A DNA stretch of 64,000 nt, taken from Acetonema longum DSM 6540. GTDB lineage: Bacteria > Bacillota > Negativicutes > Sporomusales > Acetonemataceae. The stretch is taken from positions 1-64,000 of the forward strand of contig NZ_AFGF01000144.1 in assembly GCF_000219125.1 (NCBI RefSeq). The letters run 5' to 3'. Numbering within the stretch: the first letter of the stretch is position 1; each line of letters begins with the position of its first letter. The position numbers were made by a program, and so were the translations under genes. Under the pieces are notes generated by a model. That model saw nothing but the letters and a program-made list of their open reading frames with translations, had not been told where the DNA came from and ran no database searches. Below are positions 1 through 64,000 of the stretch, piece by piece.

Positions 1-83
1 GTTTGCCCCATCCCTTTTTTTTAAACGGAAACATACTCTGCAAAGCAGGTTTGTTTCTCGTTTTCCCGTTTTGCACCCGGAGT

Positions 84-1013
84 TTATAACTGTGACGTTG
101 TCTCGCCCAAAGCGCTGTCTTTTGCCGGCTCTATACTCTGAAGCTGCGACAACAGCATTCCGGCGAACATGAGGGCACAGCCCAACAGCTCCTGGGTTCC
201 TAGAATTTCATCCAGCAGCCAAAAACCGCCGATAGCCGCAAATACCGTCTCCATGCTGAGAATGATGGCGGCGTGAGTCGGTGCGGCATACTGCTGTCCC
301 ATGACCTGTAAGGTGTAGGCAATGCCCACTGAGCAAATGCCTCCGTACAGAATAGGGATGGCGGCAGCCAGAATGCTCGCCATGGTTATGGTTTCAAGCC
401 AAAGCGCCGTCCCCAGACTCAATAATCCGCAGGTGATGAATTGCCAGGCTGACAGCTTTAGAACATCTACCCGACGGGAAAAATGACCAATCAGTAGGAT
501 ATGGGCGGCCCAGAAAAAGGCGCCGATGAATTCGAGAAAGTCCCCGTAGGCTAAAGTCAAATTTTCTTTCACGCACAGTAAAAACAAACCGATTACGGCG
601 AGACCGCAGGATAGCCAGGACAAAGCCGAAAGGCGCTGGCGCAAAAATATCCCTGCCAGGGGTATCAGGACAATGTACAGGCCGGTGATAAAGGCAGCCT
701 TGCCGGCGGTGATGTATACCAGGCCTATTTGCTGCAGGGAAGCCCCTGCAAACAGTACCGCTCCAGCCAAAATGCCGGCCGGCAGTGCGTTTTGATACCG
801 GTCTGGCCCCGGAGCGGCCTCACGATCAGCCTGTTGGGGTTTATTGCGCCAATACAGGAGCGGCACCAGAGAAAGACTGCCCAGAAGGAACCGGATGCCG
901 TTAAAGCTAAACGGGCCCATATAGTCTACACTCACTCGCTGGGCCACAAAAGCGAACCCCCAGATGATAGCTGCCATTAAAAGTAACAAATTTGCCTTCC
1001 ATCGTGTGTTCAT
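84..1013 (-). CDS. EamA/DMT-family transporter
   Basis: A 309-residue, very hydrophobic protein with about ten predicted membrane segments in two similar halves, the usual layout of drug/metabolite exporters of the EamA family. The N-terminus (first helix containing IIWGFAFV) and the central GLYIVLIPLAGIFLRQRL stretch are typical. The start is the ATG at 1013; the divergent SDR gene begins about 190 bases away. It would act in the cytoplasmic membrane, exporting a small metabolite or amino acid, but the substrate cannot be read from the sequence. No partner gene is obvious. Confidence 0.85.
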   Translation of the reverse strand: MNTRWKANLLLLMAAIIWGFAFVAQRVSVDYMGPFSFNGIRFLLGSLSLVPLLYWRNKPQQADREAAPGPDRYQNALPAGILAGAVLFAGASLQQIGLVYITAGKAAFITGLYIVLIPLAGIFLRQRLSALSWLSCGLAVIGLFLLCVKENLTLAYGDFLEFIGAFFWAAHILLIGHFSRRVDVLKLSAWQFITCGLLSLGTALWLETITMASILAAAIPILYGGICSVGIAYTLQVMGQQYAAPTHAAIILSMETVFAAIGGFWLLDEILGTQELLGCALMFAGMLLSQLQSIEPAKDSALGETTSQL

Positions 1014-1150
1014 GAGTTAGACTCCTTATAAAAATTATACCAATAGGTAATACACGATATGTATATTATTTCATTATATAAAAAAAAAGCGAACTAGGGA
1101 AGAGGATCGAACCGGAGAGCATTTAGAAAAATTTTCAATGAGATATTGAC

Positions 1151-1172
1151 ACTGATATATTAGTATATTAGT
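1151..1172. promoter_or_regulatory. Imperfect palindrome, likely operator of the SDR gene
   Basis: ACTGATATA-TTAG-TATATTAGT has 9-base arms with a single mismatch. It overlaps a TTGACA hexamer at 1146-1151 and lies about 30 bases before the GTG start at 1205. The position suits a repressor site. Its sequence differs from the GTATATA-type site at 2202, so a different regulator may bind here. Confidence 0.45.
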
Positions 1173-1204
1173 CTGGATTTAACAAAAAGAAAGGGGAGAC
1201 AACT

Positions 1205-2050
1205 GTGAGCAGCAACTTGAAAGGCAAGGTAGCGGTGATCACCGGCGGCAGCGGTGTGTTGTGCAGCGCCATGGCCAAAGAACTGGGGCGTCAGGGGGTA
1301 AAAGTGGCGGTGGTGAATCGGACGGCGGAAAAAGGCCGACAGGTGGCGGATGAAATTAATCAGGCCGGCGGCAAGGCCATCGCCGTGGCTTGCGATGTTC
1401 TGGACCGGGAAAGCGTCGTGAAAACCGCCGCCATCATAAAGCAAGAACTGGGCCCCTGCGATATTCTGATCAATGGCGCCGGCGGCAATGATCCCAGGGG
1501 CATTACCACGAAAGAAACCTTTCAGCCGGATGATTTGACGGACAGGCAGGAAGGGGTCAAGACCTTCTTTGACTTGTCGGCTGACGGCTTTGACTATGTC
1601 TTCCGTCTGAATTTCATGGGAACATTTATTCCCATCCAGGTCTTTGCCGAGCAGATGATCGGCCGGCCCCATCCGGTGATTATCAATATTTCGTCCATGA
1701 GCGCTCCCTTCCCCCTGACCAAAGTAGCGGCTTATGGCGCGGCCAAAGCGGCGGTGAGCAATTTTACCCAGTGGCTGGCCGTTCATTTTGCCGAAGCCGG
1801 AATTCGGGTCAACGCCATAGCCCCCGGCTTCTTTCTGACCGAACAAAACAGAACCTTGCTCACCAATCCGGACGGGTCCCTGACTAACCGGGCGGAAAAG
1901 ATTATCACTCATACCCCCATGCGCCGTTTCGGCAAACCGGAAGATTTGCTGGGAACGCTGCTCTGGCTGATAGACGAGCAGGCCGCCGGCTTTATAACCG
2001 GAGTGGTTGTGCCGGTAGATGGCGGGTTTATGGCCTATTCAGGCGTGTAA
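1205..2050 (+). CDS. SDR oxidoreductase, D-mannonate oxidoreductase-like
   Basis: A classical short-chain dehydrogenase of 281 residues. It has the N-terminal [12 protein letters not shown] dinucleotide loop, the NGAGG motif, a catalytic SSM...YGAAK (Ser, Tyr-x-x-x-Lys), and an [11 protein letters not shown] segment. The C-terminal [13 protein letters not shown] and the [11 protein letters not shown] helix are characteristic of the mannonate/fructuronate reductase branch (YjmF/UxuB type). It would interconvert a keto sugar acid and its alcohol with NAD(P). GTG start, preceded by AAAGGGGAGA. No uxuA or other hexuronate gene is nearby, so the real substrate may be another sugar acid. The GntR gene follows after about 200 bases. 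Confidence 0.8.
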
Positions 2051-2086
2051 CAGTTAAGACGTATATCAGCGGCATCATAGGGCAGG

Positions 2087-2119
2087 GACCTGTCAGCCTT
2101 TCATTCCGGGCGGCAGGTC
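2087..2119 (+). terminator. Possible terminator after the SDR gene
   Basis: GACCTG and CAGGTC arms with G/C-rich inner pairing form a hairpin, followed by TTTGTCTCTTT. It lies 37 bases after the SDR stop and before the GntR-1 promoter. Confidence 0.4.
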
Positions 2120-2164
2120 TTTGTCTCTTTCATCCCGGAAAAAATTCTGCACAATACAAACACA

Positions 2165-2219
2165 TTGACTCGTTCATAATTTTCAGATAAAATGAAATTA
2201 ATGTATATATGTATATACA
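2165..2219 (+). promoter_or_regulatory. Promoter of GntR-1 with overlapping palindromic operator
   Basis: TTGACT at 2165-2170 and TAAAAT at 2188-2193 are separated by 17 bases, a good housekeeping promoter. Just downstream, 2202-2219 holds the 18-base palindrome TGTATATATGTATATACA (8-base arms around TG). The same 18 bases occur at 13633-13650 in front of the MeTr-type methyltransferase gene. Placement immediately after the -10 element suggests repression by the GntR protein encoded next, including autoregulation. Confidence 0.7.
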
Positions 2220-2258
2220 CCCATCATCTGTAGGTATTTATACTTCTGGAGGTCGCCC

Positions 2259-2981
2259 ATGAAGATCCGGCAGAATTTAATACCAGTCTATTACCGTCTG
2301 GCTGAAGATATCAGGCTGGCGATTGAATCAGGCAAGCTGAAGGATGGCGACATGCTGCCCACTGAGGGACAGTTGGGTGAAAACTACGGGATCAGCCGGA
2401 TGACTGTGCGTCAGGGGCTGTCTCTGTTGGCGGAAGCCGGATTAATCGCAACTGTAAAGGGAAAAGGCACATTCGTCACCCGCCTCCGCCTCAATAAGCT
2501 GGTGATTGATCTGCATCAAAATGCCGACGGCAATCCTTTTCGTTACAGACTGGTAGGGGTGAAACTGGGCCGTGAGGATCATGAGGCTGTCCGACAGCTG
2601 GGATTAACGGCAGGGGCCAAGGTGATTCTGCTGAAGCGTTTATTATACCAGAATGAACAGGCAGTGGCGGTGGAAGAAAAATGGCTGCCATACCTGAGAG
2701 GGAAACCGTTACTGGAGACCCAATTAGAATACGCCGATTTTCCCGAAGTGGTGGCCAAGCACCAGGACAGTGTGCCGGTGCGCAATGACGCGATACTGTC
2801 GGTGGGCAGCCTATCTGTCGAGCAAGCCGCTTTGCTGGGAGAGGAACCGGGAAGTCCGGCTTTGCTGATTCGGCAGGTGATCTACTCCCGGGATGACCAG
2901 CCCCTTGGCATATCTTACATGGTCTGTCATAAAGAGCGTTTTCAACTTAAGGCCACGTCTTATTCCGCTATCAGCAGGTAG
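2259..2981 (+). CDS. GntR-family regulator with UTRA domain (GntR-1)
   Basis: A 240-residue HutC-type regulator. Residues 1-75 form the GntR winged helix (YRLAEDIRLAIESGKLKDGD, then PTEGQLGENYGISRMTVRQGL). The rest is a UTRA effector-binding domain that commonly senses a sugar or small metabolite. Start ATG with GGAGG 8-9 bases upstream. The palindrome upstream is repeated exactly before the methyltransferase operon at 13.7 kb, so this protein probably controls its own gene, the amidohydrolase behind it and that operon. It is a paralogue of the regulator at 20290. Confidence 0.9.
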   Translation: MKIRQNLIPVYYRLAEDIRLAIESGKLKDGDMLPTEGQLGENYGISRMTVRQGLSLLAEAGLIATVKGKGTFVTRLRLNKLVIDLHQNADGNPFRYRLVGVKLGREDHEAVRQLGLTAGAKVILLKRLLYQNEQAVAVEEKWLPYLRGKPLLETQLEYADFPEVVAKHQDSVPVRNDAILSVGSLSVEQAALLGEEPGSPALLIRQVIYSRDDQPLGISYMVCHKERFQLKATSYSAISR

Positions 2982-3000
2982 ATCAAAGAGGGTGATTTTC

Positions 3001-4176
3001 TTGCTCATTAAAGCAGGTCTTTTAATTGACGGCACTGGCTCTGCCCCCCGGCAGGGCTGTTATCTTTCTCTTGAAAACGGCAAAATCGCCGCTGTCGGGC
3101 GGGAAGGCGACTTTGCCGGGCTGGAGGCAGAGCAGGCGCTGGATTATTCCGCCTATACCATACTGCCTGGTTTGATCGATGTCCATGTGCATCTTTTCCT
3201 GGAAGGCATCTCCGATCCCAAAGCCCGCGCCGGACGGTGGCAGGAAACCAAAGAGATGACCCTGCTGCGGGCGGCGAATAATGCGGCAGTTACTTTGAAA
3301 AATGGCGTGACCACAGTCAGGGACCTGGCGGGGCCTGGCGGCATGAGCCTTGCCCTAAAACAGGCAGTGGAGAAAAAAGTGCTTACGGGCCCGCGAATCA
3401 TGACCTGCAATCGGGCCATTTCCATTACCGGCGGTCATTTTCATTACGCCGGCGGCCGTGAAGCCGACGGTCCCGATGAAATCGTGAAGGCGGTACGGGA
3501 GCAGGTCAAAGCCGGAGCGGCATGGATCAAGATTATGTTAACCGGCAGTGTAAACTTTGAAACCGGCAATGCCGGACCGATGGAATTCTCGTTTAGAGAG
3601 ATCCAGGCGGCAGTGACCGAAGCGGAACGGTTCAACCGGCCGGTGAGCGCCCATGCCAACGGAGTCCAGGCAGTGCGCCAGGCCCTGACAGCCGGCGTGC
3701 AGTCTATTGAACACGGTGCTCTCTTGGATGAGGCTGCTGTCGACTTTCTGAGATCCAGTCCGGCCTACTGGGCTCCTACCCTTACGCCCTTTCTGCAAAT
3801 GTTGCACCAAGGACATTTCAGTCCCCAAACTCAAACTGGCCTGGAGCAGGTCTATGCTCATCACTGCGCCATGGTCAGGCGGGGGATTGCGGCAGGCGCC
3901 AAAATCATCGCCGGAACCGATGCCGGTGCTCCCGGGGTGCAGCATGGCGAGGTTTGGCGGGAACTGGGGCTGTTTGTCGAGCTGGGGATGTCTCCTGTTC
4001 AGGCCATTGCTTCGGCCACTGGCCTGGCAGCTAAGGCAATTGGCGTAACTGACACCGGCGTTGTTACTGCAGGGAAAAATGCCGACTTGCTGGTTATTGA
4101 CGGTAACCCGCTGGGCGATATTCAATCGCTAAGGCATATCGTCCAGGTATATAAAAAAGGAGTTGGCATTATTTGA
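3001..4176 (+). CDS. Amidohydrolase family protein
   Basis: A 391-residue metal-dependent hydrolase of the imidazolonepropionase/prolidase-like group. Metal-binding landmarks are visible: LPGLIDVHVHLF (HxH), a lysine in AAWIKIMLTGS, histidines in VSAHANG and SIEHGALL, and the aspartate in IIAGTDAGAPG. A TTG start at 3001 is chosen because AAAGAGGGTG lies just upstream and the protein then begins MLIKAGLLIDG, the expected beta-sandwich strand; longer in-frame starts would run into the GntR gene. It follows GntR-1 by 19 bases and is probably co-transcribed. It cleaves a C-N bond in an unknown cyclic amide or dipeptide. Confidence 0.85.
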   Translation: MLIKAGLLIDGTGSAPRQGCYLSLENGKIAAVGREGDFAGLEAEQALDYSAYTILPGLIDVHVHLFLEGISDPKARAGRWQETKEMTLLRAANNAAVTLKNGVTTVRDLAGPGGMSLALKQAVEKKVLTGPRIMTCNRAISITGGHFHYAGGREADGPDEIVKAVREQVKAGAAWIKIMLTGSVNFETGNAGPMEFSFREIQAAVTEAERFNRPVSAHANGVQAVRQALTAGVQSIEHGALLDEAAVDFLRSSPAYWAPTLTPFLQMLHQGHFSPQTQTGLEQVYAHHCAMVRRGIAAGAKIIAGTDAGAPGVQHGEVWRELGLFVELGMSPVQAIASATGLAAKAIGVTDTGVVTAGKNADLLVIDGNPLGDIQSLRHIVQVYKKGVGII

Positions 4177-4399
4177 TTATCTGTGCACTTTGAACCCTCT
4201 GCCTTTGTATAAACTAGCCGTTCGGGCTGGCTTTTTATAAAGATCTTTGCCAGTCAGAGGGGGTTTTGTTATAATAACAATAAACATTAAGCGAATGAAT
4301 GACGTGATTTTATAGAATATTGCGATCAATCGACTGTTGTTTTCTTGAATAAGATGCTGCATTTCATATTTGCTGAGTTCTGCATTAGAGGTGGTTACG

Positions 4400-5245
4400 A
4401 TGGACGAACGGGATTGGTTAATTATCAAAGTGTTATATGAACAGAAAAACATTACAAAAACTGCCCAGACATTATTTATATCGCAACCTTCTCTTACCGC
4501 CCGTATACGTCAGATTGAAGACGAGTTTGGCGTTAAAATGATATATCGCGGCAGCAGAGGTATTCATTTTACTCCCGAGGGTGATTATCTCGCAGATTGT
4601 GCCCGTAAAATGCTGACCAATACGCGTCAAATAAAAGAACAGGTTATCAATATGGGGACTGATATAAAAGGAACGTTGCGAGTGGGGGCGTCCAATTATC
4701 TGTCCAAGCATAAAATTCCCCGGCTGCTGGGGCTTTTTAAAGAACGCTACCCCAATGTCGAATTTAATGTTATTACCATATGGAGCCGTGATATCTGCAG
4801 TCTCCTGTTTAATCAAGACGTACATGTGGGTTTTATGCGTTCGGATTTTGGCTGGCGGGGCGAGAAATATATTTTATATGAGGCACCTATATGTATAGCA
4901 TCCAAAAAGGTAATTACGCTAAAAGATCTTCCCGACCTGCCGCGGATTGACTATCATACGGATGACTTACATAAGGCGTTGCTTGATACATGGTGGAATG
5001 AGAATTTTTCACAACCTCCGACCATTGGGATGACAGTAGGGTATCTTGATATATGCAAATCAATGGTCATAAACGGCTTGGGATATGCCGTCGTCCCTAA
5101 CGATTTATTAGAGGATGTCGGATATATTCATAAGATATATATAACGGATAGGCAGGGGAACCCGATATTAAGAAAGACATGGATCTCTTTACCACCGGGA
5201 AATACTAGAGTTAAAAATGGTGAGATTATTTTTGGACTTTGCTAA
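4400..5245 (+). CDS. LysR-family transcriptional regulator
   Basis: A 281-residue LysR-type protein: N-terminal helix-turn-helix (KNITKTAQTLFISQPSLTAR, residues about 17-36) followed by a two-lobed effector-binding domain starting near LRVGASNYLSKHKIPRLLG. The ATG at 4400 is chosen over an upstream TTG because AGAGGTGG precedes it and the domain starts at residue 1. It stands upstream of the chemoreceptor/transport/CitEF genes in the same direction and may regulate them. The DNA around it is more A/T-rich than the flanking methyltransferase genes. Confidence 0.88.
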   Translation: MDERDWLIIKVLYEQKNITKTAQTLFISQPSLTARIRQIEDEFGVKMIYRGSRGIHFTPEGDYLADCARKMLTNTRQIKEQVINMGTDIKGTLRVGASNYLSKHKIPRLLGLFKERYPNVEFNVITIWSRDICSLLFNQDVHVGFMRSDFGWRGEKYILYEAPICIASKKVITLKDLPDLPRIDYHTDDLHKALLDTWWNENFSQPPTIGMTVGYLDICKSMVINGLGYAVVPNDLLEDVGYIHKIYITDRQGNPILRKTWISLPPGNTRVKNGEIIFGLC

Positions 5246-5293
5246 AGCAATGGACTTTAGTACTATATAGCGGGTGAAAAATTAGACATTATG

Positions 5294-5331
5294 AAGATTC
5301 TACGACTTATATGAGTGTAGAATCTTTTTTA
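5294..5331 (+). terminator. Intrinsic terminator after the LysR gene
   Basis: Perfect 10-base stem AAGATTCTAC / GTAGAATCTT with a 13-base loop, followed by a T run. It lies about 50 bases past the LysR stop. Confidence 0.8.
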
Positions 5332-5503
5332 TACCCGAAATTCTTTAAGCGTATTTCTGATACCGGGTATCGAATATTTATATTTCTTAATTTTCAGATG
5401 CATGAGCTATGATTTAATTAGTAACATCATAAAACATGAGATCCAATAGTTGAGATGCAAAAGCATGTCATCTCAAATCATGATTAAAGGGGCGGATAAC
5501 ACG

Positions 5504-6697
5504 ATGCAAAGGAAGTCAGAAACAATTTTAATGTGTACAGTGGCTGGCACTGAAGCAGCTGCGCAGGAATTTGCTGCGGCGGCCCGCGATGTTCTAGGAG
5601 AGGGAGTTATTGTGGATGCGCTAACGCCACAGTATATAACCCAAAATGAGAAATACGAGTTGTATTTGACAATGCCTTCAAGAGTCAAGGAACTAACCGC
5701 CGTTGTACCTGAAAAAAGAGTAATGGCTTTCGAAGTTGTGCCGGAGACAGGCTTTTTTGTAGCGGCAGCCCAGATTCCCCGGGGTGAAACAATATATGTG
5801 TTTCACAATAACCAGCGGGGCGGAGAAGAGATCTTTATCAGGCCCTGTCAACGATACGGCATCACACAGGTTGAATTTCGCGTTATTGCTTATCAAGAGA
5901 TGAGCCAGGCGGAAGTAGCGCGTCTTGTGGGCACGGCGAAATATATTATTGGTTCTGAAATTTCGGTAGGATCGGACGGATATCTGCTTAGTCAGCATAG
6001 GGCAGCGATAAGAAACGATGCGCTTCTTATCGCTGCCAGACGAATTCTTACGACTGAGTCCGCCGTGCAGCTCATGTTCCGAATCGTGTCTATCCGTCAT
6101 GAGCGTATGGCTGCCAGCGTTATTCAGAGGATTCAGGAGCAATACCAGCAGATCCAGGAAGTAACAGCGACTACTAATATTGTTACAGCAAAGCTAGAAC
6201 AGGGAGTCTCCTCGTTTGTGGCCATGAGAAAGGGAATTAATGCAGAAATTACGCATATTCAGCAAATCGGTGAGCTTACGAACAAGCTATCGGAGGCAAA
6301 TAAGAGTATTGAGAATATTGTTATTTCGATCAGGTCTATTGCAGACCAGACAAATCTTTTGGCTCTTAATGCCGCGATTGAAGCGGCACGCGCGGGAGAA
6401 CAGGGAAGAAGCTTTGCGGTGGTGGCGCAGGAAGTAAGAAAGCTGGCGGAAGAAAGTAAAACGTCCACTAAGATGGTTATAGCAGTAGTAGATACGATTG
6501 GGCAATCAATCGCCAAGATTATCCCCGCCCAAAAAGAAATTTCGGATACTATGAAGGCCTATGGTGAAAGGCTGGCCACGATACTGAACGACTTTGAGGA
6601 TAATGGCAAAGCAGTTCAAAACATTTTGGCTTCTATGGAAGAAATTACCCAGGCCAGCGATAATCTGCTAGAGGTAGCCCAAGGAATGATTGGATAA
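5504..6697 (+). CDS. Soluble methyl-accepting chemotaxis-type signal transducer
   Basis: A 397-residue protein with no membrane segment. The C-terminal half is an MCP signalling domain: the hairpin tip reads [20 protein letters not shown], followed by [17 protein letters not shown]. The N-terminal ~180 residues look like a ligand-sensing domain resembling the PrpR-type N-terminal domains of some sigma-54 activators (resemblance judged by eye, low certainty). Start ATG 5504 is chosen for AAAGGGGCGG 9 bases upstream; upstream in-frame starts have no good site. Lying just before a transporter and CitE/CitF genes, it may report their substrate to the chemotaxis or a related pathway. Confidence 0.82.
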
Positions 6698-6884
6698 AAT
6701 GATGCGTTTTGTAATTGAAATACATATTTCTGATGCTTGATATCAAATTTAAATATTTTTAATTCTTCTGAATTATACCTATAATTAGTTTGAAACATGT
6801 TTCGACACTTAATTACAGTAATGAAGGGAGCTAAGACGGCAGAATATGGTTGGACTTCAATACTAAGAAAACGGAGGAAAGAAC

Positions 6885-8240
6885 GTGGGAATGAGTATTT
6901 GGTCGCTTCTAGCGTATATTGCGGCTATTATCTTTTGGAGCTCATGGCTCAAGAGGAATATCGGAGAGGCTATGGTCGTGGGCTGGGTAGTAGTACTTCT
7001 TTTCGGCGGAAGTCAGTTTTTTGATCTGCTGATGAAAAGTATTGTTTTCGCGGCTATGCAGGAGACCGTATATGCAGCGCTTGCTTTTGTATTCATGGCC
7101 TTTGTTATGTCGAAAACCGGACTTGTGAACCGCCTGGTAGACATTCTAAATTCGACTCTGGGGCGAGTCGCAGGCGGCGCCGGGTATATCTCCACTTTGG
7201 CGAGTGCCCTCATGGGACTGATTTCCGGGTCAGGATCCGGCAGTGCTGCATCGGTGGGCGCAGTGACTATACCATGGATGGTCAATTCTAACTGGCCCCG
7301 CCAGTTAAGCGCTACGATGGTTGCCGGTAATGCCGGCCTGGGTATTGCTTTGCCGCCATGTTCATCGATGTTTCTCATATTAGGATTAGGGGTCGTCGCC
7401 GAGAAAGTAACGATCGGATCGCTCTATATCGCTCTGCTGACAGCCGGTTTGTGGACGCTGCTATATCGTCTCATTTTAGTGCGATGGTTCGTTTTCAAGT
7501 ATAATATTCAGCCATTGCCGCCTGCAATGATAAAATCCTTTTCGCAGACTTTTCGGGAAGGCTGGACATCCCTGCTTATATTTGTCGGCATCATTGTCCC
7601 GGTAGGTTTGACAATCGGCCCGGTAGCCGATTATCTGACAGCAATAAAAAGTTTCGGTCCCAAAGGCTTGAAAAGTATTTCAATCATAGTCTGGATTCCC
7701 GTGCTGATTAGCTGGATCGCGATCTTTGAAGGCCGGAAATATCTGCCGAAAACCGCTTCTGGTTTATATGAACTGGTTCAGTCATCGGCAAAGCGTTACG
7801 TAGTGGTAGGTGCAACCTTGTTTGCCGCCTTTGCCGCAGGCGATGTGATGACCAGACTAGGCCTTGCCAAAGACATGATGGCGATTTTGCAGGCGATGAA
7901 TCTTTCCCCTCTGTTAATGATTATTCTGGTTGGAATTCTGGTAACTTTAATCGGCGGCCCGCTTACTTCAACCGCAACCGTTGTGGCAATCGGATCCGTT
8001 TCCTTCTCCGCGCTTATATATGCCGGCGTGGATCCGGCTATAGCTGCGGCGGTGATCTTGATTTTCTCTTCCACTGAAGGGGCTTCGCCTCCCGGAGCTG
8101 CACCGATTTTTATAGCGTGTGGCATTGCTAATGTTGACCCGGTAAAGACGTTTGTGCCTCTCATTGTATATTACGTCATACCAATAGTTATTATCGGAGT
8201 TCTTATCGCTCTAGGCGTACTGCCTACGATGGTTATGTAA
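6885..8240 (+). CDS. TRAP-type large permease (DctM-like)
   Basis: A 451-residue integral membrane protein with roughly 11-12 hydrophobic segments. The motif GSGSGSAASVGAVTIPWM followed by NAGLGIALPPCSSMF, and near the end EGASPPGAAPIFIACGIANV, match the two signature re-entrant regions of DctM/TRAP large subunits. GTG start with GGAGGA six bases upstream; an ATG two codons later is an alternative. It probably imports an organic acid. No DctP binding protein or normal-length DctQ gene is in the window; only the 77-residue protein downstream could replace the small subunit. It appears to head the unit with CitE-like and CitF-like genes. Confidence 0.75.
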   Translation: MGMSIWSLLAYIAAIIFWSSWLKRNIGEAMVVGWVVVLLFGGSQFFDLLMKSIVFAAMQETVYAALAFVFMAFVMSKTGLVNRLVDILNSTLGRVAGGAGYISTLASALMGLISGSGSGSAASVGAVTIPWMVNSNWPRQLSATMVAGNAGLGIALPPCSSMFLILGLGVVAEKVTIGSLYIALLTAGLWTLLYRLILVRWFVFKYNIQPLPPAMIKSFSQTFREGWTSLLIFVGIIVPVGLTIGPVADYLTAIKSFGPKGLKSISIIVWIPVLISWIAIFEGRKYLPKTASGLYELVQSSAKRYVVVGATLFAAFAAGDVMTRLGLAKDMMAILQAMNLSPLLMIILVGILVTLIGGPLTSTATVVAIGSVSFSALIYAGVDPAIAAAVILIFSSTEGASPPGAAPIFIACGIANVDPVKTFVPLIVYYVIPIVIIGVLIALGVLPTMVM

Positions 8241-8255
8241 GGGGGAGGAGCAGAT

Positions 8256-8489
8256 ATGGCATTGCTAAGACAAGGTTTAAACGTCTTATTTGTTTGCGGG
8301 GTTCTCATTTTTATGCTGCTGGGCACAGTGATTGTTGCGGTGCAAATCTATAGCATTCTTGCCGCCAATGGTACAATGGCGGTCAGCATAATGAAAGCAC
8401 TGGGCAAACCAGCCTTTATTATTGCAGCCGTGACCGGATTGATCGGCTTCTGTCAAGGTTATGTAAATGGTTGGGACATGGGTGATTAA
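8256..8489 (+). CDS. Small two-helix membrane protein, possible transporter subunit
   Basis: A 77-residue protein with two hydrophobic helices (about residues 8-32 and 50-66), starting 15 bases after the DctM-like gene with GGGGGAGGAG upstream. It is much shorter than a usual DctQ (four helices, about 160 residues). Position suggests a small partner subunit of the permease. I do not recognise a named family. Confidence 0.65.
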   Translation: MALLRQGLNVLFVCGVLIFMLLGTVIVAVQIYSILAANGTMAVSIMKALGKPAFIIAAVTGLIGFCQGYVNGWDMGD

Positions 8490-8634
8490 CTAACTTTGAT
8501 GGATTGTAATGGACGGTTTATCCCCCCAAGCCGTGTTGGGGGTAGCTCATTTCGAAGCATTGACGACAACAAGCGTAATTGTATCGTATACGGTTGGACG
8601 GCTGAATAATGGAGAGAACAGGAGAATTGAGATC

Positions 8635-9591
8635 ATGGAATTCGATTACACGAAAAATGTAGTTCGACGGTCAAGGTTAATTATGCCGGCCAATAGCCCC
8701 AAGTTTGTGGAAAAAGCGTATTTAAGGGATGCGGCCGCAGTCGTCCTTGATCTGGAAGACAGCGTTCTCCGATCAGAAAAGATAACCACCCGGGCATTGA
8801 TAAAAGAGCTGATTCCTATCGTGGGTAAAGGGGGCAGCGATGTCTTGATCCGTATTAACAATACGGAGGATTTGTTAAAAGATGATATTGAGGCAGCGAT
8901 CTGGCCGGGAGTGGAAGGAATTGTCGTTCCGAAGGTCGAGAGTGCCACCGAGGTCCTGGCGATTGAGAAGCTTATTGCCGGCTTGGAACAACAGCGAAAC
9001 ATACCGCCGGGTCATATCAAGATTTCTGTCCTGATTGAATCGGCAAAGGGATATATGAGCATGAACGAAATTGCGCAGGCCAGCGAGCGAGTCGATTCAC
9101 TCACGATCGGCAATGAGGATTTCCTGCGAGATAACGGTATCGCAGAAATCAAAGAAACATATCACGCTCTGCTGATCCCAAGAATGCAGCTGGTGTTTAC
9201 AGCGCGGGCATACAAAAAAATTCCGATGGGTTTAATCGGGTCGCTGGCCAACTATGGTGATGCAAAGGCTTTTGAAGAAAGTGCCGAGCTTGCCTATAAG
9301 CATGGATATTTAGGCGCGAGTTGCATTCATCCCGGCAATGTAGAAATTTTAAATAAAGCGTTTACGCCCAAACAGGAAGAGGTTGGACGCTCCAGACAAG
9401 TGATAACAGCCTTTGAGGCGGCGGCGGCAGCAGGAAGAGCGTCAGCAACGTTTGAAGGCAAAATGATCGATTATGTCCACTATGACAGGGCGAAACAGGT
9501 CCTGGTTCGGTATGAAATCATCACAGCATTTGAACGGAAAAAGGCTCAGGCTCGTGAAGTTGCCGGGCATATAAACGGCCCGCGCCAATAA
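8635..9591 (+). CDS. CitE-like lyase (HpcH/HpaI aldolase family)
   Basis: A 318-residue TIM-barrel protein of the citrate lyase beta / malyl-CoA lyase family. It shows RSRLIMPANSPKFVEKA, then VVLDLEDSV (metal-binding Glu/Asp region), VPKVESA, VLIESAKG, LTIGNEDFLRD and a C-terminal GASCIHPGN motif. These are the acyl-CoA/acyl-ACP-binding and Mg-binding elements of the family. The ATG at 8635 is preferred over an earlier start (8509) because AGGAGA precedes it and the family domain begins there. It likely cleaves a 3-hydroxy-3-carboxyacyl or malyl-type thioester together with the CitF-like protein next door. No CitD acyl carrier gene is present. Confidence 0.85.
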   Translation: MEFDYTKNVVRRSRLIMPANSPKFVEKAYLRDAAAVVLDLEDSVLRSEKITTRALIKELIPIVGKGGSDVLIRINNTEDLLKDDIEAAIWPGVEGIVVPKVESATEVLAIEKLIAGLEQQRNIPPGHIKISVLIESAKGYMSMNEIAQASERVDSLTIGNEDFLRDNGIAEIKETYHALLIPRMQLVFTARAYKKIPMGLIGSLANYGDAKAFEESAELAYKHGYLGASCIHPGNVEILNKAFTPKQEEVGRSRQVITAFEAAAAAGRASATFEGKMIDYVHYDRAKQVLVRYEIITAFERKKAQAREVAGHINGPRQ

Positions 9592-9639
9592 ACCGCAGTC
9601 AGAACGATTAGAACGACCCAGAAAGGGAAGGTAGATAAA

Positions 9640-11172
9640 GTGAAAAATGCTGTTGGCCGTGAAATACCGGAACATATCGCCGGTTGTAAATATAATCCCT
9701 ACCGGGGGCCCTGGGCCTGCATCCCCTCACGCCAGGCGAACGGAGGCAAGAGTGTTGATGCCCCGGCAGCGGAAAAAGTTCTCAAATCGATTGATGCCGC
9801 CATTGAAGCGGTCGGTTTGCGGGATGGGATGACAATCTCTTTCCATCATCATCTCCGTAATGGCGACTATGTCATGAAGCTGGTTGTTGATGCCATAGCG
9901 CGCAAGGGAATACGAGGCTTGAGACTGACGGCCAGCTCACTGAGCGCTGTCCAGGATGCAATCATGCCGCATCTTGAGGCTGGAGTCATCACCGCAATTG
10001 ATACCAGCGGCATACGAGGTGAGATCGGCAAATTTGTTTCCGCCGGCAAACTGCCGCATCCGGTCATGATCCGCACTCACGGCGGCCGGGCGAGAGCGAT
10101 TGAATCAGGGGAACTGTCGATTGACGTTGCCTTTATCGGCGCGCCGGCCTGTGACATACAGGGAAATATCAACGGAGTTGACGGCCCGGCGGCGTGCGGA
10201 TCACTTGGCTATGCCATGGTGGACGCAGCTTACGCCGACAAGGTTGTTGCGATTACCGACCATCTCATGCCTCATCCGCTGCAGCGCATCAGTATTCCGC
10301 AAACCCAAGTTGATTTTATTGTCAAAGTAGATTCCATCGGCGATCCGAAAGGCATTAGTACGGGCTCCCTGCGGATCAGCACCGACCCGAAAGAGTTATT
10401 GATTTCTCAATATGCGGCAACGGTCATTGAACATTCCGGCTGTTTCCGCGACAATTTCTCGCTCCAATTGGGGAGCGGAGGCGCTTCCTTAACAGCGGCC
10501 AAATTCATTAAGGAAAAGATGAAGACCAAGGGCATTACGGCAGCATTTGGCGTTGGCGGCATTACCGGCATTTTCGCGGAGATGATGGAAGAAGGCCTGG
10601 TTAACCTCTTGTTTGATGCGCAAAGCTTTGACAGTACGGCGATACAATCCCTGCGGCAAAATGACCGGCATTTGGAAGTATCGGCTTCCTATTACGCCAG
10701 CCCTGGAACATGCGGCCCGATTGTGAACAATGTGGATGCGGTTATCCTTAGCGCAACTGAAGTGGATATCCATTTTAACGTCAATGTACTGACCGGTTCA
10801 AACGGCAGGTTGATGGGAGCGCCGGGCGGGCATCCCGATACGGCGGCAGGTTCTAACCTTTGTATCGTTGCTCTTCCCCTGGTGCGGAGAAATTTCCCGG
10901 TCATGCGGGAATCTGTACACACCATCGTTACGCCCGGGGAAACAGTGGATGTGATTGTTACAGACCGGGGCGTGGCCATCAACCCGCTGCGGCAAGACTT
11001 AATCCACAATCTGCAGGGCAGCGGCCTGCCGATCATGCTGATAGAAGATTTGCAACGATTAGCCTATGAAATTACAGGAACACCGACCCCGGCTCCAACG
11101 GGCGGTGACATCGTCGGATTGGTCGAGTACCGGGACGGCACGATTATTGATGTAATCCGGAAAATCGGGTGA
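9640..11172 (+). CDS. citF: Citrate lyase alpha subunit-like CoA/ACP transferase
   Basis: A 510-residue protein of the length and pattern of CitF, the transferase subunit that swaps an acyl group onto the lyase thioester. Recognisable parts are the N-terminal VGREIPEHIAG, SFHHHLRNGDYVMKLV, GAPACDIQGNINGV, LQLGSGGASLTAAKFI and NVLTGSNGRLMGAPGGHPDTA. GTG start with AAAGGGAAGG upstream. It follows the CitE-like gene by 48 bases. Genuine citrate lyase also needs CitD and its prosthetic-group enzymes (CitC, CitX, CitG), none of which is in the window, so the real substrate may be another organic acid. Confidence 0.85.
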   Translation: MKNAVGREIPEHIAGCKYNPYRGPWACIPSRQANGGKSVDAPAAEKVLKSIDAAIEAVGLRDGMTISFHHHLRNGDYVMKLVVDAIARKGIRGLRLTASSLSAVQDAIMPHLEAGVITAIDTSGIRGEIGKFVSAGKLPHPVMIRTHGGRARAIESGELSIDVAFIGAPACDIQGNINGVDGPAACGSLGYAMVDAAYADKVVAITDHLMPHPLQRISIPQTQVDFIVKVDSIGDPKGISTGSLRISTDPKELLISQYAATVIEHSGCFRDNFSLQLGSGGASLTAAKFIKEKMKTKGITAAFGVGGITGIFAEMMEEGLVNLLFDAQSFDSTAIQSLRQNDRHLEVSASYYASPGTCGPIVNNVDAVILSATEVDIHFNVNVLTGSNGRLMGAPGGHPDTAAGSNLCIVALPLVRRNFPVMRESVHTIVTPGETVDVIVTDRGVAINPLRQDLIHNLQGSGLPIMLIEDLQRLAYEITGTPTPAPTGGDIVGLVEYRDGTIIDVIRKIG

Positions 11173-11245
11173 AAACAGGACACACATGAATAGGTACCAC
11201 ACGGTTTTTACCTGAAGCAGAACGGAGGACGGCGGTTTTGTCTTG

Positions 11246-12205
11246 CTAGACAGGATCACCGTCCTTTGTCTTCTTGCATTCAGGAACATCGGGCAATTCC
11301 ATGGTGCTTTGAAAAAATTGGACGGCCTTTTTTGCTTTGTTGAGAAATAATGGAATCGACCGGTTGCGATTGGTTCTTTTCCAGGAGGCCACCATTTCCA
11401 CACAGGCGTCTTCCCCTTCCAGTTTGAAGAACCGGAGACTGGGACTGGCATAGGGTTTGGTGGTAAAGTAAGGGAGAATGGCGATACCCTCGCCGCATTC
11501 AACCAGGGTCAGCAGAATTTCGGTCAAATAGGGGCGTTCAACCACCTTGGGCGTAAAGCCCCGGTTGGCACATAGCTGGAAGGTGAAATCGTAGGGGCAG
11601 GGAGCAACCTGGCGGTTGAGAACGATAAAAGGTTCCCGGGTCAAATCAGCAAAATCCAAATGACTCTGATTGGCCAGGGGATGGTCGTCAGACATAACAA
11701 AGCATTCTACATCCTGATAAAGAGGCTGCCAGACCACCCGGGGGGTGTTTTGCAAAGATACCGACATGGTAAGGCCGATATCCACATCGCCATGTTCCAA
11801 AGCCATATTGAGATCCCCCCAGTTCAATTGGGCTAGCAGTATTTTGATCCTGGGATAGGAATGGCGGAAGTCTTTGACTAATTTGGGCAGGAAATGTTTG
11901 GTATGAGACTCTAAAAATCCGACCTTTAAGGTGCCCTCAAAACCGGATGCAGTATGGCGGGTTTTCATGAGGGCTTCTTCCATGGCGGCAATAATGAATT
12001 TGGCTTCTTGCAAAAAGACCCGGCCGGCAGCGGTTAACTGAACAGAATGGGTATTTCTGGCGAACAGTTTAACGCCAAGCTGCTTTTCTAAATCAGCGAT
12101 TTGCAGGCTGACGGCTGACTGGGTGAGATATAAGTATTTGGCCGATTCGGTGAAATTTAAGCGTTCAGCCACACAGACGAAGATTTCTAATTGCCGGAGA
12201 TCCAT
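11246..12205 (-). CDS. LysR-family transcriptional regulator
   Basis: A 319-residue regulator with N-terminal helix-turn-helix (MDLRQLEIFVCVAERLNFTE, then SAVSLQIADLEKQLGVKLF) and a LysR substrate-binding domain. Start ATG 12205 is chosen because GGAGGG lies just upstream; a longer reading from 12253 lacks one. It is divergent from the UroD-type methyltransferase at 12365 and convergent with citF. Divergent placement makes the methyltransferase gene its most likely target. A T/A-rich site TAATATATTA at 12287-12296 lies in the shared promoter region. Confidence 0.88.
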   Translation of the reverse strand: MDLRQLEIFVCVAERLNFTESAKYLYLTQSAVSLQIADLEKQLGVKLFARNTHSVQLTAAGRVFLQEAKFIIAAMEEALMKTRHTASGFEGTLKVGFLESHTKHFLPKLVKDFRHSYPRIKILLAQLNWGDLNMALEHGDVDIGLTMSVSLQNTPRVVWQPLYQDVECFVMSDDHPLANQSHLDFADLTREPFIVLNRQVAPCPYDFTFQLCANRGFTPKVVERPYLTEILLTLVECGEGIAILPYFTTKPYASPSLRFFKLEGEDACVEMVASWKRTNRNRSIPLFLNKAKKAVQFFQSTMELPDVPECKKTKDGDPV

Positions 12206-12364
12206 AAGATCCCTCCCTGTAGCAAGAGTATTGTTTTTTTTTATTGCAGCCATGAGAAAACTTAATTTCCCTGAGCAGAATAATTCTAATATATTATAAA
12301 CATAGCAAGGAGTTAACGGAATATATTAAAATTTCATATTATTACAAGCGGCGGAGGGAAGAAC

Positions 12365-13504
12365 ATGACGGTAAAAAAGGATGAAATGACGGCGGAAGAA
12401 AGACTGGTGGCGACCATCAATCTGGACCCGGTAGACCGGGTGGTTTGCGCGCCAATGATCGACCAGTACGCCGGACAATTTGCCGGCATCAGCAACAAAG
12501 AATTCATGTGGGACTGGGAAAAATGCATGGGGGCGATTGATAAGGTAAAGGAGGCTTATCCTATCTGGGACAGCAATCCCTTTATCATGTGCGAGCGTTA
12601 CGCGCCGCTGATGAAAAAGGTGGGACTGATGCGCACGGCCATGCCTGGCACGGAACTGCCGGATAATGCTTCTTTTCAGATGCATGAAGTAGAGATTACA
12701 ACCCGCGAAGACTATGACCTGCTCATAAAAGAAGGGATCGCGGCCTACGTGGGCAAGTTTAACCAAATTGCTCACGGGTCTACACTGGAAGAACAGCTGG
12801 CCGCCATGGCCGAAAAGGGAAAGCTGCTGGCAGATGAAAACCAGCGTACCCATCGCCGGGGACAAAGTTCGACCTGGGGCATCCTGGGCGGGTCGGCGCC
12901 GGATGTACTCTCCATGACCCGGTCTCTGGAGAAATTTTTTAAAGATGTGATTCAGATACCGGATAAAGTGTTTGAGGCTATGCAGGTTATTACCGACGGC
13001 ATGATTGCCATCCTGGCGGATCAGGCGGATCAAATCGGCATTCGCCGCGCCTTTATCGGCGATTCCCGCAGCAGCGCCCAATGGATTTCCCTGAAAAATT
13101 TTGAACGGATATTCCTGCCGGTTATGAAGCGGCTTGTCAACGGATTAAACGAGAAAGGAATTATTCCCATCCTGCATTTTGATTCCGACTGGACGCGAAA
13201 CCTGCCGTATATGCTGGAATTGCCGGCGAAGAAGTTCGTTGTCCAATTGGACGGTTCCACCGATATTTTTAAGGCCAAAGAAATATTGAACGGACACTGC
13301 GCCGTTATGGGAGATATGCCGGCAGCACTGTTAGCTGTGGGATCGGCCAGCGAAGTGGACGAGTATGCCAAAAAACTGTTCCAGGTCGTGGGCAAAGGCG
13401 GCGGTTTTATTTATTCCTCAGGCTGCTGCGTACCGATGAATGCAAGGCACGAAAACGTGAAAGCTTTTTTTGCCGCGGTGGAAAAGTATGGACGGTATAA
13501 CTAA
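12365..13504 (+). CDS. UroD-family corrinoid methyltransferase (MT I candidate)
   Basis: A 379-residue member of the uroporphyrinogen decarboxylase superfamily, the fold of MtaA/MtbA and of acetogen O-demethylase MT I proteins such as MtvB. Likely metal-site residues are in IPILHFDSDW (His/Asp) and YSSGCCVPMNA (Cys). The N-terminal MTAEERLVATINLDPVDRV is typical. ATG start with GGCGGAGGGA upstream. It stands before the operon with MeTr-type methyltransferase, activator and DUF1638, so it most likely moves a methyl group from an unidentified methylated substrate onto a corrinoid protein. A true heme-pathway decarboxylase is unlikely in this company. Confidence 0.8.
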   Translation: MTVKKDEMTAEERLVATINLDPVDRVVCAPMIDQYAGQFAGISNKEFMWDWEKCMGAIDKVKEAYPIWDSNPFIMCERYAPLMKKVGLMRTAMPGTELPDNASFQMHEVEITTREDYDLLIKEGIAAYVGKFNQIAHGSTLEEQLAAMAEKGKLLADENQRTHRRGQSSTWGILGGSAPDVLSMTRSLEKFFKDVIQIPDKVFEAMQVITDGMIAILADQADQIGIRRAFIGDSRSSAQWISLKNFERIFLPVMKRLVNGLNEKGIIPILHFDSDWTRNLPYMLELPAKKFVVQLDGSTDIFKAKEILNGHCAVMGDMPAALLAVGSASEVDEYAKKLFQVVGKGGGFIYSSGCCVPMNARHENVKAFFAAVEKYGRYN

Positions 13505-13599
13505 CCGGCGATTTCCGCCCGTTGCAACTCAGGGAAAAGGCAGGGATCCTACAGTAGAAAAATTAATGCACAAAAAAATCAAAAAATTCTAAAAAGATA

Positions 13600-13673
13600 T
13601 TGACGACTTTATAAAATCTGCCGTACAATTGATGTATATATGTATATACATCAATTGTAGTTATGTATATACA
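13600..13673 (+). promoter_or_regulatory. Promoter and 36-bp palindromic operator of the methyltransferase operon
   Basis: TTGACG at 13600-13605 and TACAAT at 13624-13629 are 18 bases apart. A perfect inverted repeat with 17-base arms around a central TG covers 13624-13659, overlapping the -10. Its core, TGTATATATGTATATACA (13633-13650), is identical to the site in front of GntR-1 at 2202. A further half site, TATGTATATACA, follows at about 13662. Strong candidate for repression by GntR-1. Confidence 0.75.
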
Positions 13674-13691
13674 ATTTGGGGGTGATGAGAT

Positions 13692-14492
13692 ATGTTACTC
13701 ATTGGAGAACTCATTAACACCAGCCGCAAGGCTATCCGCGAAGCAGTTGAAGCCAGGAACTCCGGATACATACAGCAGGTGGCCAAAGAGCAGGAGGAAG
13801 CCGGAGCCCATTATCTGGACATCAATTGCGGCAATATGGTCGGACAGGAAATTGAGATTATGAAATGGCTGGTTGAGACAGTGCAGCAGGTTACCGATAT
13901 GCCTCTGTGCATTGACAGTCCGGACGCGGGGGCGCTGAGGACCGGTCTGAGCCTGTTAAAACCGGGATACAAGCCGATGATTAATTCTATTAGTGCTGAA
14001 AGCAAACGCTATGAGGCGATTGTACCTCTGATCAAGGAATTCCAGGCCAAGATTGTGGCCCTGTGCATTGAGGACGCAGGCATGCCGGCCACGGCGGAGG
14101 ACCGGCTGCGCATTGCCGTGGATTTAGTGCAGGCACTGGAAAAACAAGGTGTGGTTCAGGATGACATTTATCTGGACCCGCTGATTAAGCCGCTGAGCAC
14201 CAATGAAAACCACGGCAAGGAAGTGTTGGACGCCATCCGGCTGATTAAGGAGAAATTTCCGGCGGTTCACTTTACCTGCGGCCTGAGTAACATTTCTTAT
14301 GGCCTTCCTAACCGTCCGGTCCTGAATCGGTTGTTTGTGGTCCAGACCATGACCGCAGGGATGGACGGCTATATCTTAAATCCCGGCGACAAAGCCATGA
14401 TGGGAATAGTGTACGCATCCCAGGCTTTGCTGGGACAGGACAAATACTGCAGCAAATATCTTAAGGCGCACCGGAAAGGCTTGTACGCCTAA
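13692..14492 (+). CDS. MeTr-type methyltransferase (corrinoid:tetrahydrofolate, MT II)
   Basis: A 266-residue pterin-binding TIM-barrel protein of the AcsE/MtvA type. Conserved blocks are IGELINTSRKAI, HYLDINCGN, LCIDSPD, INSIS, DDIYLDPLIKPLST and CGLSNISYGLPNR, which bind the folate. It transfers the methyl group between methyl-corrinoid and tetrahydrofolate, feeding the Wood-Ljungdahl methyl branch. ATG start with GGGGGTGA upstream. First gene after the GntR operator; activator, DUF1638 and CobW genes follow closely. A paralogue of the same length is at 34215. Confidence 0.9.
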   Translation: MLLIGELINTSRKAIREAVEARNSGYIQQVAKEQEEAGAHYLDINCGNMVGQEIEIMKWLVETVQQVTDMPLCIDSPDAGALRTGLSLLKPGYKPMINSISAESKRYEAIVPLIKEFQAKIVALCIEDAGMPATAEDRLRIAVDLVQALEKQGVVQDDIYLDPLIKPLSTNENHGKEVLDAIRLIKEKFPAVHFTCGLSNISYGLPNRPVLNRLFVVQTMTAGMDGYILNPGDKAMMGIVYASQALLGQDKYCSKYLKAHRKGLYA

Positions 14493-14535
14493 ACACGAAA
14501 CCGTTGAAAAAGGCCCATCTGCGAGGAGAAAAGCT

Positions 14536-16386
14536 ATGCACAACAAAGGACTCACGGCGGATGCATCGTCTGTATTTCAGATAAAAATCGATAGTACAGG
14601 TCAAAGCTTTCCTTGCTTTGCCGGTCAAACCGTGTTGCAGGCTCTGACCGACGGGGGAGTCTTTATGGAGGCCAACTGCGGTGGCCGGGGGACCTGCGGC
14701 AAATGCCGGCTGCAGGTGCTGCAGGGTAAGGTCGCAGATCCGCAAGGTCTGTCGGCAGTGGCCAGGCAAGAAGGCGTCTATCTGGCCTGTCAGATTTATC
14801 CCAGTGAGAATTTAACCGTAGCCTTTCAGGAGAAAGAAGCCAGCGCCAAGGGGAGCGTCAGCGTCAATTTTGAGGATGATGGTAACCCTTTGCTGAAAAA
14901 AGTGGTGGTCACACCTGAATACCCCACTGTAGAAAACCACTATTCATTACAGGAAATGATCGGTCACGCCCTTAAAATGTCTGGATTTCCGGCCCATATT
15001 CCAGATTCCCCCCATCTTATCCGGCAGCTCGCTGCTGCGGCCTCGCCGGGATCCGGCCCCATAACGATTGTTCTGGCCTGCGGAGAGATCATTGCGCTGG
15101 AGCCTGGAGATTCCTCAGGCTCTTTATACGGCGTGGCCTTTGACATTGGGACGACAACAGTGGTCGGCATGCTGGTGGATGTCCGGTATAGAAGCGTCAT
15201 TGCCACTCATTCCCGCACCAATCCCCAGGCTGCTTTCGGCGCCGACGTGATCTCCCGGATTGACGCGGCGTCACGGGCTGACGGGCTGGAGGCCCAAGCC
15301 GGGGCCGTCCGCCAGTGCCTGAATCAGATTGTCCGGTCTCTCTGCATATCGGCTGATATCTCAGCCCGGCACATCTATGCCGCCGCCATCGCCGGCAATT
15401 CTACCATGGAACATCTGCTGCTGAAAGTGGCGCCGGTCAGTCTGACTCTCAAGCCCTATGCGGCAGCATTCAGGCATATGGCGCCTTTTCCGCCGGCTGA
15501 GATAGATCTTGAAATCAATCCCGGCGGCAAGATTCTGCTTCTTCCCAATATCGCCAGCTTTATCGGCGCGGATACCACTGCCGCCGTTCTGGCCACGGAT
15601 CAGGATATTTTGAATAGTCATACCTTGATGGTGGATTTAGGGACCAACGGGGAAATGGTGCTGGGAAACCGGCATAAACTGTTCGCCTGCTCCGCTGCCG
15701 CCGGTCCTGCCTTTGAGGGTGCCCATATCAAGAGTGGCATGCGGGCTTCTGCCGGTGCAATTGAAGATGTAACCATCAGTGATGATGTTTATATACGGGT
15801 GATCGGCCCCGGCAAGGCGGCAGGTATTTGCGGTTCAGGCCTGGTCAAAGCGGCTTCATGCCTGCTCAAAAAGGGGATTCTGTCCGCCAGCGGCCGGTTT
15901 GATCAAAACCTGGCCAGAACATTGTCTCCCCGTCTGGCAGAGCGCCTGAGGCGCCAGGATAATCAGTGGGAATTTGTCCTGGTGCCAGGCAAAGACAGCG
16001 CCAATGGCGTCGATATCGTCCTTACCCAGGCCGATGTCCGGCAGCTGCAGCTGGTGAAATCCGCCATCTGCACTGGCGTAGAGTTTTTGCTGGAAAAAGT
16101 CTGTCCGTCAAAAGACATGCCGGTCTATCTGGCCGGGGCTTTCGGCAACTATATTGATATAGAAAGCGCTTTAGGCATCGGTCTTTTGCCGGGCCTCCGT
16201 CCGGAGCAGGTCAGGCCGGTAGGCAACGCCGCCGGTATCGGGGCGGTGCGGGCTCTTTTATCACGAGAACAGCTGGCAAGATGCGGACATATCAGTGAGA
16301 AAATTGAATATGTGGAATTGGCGGCCCAGCCCCAATTCCAAAGCAGGTTCCTGGCCAATCTGTCTTTTCCGGAGGTTAGTCTATGA
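14536..16386 (+). CDS. Corrinoid activation protein: 2Fe-2S ferredoxin plus ASKHA domain
   Basis: A 616-residue reductive activator (RACo/AE type). Residues about 12-100 form a plant-type ferredoxin domain with C48, C54, C57 and a later Cys in YLACQI (CX5CX2CXnC). The C-terminal part is the ASKHA ATPase domain with AFDIGTTTVVGML, VDLGTNGEMVLG, AFEGAHIKSGMRA, GICGSGL and GAFGNYID. It would reduce inactivated Co(II) corrinoid proteins to Co(I) using ATP. Its stop overlaps the DUF1638 start by 4 bases, so the two are translationally coupled. A homologue is at 40802. Confidence 0.92.
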   Translation: MHNKGLTADASSVFQIKIDSTGQSFPCFAGQTVLQALTDGGVFMEANCGGRGTCGKCRLQVLQGKVADPQGLSAVARQEGVYLACQIYPSENLTVAFQEKEASAKGSVSVNFEDDGNPLLKKVVVTPEYPTVENHYSLQEMIGHALKMSGFPAHIPDSPHLIRQLAAAASPGSGPITIVLACGEIIALEPGDSSGSLYGVAFDIGTTTVVGMLVDVRYRSVIATHSRTNPQAAFGADVISRIDAASRADGLEAQAGAVRQCLNQIVRSLCISADISARHIYAAAIAGNSTMEHLLLKVAPVSLTLKPYAAAFRHMAPFPPAEIDLEINPGGKILLLPNIASFIGADTTAAVLATDQDILNSHTLMVDLGTNGEMVLGNRHKLFACSAAAGPAFEGAHIKSGMRASAGAIEDVTISDDVYIRVIGPGKAAGICGSGLVKAASCLLKKGILSASGRFDQNLARTLSPRLAERLRRQDNQWEFVLVPGKDSANGVDIVLTQADVRQLQLVKSAICTGVEFLLEKVCPSKDMPVYLAGAFGNYIDIESALGIGLLPGLRPEQVRPVGNAAGIGAVRALLSREQLARCGHISEKIEYVELAAQPQFQSRFLANLSFPEVSL

Positions 16387-17093
16387 GAAAGTTGATTGTA
16401 GCCTGCCAGACGCTGCAGGAAGAACTACGGCTGGTTCTTCGGGAAACCGATGTACAGGATCCGGTAGTGTATATTGAGTCCGGTTTGCATAATCAGCCCG
16501 AGCTGCTGAACCGGCGCATCCAGGAAACATTGGATAAAATCGATAATGTGGATATCGTGCTGATGCTCTTTGGCTATTGCGGCAACAGCATGTTAGGCGT
16601 CAAATCCTCCCGGTTTAAAATCGTCCTGCCCAGGATTGACGACTGTATTCCTCTCTTATTAGGCTCATCCGAAGAACGGCGCAGGGTTTCCCGGGAAACG
16701 GGGACGTATTTTTTGACCAAGGGATGGCTGGACTATGAAAATAATCTTATTAAGGAATACGAGCGCTGTGTGGAGCGCTACGGCGAACAGCGGGCCTTAA
16801 AGGTGATGAAGATTATGATGGGTCACTATGGGCGGTTTATGCTGATTGATACCGGCGCTTATTCCATTGACAGCGTGGTGAAGAGAACCAGGGAGTTTGC
16901 CGCTAGGCTGGATAAGCGGCATGAAATCGCCGCCGGCTCTCTCCGGCTCATCCATAAATTGCTGCTGGAGCAGTGGGACGAGGAATTTATCATCCTGGAG
17001 CCGGGGCAGGAACTGGCCATGAGTGATATTTGCTCCGGTCCTGACGAAGGCTTGGGGCAGACCGGCCAATTCCTGACCCCGGGCAATCTGTAG
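16383..17093 (+). CDS. DUF1638 protein linked to methyltransferase systems
   Basis: A 236-residue protein of the DUF1638 family. Visible family features are MRKLIVACQTLQEEL at the N-terminus, LFGYCGN, LPRIDDCIPLLLGS and the FLTKGWLDYENN block. Conserved Cys residues (in VACQ, GYCGN, DDCI) suggest a metal or thiol role, but no activity is established. It overlaps the activator gene by 4 bases (ATGA). A second DUF1638 gene adjoins the second activator at 40111, which argues for a job in corrinoid activation or handling. Confidence 0.85.
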   Translation: MRKLIVACQTLQEELRLVLRETDVQDPVVYIESGLHNQPELLNRRIQETLDKIDNVDIVLMLFGYCGNSMLGVKSSRFKIVLPRIDDCIPLLLGSSEERRRVSRETGTYFLTKGWLDYENNLIKEYERCVERYGEQRALKVMKIMMGHYGRFMLIDTGAYSIDSVVKRTREFAARLDKRHEIAAGSLRLIHKLLLEQWDEEFIILEPGQELAMSDICSGPDEGLGQTGQFLTPGNL

Positions 17094-17130
17094 GTTCTCC
17101 CCGGAAAGTAAGCGAGAGGAGGCTGGTTCT

Positions 17131-17739
17131 ATGCGCATCTTACTGTTTGGCGGTTTCCTCGGTTCCGGCAAGACATCCACCATTTTGCAGGCAGCCCGGC
17201 AAATTACTGAAATTCGTAAGGAAACCGTGGTCATCATTGAAAATGAAGTCGGCGAGGCCGGCGTGGATGACCAGTTGTTAGCCGGCAGCGCCTTACAGGT
17301 AAGACCTCTGTTCGGAGGGTGCGTCTGCTGCCAGATCACCAGTGATTTGGTGACAGCTGTGGCGGAAATAACGGACAACTATCATCCCGACTGGCTGATC
17401 ATTGAAATGACTGGCCTGGCTGTTCCGGGCAATGTGGCCAAGCTGGTCCGTCAGTATGATGCCAGCCGTTCCCCCTGCAAGACAGTCAGTATTGTAGATG
17501 CCGGACGCTGGCAGGAACTGAAGGAAGTGCTGGAACCGCTGATTTTGGCTCAGATCAAAGAAAGCGACCTGGTTATGATCAACAAAATTGATTTGGCCGA
17601 CTTGGATAAAGAAATTGATCTGGGGCAGATTGAGGCAGATGTGCGGCAAATCGCCGGACCGGCGGCGACTTGTTTGACCGTCAGCGCGGCAAAGCCACTG
17701 CCTTTGGCGGTGCTGGAGGAGGTCTTCCATCTTGAGTGA
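17131..17739 (+). CDS. CobW/HypB-type P-loop GTPase
   Basis: A 202-residue G3E GTPase: Walker A FGGFLGSGKTST (residues 6-17), IENEVGEAGVDD, metal-binding GCVCC (63-67), EMTG (Walker B side) and NKID for guanine recognition. It ends after the GTPase domain, without the usual C-terminal CobW domain; the next gene may supply a partner. In this operon it likely delivers a metal ion (cobalt or zinc) or assists cofactor loading of the methyltransferase proteins. AGGAGG lies before the ATG. Confidence 0.88.
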   Translation: MRILLFGGFLGSGKTSTILQAARQITEIRKETVVIIENEVGEAGVDDQLLAGSALQVRPLFGGCVCCQITSDLVTAVAEITDNYHPDWLIIEMTGLAVPGNVAKLVRQYDASRSPCKTVSIVDAGRWQELKEVLEPLILAQIKESDLVMINKIDLADLDKEIDLGQIEADVRQIAGPAATCLTVSAAKPLPLAVLEEVFHLE

Positions 17740-18103
17740 CGCCGGTGATGCCACAGTCTTTAGCCGCTCTCGACAGGTGGTATTTGACAAACCCATTGCC
17801 AAAGCTGAGCTGGAAGAGTTGCTGCAGCAGATTATGAATCGGATGGGAGAGCCTTTGGCCTATAACGGGGTTATCCTGGGTCATATCAAGGCGTTGGCCA
17901 GGCTGCCGGAGGAAAATCAGTATTTATTTTTATCCGTGACCCGGCTCGATCAGGTGGATCGGAAAGTCTCACCGGAGTGGAGCAGACGGCAGGGTCCCAT
18001 TGACCGCATGGAATTAGCAGTGAACGCCCTGGTCTTTGGTCACAGCAGCAGTGAGGTGGAGAAGATCGTAGAGGAGTCGCTGAAAAAGGCCGGTATGATA
18101 TGA
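17732..18103 (+). CDS. Conserved small protein, possible partner of the CobW GTPase
   Basis: A 123-residue protein starting with TTG at 17732 inside the end of the GTPase gene (8-base overlap), with GGAGGAGG upstream. It contains FDKPIAKAELEELLQQIMNRMGEPLAYNGVILGHIK, a mixed alpha/beta pattern. It sits where a CobW C-terminal domain would be, but I see no firm match and name no function. Tight overlap indicates co-production with the GTPase. Confidence 0.65.
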   Translation: MSDAGDATVFSRSRQVVFDKPIAKAELEELLQQIMNRMGEPLAYNGVILGHIKALARLPEENQYLFLSVTRLDQVDRKVSPEWSRRQGPIDRMELAVNALVFGHSSSEVEKIVEESLKKAGMI

Positions 18104-18104
18104 A

Positions 18105-18160
18105 AAAGCCCCGGTTGTGTCTGTCCCTTTGCAGGGCCGTGAATAATCAACCGGGGCTTT
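18105..18160. terminator. Bidirectional terminator between convergent genes
   Basis: Perfect 13-base stem AAAGCCCCGGTTG / CAACCGGGGCTTT with a 30-base loop. It starts just after the stop of the small CobW partner gene and lies just before the stop of the convergent UroD gene. A-rich and T-rich edges suit termination in both directions. Confidence 0.8.
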
Positions 18161-18166
18161 CGATGC

Positions 18167-19273
18167 TTACTTGCCGGTGCCGGCGGCGATCATGGCTTTT
18201 ACGTTTTCCACCTTGGCATTGGGCGGGATGGAACAGCCTGAAGTCAGGATGAAGCCTGCGCCCATATCCTTGATCAGTTTCGTGCAATAGCCGTAGACCT
18301 CATCAGGGGTGCCCAAAGCCAGCTTGGTAGCTGGTACGTCACCCTTGATGCACATGCGGTCGCCCAGAGCGGCTTTGATTTTGTAAATGTCGGTAGCGGC
18401 ATCGGATTCGAAAACGGCTCTGCCTTTAGGGAAGGATCTGAAGCAATCCAGATCTCTCTCCCAGTTAGCATCCATATGCAGGTTTACAACAGCGCCTTCT
18501 TCAATGATCACGTCGGCGGCGCCTTTAATGTATTTCCAGACAAAGCGTTCCCACAGCTTGGGCGTGAAGAATTCGCTGGCGCCCCGGGAGGGAGCCAAAA
18601 ATACCATTTTGGAATTTGTAGCGCGGATTTGCTGCCGCAAGGTGTCCATGGTCTCTTTCTGAATGACGTCCAGGACAGCCTCCACCTTATCGGGGATCTT
18701 GTATAAATCTTTGATGAACCGGGGCATGGAACGGCCTCCGCTAAGGTATTCATTGACGGTAATCGTGACCAGAGGCGAATAGACCATATAGCCGGCGTCT
18801 TCAAAATTTTTGACCATCTGGTTGGTATCAGCCAATTCTCCAAATAATTTATCCAAGTTGATGCCCAGCCTATTTTTGAGGTAATCGATCTGGAAAGGGG
18901 CCCACCCTTTATTCAAAATAGTATCGTAATCATCAGTAGTAATATTTTCCCGTTCATCCAGCTGCCAGAGGGTGTCATCCGGCAGCTCCCGCCCGGGCAG
19001 CTTCACCTTGGTCATGAACATTAAAGGGAACAAGATGCCGGCGGCAAAGGCGGAGTTGGTGCCGTCAAAATCTCCAAGGTCTTTGGCCGAATCCAGCATG
19101 ACCTTATTGGAAGCCTGCAGACTGGAAACAAAATCCGCCAGTTTTACCCCCATATGTCGGGCGCAAAAGGAGTCCATCATCATGATGACCGGCGTTCTGT
19201 CGGTTTTCTCCAGGGCGATTGCCTTATGTACTCTTTCGGTACGCTCTTTGAGCAATTCCTGAGTTGATTTCAC
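18167..19273 (-). CDS. UroD-family corrinoid methyltransferase, second copy
   Basis: A 368-residue UroD-superfamily protein with NLHMDANWERDL (His/Asp) and LTSGCSIPPNAK (Cys) as likely metal-site segments. It is related to, but clearly different from, the protein at 12365. The corrinoid gene at 19345 lies upstream on the same strand (72 bases between), forming an MT I plus corrinoid protein pair. ATG start with GGAGGTG upstream. The methyl donor is unknown; the distinct sequence suggests a different substrate or an MtaA-like role from the 12365 protein. Confidence 0.8.
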   Translation of the reverse strand: MKSTQELLKERTERVHKAIALEKTDRTPVIMMMDSFCARHMGVKLADFVSSLQASNKVMLDSAKDLGDFDGTNSAFAAGILFPLMFMTKVKLPGRELPDDTLWQLDERENITTDDYDTILNKGWAPFQIDYLKNRLGINLDKLFGELADTNQMVKNFEDAGYMVYSPLVTITVNEYLSGGRSMPRFIKDLYKIPDKVEAVLDVIQKETMDTLRQQIRATNSKMVFLAPSRGASEFFTPKLWERFVWKYIKGAADVIIEEGAVVNLHMDANWERDLDCFRSFPKGRAVFESDAATDIYKIKAALGDRMCIKGDVPATKLALGTPDEVYGYCTKLIKDMGAGFILTSGCSIPPNAKVENVKAMIAAGTGK

Positions 19274-19344
19274 TGGACTTTCACCTCCAGAATTTCTAGA
19301 ATCTCAAAAGAATCATTCTCATTTCTCCATACGCGGCGACTGGT

Positions 19345-19968
19345 TTAGCTTACAGCCTTCCGGGTGGCTTCCACCGCATCCTGGGCGTTTTTGCAGTAGC
19401 CATCGGCGCCTACGTACTTGGATACATTGGCATCCACCGGACCGCCGCCTACCAGTACGGTTACTGATGGATCAGCCGCCTTTACTGCTGCCACCGTTTC
19501 TTTCATTACGTCAAAAGCAGTAGTTAAGAGGCAGCACATGCCCACGACCTGGGGGTGATTGGCTTTCACAGCATCGACGAAATTGGCAATGGGAACATCA
19601 ACGCCCAAATCCACAACTTTGAACCCATTACAATTCATAATAGTGGCCACGATATTTTTGCCAATATCATGGATATCGTCTTTTACCGTACCCAGTACCA
19701 TGGTTCCCAGCTGCGCGGTTCCTCCGCCTGCCGTCAAAGCTTCACCTAACAGAGCGGCGGCTGTGGAAAACACATCAGCCGACATGATCAGTTCGGATAA
19801 ATAGTAATCTCCTGCTTCATACAGTTTTCCCACCTGTTCCATACCCTGCTGCAAGGCCGCCAGAACATCAATGGCCGGCACGCCGGACGCAAGTTGCTCC
19901 TTAACCCCCGCTACGACCAAATCCTCATCCAGTTCCGCCATGGCTTTGACTAAATCCGCTTTTGTCAT
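19345..19968 (-). CDS. Methyl-carrier corrinoid protein
   Basis: A 207-residue MtaC/MtvC-type protein. Residues 1-85 are the helical cap domain; the Rossmann-like cobalamin domain follows, with VKDDIHDIGKN giving His100 as lower axial ligand (DxHxxG), then VDLGVDVP and VLVGGGPV. It carries the methyl group between MT I (18167) and MT II. Promoter region is shared divergently with GntR-2; the AACTTGTATATATAAGTT palindrome at 20083 lies about 115 bases upstream of its start. Confidence 0.92.
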   Translation of the reverse strand: MTKADLVKAMAELDEDLVVAGVKEQLASGVPAIDVLAALQQGMEQVGKLYEAGDYYLSELIMSADVFSTAAALLGEALTAGGGTAQLGTMVLGTVKDDIHDIGKNIVATIMNCNGFKVVDLGVDVPIANFVDAVKANHPQVVGMCCLLTTAFDVMKETVAAVKAADPSVTVLVGGGPVDANVSKYVGADGYCKNAQDAVEATRKAVS

Positions 19969-20289
19969 TTTTCATACCTCCCGCATAATAATTTGGAGAC
20001 CACCTTGAGATGGTGAGTAAAGCCGTTATGAATATTTCCGCCGCTCTAACTGCTTAAGGACGGCGGTAAAAAGAATTGTATAAACTTGTATATATAAGTT
20101 ATTGTAACATCTGTATTGTTATTTTTCAATCATAATTTTCAGACAATTAATTCTAGATTCAATTGTCTGGATTCGAGTGCGTTGCAGACTGAGTTCCGGG
20201 AATATTGACGGATTATTTAGAAAATGATACGATTTAATATATACACAGGTATAAACTTGCTTGAAGACAGCAATAGCAGCCTGTAGGGC
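19969..20289. promoter_or_regulatory. Divergent control region between corrinoid gene and GntR-2
   Basis: A 321-base gap with two recognisable elements. At 20083-20100 an 18-base near-perfect palindrome, AACTTGTATATATAAGTT (one G-T mismatch pair), lies on the corrinoid side. At 20205-20233 a promoter TTGACG-N17-TACGAT points toward GntR-2, followed by the A/T-rich TAATATATACACAGGTATAAACTT. These related A/T-rich sites are plausible operators for the GntR-2 protein. Confidence 0.6.
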
Positions 20290-21027
20290 ATGGAGGAATC
20301 AACTTTGAGCGCTCGGATGACAGCGATCTATTATCGGGTGGCAGAAGATTTGAAGGAAAAGATCATGACCGGCAAGTTGCTTCCGGGCGAGATGGCGCCT
20401 TCAGAATCGCAGCTGGTCGAAGCGTACGGCATCAGCCGGATGACCGTCAGACAAGGCATTGGTCTCTTGGTGGACGGCGGTTATCTGTATTCGGTTCCGG
20501 GGAAGGGTTATTATGTGGCGGCTCCCAACCTGGATAAAATTATTATCGATGCCTCCCAGGATCGTTTTTTTGGCCAAAAGATGAAAGTGACTCTGAAAAA
20601 AGTGGATGTTGTCACTGCCGACGATACTTTGGCCGCCAAGATGGAAACGCGGGCCGGCGAGATTATTCTGCGGATGCAGCTAACCCTTAATTCCCGGGAG
20701 GGACCGGTGGCGCTGGATTGCCGCTATCTACCCTATCGCAAGGGAGAGCCGCTGTTGGAAAATGAGCTGCAATATGCTGACTTTCCCCATATTGCAGCCC
20801 GTCACTCCAAAGTGGTCTTAGCCAGAAGTCAATTTACCATCGGAGCCGTCCTGCTGGCGGTGGAAGAGGCTAAAGCACTGGAAACCGAACCGGGTACGGC
20901 CGCTCTGTGCATTGAGCAATTGCTTTTTGATCGTGGGGGCAAACCGTTAGGCTGGTCAAGGATGGTATGCCGCAGTGATCGTTATGTGATGACGGGAGTC
21001 GCCTATCCATACGCCGAAAGGGTGTGA
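20290..21027 (+). CDS. GntR-family regulator with UTRA domain (GntR-2)
   Basis: A 245-residue HutC-type regulator, paralogous to the one at 2259. The winged helix spans residues about 10-78 (YYRVAEDLKEKIMTGKLLPGE, ISRMTVRQGIGLL), then a UTRA domain with RYLPYRKGEPLLENELQYADFP matching a block in GntR-1. ATG start; a TTG five codons later is an alternative. Its stop overlaps the next corrinoid gene by 4 bases, so regulator and corrinoid protein are produced together. It probably responds to the methylated substrate or its product. Confidence 0.9.
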   Translation: MEESTLSARMTAIYYRVAEDLKEKIMTGKLLPGEMAPSESQLVEAYGISRMTVRQGIGLLVDGGYLYSVPGKGYYVAAPNLDKIIIDASQDRFFGQKMKVTLKKVDVVTADDTLAAKMETRAGEIILRMQLTLNSREGPVALDCRYLPYRKGEPLLENELQYADFPHIAARHSKVVLARSQFTIGAVLLAVEEAKALETEPGTAALCIEQLLFDRGGKPLGWSRMVCRSDRYVMTGVAYPYAERV

Positions 21028-21704
21028 CTGGAGTGATTTTGACAACGTCGACAACGCCAAAAATACTGACTGCAGCACTAACGCGTATCAATGAAGATAA
21101 AGTCGTAGAACTGGCCCAGCGCAGCCTGGACCGGGGTGTCCATCCCCATCTGATCATGGAACAAATGCGAGCGGGGCTTGACGCAGTGTACCAGCTTTAC
21201 AGCAAGGGAACCTATTTTTTGGCTGATTTGCTGATTGCGGCAGAAATTTTCAAGAAGGTGCAAAATATGGTCCAGGACCAAACCAGGTTGACCGATCGCC
21301 GGGAGGCAACCGACATTGTGTTTGGCACAGTGAAAGACGATATTCACGATATCGGCAAGAATATCGTAATCAGCGTCATGGAATCCATGGATCTTCAGGT
21401 CGTTGACCTGGGAGTGGATGTGGAACCTGGACGGTTTGTGCACGCTGTGGCTGCCGCTAAAGCCCCCATCCTTTGCCTCATGGGGCTTTTGACCGTCTCT
21501 TATGAGCATATGAAAGACACGGTGGCATTACTGGAGAAAGCCGGTCTGCGGCAAAACACCGTAGTCTTCATCGGCGGCCTGGTGAATGATTCGGTGCAGG
21601 CCTATGTGGGCTCCGACTATTGGGAGCAGGACGTATATAAGGCCTGCCAACTGTGTAAAACCGTCTTAAAGCGGGAACTGCCTTCCAGTCTACATATCTC
21701 CTAA
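21024..21704 (+). CDS. Methyl-carrier corrinoid protein, second copy
   Basis: A 226-residue corrinoid protein: helical cap, then VKDDIHDIGKN with His108 as lower axial ligand, VDLGVDVEP and VVFIGGLVN. It differs from the 19345 protein in the cap domain and C-terminus, so the two may serve different MT I enzymes. The GTG at 21024 overlaps the GntR-2 stop; a GTG three codons later is possible. The 3' end overlaps the convergent DUF2284 gene by 4 bases. Confidence 0.9.
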   Translation: MTGVILTTSTTPKILTAALTRINEDKVVELAQRSLDRGVHPHLIMEQMRAGLDAVYQLYSKGTYFLADLLIAAEIFKKVQNMVQDQTRLTDRREATDIVFGTVKDDIHDIGKNIVISVMESMDLQVVDLGVDVEPGRFVHAVAAAKAPILCLMGLLTVSYEHMKDTVALLEKAGLRQNTVVFIGGLVNDSVQAYVGSDYWEQDVYKACQLCKTVLKRELPSSLHIS

Positions 21705-22255
21705 AGGTTAAACAGGATCAATCCCACATAGGAAAGCGTATTTTTCCCGTTATAGTAGGGGATGCCGCAGGCTTTCTCCAGATGCATTACATCAATCCCG
21801 TAGGATTCCACCGAGGCAAGCGCCTGGTCGGGAAAGCGGCAGGGCTCGCGGTCCAGATAAGAACACCGCGGGCAGATTTCGCAGGCGCCGGCCTTTAAGG
21901 GCAGAATATCTTCCAATTTATGCTTGCCTTTTACCATGGCCAGGATGTCCCGGAATACCCCCTCATGAGCCTTGCCTGCTGCTACCATTCCTCTCCAGTC
22001 AAAAGTCCGGGCCAGCTGATGCACTGTCTGAAACAACATTCCTTCCTTATAGCGGCAGGCTCTGGATTTTAATTCCGCAAAATCTCCTACGGCAGGCGGG
22101 CATACCCAGTTGGTGTTGTATTTGCCGCAGGTGTTTTGTTCACAGGCTTTGCGAAAATCCTCGACGAATCTGATCTGGGACACTTGGGCAATTGCCGCAT
22201 AATCCGCTTTTAAATCCAATGCATCCTGTATTAATGCATCATAATTTATTGCCAT
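21701..22255 (-). CDS. DUF2284 Cys-rich metal-binding protein
   Basis: A 184-residue protein with many cysteines: ACEQNTCGKYNTNWVCPP near the N-terminus and CEICPRCSYLDREPCRFP in the second half, plus ACGIPYYNG near the end. This matches the DUF2284 family of predicted metal or Fe-S proteins often found beside corrinoid methyltransferase genes. ATG 22255 is chosen since AGGTGG precedes it and the longer reading frame is a hydrophobic non-homologous extension. Function unproven; a redox or metal-handling role is plausible. Confidence 0.8.
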   Translation of the reverse strand: MAINYDALIQDALDLKADYAAIAQVSQIRFVEDFRKACEQNTCGKYNTNWVCPPAVGDFAELKSRACRYKEGMLFQTVHQLARTFDWRGMVAAGKAHEGVFRDILAMVKGKHKLEDILPLKAGACEICPRCSYLDREPCRFPDQALASVESYGIDVMHLEKACGIPYYNGKNTLSYVGLILFNL

Positions 22256-22383
22256 CACTGCATTCCACCTTTGCACAAATATCAGCTTGATTAAAATGGT
22301 AATGCCATATTTTATTTTTGTCAAATTCGGATAATTCAAAAAAATCAGCATTTATACAGACCGTGTCAAAGAAGGGACAATAA

Positions 22384-22566
22384 GGGGGAGATATAGCGAC
22401 GGTCTGGCAGAAGGGTCATTATAATCCCGCTGCCCCACTGTTCCTCAAAAAGGTGTCTGAGGACATCGGCTTACGGCAGCAGATGAACCGAGCGACAAAT
22501 ACCTGCATAAAGTCGGAGACGCTGTTAGCCGTTCTAAGCATCATGCTTCTGCTGCACTCGGCCTAA
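22384..22566 (+). pseudogene. Possible transposase remnant
   Basis: An open stretch of about 60 codons without a credible start, reading ...AAPLFLKKVSEDIGLRQQMN... to ...AVLSIMLLLHSA-stop. The pattern loosely resembles the N-terminal domain of IS1634-type transposases, but this is judged by eye. The rest of the 22256-22739 gap holds only the hairpin repeat described next. Confidence 0.25.
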
Positions 22567-22587
22567 TATCGGGGAAATATAGTGCGA

Positions 22588-22666
22588 GGCAAAAATGCAT
22601 CAGGGACTCACCACAGATTTTACGGTGAGTCCCTGATGCATTTTTCGACCCGGAATCATTACGACC
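22588..22666 (+). repeat. Dispersed hairpin repeat, copy 1 (terminator-like)
   Basis: The hairpin has perfect 22-base arms (22591-22612 and 22624-22645) around an 11-base loop, with TTTTT at its 3' edge. Flanks starting GGCAAAAA and ending GAATCATTACGACC match a second copy at 42622-42705. It follows the remnant ORF and lies before the convergent iolR gene, where it could end transcription. Confidence 0.7.
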
Positions 22667-22739
22667 AGACGGTGAGTATCTGATCAATTGTTATCCTCCT
22701 AACGGAAAAACATTTAGAAGGGTACTGGCGTTCGCAAAT

Positions 22740-23498
22740 TTACTGCGGTGTTATTAATTCAATACCATGTTGGCTGAAGAATTCAAGATACTCTTTGTCG
22801 GGTCGGGTATTCGTTATAAAGACATGGATGTCTTTTAAATCGTAATAAGTGGTTAGTGAGATCCGTCCTAGTTTAGTGTTATCTGCCAAGAGAATAACCT
22901 TATCACAGTTTTCGACCACATACTTTTTAATGTCATACTCAAAAGACGAAGAATTTGTCACCCCTTTGGCAATGGATACCCCAGTAGTGGCCATAAAGGC
23001 CTTGGAAATATTATATCTTTTTAGGTTTGCTACAGCGTTGGCGTCAACAAAGGAGTTGGTTCTTCTAAATAAAGTTCCTCCCGTAGAAATAATGTTCAAA
23101 TCGGGGTAGGGCAGAGAACTGACTATGACATTTAAATTATTTGAAATTATGGTTAAATTCTTTTTTTCGGACAGATGTGGCACCATGTGCATGGTAGTCG
23201 TCCCTGAGTCTATAAAAATAATATCACCGTCTTCGACAAAGCTGCTGGCAAATGCGGCAATGATTTGCTTGACCTCTTTATTTTTTTCCTCTCTACACTC
23301 AAAGGGTTCTGTGGTTTTTTTATCGCTTAGGACAATTCCGCCATAGACTTTTTTTATTTTACCTTTTTTCTCGAGTTCATTGATATCTCTTCTTATGGTA
23401 TTCTTAGAAACGTTAAACATGGCGCACAATTCTTCTATACTTGCTCTTTCGGTATCAACAATATAGTCTTCGAGTTTTTTGATTCTGCGCTCTTTCAA
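22740..23498 (-). CDS. iolR: DeoR-family regulator of inositol genes
   Basis: A 252-residue DeoR/GlpR-type repressor: N-terminal helix-turn-helix (RASIEELCAMFNVSKNTIRRDI) and a C-terminal sugar-phosphate isomerase-like sensor (DGDIIFIDSGTTTMHMVPHL, NNLNVIV, GGTLFRRTNSFV, LLADNTKLGR). TTG start at 23498 with AGAGGTG upstream. It is divergent from iolA with a 404-base gap, the position of IolR in inositol loci. In Bacillus, IolR is released by 2-deoxy-5-keto-gluconate 6-phosphate; the same effector is likely here. Confidence 0.85.
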   Translation of the reverse strand: MKERRIKKLEDYIVDTERASIEELCAMFNVSKNTIRRDINELEKKGKIKKVYGGIVLSDKKTTEPFECREEKNKEVKQIIAAFASSFVEDGDIIFIDSGTTTMHMVPHLSEKKNLTIISNNLNVIVSSLPYPDLNIISTGGTLFRRTNSFVDANAVANLKRYNISKAFMATTGVSIAKGVTNSSSFEYDIKKYVVENCDKVILLADNTKLGRISLTTYYDLKDIHVFITNTRPDKEYLEFFSQHGIELITPQ

Positions 23499-23811
23499 AT
23501 TTTCACCTCTAAGTTTTCGCAATAAAATAGCGAATATTCGGATTTTAAACACTTAATGAGTTGTTTTTGGTCAATTGATGGAACTAAAACACCAATGACA
23601 ATACCTTGCGTCAGCAATAGCTGAAATCTTTCCGGAATGAAACAACTTTATTATATAATAAACGAGCTATAATAATCAATATAATTGGGATAGTTCCTTC
23701 ATAAAAGGAGTTATGACAAATAGACTCAATATTTAAAAATTTTTAAAAAATACTCATATTTATTATTGAAATTATCTAAAAGATGAATTACAATATCACC
23801 ATAAAACGCAC

Positions 23812-23841
23812 TTGATTTTCAAAATATAATCAAAATATAAC
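23812..23841 (+). promoter_or_regulatory. iolA promoter with direct-repeat operator
   Basis: TTGATT (23812-23817) and TATAAC (23836-23841) with an 18-base spacer form the probable promoter. Two adjacent copies of TCAAAATATAA (23819-23829, 23830-23840) fill the spacer and -10. Each includes a CAA-A core resembling the Bacillus IolR half-site. The remainder of the 23499-23902 gap is A/T-rich with no gene seen. Confidence 0.55.
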
Positions 23842-23902
23842 CAACAAGTAAAGCGGGAAATGGTTTATTTCCTTCGGGAAACTGAAAGAGAGGAGCTTGC
23901 AG

Positions 23903-25417
23903 ATGGCAGTAAAGCGACTGAGGTATTGTGTCAATGGAGAATGGAGGGAATCAGCTACAAAGAAATACATGCCGGTTACCAACTCCAGTACCGGCAAGAT
24001 TATTGCAGAAGCGCCCTGTTGTACCGTTAACGAAGTAAATGAGGCGGTTGCCGCGGCCAAAGCGGCGTTTCCCGTCTGGTCCAATACTCCGGTGACGGCC
24101 AGAGTTCAGCTTATGTTCAGGTATAAATCTATTTTGGATTTATATTTGGAAGAACTGACCGTGCTTGTGGCCACTGAATTGGGAAAAAACCTGAGTGAGG
24201 CCCGCGGCGATGTTCTGAAAGCGATTGAAGTGGTGGAGCTTGCGTGTGCAACGCCGACTTTGCTGCAAGGCGATTCGCTGATGAATGTTTCCGAAGGCCA
24301 TGACACAGTGCTGTACAGGGAGCCGATCGGCGTATTTGCCGGTATCGTACCTTACAATTTTCCGGCGATGATCCCTTTTGGCTGGATGATTCCGCTCTGC
24401 ATCACGACAGGCAATACGTTTGTGCTGAAAGCCGCCAGCGCCGTGCCTCAGACCGCCATAAGAATGCTGGAGCTTTTGATAGAGGCGGGATTGCCGGCGG
24501 GAGTTGTCAACCTGCTTACCTGCAGCCGTCAGGAAGCGGAAAGTTTATTGAAACATCCGGATGTCGCAGGTATTTCTTATGTCGGTTCTACCTCGGTGGG
24601 GCTGCATATTTATTCGACCGCGGCGACTCATGGCAAGCGGGTTCAGGCATTGTGCGAAGCCAAAAACCACGGCTTGGTGCTTAAAGATGCTTCGCTGGAA
24701 TTGGCGACCGGCAGAGTCATTAATTCCGGCTTCGGCTGCGCGGGCCAGCGTTGCATGGCTTTGCCGGTTGTCTGCGTGGAAGAGGAAGTGGCGGATGCAT
24801 TTGTTGATCATCTGGTTACATTCGCTAAAAGACTCAGAGTCGGGCCCGGTTATGATCAGGCTACCGATTTGGGGCCTGTCGTGTCGGCGGAACATAAACA
24901 AAGCGTCCTGAATTGGATTGCCAAAGGGATTGAAGAAGGGGCAAAACTCATTTTGGACGGCAGGGATATTGCCGTCACAGGCTATGAGGGAGGTTTTTAC
25001 CTCGGCCCGACAATTTTTGATCATGTTAAACCGGAAATGAGTATTGGTACCAGTGAGATTTTCGGGCCTGTGGTGTGTATCAAGCGGGTAAAGGATTTTG
25101 AACATGGCCTGGCGGTAATGAATGGGAACCCCTTCGCCAACGGGTCCTGCATTTTCACGCAGAACGGTTATTATGCCAGAGAGTTTGCCAAAAGAACTCA
25201 CGGCGGCATGGTTGGTATCAACGTAGGCATTCCCGTTCCTTTATCTGTATTCCCTTTTTCGGGGCATAAACAATCATTTTTTGGCGATCTGCACTGCATG
25301 GGCAAGGACGGCGTGGCCTTCTTCACGGAAGCTAAGTGTGTGACCAGCCGCTGGTTTGACGAAGACGCAAAACATACCAAGGTGGATACCTGGGAAGGAA
25401 CAATGACGCGCAAATAA
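23903..25417 (+). CDS. iolA: Methylmalonate/malonate-semialdehyde dehydrogenase (CoA-acylating)
   Basis: A 504-residue aldehyde dehydrogenase of the MmsA branch. Key segments are YNFPAMIPFGWMIP, the KNHG motif and the catalytic cysteine in FGCAGQRCMA (about Cys284). It converts malonate semialdehyde, the end product of inositol breakdown, to acetyl-CoA and CO2 with NAD and CoA. ATG 23903 has AGGAG 7 bases upstream. First gene of the inositol operon. Confidence 0.9.
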   Translation: MAVKRLRYCVNGEWRESATKKYMPVTNSSTGKIIAEAPCCTVNEVNEAVAAAKAAFPVWSNTPVTARVQLMFRYKSILDLYLEELTVLVATELGKNLSEARGDVLKAIEVVELACATPTLLQGDSLMNVSEGHDTVLYREPIGVFAGIVPYNFPAMIPFGWMIPLCITTGNTFVLKAASAVPQTAIRMLELLIEAGLPAGVVNLLTCSRQEAESLLKHPDVAGISYVGSTSVGLHIYSTAATHGKRVQALCEAKNHGLVLKDASLELATGRVINSGFGCAGQRCMALPVVCVEEEVADAFVDHLVTFAKRLRVGPGYDQATDLGPVVSAEHKQSVLNWIAKGIEEGAKLILDGRDIAVTGYEGGFYLGPTIFDHVKPEMSIGTSEIFGPVVCIKRVKDFEHGLAVMNGNPFANGSCIFTQNGYYAREFAKRTHGGMVGINVGIPVPLSVFPFSGHKQSFFGDLHCMGKDGVAFFTEAKCVTSRWFDEDAKHTKVDTWEGTMTRK

Positions 25418-25475
25418 CCCTTTTACATGATCCGGTCCGGTATAGCAAAAAATTTGTTGTAAAGAGGGGAGCCCG

Positions 25476-26324
25476 GTGCCATTAGTTACACTGAGGGAAA
25501 TTTTACAGAAAACAGATCAGTCCGATTATGGAGTGGGGTCTTTTAATGTCGTGAGTATGGAAATGGTCATGGGGGTGATCAGAGCCGCGGAAGAGACGTT
25601 TTCACCGATTATCCTGCAGACGGCGGAAGCGAGGCTGAAGCATTCGCCGCTGAATCTAATCGGCCCGCTGATGGTCGAGGCCGCCTGCAAGGCGAAAGTG
25701 CCGGTAGCCGTACATTTAGATCATGGTTCACAGCTGGAAATCATAAAACAGGCCTTGGAGATAGGGTTTACCTCCGTAATGTTTGACGGCTCACGGTTAC
25801 CGCTTGCGGTGAATATTACTAAAACTCTGGAAGTTGCCCGTCTGGCGCAAGGGTATGGAGCATCGGTGGAAGCGGAAATTGGCCGGGTTGGCGGCAGTGA
25901 GGACGGAGCAGAGGATATTGAAATGGCCATCACTCAGGTGCAGGACGCCCAAACCTTCTTCGAGCATACTGGCGTGGATGCCCTGGCGGTGGCTATCGGC
26001 AATGTTCACGGAGTATATAAAAGGGAACCCAATCTGCAGTTTGCCAGGCTGAAAGACATCCATGCAGCAGTGGCGGCTCCCTTGGTTCTGCACGGTGGCT
26101 CCGGCATCACTGCTCAGGATTTTCGACAGTGCATCCAGCATGGCATAAAGAAAATCAATGTACAGACCGCCACCTTGCATAAGGTAGTGGCGAAAGTGCG
26201 CTCATTGTTTCAGCAAACGGAAAATCCGGATTATTTTACTTACCATGAGTGTGTGATTGCCGCCGCGCATGAAAGCGCCAAAGATCATATGGAAGCATTT
26301 CAAAGTGTGAATCAAGCTTGGTAG
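25476..26324 (+). CDS. iolJ: Class II aldolase, 6-phospho-5-dehydro-2-deoxygluconate aldolase
   Basis: A 282-residue class II (zinc) aldolase. Metal-binding histidines are in VHLDHGS and in VLHGGSGIT; EAEIGRVGGSED and ALAVAIGNVHGVYK are the usual sugar-bisphosphate aldolase blocks. Sequence alone fits any FbaA/GatY relative, but placement between iolA and iolC identifies the IolJ role: cleavage of the phosphorylated keto-acid to DHAP and malonate semialdehyde. GTG start with AGAGGGGA upstream. Confidence 0.85.
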   Translation: MPLVTLREILQKTDQSDYGVGSFNVVSMEMVMGVIRAAEETFSPIILQTAEARLKHSPLNLIGPLMVEAACKAKVPVAVHLDHGSQLEIIKQALEIGFTSVMFDGSRLPLAVNITKTLEVARLAQGYGASVEAEIGRVGGSEDGAEDIEMAITQVQDAQTFFEHTGVDALAVAIGNVHGVYKREPNLQFARLKDIHAAVAAPLVLHGGSGITAQDFRQCIQHGIKKINVQTATLHKVVAKVRSLFQQTENPDYFTYHECVIAAAHESAKDHMEAFQSVNQAW

Positions 26325-26335
26325 GAGGCTGGGGC

Positions 26336-27355
26336 ATGACTGGAATACAATTTGATGGCACAAAACATATGGATATTATTCCCATTGGGAGAGTGGCCAT
26401 AGATTTTAACCCTGTAGATCTCAATAAACCGTTGGACGAAAGTACGACTTTCCGCAAATACCTTGGCGGATCACCCGCCAATATCGCTGTCGGCATGGCT
26501 CGGCTGGGCAAGAAAGTGGGGTTTATCTCTAAGGTTTCTGATGACCAGTTTGGCCGGTTTGTTATCAATTATTTCAAAAAAGAGGGTATCGACACTTCCC
26601 ATATCGCCGTGGCGAAGAACGGCGAGTCGCTGGGACTTACTTTTACGGAAATTCTAAGCCCCACCGCCAGCAGTATCCTGATGTACCGTAACGGTGTGGC
26701 TGATTTGGCATTATCGCCGGAAGAGGTCAATGAAGATTACATTAAGAATGCCAAGGCGATTATTATTTCCGGCACTGCGCTGGCGGCGAGCCCTTCGCGG
26801 GAAGCCGCTCTCTTGGCGATGGAATATGCCAAAAAACATGGGACGGCAGTCATATTTGATATTGATTATCGGAGCTACACCTGGCAGTCGAAAGCGGAGC
26901 TGGTGATCTATTACTCCGCCATAGCCCGGGCCAGCGATATTATTCTGGGATCAAGAGAAGAGTACAATTTGATGGAAAGTGTCGTGGCGCCGGCAGGAAG
27001 CAGCGATCAGGAGACGGCTGCCCGCTGGCTGGCCTGCGACAATAAAATTGTTGTCATTAAACACGGCAAAGAAGGCTCTGCCGCCTATACCGGCAGCGGC
27101 GGCGTATATAAGATCAAACCTTTTCCGGTAAAACTGCTGAAATCTTTCGGCGGCGGCGATGCATACGCCTCTGCTTTTCTCTACGGGTTAATGGAAGGCT
27201 GGGAGATCGTCGATTGCCTTGAGTTTGGCAGCGCCTCGGCGGCCCTGCTGGTGGCGAGCCACAGCTGTTCCGATGCGATGCCGGGTGTTGACGAGATACG
27301 GGAATTTATTAAGAAAGCTAAAGAAGAATACGGTGAAATGGTAGTCAGAGCATAA
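26336..27355 (+). CDS. iolC: 5-dehydro-2-deoxygluconokinase
   Basis: A 339-residue PfkB-family sugar kinase. It starts with the IPIGRVAIDFNP strand, has the YLGGSPANIAVGMARLGKK motif near residue 45 and the C-terminal catalytic FGGGDAYASAFLYGL (general-base Asp). IolC signature spacing (VDLNKPLDES) is visible. It phosphorylates 5-dehydro-2-deoxygluconate for IolJ. ATG 26336 is used because TAGGAGG precedes it; an upstream TTG overlapping iolJ lacks a ribosome site. Confidence 0.9.
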   Translation: MTGIQFDGTKHMDIIPIGRVAIDFNPVDLNKPLDESTTFRKYLGGSPANIAVGMARLGKKVGFISKVSDDQFGRFVINYFKKEGIDTSHIAVAKNGESLGLTFTEILSPTASSILMYRNGVADLALSPEEVNEDYIKNAKAIIISGTALAASPSREAALLAMEYAKKHGTAVIFDIDYRSYTWQSKAELVIYYSAIARASDIILGSREEYNLMESVVAPAGSSDQETAARWLACDNKIVVIKHGKEGSAAYTGSGGVYKIKPFPVKLLKSFGGGDAYASAFLYGLMEGWEIVDCLEFGSASAALLVASHSCSDAMPGVDEIREFIKKAKEEYGEMVVRA

Positions 27356-27375
27356 AAAGCACGGGAGGCATTAGA

Positions 27376-28182
27376 ATGTTGAGGATCAGGCAGGCTGAGC
27401 CGTTTCAATATGGCTATAATCCGGTCACGGCTATGGATGAAACGGAAGACAACACCATGATGGATTTTGGCATACTGAGGATCGCGAAAAATCAGAAGGA
27501 GTCTCTGGTTGAAGAAGATAAAGAAATTGCCTTGCTTTTAATTCAGGGTGAGGTTTCCCTAAAGTGGGACGGCCGGGAGAAAACCATTGCCAGAGGCAAC
27601 TGCTTTGATGCCATGCCATGGGTGCTGCATGTGCCGAAAAATACAGCGGTAGAGATCGCTGGAATCGCGGCTGATTCTGAGCTTAGCATTACCAAAACGA
27701 CCAATGACAGGCTTTTTGCAGCTAAAATGTACGCTCCGGCTGAATGTCGCTCAGAGGAACGCGGCAAAGGGACATTAAAAGAAGCGTCAACACGCATTGT
27801 ACGAACGATATTGGATTATTCCGACGCGTCTTATTCCAACCTGGTGATTGGCGAAGTGATCGATTTTCCGGGAAAATGGTCCAGCTACCCGCCTCATTAT
27901 CACCCGCAGCCGGAGATCTATTTTTACAAGTTCTGTCCCGAGCAGGGGTATGGGTTCTGCGAACTGGGCGAGGATATCGTAAAAATCCGGCACAATGATA
28001 CGGTGAAAATACTGAATAATGCGACTCATCCGCAAACGACAGCGCCGGGATATGCCATGTATTATATCTGGGTCATCCGGCATATTGACGGCAATCCGTA
28101 TAAAAGCCCGGAATATCCGGTATTTGAGCCGCAACATCTGTGGGTTAACGACAAAAATTCCAAAATATGGCCGGACAAATAG
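27376..28182 (+). CDS. iolB: 5-deoxy-glucuronate isomerase
   Basis: A 268-residue two-cupin protein of the IolB family. The second cupin carries the metal-binding pattern [18 protein letters not shown] with a further Glu and His downstream ([18 protein letters not shown]). It isomerises 5-deoxy-glucuronate to 5-dehydro-2-deoxygluconate. ATG with GGGAGG upstream; lies 20 bases after iolC. Confidence 0.9.
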
Positions 28183-28202
28183 TTGACCGGGAGGAATGGG
28201 GT

Positions 28203-30065
28203 ATGGAGACGATGCGGCTTACCATGGGCCAGGCGCTGCTTAAGTTCCTTGACAACCAATATGTGGAGTTTGATGGTGTTGTCAACAAGTTTGTGAAGGG
28301 CGTATTTACCCTTTTTGGGCACGGCATTGTAGTGGGTTTTGGCGAAGCTTTGGAGCGGTATCAGGGCGATATGGCCGTATATCAAGGAAAGAATGAGCAG
28401 GGCATGGCCCATGCGGCCATCGGTTACGCTAAACAAAAAAACCGGCGGGAGATTATTGCCTGTACTTCGTCTATTGGTCCGGGAGCCCTTAATATGGTGA
28501 CTGCTGCAGCCACGGCCACTGTCAACCGGATTCCCCTGCTGCTGCTGCCGGGAGATACTTTTGCCTGCCGGCAGCCTGATCCGGTACTGCAGCAGGTGGA
28601 AAATCCGTCCAGCCTGTCCATTACCGCCAATGATGCGTTTAAGCCGGTATCCAGATACTGGGACAGGGTGGTGCGGCCCGAGCAGTTGATGACGGCGATG
28701 ATCCATGCCATGCGGGTTTTGACCGATCCGGCGGATACCGGCGCCGTTGCCATATGTTTGCCGCAGGATGCGGAAGGCGAAGCCTATGATTATCCTGTTG
28801 AGTTCTTTGCCAGGCGGGTTCATCACATTGCCAGAAGGATACCTACCCGCAGCGAGCTTGAACACGCCGTCGCTAAAACGATAACCAAGAAAAAACCCCT
28901 CCTGATTTGCGGCGGCGGTGTCGTATATTCGGAGGCTGGCGATGCACTCATCGAGTTTGCGGAAAAGTTTAGGATCCCTTTTTGCGAAACACAGGCCGGC
29001 AAGGGAGCCGCACCCTGGAATCACGGCCTGAATCTTGGAGGTGTCGGAGTTACCGGCGGGCTGGCGGCAAACAGGGTCGCCGCCGCAGCGGATCTCGTCA
29101 TTGCAGTGGGGACCAGGCTTTCAGATTTTACAACAGCATCCAAATGGTTGTTCCAAAACCCGGACGTAGACTTCCTGACGATTAATGTAAATGCTTTTGA
29201 CGCCTGTAAAATGAACGCCATGACGGTTATCGCCGATGCCAGGGAGGGATTGCAGGCATTTGGCGCTGCGCTTGAAGCAGCGGGGTATCAATCCGTCTAT
29301 AGCGGAGAAATTGAAACGGCCAAGGCGGAATGGGACAGGGAAGTTGACCGGCTTTGCAGTATCGACCTGGCGCAGGGCTTATCCCAGACCAGGGCTTTAG
29401 GCGAAATCGCCAAAATGATCGGCGAAGATGCCGTTATTGTGGGATCGGCAGGCAGTTTGCCAGGCGATTTACAACGTTTATGGCGACCGGTAAAGCCTAA
29501 AACCTATCACATGGAATACGGTTTTTCCTGTATGGGTTATGAGATCAATGCCGCGCTGGGGGTGAAAATGGCCGAGCCGCAGCGGGAAGTGTATGCGATG
29601 GCTGGCGACGGCAGTTATCTGATGCTTCATTCCGAGCTGCTCACCAGCATTCAGGAAGGCTATAAAATTAATGTGCTCCTGTTTGACAATTGCGGCTTTG
29701 GCTGTATCGAAAACCTGCAGAATTCTAAAGGAATTCCCTCGTTTTGCACTCAGACCAAATTTCGCGACCCGGCCACCGGCCGGTTAACAGGCCGGGATAT
29801 GCCGGTCAGCTACGCGGAATGCGCCGGAGGGTATGGCGCTAAGACCTATACGGCCAGAACCATAGAAGAATTGAAAGCGTCGCTGGCCAGCGCCAAAAAG
29901 GACACGGTGTCAACGCTCATTGATATAAAGGTCCTGCCCGGGACAATGACCGACGGTTACGAGTCATGGTGGCGGGTCGGCGTACCCGAAGTGTCGGAGA
30001 ATCCCGATGTGGTGAAAGCCCATGAACTGCTTGTGAAGGAAGTTAGCAAGACAAAAAAATTTTAA
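28203..30065 (+). CDS. iolD: Trihydroxycyclohexane-1,2-dione hydrolase (ThDP-dependent)
   Basis: A 620-residue thiamine-diphosphate enzyme of the IolD group. It shows the N-terminal [13 protein letters not shown] (catalytic Glu near the ThDP aminopyrimidine), [17 protein letters not shown], and the C-terminal ThDP/Mg motif [21 protein letters not shown]. It opens the cyclohexane ring of the trione/diketo intermediate to give 5-deoxy-glucuronate, the committed ring-cleaving step. ATG 28203 with GGGAGG upstream; an earlier in-frame start lies within iolB. Confidence 0.92.
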
Positions 30066-30083
30066 TCATGGGAGTGGCGGAGG

Positions 30084-30980
30084 ATGTTTGATAAAAGCAA
30101 AGTGCTTCTAGGCATTGCCCCCATCGCCTGGACCAATGATGACATGCCTGAACTGGGGCGAGAAAACACTTTCGAGCAATGTGTGAGCGAAATGGCCCTG
30201 GCCGGGTTCAGCGGCAGCGAAGTCGGCAATAAGTACCCAAAAAATCCCAAAGTGTTAAAACAGGCATTGGATTTGCGCGGCATACGCATTGCCAGCGCGT
30301 GGTTCAGTTCCTTTCTGACCACCAGACCTTTCGAAGAAACTGCCGCCCCCTTCCTAAAGCACCGTGACTTCCTGCACGAAATGGGCGCCAAGGTGATCGT
30401 TGTCGCCGAACAGGGCCACAGTATCCAGGGAAGGATTGATACCCCGGTGTTGGAGCGCAAGCCTCAGTTTACGGCGGCGGAGTGGGAAAGCCTGGCCCGG
30501 GGGCTGGAAAAACTGGGAAAACTGGGGCAAGAGAAAGACATGCACATCGTCTATCACCATCACATGGGTACGGGCGTGCAAACGGCGGCCGAAATTGATC
30601 AGCTGATGATGATGACGGGTGAAAAGCTGGTATATCTGCTGTTTGACACCGGCCACCTGGCTTTTTCCGGCGAGAACCCGCAGCAGGTTCTGAAAAAATA
30701 CGTCAAACGTGTCAAACATGTACATTTAAAAGATGTCCGCCAAGATATCCTGGTTAAAGTGGCCAGCGAAAAAATGAGCTTCCTGCAGGCGGTCAAAGCG
30801 GGTGTCTTTACTGTGCCGGGCGATGGGATGATCGATTATGAGCCGCTGTTCGCAGAGTTTGCCAGTAACAATTACGAAGGATGGTTTGTGGTTGAAGCCG
30901 AACAGGACCCGGCGCTGGCAAATCCGCTTGAATATGCCGTCAAGGCAAGAAAATATATCAGAGAAAAGGCAGGTCTATAA
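30084..30980 (+). CDS. iolE: myo-Inosose-2 dehydratase
   Basis: A 298-residue xylose-isomerase-like TIM barrel with IolE landmarks: [17 protein letters not shown] at the start, [41 protein letters not shown] and VPGDGMIDY (metal-binding Glu/Asp/His set). It dehydrates 2-keto-myo-inositol to the trihydroxycyclohexanedione for IolD. Lies 18 bases after iolD. Confidence 0.92.
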
Positions 30981-30993
30981 GGGGGCTGGAGAG

Positions 30994-32003
30994 ATGGAAA
31001 AGAAGATCCAGGTAGGCGTAATTGGCGCAGGAAGAATTGGCAGACTTCATACCAAAAACATTATGGAGAGTTTTCCCAACGTTACAGTAAAAGCCGTGGC
31101 GGACATTTATGCCGATCCAGTCAAAGACTGGGCGGCAGGTCTCAACATTCAGCATGTGTACAGCGACTATCAACAGATTCTCGATGATCCGGAGATTGAT
31201 GCGGTACTCATTTGCTCCTCAACCGATACTCATTCCCGGATCACCATCGAAGCCGCCCGGGCCGGCAAGCATATATTCTGCGAAAAACCCATTGACTTTG
31301 ACATTGGCCGGATTCACGCGGCCCTTGAGGCAGTGAAAAAGGCCGGGGTTAAATTTCAGGTCGGCTTTAACCGGCGGTTTGACCATAACTTTAAAAAGGT
31401 CAGAGAACTGATTCAGAGCGGAGCGATTGGCGACCTGCAAATTGTTCATGTTATCTCGCGCGATCCTGCGCCTCCCCCGGCTGAGTATATCAAAGTGTCC
31501 GGCGGCATGTTCCTCGATATGACCATCCATGACTTTGACATGGTGCGATATCTGACCGGCAGCGAAGTGACCGAAGTATACGCCAATGCCGCCGTACTTG
31601 TCGACAAGTCAATCGGCGAAGCCGGCGATGTGGATACCGCGCTGGTCAGCTTAAAGTTCAAAAACGGCGCCATCGGCATGATTGATAATTGCCGTCAGGC
31701 CGTATACGGCTACGACCAGCGGGTAGAGGTCCTGGGGGCCAAGGGCAGCATTGCCGCAGCCAATGATACCCCGACTACTGTTGTAATGAGCACGGACAGT
31801 GCGGTGACGGCAGACAAACCCAAGTTTTTTTCCTGGAAAGATACATGGAATCCTTCGCAGCCGAGATGAAAGAATTCTTCAACAGCATCATCCATGATAC
31901 CGACACGGCAGTAACCGGCATTGACGGCTTAAAACCGGTACTCATTGGTTTGGCGGCAAACCGGTCTTACCGGGAAGGCCGGCCGGTAAAACTGGAGGAG
32001 TAG
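30994..32003 (+). pseudogene. iolG: myo-Inositol 2-dehydrogenase, interrupted by a one-base frameshift
   Basis: The frame from ATG 30994 encodes a GFO/IDH/MocA dehydrogenase: VGVIGAGRIGRLHTKNI (NAD fold), FCEKPIDF (catalytic Lys), FNRRFDHNF, and MFLDMTIHDFDMVRY (catalytic Asp/His). It breaks at a run of seven Ts (31815-31821): as written it stops at 31869 after WNPSQPR. With one extra T, the reading continues FFFLERYMESFAAEMKEF and then GIDGLKPVLIGLAA to a stop at 32001-32003, giving a normal IolG of 336 residues. Either a homopolymer sequencing error, transcriptional slippage or a real mutation. Its product would oxidise inositol to 2-keto-inositol with NAD. Confidence 0.88.
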
Positions 32004-32046
32004 ATTGCGTGCTGCAAGTCCGTAGAAGCTTAAAGGAGGAGAGAAA

Positions 32047-33351
32047 GTGTTTGAACAACTGAATTTTCGCCTGAATTTTAATGATGCGGATTACTCGGAT
32101 TTACATTTTCCCAGCGAGGATAAGAATATCCTGAGAGAACTCGGGAAACAGGTGGCGGAAATAGCGGCCAGACCTGTCATGGAAGAAAGAAAGCAGCTAT
32201 GGCTCAAACATAATAAGCTGGAAAAAACCAGGCCGGTTCTCTTGTGCGATCCTGAAAACGGTTGGAATGAATTGATCCCGGAAAGTCAAATCCGGTGTAA
32301 AAACAGTATTGCCCGGCATTGGGAGGACCATTTGCGCAAGCAGATTTTCTGGGGCAACGAAATGAATGACGATTATGTGGTGGAAGCCTTATTCAACCTC
32401 CCTTATATATATGAGGAAAAATCCTGGGGGGTGGCCGGCAGCACCAAGAAGGCAAGCCAAAAGAAAACGGCGGAAGAGGGGAAAGCGTATCATATTGAGA
32501 CCATTCTGGAAGATTTCAGCCAAATCAAAGATATTACCAAACCCCAGTTAACGATCCATTATCAAACAACCGAAAGCTTATTGGCAACAGCGCAGGAACT
32601 TTTTGACGGTTCCCTTAACTGCAGAATCAATACGGTGTGGTTCTGGTCGTTTGGTCTCACCGATGAGCTGGTATTTTTAAGAGGACTGGAAAAACTCATG
32701 TATGATTTTTGCGATGAGCCGGAACACATTCACGCAGTGATGAAAATATTGTTTCAAGGTATGCAGGATAAGCTGGATTTCCTGGAAACCAATCACCTGC
32801 TCTGTCTGAATAATGACGGCACTTATGTCGGTTCGGGCGGCATGGGTTTTATTGATACGCTGCCGGCAAAAGATTTTGCGGGAACAGTGCGAACGAAAGA
32901 TATGTGGGGACTGGCTGAAAGTCAGGTTACGGTCGGCGTTTCGCCGGGCATGTTTAAAGAATTTATTTTTCCCTATCAGAAACCCCTCATGGAGAGGTTT
33001 GGGCTTACTTGCTATGGCTGCTGCGAGCCCATGGATGCCAGGTTTGATATCGTAAAAGCAGCAGCAAATTTAAGAAGAGTTTCGGTGTCGCCCTGGGCCA
33101 ATAAAGAGATTATGGCCGCCAAGCTGAAACATGATTATATTTATTCGCTTAAGCCTTCTCCCTCCAATTTGGCGCTGCCGGTAATGGATGAAGCGGTAGC
33201 CAGAAAAGAACTGAAAGAGGCGCTAAAAATAGCCGGGGAATATGATAACTGCCTGGAGATCATCATGAAAGACAATCACACTCTGGGCAATAATCCGGAA
33301 AATATTAAAAACTGGGTGAAAATAGCCCGGGAAGAAATTGAATCATTTTAA
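32047..33351 (+). CDS. UroD-like methyltransferase, candidate O-methylinositol demethylase (MT I)
   Basis: A 434-residue protein of a longer UroD-superfamily branch common in O-demethylase clusters. The core has VSPGMFKEFIFPYQKPLMERFG and CYGCCEPMDARFD, whose cysteines are probable zinc ligands, and a C-terminal block ending MKDNHTLGNNPENI. GTG start with GGAGGAG upstream, 43 bases after iolG. It is followed by a corrinoid protein and a MeTr-type methyltransferase, the MT I / corrinoid / MT II order of the Moorella MtvB-MtvC-MtvA system. The inositol setting suggests a methylated cyclitol as methyl donor; that is inference. Confidence 0.75.
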   Translation: MFEQLNFRLNFNDADYSDLHFPSEDKNILRELGKQVAEIAARPVMEERKQLWLKHNKLEKTRPVLLCDPENGWNELIPESQIRCKNSIARHWEDHLRKQIFWGNEMNDDYVVEALFNLPYIYEEKSWGVAGSTKKASQKKTAEEGKAYHIETILEDFSQIKDITKPQLTIHYQTTESLLATAQELFDGSLNCRINTVWFWSFGLTDELVFLRGLEKLMYDFCDEPEHIHAVMKILFQGMQDKLDFLETNHLLCLNNDGTYVGSGGMGFIDTLPAKDFAGTVRTKDMWGLAESQVTVGVSPGMFKEFIFPYQKPLMERFGLTCYGCCEPMDARFDIVKAAANLRRVSVSPWANKEIMAAKLKHDYIYSLKPSPSNLALPVMDEAVARKELKEALKIAGEYDNCLEIIMKDNHTLGNNPENIKNWVKIAREEIESF

Positions 33352-33383
33352 AACTGCTTGTGATATTGGAAGGAGGGTATTTC

Positions 33384-34028
33384 ATGGATATCATCAGTCA
33401 GCTGGCGGATAGTGTACAGAATGGGAAAATTAAACTGGTGAAAGAACAGGTAGAGCAGGCTCTTGCCCAGGCAATCAGCCCGGCTGTGATATTGAATGAC
33501 GGCATGATTGCCGCCATGACGGTAGTCGGGACAAAATTCAAAAACAATGAAATTTATGTGCCGGAAATGCTGATCGCTGCCAGAGCAATGGGGGAAGGAT
33601 TAAAGGTGCTGGAGCCGGTTTTGATTGCCAGCGGGGTAAAGCCCGTCGGCAAAGCCGTGATCGGCACGGTCAAAGGGGATTTGCACGATATCGGGAAAAA
33701 TCTGGTGAGAATGATGATGCAAGGCGCAGGGATCGAAATGCATGATATTGGCATCGATACGCCTGCGGCGGACTTCCTTGCCAAAGCGCAGGAAGTCCAA
33801 GCCGATTTTGTATGCCTTTCGGCCTTGTTAACCACTACTATGGCCGAAATGGAGGCAGTGATAAAAGAATTTCAGCAAGCAGGTGTACGGAAGGATTTTG
33901 TTTTCATGATCGGCGGGGCGCCTGTTACCGAAGATTTTGCCCAGAAAATCGGGGCTGATTTTTATGCGCCGGATGCTGTTCATGCGGCTGACGTTGCCCG
34001 CGATGTACTGCATAAAAAATACGCCTGA
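33384..34028 (+). CDS. Methyl-carrier corrinoid protein of the inositol locus
   Basis: A 214-residue corrinoid protein. After a four-helix cap (residues 1-85) comes VKGDLHDIGKN, His101 being the lower axial ligand, then IGIDTPAADF and FMIGGAPV. ATG 33384 with AAGGAGGG upstream. It would take the methyl group from the UroD-like protein and pass it to the MeTr-type protein at 34215. Two hairpins separate it from that gene. Confidence 0.92.
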   Translation: MDIISQLADSVQNGKIKLVKEQVEQALAQAISPAVILNDGMIAAMTVVGTKFKNNEIYVPEMLIAARAMGEGLKVLEPVLIASGVKPVGKAVIGTVKGDLHDIGKNLVRMMMQGAGIEMHDIGIDTPAADFLAKAQEVQADFVCLSALLTTTMAEMEAVIKEFQQAGVRKDFVFMIGGAPVTEDFAQKIGADFYAPDAVHAADVARDVLHKKYA

Positions 34029-34048
34029 AGGGACTAATCACTGGCACC

Positions 34049-34139
34049 GGCGGCTTTTGCCGCCAAATCTTTCTTAAAGCGAGATCAATGATGCGGGCTC
34101 ATGCTTCAGGTGAGGGGGAGACGGGCTAGCTCCTCCTCA
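34049..34139 (+). other. Two hairpins between corrinoid and MT II genes
   Basis: GGCGGC-TTTT-GCCGCC at 34049-34064, followed by AAATCTTTCTT, is a compact possible attenuator. A second stem pairs TGAGGGGGAG (34111-34120) with CTCCTCCTCA (34130-34139), one G-T pair. They may set relative amounts of the two proteins or protect the upstream message. Confidence 0.5.
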
Positions 34140-34214
34140 TCCGGGGACAGTGTCTGCAATGTGTTGTATTAGTGGCTCATGTATCTCGCAGATATGAAAA
34201 AGGGGCGAAGAGCA

Positions 34215-35015
34215 TTGATAATCGTAGGCGAATTAATTAATACCAGCCGCAAGGCTGTCAGCGAAGCAGTAGATAACAGGGATGCACGATACATTCAACA
34301 GGTTGCCGGGGAACAGGCGGCAGCAGGGGCGAACTATATTGACGTCAATTGCGGCAACAAGGTATCTAATGAAGTGGAAATCATGGAATGGCTGGTGAAT
34401 ACCATTCAGGCAGCGGTTGAAGTTCCCCTGTGCATCGACAGCCCCAATCCGGCAGCGCTGGACATCGGTCTTAAGCTGGCCAAATACGGAACGCCGATGA
34501 TCAATTCCATAACGGATGAAGCGGAACGGTTTAATGCCGTTATACCGCTGGTGCAAAAGTATGAGGCTAAAATAGTGGCTCTGTGCATGGGCGACGGCCG
34601 TATGCCGGAGACCGCAGCGGAGCGCATGCTGGTGGTGCAAAGCCTGTATGACAAACTTACTTCAGCCGGCGTTAGGGACGAAGACATTTATTTTGACCCG
34701 TTAGTCAAACCGGTGAGCAGCGTGGGTACAGCCGGTCTGGAAGTGCTGGAAACGATCCGGCTGATTAAGGCGCAGTATCCCAAAGTGCATTTTATGTGCG
34801 GCCTGAGCAATATTTCCTTCGGCTTGCCCAACCGCAAATATTTGAATCGGTTGTTCGTATCCCAGACTATGGCTATGGGGATGGACGGCTATATTCTCAA
34901 TCCGACAGACAAGGGCATCATGAATGTTGTCTATGCATCTAAAGCGCTTTTAGGAATCGATGAATATTGCCTGGAATATTTAGCAGCCTACCGTCAGGGA
35001 ATTTACGAACAGTAA
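34215..35015 (+). CDS. MeTr-type methyltransferase of the inositol locus (MT II)
   Basis: A 266-residue pterin-binding TIM barrel, the same length as the paralogue at 13692 and sharing VGELINTSRKAV, NYIDVNCGN, LCIDSPN, INSITDEAE, DIYFDPLVKPVSS and CGLSNISFGLPNR. It would move the methyl group from the corrinoid protein to tetrahydrofolate. TTG 34215 is chosen because AGGGG sits 9 bases upstream and the product begins just like the paralogue; an ATG further up adds 12 unrelated residues. Confidence 0.9.
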   Translation: MIIVGELINTSRKAVSEAVDNRDARYIQQVAGEQAAAGANYIDVNCGNKVSNEVEIMEWLVNTIQAAVEVPLCIDSPNPAALDIGLKLAKYGTPMINSITDEAERFNAVIPLVQKYEAKIVALCMGDGRMPETAAERMLVVQSLYDKLTSAGVRDEDIYFDPLVKPVSSVGTAGLEVLETIRLIKAQYPKVHFMCGLSNISFGLPNRKYLNRLFVSQTMAMGMDGYILNPTDKGIMNVVYASKALLGIDEYCLEYLAAYRQGIYEQ

Positions 35016-35136
35016 GCACCTGTAAAGCATAGCGTATTCATTATTAAATTTTAAGAAAATTCTTTCAACCGAAGGTGCGCCCGATCTTTCACAAGTGTGT
35101 ATTCTTCGAAATTAAAAAGAGAGAAGGCGATTGATT

Positions 35137-36546
35137 ATGAGTAACCAAGGAAACCAAACAGTGTTTTTAAGTACAATTGTCCTAATTTCGACATTCGGAG
35201 GACTCCTATTCGGGTATGACACCGGCGTCATTAACGGCGCTTTGTCTACGATGACTATAGCATTAGGGTTAAACGCCTATACTGAGGGAATCGTCGTAAG
35301 CTCCCTGTTGATTGGCGCTGCTATCGGCTCTGTGTCCGGCGGCCGACTTTCGGATGCCGTGGGCCGCCGCAGAACCATTCTTTATCTTGCTGTCCTGTTC
35401 TTTTTCGCCGCCCTTGGCTGTGCCGCTGCCGCGAGCATTCCTTTCATGGTGGCATGCCGTTTCCTGCTTGGTTTGGCGGTTGGCGGGTCGGCGGTAACGG
35501 TACCGGCCTTTTTGGCGGAAATGGCGCCGGCAGAGCGGCGGGGGCAGTTGGTTACCAGGAACGAGCTGATGATTGTTACCGGGCAGCTGCTGGCTTTTGT
35601 CATTAACGCCATTATCGGTGTTACCATGAGCGGCAGTGGGCAGGTTTGGCGGTATATGCTGTCCATTGCGGCGCTGCCAGCCATTATCCTCTTCTTTGGT
35701 ATGCTGAAAGTACCGGAAAGCCCGCGCTGGCTGTTGGTCAAAGGCAGAGATCAAGAGGCGCTGCAGGTCCTGCGGCAAATTCGTGAGGAGCAGCAGGCAA
35801 AAACAGAACTCAGTGAAATCCAGGCAACTTTGGCCGAAGAAGCCGGGGTTAAAAAGGCAACGTTAAAGGACTTGGCCGTACCGTGGGTGCGCCGCATCGT
35901 CCTTATCGGAATCGGACTTAGCGTAGTCCAGCAAGTTACCGGTGTTAACTCAGTGATGTATTATGGCACGGAAATCCTCAAAAATGCCGGCTTTTCAATG
36001 GAAGCGGCCCTTATTGGCAACACGGCCAATGGCGTTATCTCGGTTTTGGCAGTATTGGTCGGCATGTGGCTGCTTGGCAAGGTCGGCAGGCGCCCGCTGC
36101 TTTTGGCCGGGTTACTTGGAACCACGTCGTCCCATCTGCTCATTGGGATATCCTCCCAGATTCTTGCCGGGTCTGCCGCGCTGCCCTATGTAGTGCTGGC
36201 GCTGACAGTCACATTTCTGGCTTTTATGCAGGGAACGCTTGGCCCGGTAGTATGGTTGATGCTGGCGGAAATATTCCCGCTTAGAATACGGGGACTTTGT
36301 ATGGGCATCTGTGTATTTTGCCTCTGGATCACTAACTTCTTCATCGGCTTATTTTTCCCGGTATTTCTCACTACGGTTGGTTTGTCTTCAACATTTTTCA
36401 TCTTTGCCGCATTAGGGTTTGCGTCCATAGTATTTGTGAAGATTTGCGTGCCGGAAACAAAGGGGTTCACCCTTGAACAATTGGAGCATAATTTCCGGAA
36501 CTATGGAGATTCCGCGATTCAAAAGGCTCGCACGAAACCAATGTAA
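35137..36546 (+). CDS. MFS sugar/inositol transporter
   Basis: A 469-residue, 12-helix sugar porter. Typical motifs: GLLFGYDTGVINGAL in helix 1, GRLSDAVGRRRT, PESPRWLLVKGR, QQVTGVNSVMYYG and a C-terminal PETKGFTLEQLE. The family includes Bacillus IolT. ATG 35137 is preferred over TTG 35131 for the GAGAAGG spacing. Located within the inositol locus just after the O-demethylase genes, it most likely imports inositol or a methylated inositol. Confidence 0.88.
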   Translation: MSNQGNQTVFLSTIVLISTFGGLLFGYDTGVINGALSTMTIALGLNAYTEGIVVSSLLIGAAIGSVSGGRLSDAVGRRRTILYLAVLFFFAALGCAAAASIPFMVACRFLLGLAVGGSAVTVPAFLAEMAPAERRGQLVTRNELMIVTGQLLAFVINAIIGVTMSGSGQVWRYMLSIAALPAIILFFGMLKVPESPRWLLVKGRDQEALQVLRQIREEQQAKTELSEIQATLAEEAGVKKATLKDLAVPWVRRIVLIGIGLSVVQQVTGVNSVMYYGTEILKNAGFSMEAALIGNTANGVISVLAVLVGMWLLGKVGRRPLLLAGLLGTTSSHLLIGISSQILAGSAALPYVVLALTVTFLAFMQGTLGPVVWLMLAEIFPLRIRGLCMGICVFCLWITNFFIGLFFPVFLTTVGLSSTFFIFAALGFASIVFVKICVPETKGFTLEQLEHNFRNYGDSAIQKARTKPM

Positions 36547-36591
36547 AAGAGCGACAGCCGCATGAGCAAAATGGAAAAGAGGATTTAAGGC

Positions 36592-37380
36592 ATGGAAAAA
36601 TTACTGACAGGAAAATTATGTGTTGTAACCGGGGCGGCCCGGGGGATGGGAAGATCTCTGGCGATAAAATACGCTGAACATGGGGCTAATGTAGCACTTA
36701 TAGATTTAAATAAAGAAGGGCTGGAAATGGCCGCAAAAGAAGTTGAAGCAAAGGGAGTGCAGGCATTGCCTCTGGTAATGGATGTGGCAGCGGCCCAGGA
36801 AATTGACAGCGCAATCCGCGCAATTGAGTCAAAGTTTATAAAAATTGATGTTCTGGCAAACTGCGCCGGTATTTCCACCTCCCGGTTGCTGGTAGATGTC
36901 GAGGAAGCAGAATGGGATAAGGTTCTCAATATTAATTTAAAAGCTGTTTATCTCTTAAGCAGGCGTGCAGCCCGGAATATGATCCAAAATAAAGTACAAA
37001 ACGGTAAAATCGTATCCATTTCGTCACAGGCCTCAAAGATCGGCGAGTTTGGGAACGGAGTCTATTGCATTTCTAAAGCGGGCTTGAACATGCTGACACA
37101 AATACTGGGGCTGGAATTAGCGGAATATGGGATTGCTGTGACTGCGGTTTGTCCCGGCTATGTAAATACGGAAATGGTACAACAGGTTTTCCGGAAAAGA
37201 GGTCCGCTTGAAGGAATGACGCCTGAAGAATATGAAAAAACGTTAACCAATACGGTACCGATGAAAAGGATGGCAGAGCCTGAAGAAATTGCAGATCTCA
37301 TGGTGTATTTAAGCAGCGGGAAAGCCAATTATATCACCGGAGTATCCGTGACAATTGCCGGCGGCAGAACATTAATCTAG
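36592..37380 (+). CDS. SDR-family cyclitol/sugar dehydrogenase
   Basis: A 262-residue short-chain dehydrogenase: VTGAARGMGRSLA nucleotide loop, LANCAGIS, catalytic ISSQASK...YCISKAG (Ser, Tyr-x-x-x-Lys) and VCPGYVNTEMV. The C-terminal ITGVSVTIAGGRTLI ends the substrate pocket. Position after the transporter and before three isomerase-like genes suggests oxidation of an inositol isomer. The exact substrate is not readable. It could partly replace IolG if that gene is truly broken. Confidence 0.82.
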   Translation: MEKLLTGKLCVVTGAARGMGRSLAIKYAEHGANVALIDLNKEGLEMAAKEVEAKGVQALPLVMDVAAAQEIDSAIRAIESKFIKIDVLANCAGISTSRLLVDVEEAEWDKVLNINLKAVYLLSRRAARNMIQNKVQNGKIVSISSQASKIGEFGNGVYCISKAGLNMLTQILGLELAEYGIAVTAVCPGYVNTEMVQQVFRKRGPLEGMTPEEYEKTLTNTVPMKRMAEPEEIADLMVYLSSGKANYITGVSVTIAGGRTLI

Positions 37381-37397
37381 GATGGTAAGGAGTGCTC

Positions 37398-38342
37398 ATG
37401 ATGAGACTTTGTTTTGTTACGGATGGTTTGGGATATATGCCCTTTGAAGAGATGCTGGATACGGCCGCAATTTTGGGCTTTGAATCTTTAGAACTGGCCT
37501 GTGGCAATTGGTCTAAGGCGCCGCATGTCGATCTAAATGGACTGCTTGAGAGTGGGCGCAGCAGAGAGAAATTTGTAAAAGAAATAAAAAGCAGAGGACT
37601 TGAAATTGAGGCCCTAAACTGTTCCGGTAATCAACTGGCGCCAAATGAAGAAGGTAAAGCGCATCAAGAGATAGTAGAAAAAACATTTCGGCTGGCAGAG
37701 CTTTTAGGAATAAAAACTATTGTAATGATGTCCGGACTTCCCGGCGGCAGTCCGACGGACATAACTCCTAACTGGATTATAACAAGCTGGCCTCCTATTA
37801 CTACCAAAATTCTAAATTGGCAATGGAATGAAGTAGCATTTCCCTACTGGCAGAAGACAGTAAAACTTGCCCAAGAACGTGGTATTGAAAAAATTGCTTT
37901 GGAAAACCACGGGTGCCAGTTAGTTTATAATCCGGAAACTTTGTTTACATTAAGAAACCATGTTGGCGCAACCATTGGCATGAATCTGGACCCCAGCCAT
38001 TTATTATGGATGGGCGGGGACCCGATAGCAGCTTTACGATTTTTGGGAGATGCAGTGTATCACATTCATGCCAAAGATGTACGGATTGAAAACGGATTGA
38101 TTGACAAAAACGGCGTGCTTGACACAAAAGCCATCGAATGTTTTTCCCAGCGTTCCTGGAATTATGTAGCACTGGGGCATGGGCGCGACCTGCGGTGGTG
38201 GAAGGAACTCTTCTCGGTTGCCAGCATGATAGGCTATAAAGGCCCTGTAAGCCTGGAGATGGAAGACCTGACCATGGACCCGCTGACCGGAGTTAAGAAA
38301 TCTATGAAAGTATTAAAGGAAGCTCTGCCCAGAGATCTATAG
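37398..38342 (+). CDS. Sugar phosphate isomerase/epimerase-like TIM barrel
   Basis: A 314-residue xylose-isomerase-like protein. Metal-site segments are ALENHGCQ (Glu), LDPSHLLWMG (Asp/His), YHIHAKDVR (His) and VSLEMEDL (Glu). ATG 37398 follows AAGGAG by 5 bases; an ATG one codon later is equally possible. It starts 17 bases after the SDR gene and precedes two further barrels, suggesting that keto-inositols are interconverted here. Which isomer it handles is unknown. Confidence 0.8.
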   Translation: MMRLCFVTDGLGYMPFEEMLDTAAILGFESLELACGNWSKAPHVDLNGLLESGRSREKFVKEIKSRGLEIEALNCSGNQLAPNEEGKAHQEIVEKTFRLAELLGIKTIVMMSGLPGGSPTDITPNWIITSWPPITTKILNWQWNEVAFPYWQKTVKLAQERGIEKIALENHGCQLVYNPETLFTLRNHVGATIGMNLDPSHLLWMGGDPIAALRFLGDAVYHIHAKDVRIENGLIDKNGVLDTKAIECFSQRSWNYVALGHGRDLRWWKELFSVASMIGYKGPVSLEMEDLTMDPLTGVKKSMKVLKEALPRDL

Positions 38343-38404
38343 CATAATTAGAGGACTAAAAACCATTCCATGCTAGAATTTTAGCAAGGGAGTTGATTTT
38401 TTCC

Positions 38405-39184
38405 ATGAAGAAATCAGTATGTATTGAGACAATTTTTACTGAAGCTCCTTTGGCAGAAAGATTTGCATTAGTAAAGGAAGCGGGCTTTGACTATGTTGAG
38501 TTTTGGACCTGGAAGGATAAGGATATCACCACGATAAAAGAGCTATGCCTGCAATATAGTCTCAAGGTAGCCAGTTTTTCCGGTGATCAGGATTATTCTC
38601 TAATCAACCCGGATGAAAGTGAAAAATATATATCCTTTGTCAAGGAATCGATAAAAACGGCCCAATATTTAAACTGCAAAAACCTGGTGATCCACTCGAA
38701 TGCGCTGGGAGAGGGCGGTGTGGTTTTAAACGGTTATCCTGAAATACCTGATTCTAAAAAATTTGCAACAATCTTTAAGGTGCTGAAGGACTTAGCTCCT
38801 ATAGCGGAAAGGGAAAAAGTCACACTGGTGTTAGAGGCGCTGAATTCAAAGCTCGATCATGCCGGTAATTTTTTAAATAATACCATAGATCCGGCCAGTC
38901 TTATAAAATTAGTAAACTCACCGTACATAAAGGTATTATACGACGTATATCATATGCAGATCATGGAAGGCAATATTATTGATACATTAAAGAGATACCT
39001 TGATGTTATTGGCTATATTCATATAGCGGATGTGCCGGGCAGACATGAACCAGGTACCGGGGAAATTAATTATGTAAATGTAATGGATGCACTAAAAGCG
39101 CTAAAATATGATAAAGTAGCAGGCTATGAATTGTTTCCTTTAAAAAGCTCCAAGGAAGCGATTAACGCTATAAAGAGCCTTTAG
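38405..39184 (+). CDS. Hydroxypyruvate isomerase-like TIM barrel
   Basis: A 259-residue protein with the IADVPGRHEPGTGEINY motif of the hydroxypyruvate isomerase group, plus VLEALNSK, LYDVYHMQIMEGN and GYELFPLK for metal binding. ATG 38405 is used; AAGGGAG lies 12 bases away and a TTG between them sits too close to it. In this locus it may isomerise a keto-cyclitol or a ring-cleavage by-product instead of hydroxypyruvate. Confidence 0.8.
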   Translation: MKKSVCIETIFTEAPLAERFALVKEAGFDYVEFWTWKDKDITTIKELCLQYSLKVASFSGDQDYSLINPDESEKYISFVKESIKTAQYLNCKNLVIHSNALGEGGVVLNGYPEIPDSKKFATIFKVLKDLAPIAEREKVTLVLEALNSKLDHAGNFLNNTIDPASLIKLVNSPYIKVLYDVYHMQIMEGNIIDTLKRYLDVIGYIHIADVPGRHEPGTGEINYVNVMDALKALKYDKVAGYELFPLKSSKEAINAIKSL

Positions 39185-39257
39185 AACCCCTCGCGGAGTA
39201 ACGCCGTGGCTGTCATATTCGGCGAGATGAAAAAGGAAAATTGTTGGGGGAGTTAGC

Positions 39258-40094
39258 ATGAAAATTTGCTTTAACCAGGCAACGACAATGAAAAAATCAA
39301 CCTTGGAAAAAGATTTGGAACTATGCGAGAAATATGGCTATGACCTGATTGAAATCCGGCTGGATCAATTAGAAAACTATCTCAAAAGGCATACTGTTGA
39401 TGAACTGGCGGCATTTTTCCACAAAAGCAAGATTAAGCCCTATGCTTTTAATGCCTTGGAATTTATCACCTTCCGTGATGCTGCGGGCTATCAGGAGATT
39501 AAAAAAAATCTCAGATTCCTCTGTGAAACCGGGGAAAAGATTCATTGCAAGAAGATCGTAGTCGTTCCCACCTTTGACGTAGGAAATTATACGAAAGACC
39601 GGATTAAAGAAGAATCCATGAGAGCCCTCAACGATTTGGCCGATTTTGCGGAACAATATGGCGTAAAACTGGCTTATGAATTTGTGGGCTATCCCAATTG
39701 CTCGGTAAATACCTTTGGTCAGACTTATGATATTATTAAAACGTTAAACCGGGACAGTGTCGGCATGGTTCTGGATTGTTTCCATTTTCATGCGATGGGT
39801 TCCAAAATCGAAGATCTGCAACAAGCTGATGGCCAAAAAATCTTCATTTTCCATATTGATGATGCCGAAGATTTACCTGTCGGCGCCTTGCGTGACAGCA
39901 ACAGGCTGTGGCCGGGCGAGGGAGCAGTTGATTTAAATGCCGTTCTGGGTACACTCAAAAAAATTGGCTACAGTGAAATGGTTTCGGTTGAATTGTTCCG
40001 GCCGGAGTATTGGGATTGGGATATTGAGCAAACGATTAAAGTGGGAAAAGAGAAAACGGAATCAGTTGTCGGCAAGTATTTTGCTATCGGATAA
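39258..40094 (+). CDS. iolI: Inosose isomerase (2-keto-myo-inositol isomerase)
   Basis: A 278-residue TIM barrel, the same length as Bacillus IolI and strongly similar by eye: MKICFNQATTMKKSTLEKDL, AYEFVGYPNCSVNTFGQ, LDCFHFHAMGS, IFHIDDAEDLPVG, RLWPGEGAVDL and SVELFRPEYWDWDIE. IolI interconverts 2-keto-myo-inositol and 1-keto-D-chiro-inositol, letting chiro-inositol enter the pathway. That is the isomer released from pinitol, which supports the methylinositol reading of the locus. ATG with GGGGGAG upstream. Confidence 0.92.
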   Translation: MKICFNQATTMKKSTLEKDLELCEKYGYDLIEIRLDQLENYLKRHTVDELAAFFHKSKIKPYAFNALEFITFRDAAGYQEIKKNLRFLCETGEKIHCKKIVVVPTFDVGNYTKDRIKEESMRALNDLADFAEQYGVKLAYEFVGYPNCSVNTFGQTYDIIKTLNRDSVGMVLDCFHFHAMGSKIEDLQQADGQKIFIFHIDDAEDLPVGALRDSNRLWPGEGAVDLNAVLGTLKKIGYSEMVSVELFRPEYWDWDIEQTIKVGKEKTESVVGKYFAIG

Positions 40095-40110
40095 CAAATT
40101 GGCGAGTAAT

Positions 40111-40809
40111 TTGCTGAGAGTCAAATTGATCGGCTGCCCTTCCACGCAAAAAGAAGTAGAGTCTCTGGGGTTAACCGGCGGGATGGATTGTGAGTATCTG
40201 GATTTTTCCTATCATGCCGCCCCGGATCAATTACAGAAAGAGCTGCAGAAAAAGATCGACAACAGCCAGGACTACAGCGCGATTGTTCTGACCTATGGCC
40301 GGTGTTCCAAAGCAACCGCCGGCCTGGTGTCGCCTAAGGCGCCGATCGTCTTGCCGCGGGTCCATGACTGCTTCGAACTGCTTTTAGGATGCGGCGAGAA
40401 GCGGCGAATGCTGGCTGACAGAAATCCGGCGGCCTATTATTTTAGCGCGGGATGGCTGGATTATGGCCGGAGCCCTTATGCGGAGTACCGGGAATATGTA
40501 GAAAGGTATGGAGAAGAGGAAGCCCGCTATCTAATAGAAGCGCTTTATGGAAAATACTGCGAAGCTATCTTTGTCAAAACCTGTCTGCAGGAAGACACGG
40601 AAAAATACCGCGTAAAGCTTAAGGAAATCGCAGCATTCTTTTGCTGGGCAGTCGGCGAAGTGGAAGGCGACCTGTCATTATTGCGTGCGCTTGTTACCGG
40701 TACGCGCTTGCGGGATGACGTGATTCATATTCCTCCGGGGAAACCTGTATGCTGGGAGAGCTTAGATGAAAGACAGTGCACAGGGGAAGGAGGGGGAAGC
40801 AATGAATAG
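40111..40809 (+). CDS. DUF1638 protein, second copy
   Basis: A 232-residue DUF1638 member: LRVKLIGCPSTQKEV aligned with the start of the 16383 protein, LTYGRCSKAT, LPRVHDCFELLLGCGEKRR and YYFSAGWLDYGRSPYAEY. The TTG at 40111 is chosen because it aligns with the paralogue's first residue and GGCGAG precedes it; TTG 40099 is an alternative, and longer readings overlap iolI. It overlaps the activator gene by 8 bases. In both clusters DUF1638 and the activator are neighbours. Confidence 0.8.
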   Translation: MLRVKLIGCPSTQKEVESLGLTGGMDCEYLDFSYHAAPDQLQKELQKKIDNSQDYSAIVLTYGRCSKATAGLVSPKAPIVLPRVHDCFELLLGCGEKRRMLADRNPAAYYFSAGWLDYGRSPYAEYREYVERYGEEEARYLIEALYGKYCEAIFVKTCLQEDTEKYRVKLKEIAAFFCWAVGEVEGDLSLLRALVTGTRLRDDVIHIPPGKPVCWESLDERQCTGEGGGSNE

Positions 40810-42616
40810 GGTTGTTTTAACGATAATGCCGCAAGGACGGGCACTGAAGGCAGAGCCTGGGACGGGACTGCTGGAAAACCTGCGGGCGATTTTAGGAGAA
40901 GATTTTGAATCGCCCTGCGGGGGTGCCGGCTTGTGCGGCAAATGCCAGGTTATGATCCAATGCGGTGAAATATGGGTATCAGCGCTGGCCTGTCAAACCC
41001 GGGTTGACCGGAATATGACGGTGCTCCTGCCGGATGGTTCTTTAGGACAAGAGCAGATATTGCGGCAAGGGGCGGTCAGTGAAAAATACGCACTGGAACC
41101 GACAATACGGAAAATGCTGCTCGATACTGTTAACAGGAGCAAAGCGGGAGACGGATATCGAAGCCAAATGGACTGGCTTGTCGACCAGGTCGGGAAAGTG
41201 GGACGGGAGAAGGAGTGTGACCCGGGACTGGCCCGGCAGTTAGCTGATTTGCTGCAAAGCGGCAGTGCATTCATTACCGCGGTAGTCTACAATGATCAAA
41301 TCGTGTCGCTGGAGCCGGGAGATACAAGAGAAATACTTTTCGGCATGGCGTTTGACATTGGGACTACCACCCTTGTCGGATACTTGCTGAATCTAAACAC
41401 GGGGACGCGTATTGCAACGGTATCCGCCATGAATCCGCAACGGACCTATGGGGCGGATGTCATATCCCGGGTGAATCACACGAATACTTTGCCTGACGGG
41501 CTGGAGCAACTGACCAAAGCAATCCGTGGGGGCGTTGAACGACTGATTGACCAGGCGGCAGAGATGGCGGGCCTAAGACGCACAGATATCTATGAACTGG
41601 TGTTTGTCGGCAATACCTGCATGAACCACCTGTTTTTAGGAATTCATCCCGCCGGGCTGGGACAGGCTCCCTATAAGCCGGTTTTGAGAGCCCCGGTCTG
41701 CTGTCTAGCCAGTTCGCTTGGCTTGACAATCAATTCGGCCGGGTTTGTCTATTGGCTGCCTAATGTATCGGGATTTATCGGTTCAGATACCATTGGCGCG
41801 TTGCTGTCTAATCCTGTAGACCAGGATGAAACAGCTCGGCTGGTAGTGGATATCGGGACCAACGGGGAAATGGCTATAGGGGTTGGCGGGCAAATATGGG
41901 CATGCTCTACCTCTGCCGGGCCGGCATTTGAGGGAGCCTGCATTAAGAATGGCATGCGCGCAATGCCCGGAGCTATTGATGCGGTACAGGTTGTCGGTGA
42001 AGACATAAACTATCATATTATCGGTAGTTATGAGCCGAAAGGGCTGTGCGGCTCGGGTCTGGTGGATGCAGTTGCGGGGTTTTTAAAAACCGGCGTTATC
42101 GACATAACCGGCAGATTTCAATCAGATAATTTAACTTCGTGGCCTGAAACCCTTAAAGAGCGAGTTGTTCCATGGCAAGGCAGCCACGCCTTTATTCTTG
42201 CCTTGCAAGAAGGTAAAGGGGAACCGATTATGATCACCCAGAAGGACATTCGTCAGGTCCAGCTCGCCAAAGGAGCTATAGCGGCCGGTATAGAGATAAT
42301 TGTTAAAGAAGCCGGACTTCGCCTGGAAGAGATCGGTGAACTCTACGTGGCCGGCGCTTTCGGCAACTACCTTGATAAACACAATATGTGCGCCATCGGG
42401 TTGTTGCCCCTTGCGCTGGAAAACGCAATCATTCCCGTTGGCAATGCTGCCGGAGAGGGCGCCGTACTGGCGCTGCTTTCAGCGTCAGCCCGCCACGAAG
42501 CCTTCAATATAGCTGGACGGGTGCGTTACATAGAACTGGCTGGGCGGTCGGATTTTCAGGATATATTTGTGGAGGCAATGACCTTTCCGGCATCAATGTC
42601 TTTCGACCTCCTATAG
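40802..42616 (+). CDS. Corrinoid activation protein of the inositol locus
   Basis: A 604-residue ferredoxin plus ASKHA protein like that at 14536. The 2Fe-2S ligands are C39, C45, C48 and C64 (SPCGGAGLCGKCQ ... LACQT). ASKHA motifs are MAFDIGTTTLVGYLL, VDIGTNGEMAIG, AFEGACIKNGMRA, GLCGSGLVDA, AGAFGNYLD and PVGNAAGEGA. It re-reduces the corrinoid protein of this locus at the expense of ATP. ATG 40802 has AAGGAGGGGG upstream. Last gene of the unit; the hairpin repeat follows 6 bases later. Confidence 0.92.
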   Translation: MNRVVLTIMPQGRALKAEPGTGLLENLRAILGEDFESPCGGAGLCGKCQVMIQCGEIWVSALACQTRVDRNMTVLLPDGSLGQEQILRQGAVSEKYALEPTIRKMLLDTVNRSKAGDGYRSQMDWLVDQVGKVGREKECDPGLARQLADLLQSGSAFITAVVYNDQIVSLEPGDTREILFGMAFDIGTTTLVGYLLNLNTGTRIATVSAMNPQRTYGADVISRVNHTNTLPDGLEQLTKAIRGGVERLIDQAAEMAGLRRTDIYELVFVGNTCMNHLFLGIHPAGLGQAPYKPVLRAPVCCLASSLGLTINSAGFVYWLPNVSGFIGSDTIGALLSNPVDQDETARLVVDIGTNGEMAIGVGGQIWACSTSAGPAFEGACIKNGMRAMPGAIDAVQVVGEDINYHIIGSYEPKGLCGSGLVDAVAGFLKTGVIDITGRFQSDNLTSWPETLKERVVPWQGSHAFILALQEGKGEPIMITQKDIRQVQLAKGAIAAGIEIIVKEAGLRLEEIGELYVAGAFGNYLDKHNMCAIGLLPLALENAIIPVGNAAGEGAVLALLSASARHEAFNIAGRVRYIELAGRSDFQDIFVEAMTFPASMSFDLL

Positions 42617-42621
42617 TATGC

Positions 42622-42705
42622 GGCAAAAACGCGCATCAGGGGCTCCCTGCAGAGTTTTCAGGTGAGCCCCTGATGCATTTTTTCAGTTTAGAATCATTAT
42701 GATCC
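42622..42705 (+). repeat. Dispersed hairpin repeat, copy 2 (terminator of the inositol/O-demethylase unit)
   Basis: A diverged copy of the element at 22588. Arms GCATCAGGGGCTC (42633-42645) and GAGCCCCTGATGC (42664-42676) pair perfectly and extend by CCTG/CAGG with one bulged base; TTTTTT follows. The outer match (GGCAAAAA and GAATCATTATGATCC) shows common origin, so these are not two independent terminators. It ends the unit that finishes with the activator gene. Confidence 0.72.
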
Positions 42706-42734
42706 GGGAATAATCATCTATTCGGCTGTGATTC

Positions 42735-43892
42735 TCACAGATATAGCGCCTCATCGGCCATGCCGGCTGTGTTCCGGAGGATCCTGTCGGCAGCAGCCGG
42801 GCAGGCATGGCGGAATTTGGGAAAAGCCAGGCTGGATAGCACCAGGATCTCTGCATCCGTAGCAGCGGTAATGTCTGCAGCCTGTTTGGGATGCTCCACC
42901 AATCCGTTGGCGCCGAATTCCCGGCCGGGCAAAATACGCAGTTTATTTCGCAATGAGCAGGGCGGTTCCAGTTCTCCGGAAATTAAAATGTTCAGATCGT
43001 AGCTTGAGATGCCGGAGGTTACGACCTGATCACCCGCCCGGCATTGCACCACGATGCCGCAGCAATGCAAGAACTTTCGCGCTTCTTCCGCCGATAGTCC
43101 ATATAGTATCGGCATCACCCGTTCAGGGGTATGCGCCAGCCGCTGTTGCAAAAAAGCCCATAGTTCTTCTTCGCCAATAAGCTGGCTGTTCAATATAGTA
43201 GAATTTTCTGTGAATTCGGAGTAGAACCAATCGACAATAGCTCTGTTTTGCAACTTCCTTTTTCTAGCCAGGCGAAAAAACGGAGAGCGCACCGTTCGTA
43301 AATGTTCTATGTCATCTAATAAAAGAACATAGGGTGCCAGCAAACCGTAGCCGGGATCAATGAAATGCTGACCAACTTGATGAAACCCTAACTGCTCATA
43401 GAAGCGCAGCAAATACAGATTGCACACTCCGAACCCAAACTGAACTTGATCGCAGCACAGTTCATAAACTTTAGCTGAAAGCATAGGAGCTGCAATAGAA
43501 TTACGATATGCTGGCGCTATCAAGAGTTTTGAGCTATAGGCAAATTTTGCTTCGTTATTTTGCCCATAGTATTTTTGGAACCGATCCAGAGAAAGATTTT
43601 TGGCCCAAAAGGCTGGAAAATCTATAAGCCGCCCGATGTTTACTCGTACTGTACCAATAATTTGTTGTCCCGCTTTTGCATATAACAGTACTCCCCACTT
43701 ATCCAAATCATCAAATAGCAGCTTATTGGCATGGTCCATAGCAGGGAACCGTTTGGACATTTCTTCCGCATAAACCTGATAGCGGAAGCGGTAGATTTCC
43801 GTCTTCTCCAGAAAATTGGCAGCCATCCCAATGGTTATATTTTCTCTCTCATCAACCTGGACGTACGTGTTTTCCCGAATAGTCGTCGCCAT
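42735..43892 (-). CDS. GNAT-like acyltransferase fused to a cNMP-binding-like domain (copy 1)
   Basis: A 385-residue protein. Residues about 15-215 resemble the N-acyl amino acid / acyl-homoserine lactone synthase branch of the GNAT fold (EIYRFRYQVYAEEMSKRFP, IIGTVRVNIG, KLLIAPAYRN). Residues about 260-385 form a cyclic-nucleotide-binding-like beta barrel (VQCRAGDQVVTSGISSYDLNILISGE). Its phosphate-binding cassette reads GANGLVEHPKQAAD, so the usual Glu and Arg are missing and cAMP binding is doubtful. Paralogue at 58101. A histidine kinase lies upstream on the same strand. Confidence 0.75.
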   Translation of the reverse strand: MATTIRENTYVQVDERENITIGMAANFLEKTEIYRFRYQVYAEEMSKRFPAMDHANKLLFDDLDKWGVLLYAKAGQQIIGTVRVNIGRLIDFPAFWAKNLSLDRFQKYYGQNNEAKFAYSSKLLIAPAYRNSIAAPMLSAKVYELCCDQVQFGFGVCNLYLLRFYEQLGFHQVGQHFIDPGYGLLAPYVLLLDDIEHLRTVRSPFFRLARKRKLQNRAIVDWFYSEFTENSTILNSQLIGEEELWAFLQQRLAHTPERVMPILYGLSAEEARKFLHCCGIVVQCRAGDQVVTSGISSYDLNILISGELEPPCSLRNKLRILPGREFGANGLVEHPKQAADITAATDAEILVLSSLAFPKFRHACPAAADRILRNTAGMADEALYL

Positions 43893-44021
43893 ACATTTTT
43901 CGCTCCTTTTCCAATTTGATTAGGACATACTCATAACGGCGCATTATGTCTTCTTCATGCTGGTCACCTCCTTATTGTTGAAATACGGACAAATATTGGG
44001 CAATCCTGTAGTTATTTGTAA

Positions 44022-44072
44022 AAAAGAGCCCCTTTCCTTGAGTGTTTTGCACTCAAGGAAAGGGGCTCTTTT
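44022..44072. terminator. Strong hairpin between kinase and acyltransferase (copy 1)
   Basis: A perfect 23-base stem (44022-44044 with 44050-44072) around a 5-base loop; the arms contain GAGCCCCTTTCCTTGAG. On the minus strand it ends in a U-run, just after the kinase stop. A related hairpin lies in the same place in copy 2 (59443). Confidence 0.85.
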
Positions 44073-44091
44073 ATTCCTTACTTACGCTTCA

Positions 44092-45807
44092 TCATCCGAT
44101 CCGGGAGATTCTTCCTACGCCGAAAGACTGAGGCAAGGCGAAATTTTCCTTGGCTGGGGGTTGATTAAAGTACACAAAAAATGTAGTTCCCCGGTCACTC
44201 GTCTTTACCTGAATCGTAGCCTGATGGCGAGTAGCAATTTGGTAACAAATCGGTAACCCTAAGCCCGTACCGTTTTCCTTGGTGGTCAGAAACGGCATAC
44301 CCAGGTTATCAAGAATATGCGACGGTATTCCGGACCCCTGATCGCTTATCGCGAGGGTGACCTGGTTTCCTTCCGAAGATGTGCAGATCGTGAGCTCACC
44401 GCCGGCCGGCATAGCTTCGATCGCATTGCGCACCAGATTGAGCAGCAACTGGCGGATTTCATGTTCATCCAAGTAGAGGGATGATATTTCTCCGAGATCA
44501 AACTTTGTGTATACGTTTGCGGCAGCAGCATTGGCCTGTATCAATGGACTCAGTGTCTGGATAATGGTATTCAGGGAGCAGCGCTTGAGATTGGCCACTT
44601 TATCTTTGGCCAGCATCAGGTATTCGCTGATGATCTCATTCGTCCGGTCCAGTTCCTCGATTAACAGATCATACCGCTCCTTGTACATAAGGCCCTCACG
44701 CGTCATACCCAGCAATTGCAGGTAGCCGCGTACCGTGGTGAGGGGATTGCGAATTTCGTGGGCCACACTGACCGCCATTTGTCCGACCATGTTCATCCGG
44801 TCCATGCGGGCGGCGATTTGCTCTAGTTCCTTGCGGGCCGTGACATCGCGGACAATGCCTTCGATAACCAGGCTGTTTCCTTGAGGATCCTGAATAAGGA
44901 CCCACCTTTGCTCTACCCACACGATGTTCTGATCTTTGCGGATCAGACGAAACGTGAATGGCAAGCTGTTTGCCTTCGCGCAGTCCTTAATATAATTTTT
45001 AAACAGCGGCAAATCATCAGGGTGCACCACCTTCATGAACAGTTTGGGGTCGGCATACCATTCATCAGGGCTGTAGCCTGTCACCGCCAGAATGGCCGGA
45101 CTGATATATTCCAGCTTGACGTAGGGCGACAGCCGGCAGCGGTAAATTACATCCACTGCGTTTTCCGCCAGTAATCGGTATTGAGTTTCTTTACTGAATA
45201 AATCTGCTCTTGTTTTTTCAAAATGCACAATTAAAGTACCTGTAGCGACAGCCAAGCGCAGAATACCACTGGCTAAGTTGATCCATGTAAGGAAGGCAAA
45301 TGAAAAAGGAAGAATGAACGTGAGTATCCCCCATAGCATAAATGCATAGCCTGTGATAAGTCTGCCAACTCCCGGAAGATTCAGCCGGCGCAAAAAGAAG
45401 CCGGCTGTCCACAGTAGCGTTATGCTGGCAAACCAAGCGGGCGGTAAGATTTTATAGACCCCAGGCAAATCCAACAGTATAACTGCTATACTTATTAACG
45501 CAATACCGATTGAGCTGTATAGCCAGTTTTTGTTTGTGGGCTTGTTGGCGAAGAGACAGATTCCCCATACAAATACTACTCCGCAGCCAATGAATAGTAA
45601 TTGATATATAATAAAGCCGAATGCATGCTGCTTCCAGGGGAATATTCCAAAATCAAAAAAAATATTGCGTAAAGAAAGGATAAACCAGGCTAGCGCCCAG
45701 ATGCCAATATAGCGTTCGCGGTATATCGTATATAAATAGATATAAACAAGTATAGGCGAAAGTGTTCCTGCCATTGCACCAATCGCGGATAGCAACGCGT
45801 AATCCAT
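44092..45807 (-). CDS. Multi-pass membrane PAS histidine kinase (copy 1)
   Basis: A 571-residue kinase. About seven membrane segments fill residues 1-200, followed by a PAS domain (RLLAENAVDVIYRCR ... GYSPDEWYADP ... IVRDVTARKELEQ), the H-box SVAHEIRNPLTTVRGY, N-box NLVRNAIEAM, G1 DQGSGI and G2 GTGLGLP. This matches orphan sporulation-type kinases (KinA/KinB-like). The ATG at 45807 is preferred as it aligns with the paralogue at 61183; a GTG two codons upstream is possible. No response regulator is paired with it in the same direction. Confidence 0.88.
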   Translation of the reverse strand: MDYALLSAIGAMAGTLSPILVYIYLYTIYRERYIGIWALAWFILSLRNIFFDFGIFPWKQHAFGFIIYQLLFIGCGVVFVWGICLFANKPTNKNWLYSSIGIALISIAVILLDLPGVYKILPPAWFASITLLWTAGFFLRRLNLPGVGRLITGYAFMLWGILTFILPFSFAFLTWINLASGILRLAVATGTLIVHFEKTRADLFSKETQYRLLAENAVDVIYRCRLSPYVKLEYISPAILAVTGYSPDEWYADPKLFMKVVHPDDLPLFKNYIKDCAKANSLPFTFRLIRKDQNIVWVEQRWVLIQDPQGNSLVIEGIVRDVTARKELEQIAARMDRMNMVGQMAVSVAHEIRNPLTTVRGYLQLLGMTREGLMYKERYDLLIEELDRTNEIISEYLMLAKDKVANLKRCSLNTIIQTLSPLIQANAAAANVYTKFDLGEISSLYLDEHEIRQLLLNLVRNAIEAMPAGGELTICTSSEGNQVTLAISDQGSGIPSHILDNLGMPFLTTKENGTGLGLPICYQIATRHQATIQVKTSDRGTTFFVYFNQPPAKENFALPQSFGVGRISRIG

Positions 45808-46125
45808 GATCACTCACACCAATCTAATTATTTACATTTCTAAACATTCTTCCCAATGTAAATATCCTCCTTCTTTTATTTTACATTATTTTCACTCTGT
45901 GGAATTTTGATAGTATTTTTTGACTCATTACAGCAGAATGCTTCAAAAATAATTTATCTTGAAACTGAAGTTTGGTATAGTTAGCTTGCGAATAAAGCAT
46001 TCGCAAAAGGAGGCCTTCTAATACGCTTGATTAAGAATGGTCTTTTAAGAAATCTTTAATATATTTAAGATATAATCAATTTACTAGGGTCTGGACTACG
46101 AACAGGCCATTTGGGGTGATTGGCT
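45808..46125 (+). promoter_or_regulatory. Promoter region of the two-component operon with direct-repeat box
   Basis: A 318-base divergent gap. Near its right end TTTAAG (46044-46049), five bases, TTTAAT (46055-46060), then another TTTAAG (46064-46069) precede TATAAT (46071-46076). Hexamers 11 bases apart are the layout of OmpR/CiaR-type response-regulator boxes, so autoregulation by the next gene is likely. The kinase-proximal half of the gap is A/T-rich with no gene seen. Confidence 0.55.
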
Positions 46126-46749
46126 TTGAAACTTTTGGTCGTGGAAGACGAGGATCTCCTGCGTGACGCGATTGTTGCCGTTCTCGCTGCCGAAGGTTTT
46201 AATGTGGATGATACGGGTAATGGCGACGAAGGAATCTTTTTGGCCGAGCAGGCAGTGTATGATCTGTTGATCCTCGATATCATGCTGCCCGGCCTAAGCG
46301 GTTTAGAGATATTAAAACAGCTTAGGGGCCGGGAAGATGCCGTTCCCGTGCTGTTATTGACCGCTAAAGATCGAGTCGAGGACCGGGTGACAGGATTGGA
46401 TGCCGGGGCGGACGACTATTTGGTCAAACCCTTTGCGGTGCCGGAATTGCTGGCGCGGGTAAGGGCCCTGCTGCGGCGCAAGGGCGGGGAAACGGCGCAG
46501 GGACTGCTTTCCTATAGGTGCATAGCCTTAGATCCCAAACTGAAAGACGGCTATTTTCAGTGCGAAGAATTAGGTCTTACCGCCAAAGAATATGAGTTGC
46601 TGGAATTTTTACTGCTGAACCGGGAGAGGATCTTAACCAAAGAACAGATATTTGACCGGCTGTGGGGCCTGGAAACAGAAACAGGCTTAGGGATTGTGGA
46701 TGTATACATACACTTTCTCCGCAAAAAAATAGAGCGTGTTTGGCTGTGA
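46126..46749 (+). CDS. OmpR/PhoB-type response regulator, frameshifted near the C-terminus
   Basis: Receiver domain (LVVEDEDLLRDA, phospho-Asp in DLLILDIMLPGL, TAKDRVEDRV, DYLVKPFA) followed by a winged helix (LGLTAKEYELLEFLLLNRER, VDVYIHFLRKKIE). As written it stops early at 46749 after RKKIERVWL. Removing one T near 46741 restores GCDNLIRTVRGVGYIL, the normal end of this family, with a stop at 46814-46816 overlapping the kinase ATG (ATGA). So the intact gene would span 46126-46816. TTG 46126 is chosen for GGGGTG 7 bases upstream. Confidence 0.88.
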   Translation: MKLLVVEDEDLLRDAIVAVLAAEGFNVDDTGNGDEGIFLAEQAVYDLLILDIMLPGLSGLEILKQLRGREDAVPVLLLTAKDRVEDRVTGLDAGADDYLVKPFAVPELLARVRALLRRKGGETAQGLLSYRCIALDPKLKDGYFQCEELGLTAKEYELLEFLLLNRERILTKEQIFDRLWGLETETGLGIVDVYIHFLRKKIERVWL

Positions 46750-46812
46750 CAATTTAATCCGCACGGTCAGGGGAGTGGGATACATACTGAAAGACAAGGC
46801 GAGTGGGCAGGG

Positions 46813-48177
46813 ATGATCGGCATATTCAGGCGCAGGTGGAATTTATTCGGCAAGGTTCTGTGGCGATTGACGGCCCTGAATACCGGTGTTTTGCTATTGG
46901 TTTTCATTGTGTATAATGTTTTGCTGTACATGGTTATCAGCAATCAGTTGTATGCCAATGTTGACAACGGCATGCGGAGCCTGGTTACGAGTGTATCTCA
47001 GGAAATCAGGCGACGGGCTGAAGCAGTGGGGTATCGGACCGAGGCGGTGACCCATGAGAAAACCTTTCGCTTTATGCTGCCGCCTCTGCCGCCGCCTCAT
47101 GATCCGCGAATTTTGCTGTTGTTTTTTAATGCGGAGGGGGATTTGGCTGCCCCATATCCCAACGTCAGCCTCAATGCGGCCGAAGTGGCCAAGCTGGCGG
47201 CGGAGGCAATCAGTGGCTCTCCCCAGAGTCAAATATACGAAGGCCATTATTATCGCTGCTTCAAAATGTCTTATGACGGGGAACTGCTGCCGTTTATTGC
47301 GGTAGGTCAGCGGCTGGTGCAGATAAAAGACATTATTGCCGTTGCTAATGTGGAGCCGGAGCTCCGGCTGCTGCATACTTTTCTGCTGGTAAGTACGGCG
47401 GGAACCATGCTGGTTTTCCTTATTATAGTGGCTGCGGGGTATTTTCTGGCCGAGAAGGCGCTCATTCCCATTAATGCATCCTGGGAAAAACAAGAACAGT
47501 TTGTGGCCGATGCCTCCCATGAAATGAGAACGCCTCTGGCCGTCATCAAATCACAGGCCGAGTTGCTGCTGCATTCGCCGGATCGAACCATCGAAGAAGA
47601 GAGTGCGCGGATTGCCTCCGTTATTAAGGAAACCACCCGGTTAGGCAATCTGGTTGCCAAACTGCTGCTTTTGGCAAGGTCGGATTCCAATCAAATTGAA
47701 ATCGAATATCAGCCCATTCAGCTTCAGGAACTGGTGGCAACCGTAGTCACCCAGTTTCAGCCGATTGCCGGGCTGAAGAATATCGCCCTGAGTCTGCCAG
47801 CCGGCGACTGGGTCGAGATCATGGGGGACAGGGAAAAGATCGCCCAATTGCTGGTCATCCTATTGGACAATGCCGTCAAATACACCCCGGAAGGCGGCAG
47901 TGTAACCGTCCGGGTCAATAAGAGGCATAATGCTGCCGAAATGATCGTGCAGGATACGGGCATGGGTATTTCAGCCGGGGACTTGCCCTGTATTTTCGAC
48001 CGTTTCTACAGGGCCGATAAATCCCGTTCCGGCAAGGAACGGGGGAATGGTTTGGGGCTGGCTATCGCCAAATGGATTGTGGAGAAACATGCCGGCAGCA
48101 TCAGCGCGGAAAGCAGCCTGGGAACAGGTACTACCATGGTGGTTACCCTACCGCGGAAACGGAATTTTTTTCCATAG
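46813..48177 (+). CDS. Sensor histidine kinase of the efflux-linked two-component system
   Basis: A 454-residue kinase: membrane helix at about 20-42, a periplasmic segment with a proline-rich LPPLPPPHDP stretch, second helix at about 193-217, then H-box DASHEMRTPLAVIKSQAELL, N-box LLDNAVKYTP, G1 DTGMGI, F-box FDRFYRADKSRSG and G2 GNGLGLAIAK. CiaH-like arrangement. It pairs with the regulator upstream (ATGA overlap once the frameshift is corrected). RND efflux genes follow, so it probably senses envelope stress or a toxic compound. Confidence 0.9.
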   Translation: MIGIFRRRWNLFGKVLWRLTALNTGVLLLVFIVYNVLLYMVISNQLYANVDNGMRSLVTSVSQEIRRRAEAVGYRTEAVTHEKTFRFMLPPLPPPHDPRILLLFFNAEGDLAAPYPNVSLNAAEVAKLAAEAISGSPQSQIYEGHYYRCFKMSYDGELLPFIAVGQRLVQIKDIIAVANVEPELRLLHTFLLVSTAGTMLVFLIIVAAGYFLAEKALIPINASWEKQEQFVADASHEMRTPLAVIKSQAELLLHSPDRTIEEESARIASVIKETTRLGNLVAKLLLLARSDSNQIEIEYQPIQLQELVATVVTQFQPIAGLKNIALSLPAGDWVEIMGDREKIAQLLVILLDNAVKYTPEGGSVTVRVNKRHNAAEMIVQDTGMGISAGDLPCIFDRFYRADKSRSGKERGNGLGLAIAKWIVEKHAGSISAESSLGTGTTMVVTLPRKRNFFP

Positions 48178-48188
48178 AACAATCGTTT

Positions 48189-48221
48189 TTTAAGAAAAAA
48201 TTAAGGATCTCTCTGTATACT
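48189..48221 (+). promoter_or_regulatory. Predicted response-regulator box and -10 before the RND operon
   Basis: TTTAAG (48189-48194), five bases, ATTAAG (48200-48205), then TATACT (48216-48221). The direct repeat with 11-base period matches that in front of the response regulator at 46044. It suggests the two-component system drives the efflux operon. Confidence 0.5.
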
Positions 48222-48270
48222 AAACATACGATGTATGGATAATTTCGTAACAGGGAGGCATATGTCAGTA

Positions 48271-48311
48271 AAAAGTTCCCCTGCTGTCCTATCGACAGGA
48301 GGGGAACTTTT
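48271..48311 (+). terminator. Hairpin in the leader of the RND operon
   Basis: AAAAGTTCCCCT (48271-48282) pairs with AGGGGAACTTTT (48300-48311), with an inner CTGTC/GACAG pairing. It lies between the promoter box and the adaptor gene, so it could be a leader attenuator or a terminator of read-through from the kinase. Confidence 0.6.
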
Positions 48312-48368
48312 CCTAAGGCAGGATGGTTTGCCTGTAAAATTCATATTTGCAAATCAGGAGGGATAGCA

Positions 48369-49526
48369 TTGAGTACTTCACACTTCAATACAATCCGCTA
48401 CTTAAGCCTCATCGCCTTATCAGCCGCGCTTTTGGCCTCCGGCTGCAGCAGCAGGCAAACAGCCCAGGCTCCACAGGCCGTGGAGGTAAAAGCAATGCAG
48501 GTCATTCAGCAGGACACTCCCGTTACATATGAGTATGTGGGTCAGGTGAAGGCCAAAAATGAAGTGCAGATCAAGGCCAAAGTCTCCGGCAATATTGTTG
48601 CCAAAATGGTGGAAGGCGGCGCTAGGGTCAGTGAAGGTCAGCCATTATTCCAGATCGACCGCCGTCAATATGAGGCCGCCCTGCTGAATGCCCGGGCGAC
48701 CTTGGCCCAGGCGGAAGCGGCATTGAACAACTCCCGCCGCGATACTCTGCGATATCAACAACTGGCGGCCAAGAACGGCATTGCCCAGCAGACGCTGGAT
48801 GCCCAGCTGGCAGCGGAGCAACAGAATGCCGCTGCGGTCGATGCTTATCAGGCAAAGGCTAGGCAGGCGGCGGACGACCTGGACGATACTTTGATTGTAG
48901 CTCCGTTCAACGGCCGCATTGACGTGAACGATCTGAGCGTGGGCGATTACGTTACGGCCGGATCGACCACCTTAGCCGCCATTTCTTCAGTGAACCCGGT
49001 TTTCATTCAATTCAGTATGAGCGAAAATGAATATCTGCAGCTGGCACAGCACAGCAGTGGTACAGAACCCCGGGAATGGGGCGGCAGCCTAAAGCTCATT
49101 CTGAGCAATGGCGCCAAGTATCCGCTCGCCGGACGGATTGCCCAGGTAGACAAGGGGTTAAACACCGACACCGGCACACTCACCTTGAAGGCAGTGTTTG
49201 ACAATCCCCAGCAGCTGCTGATTCCCGGCATGTTCGCCCGGATAGTGGCAGAGGGAGAAATGCGCCGGGGGGCCCTGCTGGTGCCGCAGCGCGCCGTGCA
49301 GCAAATATTGGGCAAGACCTTTGTAACCGTAGTTGCGGCAGGCAACAAGGCCGAATCGCGGCCGGTCCAAATGGGACCCCGGGTTGGCAGCCTGTGGGTG
49401 GCGGAAGAAGGTCTGACTGCAGGGGATCAGGTCATCGTGGAAGGGTTTTCCAAGGTTCAGGCCGGGACACCCCTGCAGGTAGTCATGGTCGCGCCGGATG
49501 ATCTCGCAACTGCGGAGGAGCAATAG
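48369..49526 (+). CDS. RND efflux periplasmic adaptor (AcrA/MexA type)
   Basis: A 385-residue membrane-fusion protein with a lipoprotein signal: hydrophobic helix then LLASGCSSRQ, the Cys being the lipid site. After it come the biotinyl-lipoyl-like halves (VKAKNEVQIKAKVSGNIVAK, IVAPFNGRIDVNDLSVGDYV), an alpha hairpin and beta-barrel domains (IPGMFARIVAEGEMRRGALLVPQRAV). It joins the RND pump at 49539 to an outer-membrane channel. TTG start with AGGAGGG upstream. An outer membrane is implied. Confidence 0.92.
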   Translation: MSTSHFNTIRYLSLIALSAALLASGCSSRQTAQAPQAVEVKAMQVIQQDTPVTYEYVGQVKAKNEVQIKAKVSGNIVAKMVEGGARVSEGQPLFQIDRRQYEAALLNARATLAQAEAALNNSRRDTLRYQQLAAKNGIAQQTLDAQLAAEQQNAAAVDAYQAKARQAADDLDDTLIVAPFNGRIDVNDLSVGDYVTAGSTTLAAISSVNPVFIQFSMSENEYLQLAQHSSGTEPREWGGSLKLILSNGAKYPLAGRIAQVDKGLNTDTGTLTLKAVFDNPQQLLIPGMFARIVAEGEMRRGALLVPQRAVQQILGKTFVTVVAAGNKAESRPVQMGPRVGSLWVAEEGLTAGDQVIVEGFSKVQAGTPLQVVMVAPDDLATAEEQ

Positions 49527-49538
49527 GGAGGGATTTTC

Positions 49539-52500
49539 ATGGCCAGGTTTTTTATTGAGCGGCCTATTTTTGCCATCGTTTTATCGATTGTGATTACCAT
49601 GGCCGGCCTCGTGGCTGCGTTTAATCTGCCCATTGCGCAGTACCCGCAGATTTCGCCGCCCACGGTCGCCGTGAGTACATCCTATACAGGCGCCAATGCC
49701 GATGTCATCAATCAAACTGTGGCTCAGATTATTGAAGAGCAGGTCAACGGTGTGGAAGGCATGACATCCATGCAATCCACCAGTTCCGACAGCGGCTCCT
49801 ATTCACTGAGTGTCCAGTTTGAACCTGATAAAGATGCGGATATTGTCGCAGTGCAAACTCAGAACCGGGTGGCTCAGGCTACGGCATCTTTGCCGTCCAG
49901 CGTGCAGACAGTCGGCGTCACCACCAAAAAATCCAGTGATGACATGAGTCTGATTTTTACATTGTGGTCGCCAAACGGCACCTACGACGCCAACTTTCTG
50001 AAAAATTACGGCAGTATTTATCTGGTCGACGATATCAAACGGGTCAGCGGGGTCGGCAATGTCATGGAATTTGGCTCCGATTACGCCATGCGCATCTGGC
50101 TGCAGCCGGATAAAATGGCCCGGTTTAATATTACGGCCAGCGATATTTCCAGCGCTATTTCGACCCAGAATATCCAAGCGGCAGCCGGCAGCATCGGCAA
50201 GGCCCCGACGCTGCCGCAGCAGGAGTTTCAATATACCGCCAGAGTCAAAGGCAGGCTCACGGAAGCAGCCGAATTTGAGAACATCATTATCAAGGCTAAT
50301 ACGGATGGCTCGGCAATACGGCTGAAAGATGTGGCATGGGTAGAACTGGGCAGCAAGGATTATACGTTTAACAGTAAAATTAGCGGGCATCCGACGGCGG
50401 GCTTTGCCATCCAGCTGAGCAGCGACGCCAACGCTCTGGAGACGATCGGCAATGTGAAACAGGTCCTGGCCAATGCCGCCAGCCGCTTCCCGGCAGATAT
50501 GCAATACACCATTGCGGTGGACAATACCGAGTTTGTGCGGGAATCCCTGCTGGAAGTATGCCAGACCTTCGTGGAAGCGCTGCTCTTGGTGCTGCTGGTC
50601 GTATTTCTTTTCTTGCAGAGCTGGCGGGCCACCCTGATTCCGATGCTGGCGATTCCGGTATCGCTGATCGGCACCTTCGGCGCCTTTTTGGTTTTGGATT
50701 TTTCCATTAATACCTTAACCTTGTTTGCCATGGTGCTGGCCATCGGGCTGGTGGTGGATGACGCCATTGTCGTGATTGAGGCGGTGGAACACCACATGCG
50801 CTACAATGGCCTCAGCCCCCGGGAGGCGACCGTCCGGGCGATGGACGAGGTTTCGGGACCGGTTGTCGCCATTGCCTTTGTTTTGGCCTCGGTGTTTATC
50901 CCGGTGGCTTTTTTCGGAGGCACCATGGGGATTCTATATAAGCAATTTGCTCTGACCATTGCCATATCCATGGCCTTGTCGGCAGTGGTGGCCCTGTCCC
51001 TGACGCCAGCTTTGTGCGCTACGATCTTAAAGCCCTATGACCCGTCGGCGCACGGGGGATTCGTCGCCAGGTTCTTTGCCAAATTCAACGCTTGGTTTGA
51101 AGCAACAGTGGAGCGTTATGGCGGCGGGGTAGGCCGCGCGATAGCTAAATCGCGGTTATGCGTGGTATTATTGGCGGTTTTGCTTATTTTGTCCGGCGCC
51201 TTGTACAAGGCTGTTCCTTCTTCTTTTGTACCCTCCGAGGATCAAGGGTACTTCCTTACAGCCGTAAATCTGCCGGAAGCGGCCAGTTTGAACCGGTCAC
51301 AGGCAGTGCTCGACAAGGTGGCTGCAGAAATACGTTCCCAGCCCGGCGTCGCGGATACAATGGCCATAACCGGCTTCGACGCGCTGAGCGGGGGAACCCA
51401 GTCCAGCTCGGGCGTTATTTTTACCAGGCTGAAACCCTGGGCGGAAAGAAAGACGCCTGAACTGCAGGTATCACAACAAATTCTTAGCGTCTTTAAAAGC
51501 AGCAGCCACATTCCCGAGGCCAGCGTCATGGCGTTTAATCCGCCGGCGCTGCCCGGCTTGGGCCGGGTAGGAGGGTTTACCCTGATGCTGGAAGACCGGA
51601 CGGGCAGCACGGACGAGGAAATCGACCGCATATCCAGGGGATTTCTGACTGCAGCCCGCCAGCGGCCGGAAATTGGCACCATTTATACGACCTTTTCCAT
51701 TTCGACGCCGGGATATGAATTTCAAGTGGACCGGGAAAAGGTGGAAAAACTGGGCGTTTCGCTCGACGAGGTCTTCAGTACCTTACAGGCTTTTCTCGGC
51801 GGCACGCAGGTGAATGACTTCAACCGTTTCGGTCGTTCCTACAAAGTCATTATGCAAGCTGAGCCCCAGTTCCGCAATGACGTTGATGCCACCCGCTTCT
51901 TTTATCTGCGCAGCTCGTCCAACACCATGGTGCCGCTCAGCACCTTGATCAAGGCGGTGCCGGTCAATGCCGCCTCGATTATTACCAGGTACAACGGCAG
52001 CAGGGCCGTGCAGATCAACGGCAGTCCGGCCACGGGCTACAGCTCCGGACAGGCGATTACCGCCCTGGAGGAGGTGGCTGCCCAGACTCTGCCCAGCGGT
52101 TTTAGCTACTCCTGGTCAGGCCAAAGCCGGGAAGAAAAAATATCCGGCGGCAGGACTCCCATCGTGTTTGGCTTTGCCTTGCTGTTTGTCTTTTTAAGCC
52201 TGGCGGCGCTTTACGAGAGCTGGCGCATTCCCTTTGCCGTTATGTTAAGCGTGCCTACCGGCCTCTTCGGCGCTTTTCTTTTCCAGTATGCGCGCAACCT
52301 GGAGAATAGCATCTATATGCAGATTGGCCTGGTGATGCTGATCGGTCTGGCAGCGAAAAATGCCATATTGATTGTGGAATTCGCTAAGGTGCGGTTGGAT
52401 GCAGGGATGAAGCCGGCGCCGGCCGCTATTGAAGCTGCCAAAATCCGCTTCCGGCCCATTTTGATGACCTCAATGGCCTTTATCATCGGCTGCCTGCCAC

Positions 52501-52679
52501 TGGCCTTGGCCAGCGGCGCCGGTGCCGGCGCCAGAAATGCCATGGGGACCGCGGTGGTGGGTGGCATGTTTATGGCTACGCTCCTGGGGATATTCCTGGT
52601 GCCGGTTCTCTTTGTGGTCATAGAACAAATGGCGGCAAAGCGCCAGCCGCAGCAAAACGCGATTAAGCAGCATATTTGA
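49539..52679 (+). CDS. RND multidrug efflux pump, HAE1 family (AcrB type)
   Basis: A 1046-residue, 12-helix RND transporter. Typical elements: MARFFIERPIFAIVLSIVI at the start, IAQYPQISPPTVAVSTSYTGA, GLVVDDAIVVIEAVEH with paired Asp residues in helix 4 for proton relay, ENVE-position block, and LIGLAAKNAILIVEFAK in the second half. It expels hydrophobic compounds using the proton gradient. Lies 12 bases after the adaptor gene. Full family length. Confidence 0.95.
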   Translation: MARFFIERPIFAIVLSIVITMAGLVAAFNLPIAQYPQISPPTVAVSTSYTGANADVINQTVAQIIEEQVNGVEGMTSMQSTSSDSGSYSLSVQFEPDKDADIVAVQTQNRVAQATASLPSSVQTVGVTTKKSSDDMSLIFTLWSPNGTYDANFLKNYGSIYLVDDIKRVSGVGNVMEFGSDYAMRIWLQPDKMARFNITASDISSAISTQNIQAAAGSIGKAPTLPQQEFQYTARVKGRLTEAAEFENIIIKANTDGSAIRLKDVAWVELGSKDYTFNSKISGHPTAGFAIQLSSDANALETIGNVKQVLANAASRFPADMQYTIAVDNTEFVRESLLEVCQTFVEALLLVLLVVFLFLQSWRATLIPMLAIPVSLIGTFGAFLVLDFSINTLTLFAMVLAIGLVVDDAIVVIEAVEHHMRYNGLSPREATVRAMDEVSGPVVAIAFVLASVFIPVAFFGGTMGILYKQFALTIAISMALSAVVALSLTPALCATILKPYDPSAHGGFVARFFAKFNAWFEATVERYGGGVGRAIAKSRLCVVLLAVLLILSGALYKAVPSSFVPSEDQGYFLTAVNLPEAASLNRSQAVLDKVAAEIRSQPGVADTMAITGFDALSGGTQSSSGVIFTRLKPWAERKTPELQVSQQILSVFKSSSHIPEASVMAFNPPALPGLGRVGGFTLMLEDRTGSTDEEIDRISRGFLTAARQRPEIGTIYTTFSISTPGYEFQVDREKVEKLGVSLDEVFSTLQAFLGGTQVNDFNRFGRSYKVIMQAEPQFRNDVDATRFFYLRSSSNTMVPLSTLIKAVPVNAASIITRYNGSRAVQINGSPATGYSSGQAITALEEVAAQTLPSGFSYSWSGQSREEKISGGRTPIVFGFALLFVFLSLAALYESWRIPFAVMLSVPTGLFGAFLFQYARNLENSIYMQIGLVMLIGLAAKNAILIVEFAKVRLDAGMKPAPAAIEAAKIRFRPILMTSMAFIIGCLPLALASGAGAGARNAMGTAVVGGMFMATLLGIFLVPVLFVVIEQMAAKRQPQQNAIKQHI

Positions 52680-52810
52680 GACTGTTTGTTATAGATCTGT
52701 TTCGGGCCGCTCCTTCTCCCCAGCGAAGCAGGAGCGGCGTTCCTGCGTAGAGAAGCAAAAAACTAGAATGGATCAACAGGAAAACAAGTAAGTTAATTAG
52801 GAGGTTATCT

Positions 52811-54166
52811 ATGAGAACATCCGGAAGGCGCATGACCAAGCTATTGGTACCGATTCTCGTTTTATCTGCCCTCAGCCGCCCGGTATTCGCCGCGCCCATT
52901 GAGCTGTCGCTTGACGAGAGTATCACCTTGGCGCTGCAAAATAATTCGGATATAAAAATCGCGGCCTCTGAGAGAGAACAAAACAGTTGGGCGCTGAAAC
53001 AAGCAAAAGCGGGCAAAGGATTCAGCCTCAGCCTGACCCATAGCGACACGCGCTATAGCTCGCCGACGGTGGAATTCGCCGACGGCCGTTACAGCCGCGA
53101 CAAATTTGCCAGCACAGTGTCGGCCAGCTTGCCGGTCTACTCCGGCGGTAAATTGGAGAGTCAGATCGAGCAGGCTAAACTGGGGCTCGACATTGCCGAT
53201 CTCACGGTCGAGGCAACCAGGCAGCAAATTAAACAAAACGTCACTACAAACTATTTCGGCGTGCTGCAGTATCAGCAAGAATTGCAGGTGAACCGGGAAA
53301 CGGTCGATAACTATACCGCCCACCTGAAAAATGTCCGGGATAAGTATGAAGTCGGCACAGTGGCCAAAATTTTAGTTGTGCTTGATGATACGGCCATTCG
53401 GGCGCAGGTTGCCCAGTATAAGGCCCAGGTGACCAATTACGCTTCTATTTACGAGCGTACCAGGAAACTGACAGCCCTTGGCGGCGAGTCGGCGCAGCAG
53501 TTGGACTCCGATCAGACCAACTACCTGGTGGCCAAAGCTAACTACGACAATTATGTAACCCAGCTGGGATATTATGTGATTACGGCGCCCATTGACGGCG
53601 TAGTGATCGGCGAGCCTACTCCCGCCGGCCAGACGGTGGTCCAGGGGATTTCCGAGGCTCAGGTGCTCATGACCGTTGCCGATATGTCCCAAATGCAGGT
53701 CAAGGTCATGGTGGATGAAACGGATATCGGCAAGGTAAAAACAGGGCAGACTGTTTCCTTCACTGTGGATACCTACACGGACAAAACCTTTACCGGCGAG
53801 GTAACGCGCATTTCCAAGGATGCCACTACTTCGTCGAATGTTGTTTACTACTATGTATATGTAGATGTGGATTCGCCGCAGGGCCTGCTGTATCCGACGA
53901 TGACCGCCAGAGTCACGCTTCACGTTGGTGAGAGCAAAAATGCGCTGGTGGTGCCTTTGTCGGCCATCAAGGAAGAAAAAGGGCAAAAGTATGTGCAAGT
54001 GATGGTCAACGGCCAACTGCAGAACCAACCGGTCCAAATCGGATTGAGCAATGACGAGCAGACGGAAATCCTCAGCGGACTCAATGAAGGCGATCAGGTC
54101 GTGCTTCCTGCGGCCAAGGCGCCGACTGCAAACGCTCAGCGTCAGGGACCGCCGCCTCCCCTATAA
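52811..54166 (+). CDS. TolC-like / MacA-like chimeric protein
   Basis: A 451-residue protein with a signal peptide (SALSRPVFAAPIELS). Residues about 30-190 match the first half of a TolC-type channel (LSLDESITLALQNNSDIKIA, SLPVYSGGKLESQIEQAKLGL, YEVGTVAK). From about residue 192 it becomes a MacA-type adaptor (VVLDDTAIRAQVAQYKAQV, APIDGVVIGEPTPAGQTV, VVYYYVYVDV, VPLSAIKEEKGQKYVQVMVNG). The join lies at VGTVAK/ILVVLDDT, where MacA normally has VGDxVKxGQVLVVLDDT. Two separate genes are expected, so an internal deletion or assembly collapse is likely. ATG with GGAGGT upstream. Confidence 0.8.
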   Translation: MRTSGRRMTKLLVPILVLSALSRPVFAAPIELSLDESITLALQNNSDIKIAASEREQNSWALKQAKAGKGFSLSLTHSDTRYSSPTVEFADGRYSRDKFASTVSASLPVYSGGKLESQIEQAKLGLDIADLTVEATRQQIKQNVTTNYFGVLQYQQELQVNRETVDNYTAHLKNVRDKYEVGTVAKILVVLDDTAIRAQVAQYKAQVTNYASIYERTRKLTALGGESAQQLDSDQTNYLVAKANYDNYVTQLGYYVITAPIDGVVIGEPTPAGQTVVQGISEAQVLMTVADMSQMQVKVMVDETDIGKVKTGQTVSFTVDTYTDKTFTGEVTRISKDATTSSNVVYYYVYVDVDSPQGLLYPTMTARVTLHVGESKNALVVPLSAIKEEKGQKYVQVMVNGQLQNQPVQIGLSNDEQTEILSGLNEGDQVVLPAAKAPTANAQRQGPPPPL

Positions 54167-54184
54167 AAGCCAGGAGGGAAAATC

Positions 54185-54310
54185 ATGACTTATTGCGTTC
54201 GCTTTGATACTGCCGCCGATGCCAGCCGGGTCTTCCCGGCACGGGACGGAAGTATGAGGCCGGATGAGATTCAACAGGGGGTGAGGAGATGTTCTGGGAA
54301 AGTGTTCTGA
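54185..54310 (+). pseudogene. Probable remnant of a MacB-type ABC ATPase gene
   Basis: A 41-codon frame starting ATG with AGGAGGG upstream. Its middle, ADASRVFPARDGSMRPDE, resembles the extreme C-terminus of MacB/LolD ATPases (the segment after the H-loop ending in RDG). No Walker A, signature or Walker B motif remains. It occupies exactly the slot of the ATPase gene between MacA and the MacB permease and overlaps the permease start by 22 bases. A large internal deletion is the simplest reading. Confidence 0.4.
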
Positions 54311-55506
54311 TTGCGCTGGAAGGACTGCGGGCGAACAAGCTCCGTTCCGCCCTGACGATGCTGGGGATTATCATCGGCGTTGGCGCCGTTATTGCCATGG
54401 TTTCCATTGGCCTGGGCGTACAGCAAAGAGTGCAGAGCTCCATTGCCAGCCTGGGAAGCAATCTGCTGATTGTTATGCCCGGGTCCAATTCGCCGTCCGG
54501 CGGGGTGCGCCTGGCAGCCGGGTCCAATATTACACTGACCCGCCGGGATGCCCAGGCTATTTCCCGGGAGATCGCCGGGATCAACTATGCAGCGCCTGCT
54601 GTCAGCAGAACCTTTCAGGTCATCTATGGCAACCAAAATTGGAATACCAGTGTTCAGGGTACCACGCCGGAATTTTTGCCGATCCGTGATTTTGCCGTGG
54701 CTGCCGGTACCTTTTTCAGCAGCAGTGACGACGCCACCCGCAACCGGGTAGCGGTACTCGGACAGACCGTAGCCAGCAACCTGTTCGGCAACGTCAGCCC
54801 GTTGGGCAAGACTATTCGTATTGGCCAGGCGCCGTTTCGCGTAATCGGGATCCTCGCCAGCAAAGGGCAGTCATCCATGGGGCATGATCAGGACGACATG
54901 ATCATTATCCCCCTGGCCACCGCTCAGGACCGGCTTCTGGGGATCACTTATGTGAATAGTATCAGCATCCAGGTGGAAAATGAAAAAATCATCGATCAGG
55001 TTCAAGAGAATGTCACCTCTTTGCTCAGGACGCGTCACCGCCTGGCGCCAAACGTAGAAAATGACTTCACGGTGCGCAATCTGACCGCCCTGATGGCGAC
55101 CATGCAGGAGACTACCGGCACGATTACGCTGTTTTTGGGGGCGGTAGCCGCTATTTCTCTTCTGGTCGGCGGCATTGGGATCATGAATATCATGCTGGTG
55201 TCGGTGACTGAGCGGACGCGGGAAATCGGCATCAGAAAAGCATTGGGCGCTACCTTTAACAATATTCTTACCCAATTTATTGTCGAAGCGACGGTCATCA
55301 GTGTCACCGGCGGCTGCATCGGTATTTTGCTGGGGATAGCCGGTGCCCGCGTCGTATCGCTTATAGCCGGATGGAGTACGGTTATTTCCTCGCTGGCCAT
55401 CCTGGGGGCCTTTGGCGTTTCAGTCATCATCGGCCTGTTTTTCGGGATTTATCCCGCCCGCCAGGCGGCTCTGCTGGATCCGATCGACGCTTTGCGGTAT
55501 GAATAA
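54289..55506 (+). CDS. MacB-like ABC transporter permease
   Basis: A 405-residue permease: helix 1 at about 20-45 (LRSALTMLGIIIGVGAVIAMVSI), a periplasmic MacB core domain, then three C-terminal helices forming an FtsX domain (VGGIGIMNIMLVSVTERTREIGIRKALGAT). It belongs with a MacA adaptor and an ATPase to export small molecules or peptides. Unlike E. coli MacB, no ATPase is fused; the separate ATPase gene seems lost here, so it may be inactive or use another ATPase. ATG with GGTGAGGAG upstream. Confidence 0.9.
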   Translation: MFWESVLIALEGLRANKLRSALTMLGIIIGVGAVIAMVSIGLGVQQRVQSSIASLGSNLLIVMPGSNSPSGGVRLAAGSNITLTRRDAQAISREIAGINYAAPAVSRTFQVIYGNQNWNTSVQGTTPEFLPIRDFAVAAGTFFSSSDDATRNRVAVLGQTVASNLFGNVSPLGKTIRIGQAPFRVIGILASKGQSSMGHDQDDMIIIPLATAQDRLLGITYVNSISIQVENEKIIDQVQENVTSLLRTRHRLAPNVENDFTVRNLTALMATMQETTGTITLFLGAVAAISLLVGGIGIMNIMLVSVTERTREIGIRKALGATFNNILTQFIVEATVISVTGGCIGILLGIAGARVVSLIAGWSTVISSLAILGAFGVSVIIGLFFGIYPARQAALLDPIDALRYE

Positions 55507-55513
55507 GAAATTG

Positions 55514-55552
55514 AAGCCCACTTCCTTGCCTTGCGGCTTGAAAGTGGGCTTT
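55514..55552. terminator. Bidirectional terminator after the MacB permease
   Basis: AAGCCCACTT (55514-55523) pairs perfectly with AAGTGGGCTT (55542-55551). It lies between the convergent permease and outer-membrane protein genes. Confidence 0.75.
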
Positions 55553-55592
55553 GTCGACAATCTGAATTACGCGAGAGGTGTTTTGGGCGATG

Positions 55593-56084
55593 CTAAAACT
55601 TATAAGTGACACCTACGCCCAGACCGCTTTCACTGTCGCCGTGATCCGGCATAAAGGAGTAATAGTGGACGTTCAGGTCCAGGTTGCGGTCCAGCTTCAT
55701 GTTGCCACCTACCTGCAGCTCTTTGTAATCGCTGCTGGCGATCAAAGAGCCGTACCCGTCCCATTCAGACGAGAGGTGGCCGTTTACAGCGACCCCCAGA
55801 TACATGTCCGACTCTGAATAGAAACTGCGGTGGCCGATGATGCCCCGAAGATTGTCGCTAAAATGAAATTGGCCATAAATATCATCCATGTCATCACCAT
55901 AGTCTCGGTCAACAGATTGCAATCCCAGAGTGAATTTTTCTGTGAAGCGATGCTCCAGGTAGACAGCATCGGTGCTGAGTCCCACGGCAGTTTCATTTTG
56001 ATACAGGTCATTAATCGGCGCTGCGAAACCGGCGCTCGCATTCAGCGTGAGGAGAGCCGCCAGGGCAATTACAGTTTTTTTCAA
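55593..56084 (-). CDS. Small outer-membrane beta-barrel-like protein
   Basis: A 163-residue secreted protein. Residues 1-22 are a signal peptide (MKKTVIALAALLTLNASAGFAA), followed by alternating polar/hydrophobic strands (AVYLEHRFTEKFTLGLQS, GQFHFSDNLRGIIGHRSF) and a C-terminal aromatic end GVGVTYKF, the usual recognition end of outer-membrane barrels. TTG start with AGGAGG upstream. Function unknown; it supports a diderm envelope. Confidence 0.75.
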   Translation of the reverse strand: MKKTVIALAALLTLNASAGFAAPINDLYQNETAVGLSTDAVYLEHRFTEKFTLGLQSVDRDYGDDMDDIYGQFHFSDNLRGIIGHRSFYSESDMYLGVAVNGHLSSEWDGYGSLIASSDYKELQVGGNMKLDRNLDLNVHYYSFMPDHGDSESGLGVGVTYKF

Positions 56085-56252
56085 TAGGATAGCCTCCTTG
56101 CAAAAAAAAATTTACCATCATATTACCATTATACTACAGGGAATAGATAATATGTATGTCGATAATTATGTAAATAAAATAGCATGGGATTATGACAGAA
56201 ATGTGACAAACAGCGGGCTTCTCCCGCGGTAAATACTTCCATTTTTAATTGC

Positions 56253-56309
56253 GCCGGCGCCGTTTTCGCATCGGAGGTGTCCTTGGAACGGATTGAAAAC
56301 GGCGCCGGC
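56253..56309. repeat. Long inverted repeat after the radical SAM gene
   Basis: GCCGGCGCCGTTTT (56253-56266) is perfectly complementary to AAAACGGCGCCGGC (56296-56309), with a 29-base loop. It lies just past the stop of the radical SAM gene. A clear U-run is missing, so its role (message end, protection, or repeat unit) is open. Confidence 0.6.
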
Positions 56310-56325
56310 ATTGTTTAGTTAGGCA

Positions 56326-58104
56326 TTATGAGTTATGCGGGAAGAATGATTGGAGGGATGCGGCGGTGCCGCTGCCCGGGCTTTTTAGGCTGCCGTCGGC
56401 CATCTGACGGCTTTGAATGTTGATTCTGGCTATGACTTCCCGCATGTAACGGCTGCTGCCGGACATGATATCCTGCAGGGAGTCACGTTTGAAACGCAGC
56501 AAATCGACTTTGGCCGTATAGCCGATGGCTTCGGTCATCATCAGGTACTCATCGGAAATATCCGTGGGAATGCCCATCTCAGCTATTGCATTTCTCAGCT
56601 TGCCTGTTTCTTTAATGAGGTCGGGAGTACTTTTCCCTTGCAGTGAGAATCCCAACTGTCCCCAAAATTCAACCGGCTTATAAATGGAATATTCATACTG
56701 CATCAGCTCGAAAACAAAATCCGGAGTGATGGCAAAACCGAATTGGCCGGCATTTTCCATCCATGCGGTGTGGGGGAAGACACCCGGGGGATTGACAATG
56801 ACCGTATCAGGCAGTGTTTCCTGAATCAAGCGGATATCCGCCTCGTAAACATCCTGCAAGGTAACATCAGCCACTACCGGCGTAGGATAAATCAGAGACA
56901 GGCCGATGCGGCAATTCTTGCCTACCGCCGCGGCAGCCAGTTTAATGCAGTTGATGGTATCCACGATCTCCTTTTTCCGAACTCCTTTGTTCATCACCGT
57001 TTCATTGATCAAGTCATGGCCGGTTTCACCGCCCATGAATACCGCCCGCAGTCCGGATTGGATCATCAGGCAATAGGCGTCGTAAATAGCCGGGGTTACC
57101 CTTACCGGCCGCACAAACATCGAGTAATTCACCGTTAGATCATGCTCCAAGATAGCCTGGGCGATCTTTTTGCCATGCGCGGGCGGCGTTTCGGAACTGC
57201 TGAAACGGAAGAAGGAGATACCCTGCCGGCTCATAGCCTGAAACTCCCGGATGATTTCCGGCACCGGCCGGGGCTGGTAGGCTGAGGCCTGTCTGGTATG
57301 GGAGCAGAAGTTGCAGCGGTTCCAACTGCAGCCCATACCGTCTACCAGGGTGTGAAATAAGAGTTTATCCCGCATGTCCTCCGGGCGATAACGGGGGATA
57401 GTAAGCGATTGATTCTGTGCTGGCAGACCAGCGGGATTGTAAATCCCGGTTTGCACTAACCGTGACCGGCTGATTTCACGTTCAAACTGGGTGAAGAAGT
57501 CTGTCCGGGAGAAGGTTTGCCGCTGCAATGCAATCATCTTCTCCAGCACCTCTTCACCGGGGCCCAGAATGGCTACATCGAATTTTGTTTCATGGAAGAC
57601 ATGTTCCCCGTATACTTTTACCTGAGGTCCGCCGGCGACAATGATAACCTCGGGGCAAGCCTCCCTGACTTTGGCGGCCAGCAGTTTGCTCCAGCGGAAG
57701 GAATCGCCGTACCATAATTTGATTCCTAGCAGCGAGATTCGGTTATTCCGTATAGTGCGGATGATGTCGTTGATTTTGCCGTTTATATGCCGGGTTCGGT
57801 AATACAGTGATAAGGCCTGCACCGGCCAGGTCGACAGCATAAGGATCAGGAAGATATACTTGAATTCTTTCCGGTATGTCGCCATCTGCAGCCGGACTAA
57901 CAGTCGCAGCAGTTTCAGGCACCAGGCCGGCACACCTGCTTCCGGTCCGCTGATTCTCTGTTCATCCATGACTTCCACCCGGTATGCCTTATCTTCCAGG
58001 TAGGTACGCAAAATCGCCAGGCTATTTTCCAGTGCCGCATCCGAAGCAATCCGCTGACGGGGCGCCATGCTGTTTACAAGCAGTAAATCGATCTCTGGCT
58101 TCAT
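56326..58104 (-). CDS. B12-binding-type radical SAM protein
   Basis: A 592-residue protein. The N-terminal ~190 residues fit a cobalamin-binding-like domain (LLVNSMAPRQR, VEVMDEQRISG, VIIVAGGPQVKVYGEHVF, AILGPGEEVLEKM). The radical SAM core follows with GMGCSWNRCNFCSH: Cys259, Cys264 and Cys267 in a CX4CX2C spacing, as in some B12/radical SAM families. Its start overlaps the acyltransferase stop by 4 bases, so they are translated together. It might modify the acyltransferase product or a lipid; substrate unknown. Confidence 0.82.
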   Translation of the reverse strand: MKPEIDLLLVNSMAPRQRIASDAALENSLAILRTYLEDKAYRVEVMDEQRISGPEAGVPAWCLKLLRLLVRLQMATYRKEFKYIFLILMLSTWPVQALSLYYRTRHINGKINDIIRTIRNNRISLLGIKLWYGDSFRWSKLLAAKVREACPEVIIVAGGPQVKVYGEHVFHETKFDVAILGPGEEVLEKMIALQRQTFSRTDFFTQFEREISRSRLVQTGIYNPAGLPAQNQSLTIPRYRPEDMRDKLLFHTLVDGMGCSWNRCNFCSHTRQASAYQPRPVPEIIREFQAMSRQGISFFRFSSSETPPAHGKKIAQAILEHDLTVNYSMFVRPVRVTPAIYDAYCLMIQSGLRAVFMGGETGHDLINETVMNKGVRKKEIVDTINCIKLAAAAVGKNCRIGLSLIYPTPVVADVTLQDVYEADIRLIQETLPDTVIVNPPGVFPHTAWMENAGQFGFAITPDFVFELMQYEYSIYKPVEFWGQLGFSLQGKSTPDLIKETGKLRNAIAEMGIPTDISDEYLMMTEAIGYTAKVDLLRFKRDSLQDIMSGSSRYMREVIARINIQSRQMADGSLKSPGSGTAASLQSFFPHNS

Positions 58105-59267
58105 GGTTGAACCCTCCTTGTTGATCCGGCAGTGAGAATTGACAGGTTATGCAGAACCCTATTGGCGATATCCGGGTAGCGACGCTGGAATTTTGGGAAA
58201 GCCAACTGGGATAAGACTAGTATTTCTGCTTCCGTAGTCGAAACGGCATTTTGGGTATGGGCGGGATGCTCAATTAACCCTATTTCGCCAAAATGCTGCC
58301 CGGGCAGAACGGTATTTGTGCTGTCGGGACCGGATATTTGCACTGTGCCGGAAAGCAGAATGTTGAGTTCATTGCTGGGATCGCCGCTGGTGGTGATGCG
58401 GTCACCCGGATAGCACCGGGCAATGAGGCTGCAGCTGTGCAGGAATTTTTGGGCGGCTGCTTCAGGCAATCCCTGCAATACAGGTATGATTTTTTCGGGA
58501 GGGTTCCCTAAGCGGTTGTACAGCACCGTCCATAACTCTTTTTCCGTAATCAATTGACTGTTTACTACGCTGGAGTCTTCAGGAAATTCGTTGAAAAACC
58601 AGTCGGTAACCTCCTGGCTGGCGCAGTCTTTCCTTTTCCGGGCTATACGGAATATCGGAGAACGTACATTTCGCATATGGTTCATATCATCAACCAAATA
58701 GACAAGTGGTGCTATTAAACCATACCCCGGGTCTAAAAAATTCCTGCCAATACGTCGCAGTCCTATTTCTTCATAAAGCCGGAGTAGATAAAAGTTGCAG
58801 CCGCCAAAAATAAACTGCACTTGAAATCCGCAGGAAAGTTCGTAACATTTCGATAATAAAAAGTATAATATTTGTGAATTTCGATAAAGCGGCGCCACCA
58901 TCAATTTGGTGATAAGGGCAAACCTTTGAGCCTTCTTTCCTTCGTAAAATTTTTGAAATCTGTCTAATGAAAGTACTTTTACCAATTCTTCGGGGAATTC
59001 TTCCGGCAAACCAATGTTTATCCTGATTGACCCAATAATTTCCGAATCCGTTTTAGCGTATAGCAAAAGACCCCATTCGTCCATTGCATCGAATAGAAGC
59101 TCCTTGCTTTGAATCGAAGGCTTTAACTGGCGGGACATTTCTTCTACGTAAGTGCGATAGCGAAAATGATAGATTTCCGCTTTTTCTTCAGGAGTTTTTG
59201 CCACCTCGACTGTTAATGGTCTACGTTCCATTTGATAACCGGGTACTGTTTGCAAATTGCCATTCAT
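58101..59267 (-). CDS. GNAT-like acyltransferase fused to a cNMP-binding-like domain (copy 2)
   Basis: A 388-residue paralogue of the 42735 protein. The acyl-transfer half shows EIYHFRYRTYVEEMSRQL, IIGSIRINIG and KLMVAPLYRN; the C-terminal barrel shows ARCYPGDRITTSGDPSNELNILLSG and GEIGLIEHPAHTQNAV. Here the cassette keeps GE but has no Arg in the expected place, so classical cAMP binding is uncertain. It may make an acylated signal or lipid controlled by the sensor domain. The kinase at 59510 lies upstream, the radical SAM gene overlaps downstream. Confidence 0.75.
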   Translation of the reverse strand: MNGNLQTVPGYQMERRPLTVEVAKTPEEKAEIYHFRYRTYVEEMSRQLKPSIQSKELLFDAMDEWGLLLYAKTDSEIIGSIRINIGLPEEFPEELVKVLSLDRFQKFYEGKKAQRFALITKLMVAPLYRNSQILYFLLSKCYELSCGFQVQFIFGGCNFYLLRLYEEIGLRRIGRNFLDPGYGLIAPLVYLVDDMNHMRNVRSPIFRIARKRKDCASQEVTDWFFNEFPEDSSVVNSQLITEKELWTVLYNRLGNPPEKIIPVLQGLPEAAAQKFLHSCSLIARCYPGDRITTSGDPSNELNILLSGTVQISGPDSTNTVLPGQHFGEIGLIEHPAHTQNAVSTTEAEILVLSQLAFPKFQRRYPDIANRVLHNLSILTAGSTRRVQP

Positions 59268-59442
59268 AAATAGTATCGCTCCTTTTAAAATAATGTGGAA
59301 GTTACCAAAGCTAGCACTAAGTTTTCATAGATATGCACCTCCTGTTACCAGGGAGATACGTTCAAACATTGTATAGTTCCTATCAACGGATGTAGAATTT
59401 GCAAAATAAATGTAGATTTTTGGCAGATCAGTAGGCATGAAA

Positions 59443-59476
59443 AATCCCTTTCCTTACTGGTTTAAGGAAAGGGGTT
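59443..59476. terminator. Hairpin between kinase and acyltransferase (copy 2)
   Basis: AATCCCTTTCCTTA pairs with TAAGGAAAGGGGTT (one G-T pair) around a 6-base loop, followed by a U-run on the minus strand. It shares the CCCTTTCCTT core with the hairpin at 44022. Confidence 0.75.
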
Positions 59477-59509
59477 CATTCAGTATTTTCTCTCCAATGC
59501 ACGGAGATG

Positions 59510-61183
59510 TTAATTTGAGGCGAGAGGATGATTAAATCGAATATAAAATGTAGTGCCGCTCTCACTTGTTTTAACATCAATATCAGCCTGATGCCTATTA
59601 GCAATTCTATAACACATAGGCAGTCCCAGCCCGGTTCCGTTGTCCTTGGTCGTTAAAAAAGGCGTGCCTAAATTGTTGAAGATATATTCAGGCATACCGG
59701 GGCCGTGGTCACTGACCGACAACACAGCTTTATCGTTGTCCCAAAATGTCCGGATATTGAGGCAGCCGCCTGATGGCATGGCTTCCAACCCATTGCGGAC
59801 CAGATTCAGCAGCAGTTGACGAATTTCATTTTCATCCAGTTGTAATTCGGGTATTTCGGAAAGATCGAGACTGACGGCTATTTTGGAAGCGACGGCATCG
59901 GCTTGGATAAGGGGGAATAATGATTCGATAATCTTATTCAAGCTGCAGATTTTCAAATCAGCCCGTTTATCTTTGGCCAGACACAGATACTCCCGGATAA
60001 TGGTATTGGTTCGATCTAACTCATCGATCATTAGTTCAAAATTGTCGCGGTAACGGTCAAATTCTTTTTTACTTAGCAATAATTGCAAATAGCCACGTAC
60101 CGTAGTCAAGGGGTTGCGTATCTCATGGGCAACGCTGGCCGCCATTTCGCCCACAGTATTCATTCGGTCCGCCCGGGAAGCGATATATTCCATCTTTTTT
60201 CTAAAAGTGATATCGCGGATAATGCCTTCCAAAGCCAACATTGTACCATCTTCGGCGTAAAAAGGGACTCCTGTTTGTTCGACCCAAATGGTGCTTTGGT
60301 CTTTTCGTGTTAAGCGGAAGGCAAGCGGAAAAGAACGGGAACAAGAAGGGTTTTGGAGAAAATTGCAAAGCTGCGATACGTCATCGGGATGGGTCAAATG
60401 CAACATGAGCCGAGGGTCGGAATAATATTCCTCAGGGGTATATCCTGTAACCGCCAAAACTGATGGACTGATGTATTCAAAATAAGCTTCAGGCGACACT
60501 CGATAACGGTAGATTATATCGATGGCATTTTCAGCCAATAATCGATATTGAGCTTCTTTTTGCACCAAATCCAATCTGATGTTCTCGAAATACACCACCA
60601 ATGTACATAGCGCAACAATAAGCCTCAGGATACAATCAATCAGATAACCCCATGGGACGAACCATGATACATCAATAAAAAAAGGCATATCCAGAGAGTG
60701 CATCCCCCATAAGGTATAGGCAAATGCGAGGATTTGTTTGCTCACTTTGCTCACCTTTAAATGACGCATAAAAATTATACCTAACCATATAGCTGTGATG
60801 CCGCCGAACCAAGCAGGGGGGAAAAGTTTGTAAGTAATCGGCAAATCCATTATTGTAAATATAAAGCTCAGCACTGAAGTGCCTAAAGCGGCATATATCC
60901 ACCATATCTTTATGGGTTTGCCAATAAAGATATAAATGCCCCACACATATATTAAAATAGCCATAATTATTAATACCTGAAAGCAGGTAAACCCTGTTAC
61001 GGAATTCGTCCAATCGAATATCCCGCTATCTAAAAAAACACCGCGTAAAAAAAGAATGAGCCAGCCTAATAACCAGTGACCAATATAGCGCTCACGATAT
61101 ACCACGTAAAGATAAGTATAAATGAGGATCATTAAAATCGTCCCGATTATCGTGCCTAATATAGATGCGGTAAAAAAATCCAT
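59510..61183 (-). CDS. Multi-pass membrane PAS histidine kinase (copy 2)
   Basis: A 557-residue paralogue of the 44092 kinase throughout. About seven membrane segments (residues 1-200), PAS (RLLAENAIDIIYRYRVSPE, GYTPEEYYSDP), H-box SVAHEIRNPLTTVRGYLQLL, N-box NLVRNGLEAM, G1 DHGPGM and G2 GTGLGLPMCYRI. The conserved hydrophobic sensor with short loops (YRERYIG at the end of helix 1) suggests a membrane-soluble or small ligand. ATG with GGGGTGA upstream. No adjacent response regulator. Confidence 0.88.
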   Translation of the reverse strand: MDFFTASILGTIIGTILMILIYTYLYVVYRERYIGHWLLGWLILFLRGVFLDSGIFDWTNSVTGFTCFQVLIIMAILIYVWGIYIFIGKPIKIWWIYAALGTSVLSFIFTIMDLPITYKLFPPAWFGGITAIWLGIIFMRHLKVSKVSKQILAFAYTLWGMHSLDMPFFIDVSWFVPWGYLIDCILRLIVALCTLVVYFENIRLDLVQKEAQYRLLAENAIDIIYRYRVSPEAYFEYISPSVLAVTGYTPEEYYSDPRLMLHLTHPDDVSQLCNFLQNPSCSRSFPLAFRLTRKDQSTIWVEQTGVPFYAEDGTMLALEGIIRDITFRKKMEYIASRADRMNTVGEMAASVAHEIRNPLTTVRGYLQLLLSKKEFDRYRDNFELMIDELDRTNTIIREYLCLAKDKRADLKICSLNKIIESLFPLIQADAVASKIAVSLDLSEIPELQLDENEIRQLLLNLVRNGLEAMPSGGCLNIRTFWDNDKAVLSVSDHGPGMPEYIFNNLGTPFLTTKDNGTGLGLPMCYRIANRHQADIDVKTSESGTTFYIRFNHPLASN

Positions 61184-61980
61184 ACTCTATATCACCCCTT
61201 AGTGTCTTTGTATACCGCATTAGCCATTGAGAAACTAAAAAGGGAACATGTTTGAGCTAACGACCGAGATAATTCAAAACGGCATGCAGGGATTTATTAC
61301 AAAAAGCGAACGGACATTCCGAAATAGTGGAAAATAATGCTACTATCTACATAAAGAACCAACATTTTCTAATTCCGTAGTATTGTTTTCTTAGTTAGTG
61401 ATGAAAAGTCCTCCTGTTTTGTGAATTATTGTATTTCTCTGAAAGAAAAGTTTATTTCTTGGCATTTTACTATTTGCTATATGCTTTTGAAGATAAGAAA
61501 AGAGGGAATTGACCTTTTCTGTAGAATAGAAATCATACCGATGAAGATGAAAGTGAAAAAATACACAGTGCCGGATAAGCGACGGGACATAATCTTTAAC
61601 AATGCTGACGAAACAAGCTTTTATTTCGACAAAAAAAGATAAAAAATAAACTTTTCACGTAATGCCGAAATGTAAGCAGGAATTTGCCGATAGATGTAGA
61701 ATAAATATTCTTAAAATAGTGTGTGATGAGATTTTTCAAATCAATTCGGTACGGACAGCGAGGTCGAGGGGCCGAACTGGAAGTGCGTCTAAACCGCTAC
61801 TAAGCTTATGGCCTTTCGATCTTACGATCAAGGGCAAAATTAAGCTTGTGCTATGGTTTGTTTTGCGCCAACATGGCCTCATGTGACGACGCAGAATGAG
61901 TCATAGCTTTTTTGCGTGTATCCATGTATTGATCATGCGGTTTTTAACAATCCTATAAACAAAACAGGGAGGACATGGAC
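61184..61980. other. Long gene-poor region with a nested hairpin
   Basis: About 800 bases with no gene I can support; open frames of 73-74 codons show no recognisable pattern or ribosome site. The sequence is A/T-rich up to 61730. At 61802-61847 an outer stem AAGCTTA/TAAGCTT encloses GCCTTT-GATC paired with GATC-AAGGGC, a structured element 130 bases before the CoA-transferase gene. It may be a leader structure or terminator; no known riboswitch was recognised. Confidence 0.4.
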
Positions 61981-63489
61981 ATGATTAACATTACTGACCG
62001 CGTACGCAACGTGGCTCTGCGCTCGAAAATTGTCAGCGCAGAAGAAGCCGCCGCCGCTATCAAGCCCGGCATGAACATCGGGACCAGCGGCTTTACTCCG
62101 GCGGGCTATCCGAAAGCAGTGCCTCTGGCTCTGGCGGAACGTATCAAAAAAGAAAAATTTCAAATTAATTTATGGACCGGCGCTTCCGTTGGTAAAGAAT
62201 TAGATGGGGCTCTGGCGGAAGTCGGCGGCATTCAAAAACGTTTGCCGTACCAGACCAATGACGCTATCCGCAAAGGCATCAACAGCGGCGCCATTCAGTA
62301 CGTAGACCTGCATTTAAGCCATGTGGCCCAAATGTCCCGTTACGGTTTCCTGGGCGGCAAAGTGGATGTGGCCATTGTCGAAGCCTGCGCCATCACGGAA
62401 GAAGGGCATATTATCCCGACAACCTCTTTGGGGAACTCGGCTTCTTTTGTCCAAAGCGCCGATATCGTCATTGTCGAGATTAATACCAGCCAACCGATGG
62501 AACTCGAAGGCATGCATGACGTATATATTCCGCTGGATCCGCCCAATCGTCAGCCGGTTCCGATTGTAAAGGCGAATGACCGGATCGGTACTCCGTATAT
62601 TCCTTGTGGCCCTGATAAGATTACATACATTGTGCCCTGCGATATTCCGGACGCGGTTCGTCCCCTGGCGGCGATTGATGACGACGCCAAGGCGATGAGC
62701 GGTCATCTGATTGACTTCCTCAACAATGAAATCAAACAAGGCCGGATGCCGAAAAATCTGCTGCCGCTGCAGTCTGGCGTGGGTTCCGTGGCTAATGCGG
62801 TGGTCTGCGGTCTGGTAGACTCGCCTTTCCAGAACCTGAGTGTTTTCACCGAGGTAATTCAAGACGGCATGTTCGACCTGATCGACGCCGGCAAACTGGA
62901 TTTTGCCTCTGGCACATCCCTGACTCCGTCGCCGGACGGACTGAAACGCTTTTACGCCGGCATTGGCGAATATCGCAAGAAGATCCTGCTGCGTCCGCAA
63001 GAAATCGCCAACAGCCCTGAGACGGCTCGCCGGCTTGGGATCATTGCTATGAACACGGCCATTGAGTTTGACATCTTTGGCCATGTGAACTCCACCCATA
63101 TCATGGGCAGCAAGATGATGAACGGCATCGGCGGTTCCGGCGACTTTGCCCGTAACGGCTATCTGACCTTCTTCTTTACCAACTCTATTGCCAAAAACGG
63201 TGATATTTCCTCGATTGTACCGATGTGCTCGCACTTTGACCATACCGAACATGATGTTGACGTATTCGTCACCGAGCGCGGCGTCGCCGACGTCCGCGGA
63301 CTTAGCCCGAAGGAGCGCGCCCAGGTTATTATTGATAAATGCGCTCATCCGGACTATCAACCCATGCTTCAGGATTACCTGGACCGGGCCATTAAAGCGA
63401 CCAAGAATGCGCATACGCCGCATATCCTGAGCGAGGCCCTCTCCTGGCATGTCCGGTTCTTAGAAACCGGCTCCATGAAGAGTAAATAA
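61981..63489 (+). CDS. Acetyl-CoA hydrolase/transferase family CoA-transferase (succinate type)
   Basis: A 502-residue class I CoA-transferase of the Cat1/ScpC group. Landmarks are GTSGFTPAGYPKAVP, the catalytic glutamate in VFTEVIQDGM, GSGDFARNGYLTFF and FVTERGVADVRGLSP. It would swap CoA between succinate and propionyl-CoA or acetyl-CoA. ATG 61981 is preferred over 61975 because AGGGAGG then lies 8 bases away. The methylmalonyl-CoA mutase gene follows by 30 bases, indicating a succinate-propionate pathway. Confidence 0.9.
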   Translation: MINITDRVRNVALRSKIVSAEEAAAAIKPGMNIGTSGFTPAGYPKAVPLALAERIKKEKFQINLWTGASVGKELDGALAEVGGIQKRLPYQTNDAIRKGINSGAIQYVDLHLSHVAQMSRYGFLGGKVDVAIVEACAITEEGHIIPTTSLGNSASFVQSADIVIVEINTSQPMELEGMHDVYIPLDPPNRQPVPIVKANDRIGTPYIPCGPDKITYIVPCDIPDAVRPLAAIDDDAKAMSGHLIDFLNNEIKQGRMPKNLLPLQSGVGSVANAVVCGLVDSPFQNLSVFTEVIQDGMFDLIDAGKLDFASGTSLTPSPDGLKRFYAGIGEYRKKILLRPQEIANSPETARRLGIIAMNTAIEFDIFGHVNSTHIMGSKMMNGIGGSGDFARNGYLTFFFTNSIAKNGDISSIVPMCSHFDHTEHDVDVFVTERGVADVRGLSPKERAQVIIDKCAHPDYQPMLQDYLDRAIKATKNAHTPHILSEALSWHVRFLETGSMKSK

Positions 63490-63519
63490 TATAGAGAGTA
63501 TGACAAGGAGGATTTGAGA

Positions 63520-64000
63520 ATGGCTAATGAATCATTGAAAGCCAAAATGGAAGCGTACACCGCCAAAGTGGAAAAATCGCTTGCCAAAAGACCCGAGCGC
63601 GTAAATCTGGCGCACAACAGACTGTATACTCCGCTGGATCTGGGTGACTTCGACTACGAAGCCAAACTTGGTTTCCCGGGTGAATACCCCTTTACCCGTG
63701 GCGTTCAGCCCACCATGTATCGGGGCCGTTTCTGGACCATGCGTATGTATGCTGGCTTCTCCACTGCCGAAGAATCCAACAAACGGTATCGTTACCTGTT
63801 AGAGTCCGGCGGCACGGGACTGTCCTGCGCATTCGACCTGCCCACACAGATCGGCTATGACTCCGATGATCCCATTTCCGAAGGTGAAGTCGGCAAGGTT
63901 GGCGTGGCCATTGACTCCCTGCGCGATATGGAAATCCTGTTTGACCAGATCGACTTGGGCAAAGTGTCTACTTCCATGACCATCAACGCTCCGGCTTCGG
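63520..64000 (+). CDS. Methylmalonyl-CoA mutase large subunit (5' part only)
   Basis: The frame from ATG 63520 (AAGGAGGA upstream) runs off the window after 160 codons. It reads [59 protein letters not shown] and [11 protein letters not shown], the substrate-binding barrel of the B12-dependent mutase alpha subunit. It converts succinyl-CoA to methylmalonyl-CoA in propionate formation, or the reverse. The C-terminal cobalamin domain would be beyond the window. Confidence 0.93.

Follow-up and report, generated by a model that had tools for sequence, protein, structure and literature searches.

We found that a UroD-superfamily protein (hereafter MT I) encoded in a 64,000-nucleotide stretch of DNA from the acetogen Acetonema longum DSM 6540 (hereafter the window) is probably the substrate-binding methyltransferase of a corrinoid-dependent O-demethylase, with a methylated cyclitol as its substrate. 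The preliminary description of this DNA had cast MT I as the substrate-specificity protein of such a system, and this role gained support from the UroD fold, from an adjoining corrinoid protein, methyl-corrinoid:tetrahydrofolate methyltransferase (MeTr) and reductive activator of corrinoid proteins (RACo), and from two genomes, representing different families, that carry the gene within an inositol (iol) operon; the substrate class, methylated cyclitols, is what we infer. The features of the locus are collected in Table 1.

The MT I gene is an uninterrupted frame of 434 codons on the forward strand, and its GTG start, which follows a strong ribosome-binding site, occupies the position where close homologues have ATG (MFEQLNFR...). 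As stated in the preliminary description, the protein is longer than the UroD proteins encoded at 12365 and 18167 of the window (434 residues versus 379 and 368); this length is not unusual in the UroD superfamily, since CdmB has 429 residues. The CYGCCEP motif described at the same time was read at residues 322-328, within TCYGCCEPM (residues 321-329). In an alignment of 84 family members, Y323, C325, C326, E327, R343, P372, D409, E93, D109 and Q293 were invariant (84/84), and because Y323, C325, C326, E327 and D409 are identical throughout, with the core of the motif among them, the motif is not a chance occurrence.

Searched alone, MT I matched no family in Pfam, PF01208 included, none in NCBIfam, and no PDB sequence significantly, and a 64-sequence profile of its relatives retrieved no family from Pfam, NCBIfam or PDB sequences. 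PF01208 was weakly matched by 33 of the 64 relatives (best 5e-5), and the MT I family profile matched other UroDs with 96% probability in a profile-profile comparison. An AlphaFold2 model from an alignment with 63 relatives (pLDDT 93.4, pTM 0.92) matched UroD with a Z of 18.9 over 290 residues, MtaA (4ay7) with a Z of 16.4 and cobalamin-independent methionine synthase with a Z of about 12; the CdmB structure 9rui was absent among the structural matches listed, an absence that carries no evidential weight. Because the fold decides membership, MT I was counted in the UroD superfamily although the protein itself misses the PF01208 cut-off, and the earlier assignment to the UroD family is borne out by the predicted fold together with the weak matches of the relatives and the profile-profile comparison. 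As modelled, MT I is a divergent branch of the superfamily. A scan of species genomes gave at least 583 confirmed relatives, and the family tree was built with 84 proteins from about 17 named phyla; the family is deep and uncharacterised, and the aligned members have Y-x-C-C-E and a C-terminal Asp throughout.

By the order of the barrel strands, Y323-G-C325 of MT I would correspond to the His-x-Cys zinc ligands of MtaA, and D409, which follows the last barrel strand, would stand where MtaA has a third Cys. MT I has the UroD fold and, by this strand mapping, the placement of the motif at the same strand ends in common with the MtaA/MtbA coenzyme M methyltransferases and the type 1 MGC Mlps (PMC10418091), but it carries Tyr, Cys-Cys-Glu and Asp where MtaA/MtbA have a His-Cys-Cys zinc site. 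No significant sequence similarity between MT I and MtaA was detected in the PDB-sequence search or in the profile comparison, in which the MT I family profile was compared with the single MtaA sequence. Assignment of MT I to the SCMT/Mlp proteins, for which the criteria are identity above 25% with a known SCMT plus a His-Cys-Cys site, was rejected, since MT I lacks significant similarity to MtaA and Tyr replaces the His. With Tyr323 in place of the canonical zinc His, MT I may have a different metal site or none. In UroD-superfamily O-methyltransferases, one or both Cys are replaced by carboxylates or non-ligands (Kountz and Balskus, PMC10418091), and zinc is not needed by CdmB or the Moorella O-demethylase (PMC13222342). 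The Cys-Cys-Glu cluster with the Asp fits a putative metal site, though the absence of His is unusual.

The relationship to aromatic O-demethylases was examined in a tree of 29 proteins that comprised the family, CdmB, MtaA, HemE and the neighbouring UroDs, without OdmB, VdmB, MtvB and MtoB; CdmB and MtaA were represented by only the segments shown in PDB alignments. The MT I family formed a clade of its own (100/100), CdmB grouped with the window UroDs at 12365 and 18167 (99/96), and a position of MT I inside the CdmB clade was ruled out by this separation. CdmB is placed beside MtvB, OdmB, VdmB and MtoB by its own paper (PMC13222342). The preliminary description had named placement among proven aromatic O-demethylases as the outcome that would speak against it, and no such placement was found with respect to CdmB, the representative of those enzymes in this tree. 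Judged by sequence against the CdmB branch, MT I is not an aromatic O-demethylase by descent. MT I and the CdmB/MtvB/OdmB/VdmB/MtoB branch, which comprises three-component systems of acetogens, are alike in the UroD fold and in a scheme that leads from an MT I by way of its corrinoid protein and MeTr to methyl-tetrahydrofolate, with RACo as activator, but the MT I family is a separate deep clade with no detectable pairwise similarity to that branch. Unlike that branch, which acts on methoxyaromatics, MT I has a Y-G-C-C-E/Asp site and lies in a sugar/inositol context with sugar-sensing regulators. MT I resembles the MT I of three-component O-demethylases while standing outside the tested CdmB branch, and it is a probable methyl-inositol MT I.

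Table 1. Features of the MT I locus in the window (positions on the forward strand of the window).
Feature	Position	Strand	Basis or remark
DeoR-type regulator (iolR-like)	22740..23552	-	86% conserved in S. silvacetica
iolA-like CoA-acylating (methyl)malonate-semialdehyde dehydrogenase	23897..25417	+	sequence match
iolJ-like class II aldolase	25476..26324	+	sequence match
iolC	26318..27355	+	TIGR04382, 407.2 bits
iolB (KduI/IolB)	27376..28182	+	sequence match
iolD	28167..30065	+	TIGR04377, 961.6 bits
iolE	30084..30980	+	TIGR04379, 428 bits
iolG, inositol 2-dehydrogenase	30994..32003	+	412.6 bits; frame breaks near 31824-31830
Shine-Dalgarno sequence AAAGGAGGA (aaaggagga)	32032..32040	+	direct read, 6 nt 5' of GTG
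UroD-superfamily methyltransferase (MT I), 434 aa	32047..33351	+	GTG start, ORF, fold, trees
C322-Y-G-C-C-E-P328 codons, putative metal-site motif	33010..33030	+	would lie at MtaA H-x-C zinc ligands
Invariant D409 codon	33271..33273	+	at or beside MtaA third zinc ligand position (inferred mapping)
Corrinoid protein, B12-binding, MtgC/MtbC-like	33360..34028	+	starts 9 nt past MT I stop
Methyl-corrinoid:THF methyltransferase (MT II, MeTr)	34179..35015	+	PRK07535, 353 bits vs cut-off 259
Sugar-porter MFS transporter, likely uptake	35131..36546	+	TIGR00879
SDR oxidoreductase	36592..37380	+	sequence match
Xylose-isomerase-like TIM barrel	37392..38342	+	sequence match
Xylose-isomerase-like TIM barrel, hydroxypyruvate-isomerase/sugar-epimerase type	38393..39184	+	sequence match
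IolI inosose isomerase	39258..40094	+	full-length match to PDB 1i60, 336 bits
DUF1638 protein	39937..40809	+	true start probably after 40094
RACo, reductive activator of corrinoid proteins	40766..42616	+	sequence match

In the window, IolG, IolE, IolD and IolC all reached the NCBIfam equivalog cut-off and IolI was recognised by 1i60; by its gene content, the inositol operon 5' of MT I is complete. All genes from iolG through MT I, the corrinoid protein and MeTr to RACo are co-directional, and the corrinoid protein, MeTr and activator (33360, 34179 and 40766) are encoded together with MT I. The frame of iolG is broken at a poly-T run, with the final 58 residues in the next frame, and the two parts were 86% and 83% identical to the intact IolG of Sporomusa silvacetica; the break is either a sequencing error or a real shift. 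Because iolG really ends at 32003, MT I starts about 43 nt past it. The gap between the corrinoid and MeTr genes contains a GC-rich terminator-like hairpin (34049-34064), although such sites are no commoner than in shuffled sequences. Equivalents of IolA, B, C, D, E, G, I and J from the myo/chiro-inositol pathway of Bacillus subtilis (iolABCDEFGHIJ) are present, and the window differs by the inserted demethylase cassette that separates iolG from iolI, through which methylated inositols probably join the substrates. Further methyltransferase systems are found at 12365-17739 (UroD, MeTr, RACo, DUF1638 and CobW) and 18167-19968 (UroD and corrinoid protein), their UroDs being the two that group with CdmB. 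The stretch 20290-22351, which encodes a GntR regulator, DUF2284 and, at 21024-21704, a weak corrinoid-binding-like protein, is possibly a third, unusual B12-related unit.

S. silvacetica, from a different family of the same order (Sporomusales), has the gene order of the window (iolR-A-J-C-B-D-E-G-MT I-corrinoid-MeTr-MFS-IolI), RACo excepted. Since this order is kept at 77-91% identity between the block proteins, compared to 82% for RpoB, the iol-MT I block was probably transferred horizontally as a unit. MT I was present in 3 of 28 Sporomusales genomes, all among the 5 with IolD (Fisher p 0.003). In the third carrier (G003), the neighbourhood of the 81% MT I homologue includes a corrinoid protein and RACo, a LacI regulator, a sugar porter (63%) and what remains of an iolE; an AraC-type regulator that contains a PocR sensory domain (L100:8239-9162) adjoins MT I in this genome. 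MT I does not follow iolG in the iol clusters of G004 or of G003 contig C116. Because the window holds two further methyltransferase systems at 12-20 kb, some of the closeness of MT I to iol could be chance; S. silvacetica keeps only the iol-linked system of the window's three.

In the 84-protein tree, MT I of the window is one of 10 proteins in a subclade with 99% support, to which two further proteins are sister (92). The subclade has its own signature, mainly an MFxxxNxRVNxxxAD-type motif at the N-terminus together with N86 and D206. Corrinoid neighbours were found for 8 of these 12 proteins versus 4 of the remaining 72 (Fisher p 5e-6, the rows not being independent), and inositol genes for 6/12 versus 0/72 when G003 was counted (p 2e-6) or 5/12 versus 0/72 when it was not (p about 3e-5, hand calculation). 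Five loci have IolG next to MT I (the window, S. silvacetica, L026, L080 and L024); in four it scored above the cut-off and in S. silvacetica it was recognised by its 86% identity, while the best IolG-like neighbours of the 72 remaining members all stayed below the cut-off. The L026 locus combines MT I with an ABC importer, IolG (486 bits) and IolI (71%), and the binding protein of this importer is closest (49% identity) to B. halodurans BH2323 (PDB 4yo7), a structure that we take to have been solved with myo-inositol. IolC (417 bits) and IolG (376 bits) of L080 and IolG (362 bits) of L024 are all above the cut-off, and an importer with a related binding protein is directly 5' of MT I in L020. 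The LacI regulators that adjoin MT I in L010, L021, L023, L024, L061 and L080 are orthologous and carry a sugar-type sensor domain (Peripla_BP_4); a more distant one in L025 brings the number with LacI nearby to 7 of 12. Beyond LacI, the operons of L021 and L023 consist of methyltransferase machinery only, which suggests that the inducer, and hence the substrate, is sugar-like; no inositol genes were among the neighbours of L021, L023 and L025 in the sequence examined. The preliminary description had proposed a new methylcyclitol-specific subgroup. The subgroup stands as a monophyletic, well-supported group of 10 with its own signature, and in unrelated bacteria its members are again accompanied, in independent gene orders, by IolG-level genes, ABC importers of the inositol/ribose type and LacI regulators that sense sugars. 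Methylcyclitol specificity is likely, from gene context, for MT I of the window and may or may not extend to the subgroup as a whole, about half of which is without an inositol gene in the sequence examined. In L021 (11982-13346) and L080 (11916-13274), the operon that holds MT I, a corrinoid protein, RACo and CobW also encodes an MtaA-like UroD that is extended at its C-terminus (by a thioredoxin-like part in L021) and may be an unusual methyl acceptor enzyme.

We weighed three other explanations of the locus. MT I could act on another methylated carbohydrate, such as a methyl glycoside, an O-methyl sugar or the rhizopine 3-O-methyl-scyllo-inosamine, in which case the inositol genes nearby would serve a related polyol. 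The varied sugar loci of the wider family (ABC sugar importers, sugar porters, a sugar kinase, Gfo/Idh and xylose-isomerase-type proteins) and the LacI sensor domains, which resemble types for several sugars, agree with this, but the complete myo-inositol pathway, or IolG/IolC at the family cut-off, in the window and nearest relatives makes it unlikely. That MT I is an aromatic (lignin-type) O-demethylase landed by the iol operon would accord with the growth of Sporomusa on vanillate and syringate via methyltransferase systems (PMC12003927) and with the two nearby UroDs of the CdmB clade; we consider it very improbable, given the 100/100 separation of the family from CdmB and from those same UroDs and the recurrence of sugar-sensing regulators, transporters and inositol genes in unrelated bacteria.

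It is also conceivable, if improbable, that MT I is not a methyltransferase but a metal-dependent UroD-fold enzyme acting on sugar/inositol carbon skeletons, the corrinoid genes serving another MT I. A corrinoid protein always beside the family's MT I was rejected as a rule, as most members occupy other sugar loci with no corrinoid gene adjoining, and in 3 of the 31 genomes checked the corrinoid-protein search, which also matches MetH, found only MetH. Against this, the corrinoid gene of the window follows MT I after 9 nt and the pairing recurs in 8/12 of the clade, a stand-alone corrinoid protein is encoded in 27 of the 31 wider-family genomes (such proteins being common in Bacillota anyway), and the L026 genome has a corrinoid-MeTr-RACo operon elsewhere. 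That operon (L130) lies at a contig end with no MT I in the stretch examined and may be a hub for MT I genes at other sites.

For the methylated cyclitol O-demethylase that we favour, methyl-inositol would be imported by the sugar porter and bound in the barrel of MT I, where a metal on the Cys-Cys-Glu/Asp cluster would polarise the ether oxygen. The methyl group would then be taken by Co(I) of the corrinoid protein and passed by MeTr to tetrahydrofolate and into the Wood-Ljungdahl pathway, with RACo reactivating corrinoid oxidised to Co(II). The freed inositol would enter the IolG-E-D-B-C-J-A pathway; were it chiro-inositol, released from pinitol or a similar ether, IolI would help to convert it to scyllo-inosose. 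For the conversion of chiro-inositol into scyllo-inosose, the combination of IolG and IolI has been reported (PMC8355322, PMC5504672), which makes a chiro-inositol ether such as pinitol an attractive guess for the substrate; IolI is common in iol operons, so its presence is no proof. Removal of the methyl ether from an inositol derivative ahead of the Iol pathway is also a feature of rhizobial moc (rhizopine) catabolism. The moc route depends on oxygen, unlike the route proposed for MT I, which would be anaerobic and corrinoid-dependent. Counting against this reading, the description of another Sporomusa, S. carbonis, reports no growth on inositol, with methylcyclitols not among the substrates tried there (PMC12003927).

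Some stand-alone corrinoid proteins of the wider-family genomes are encoded together with MeTr and/or RACo at another site in the genome, suggesting, speculatively, MT I spokes served by one corrinoid hub. Tentatively, and with more doubt than confidence, the family as a whole (583 loci or more, from about 17 phyla) may consist of corrinoid MT I proteins for the demethylation of methylated cyclitols and sugars, which would often work in trans with a single central set of corrinoid protein, MeTr and RACo. Plants are rich in pinitol, quebrachitol and other methylated inositols, which have been listed among compounds fermented in the rumen (PMC4392294), and the literature we found names no enzyme for the oxygen-free removal of their methyl groups. 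The locus described here offers a concrete and testable candidate that also exists in a strain available in culture, S. silvacetica DSM 10669. Overall, these results supply a function hypothesis for a large family missed by standard profiles; if it is true, corrinoid O-demethylation would extend from aromatics to carbohydrates, both the methyl group and the inositol ring of plant methyl-inositols would be usable without oxygen, and, should it hold for the whole family, anaerobic carbohydrate O-demethylation would be a widespread, unrecognised C1 route.
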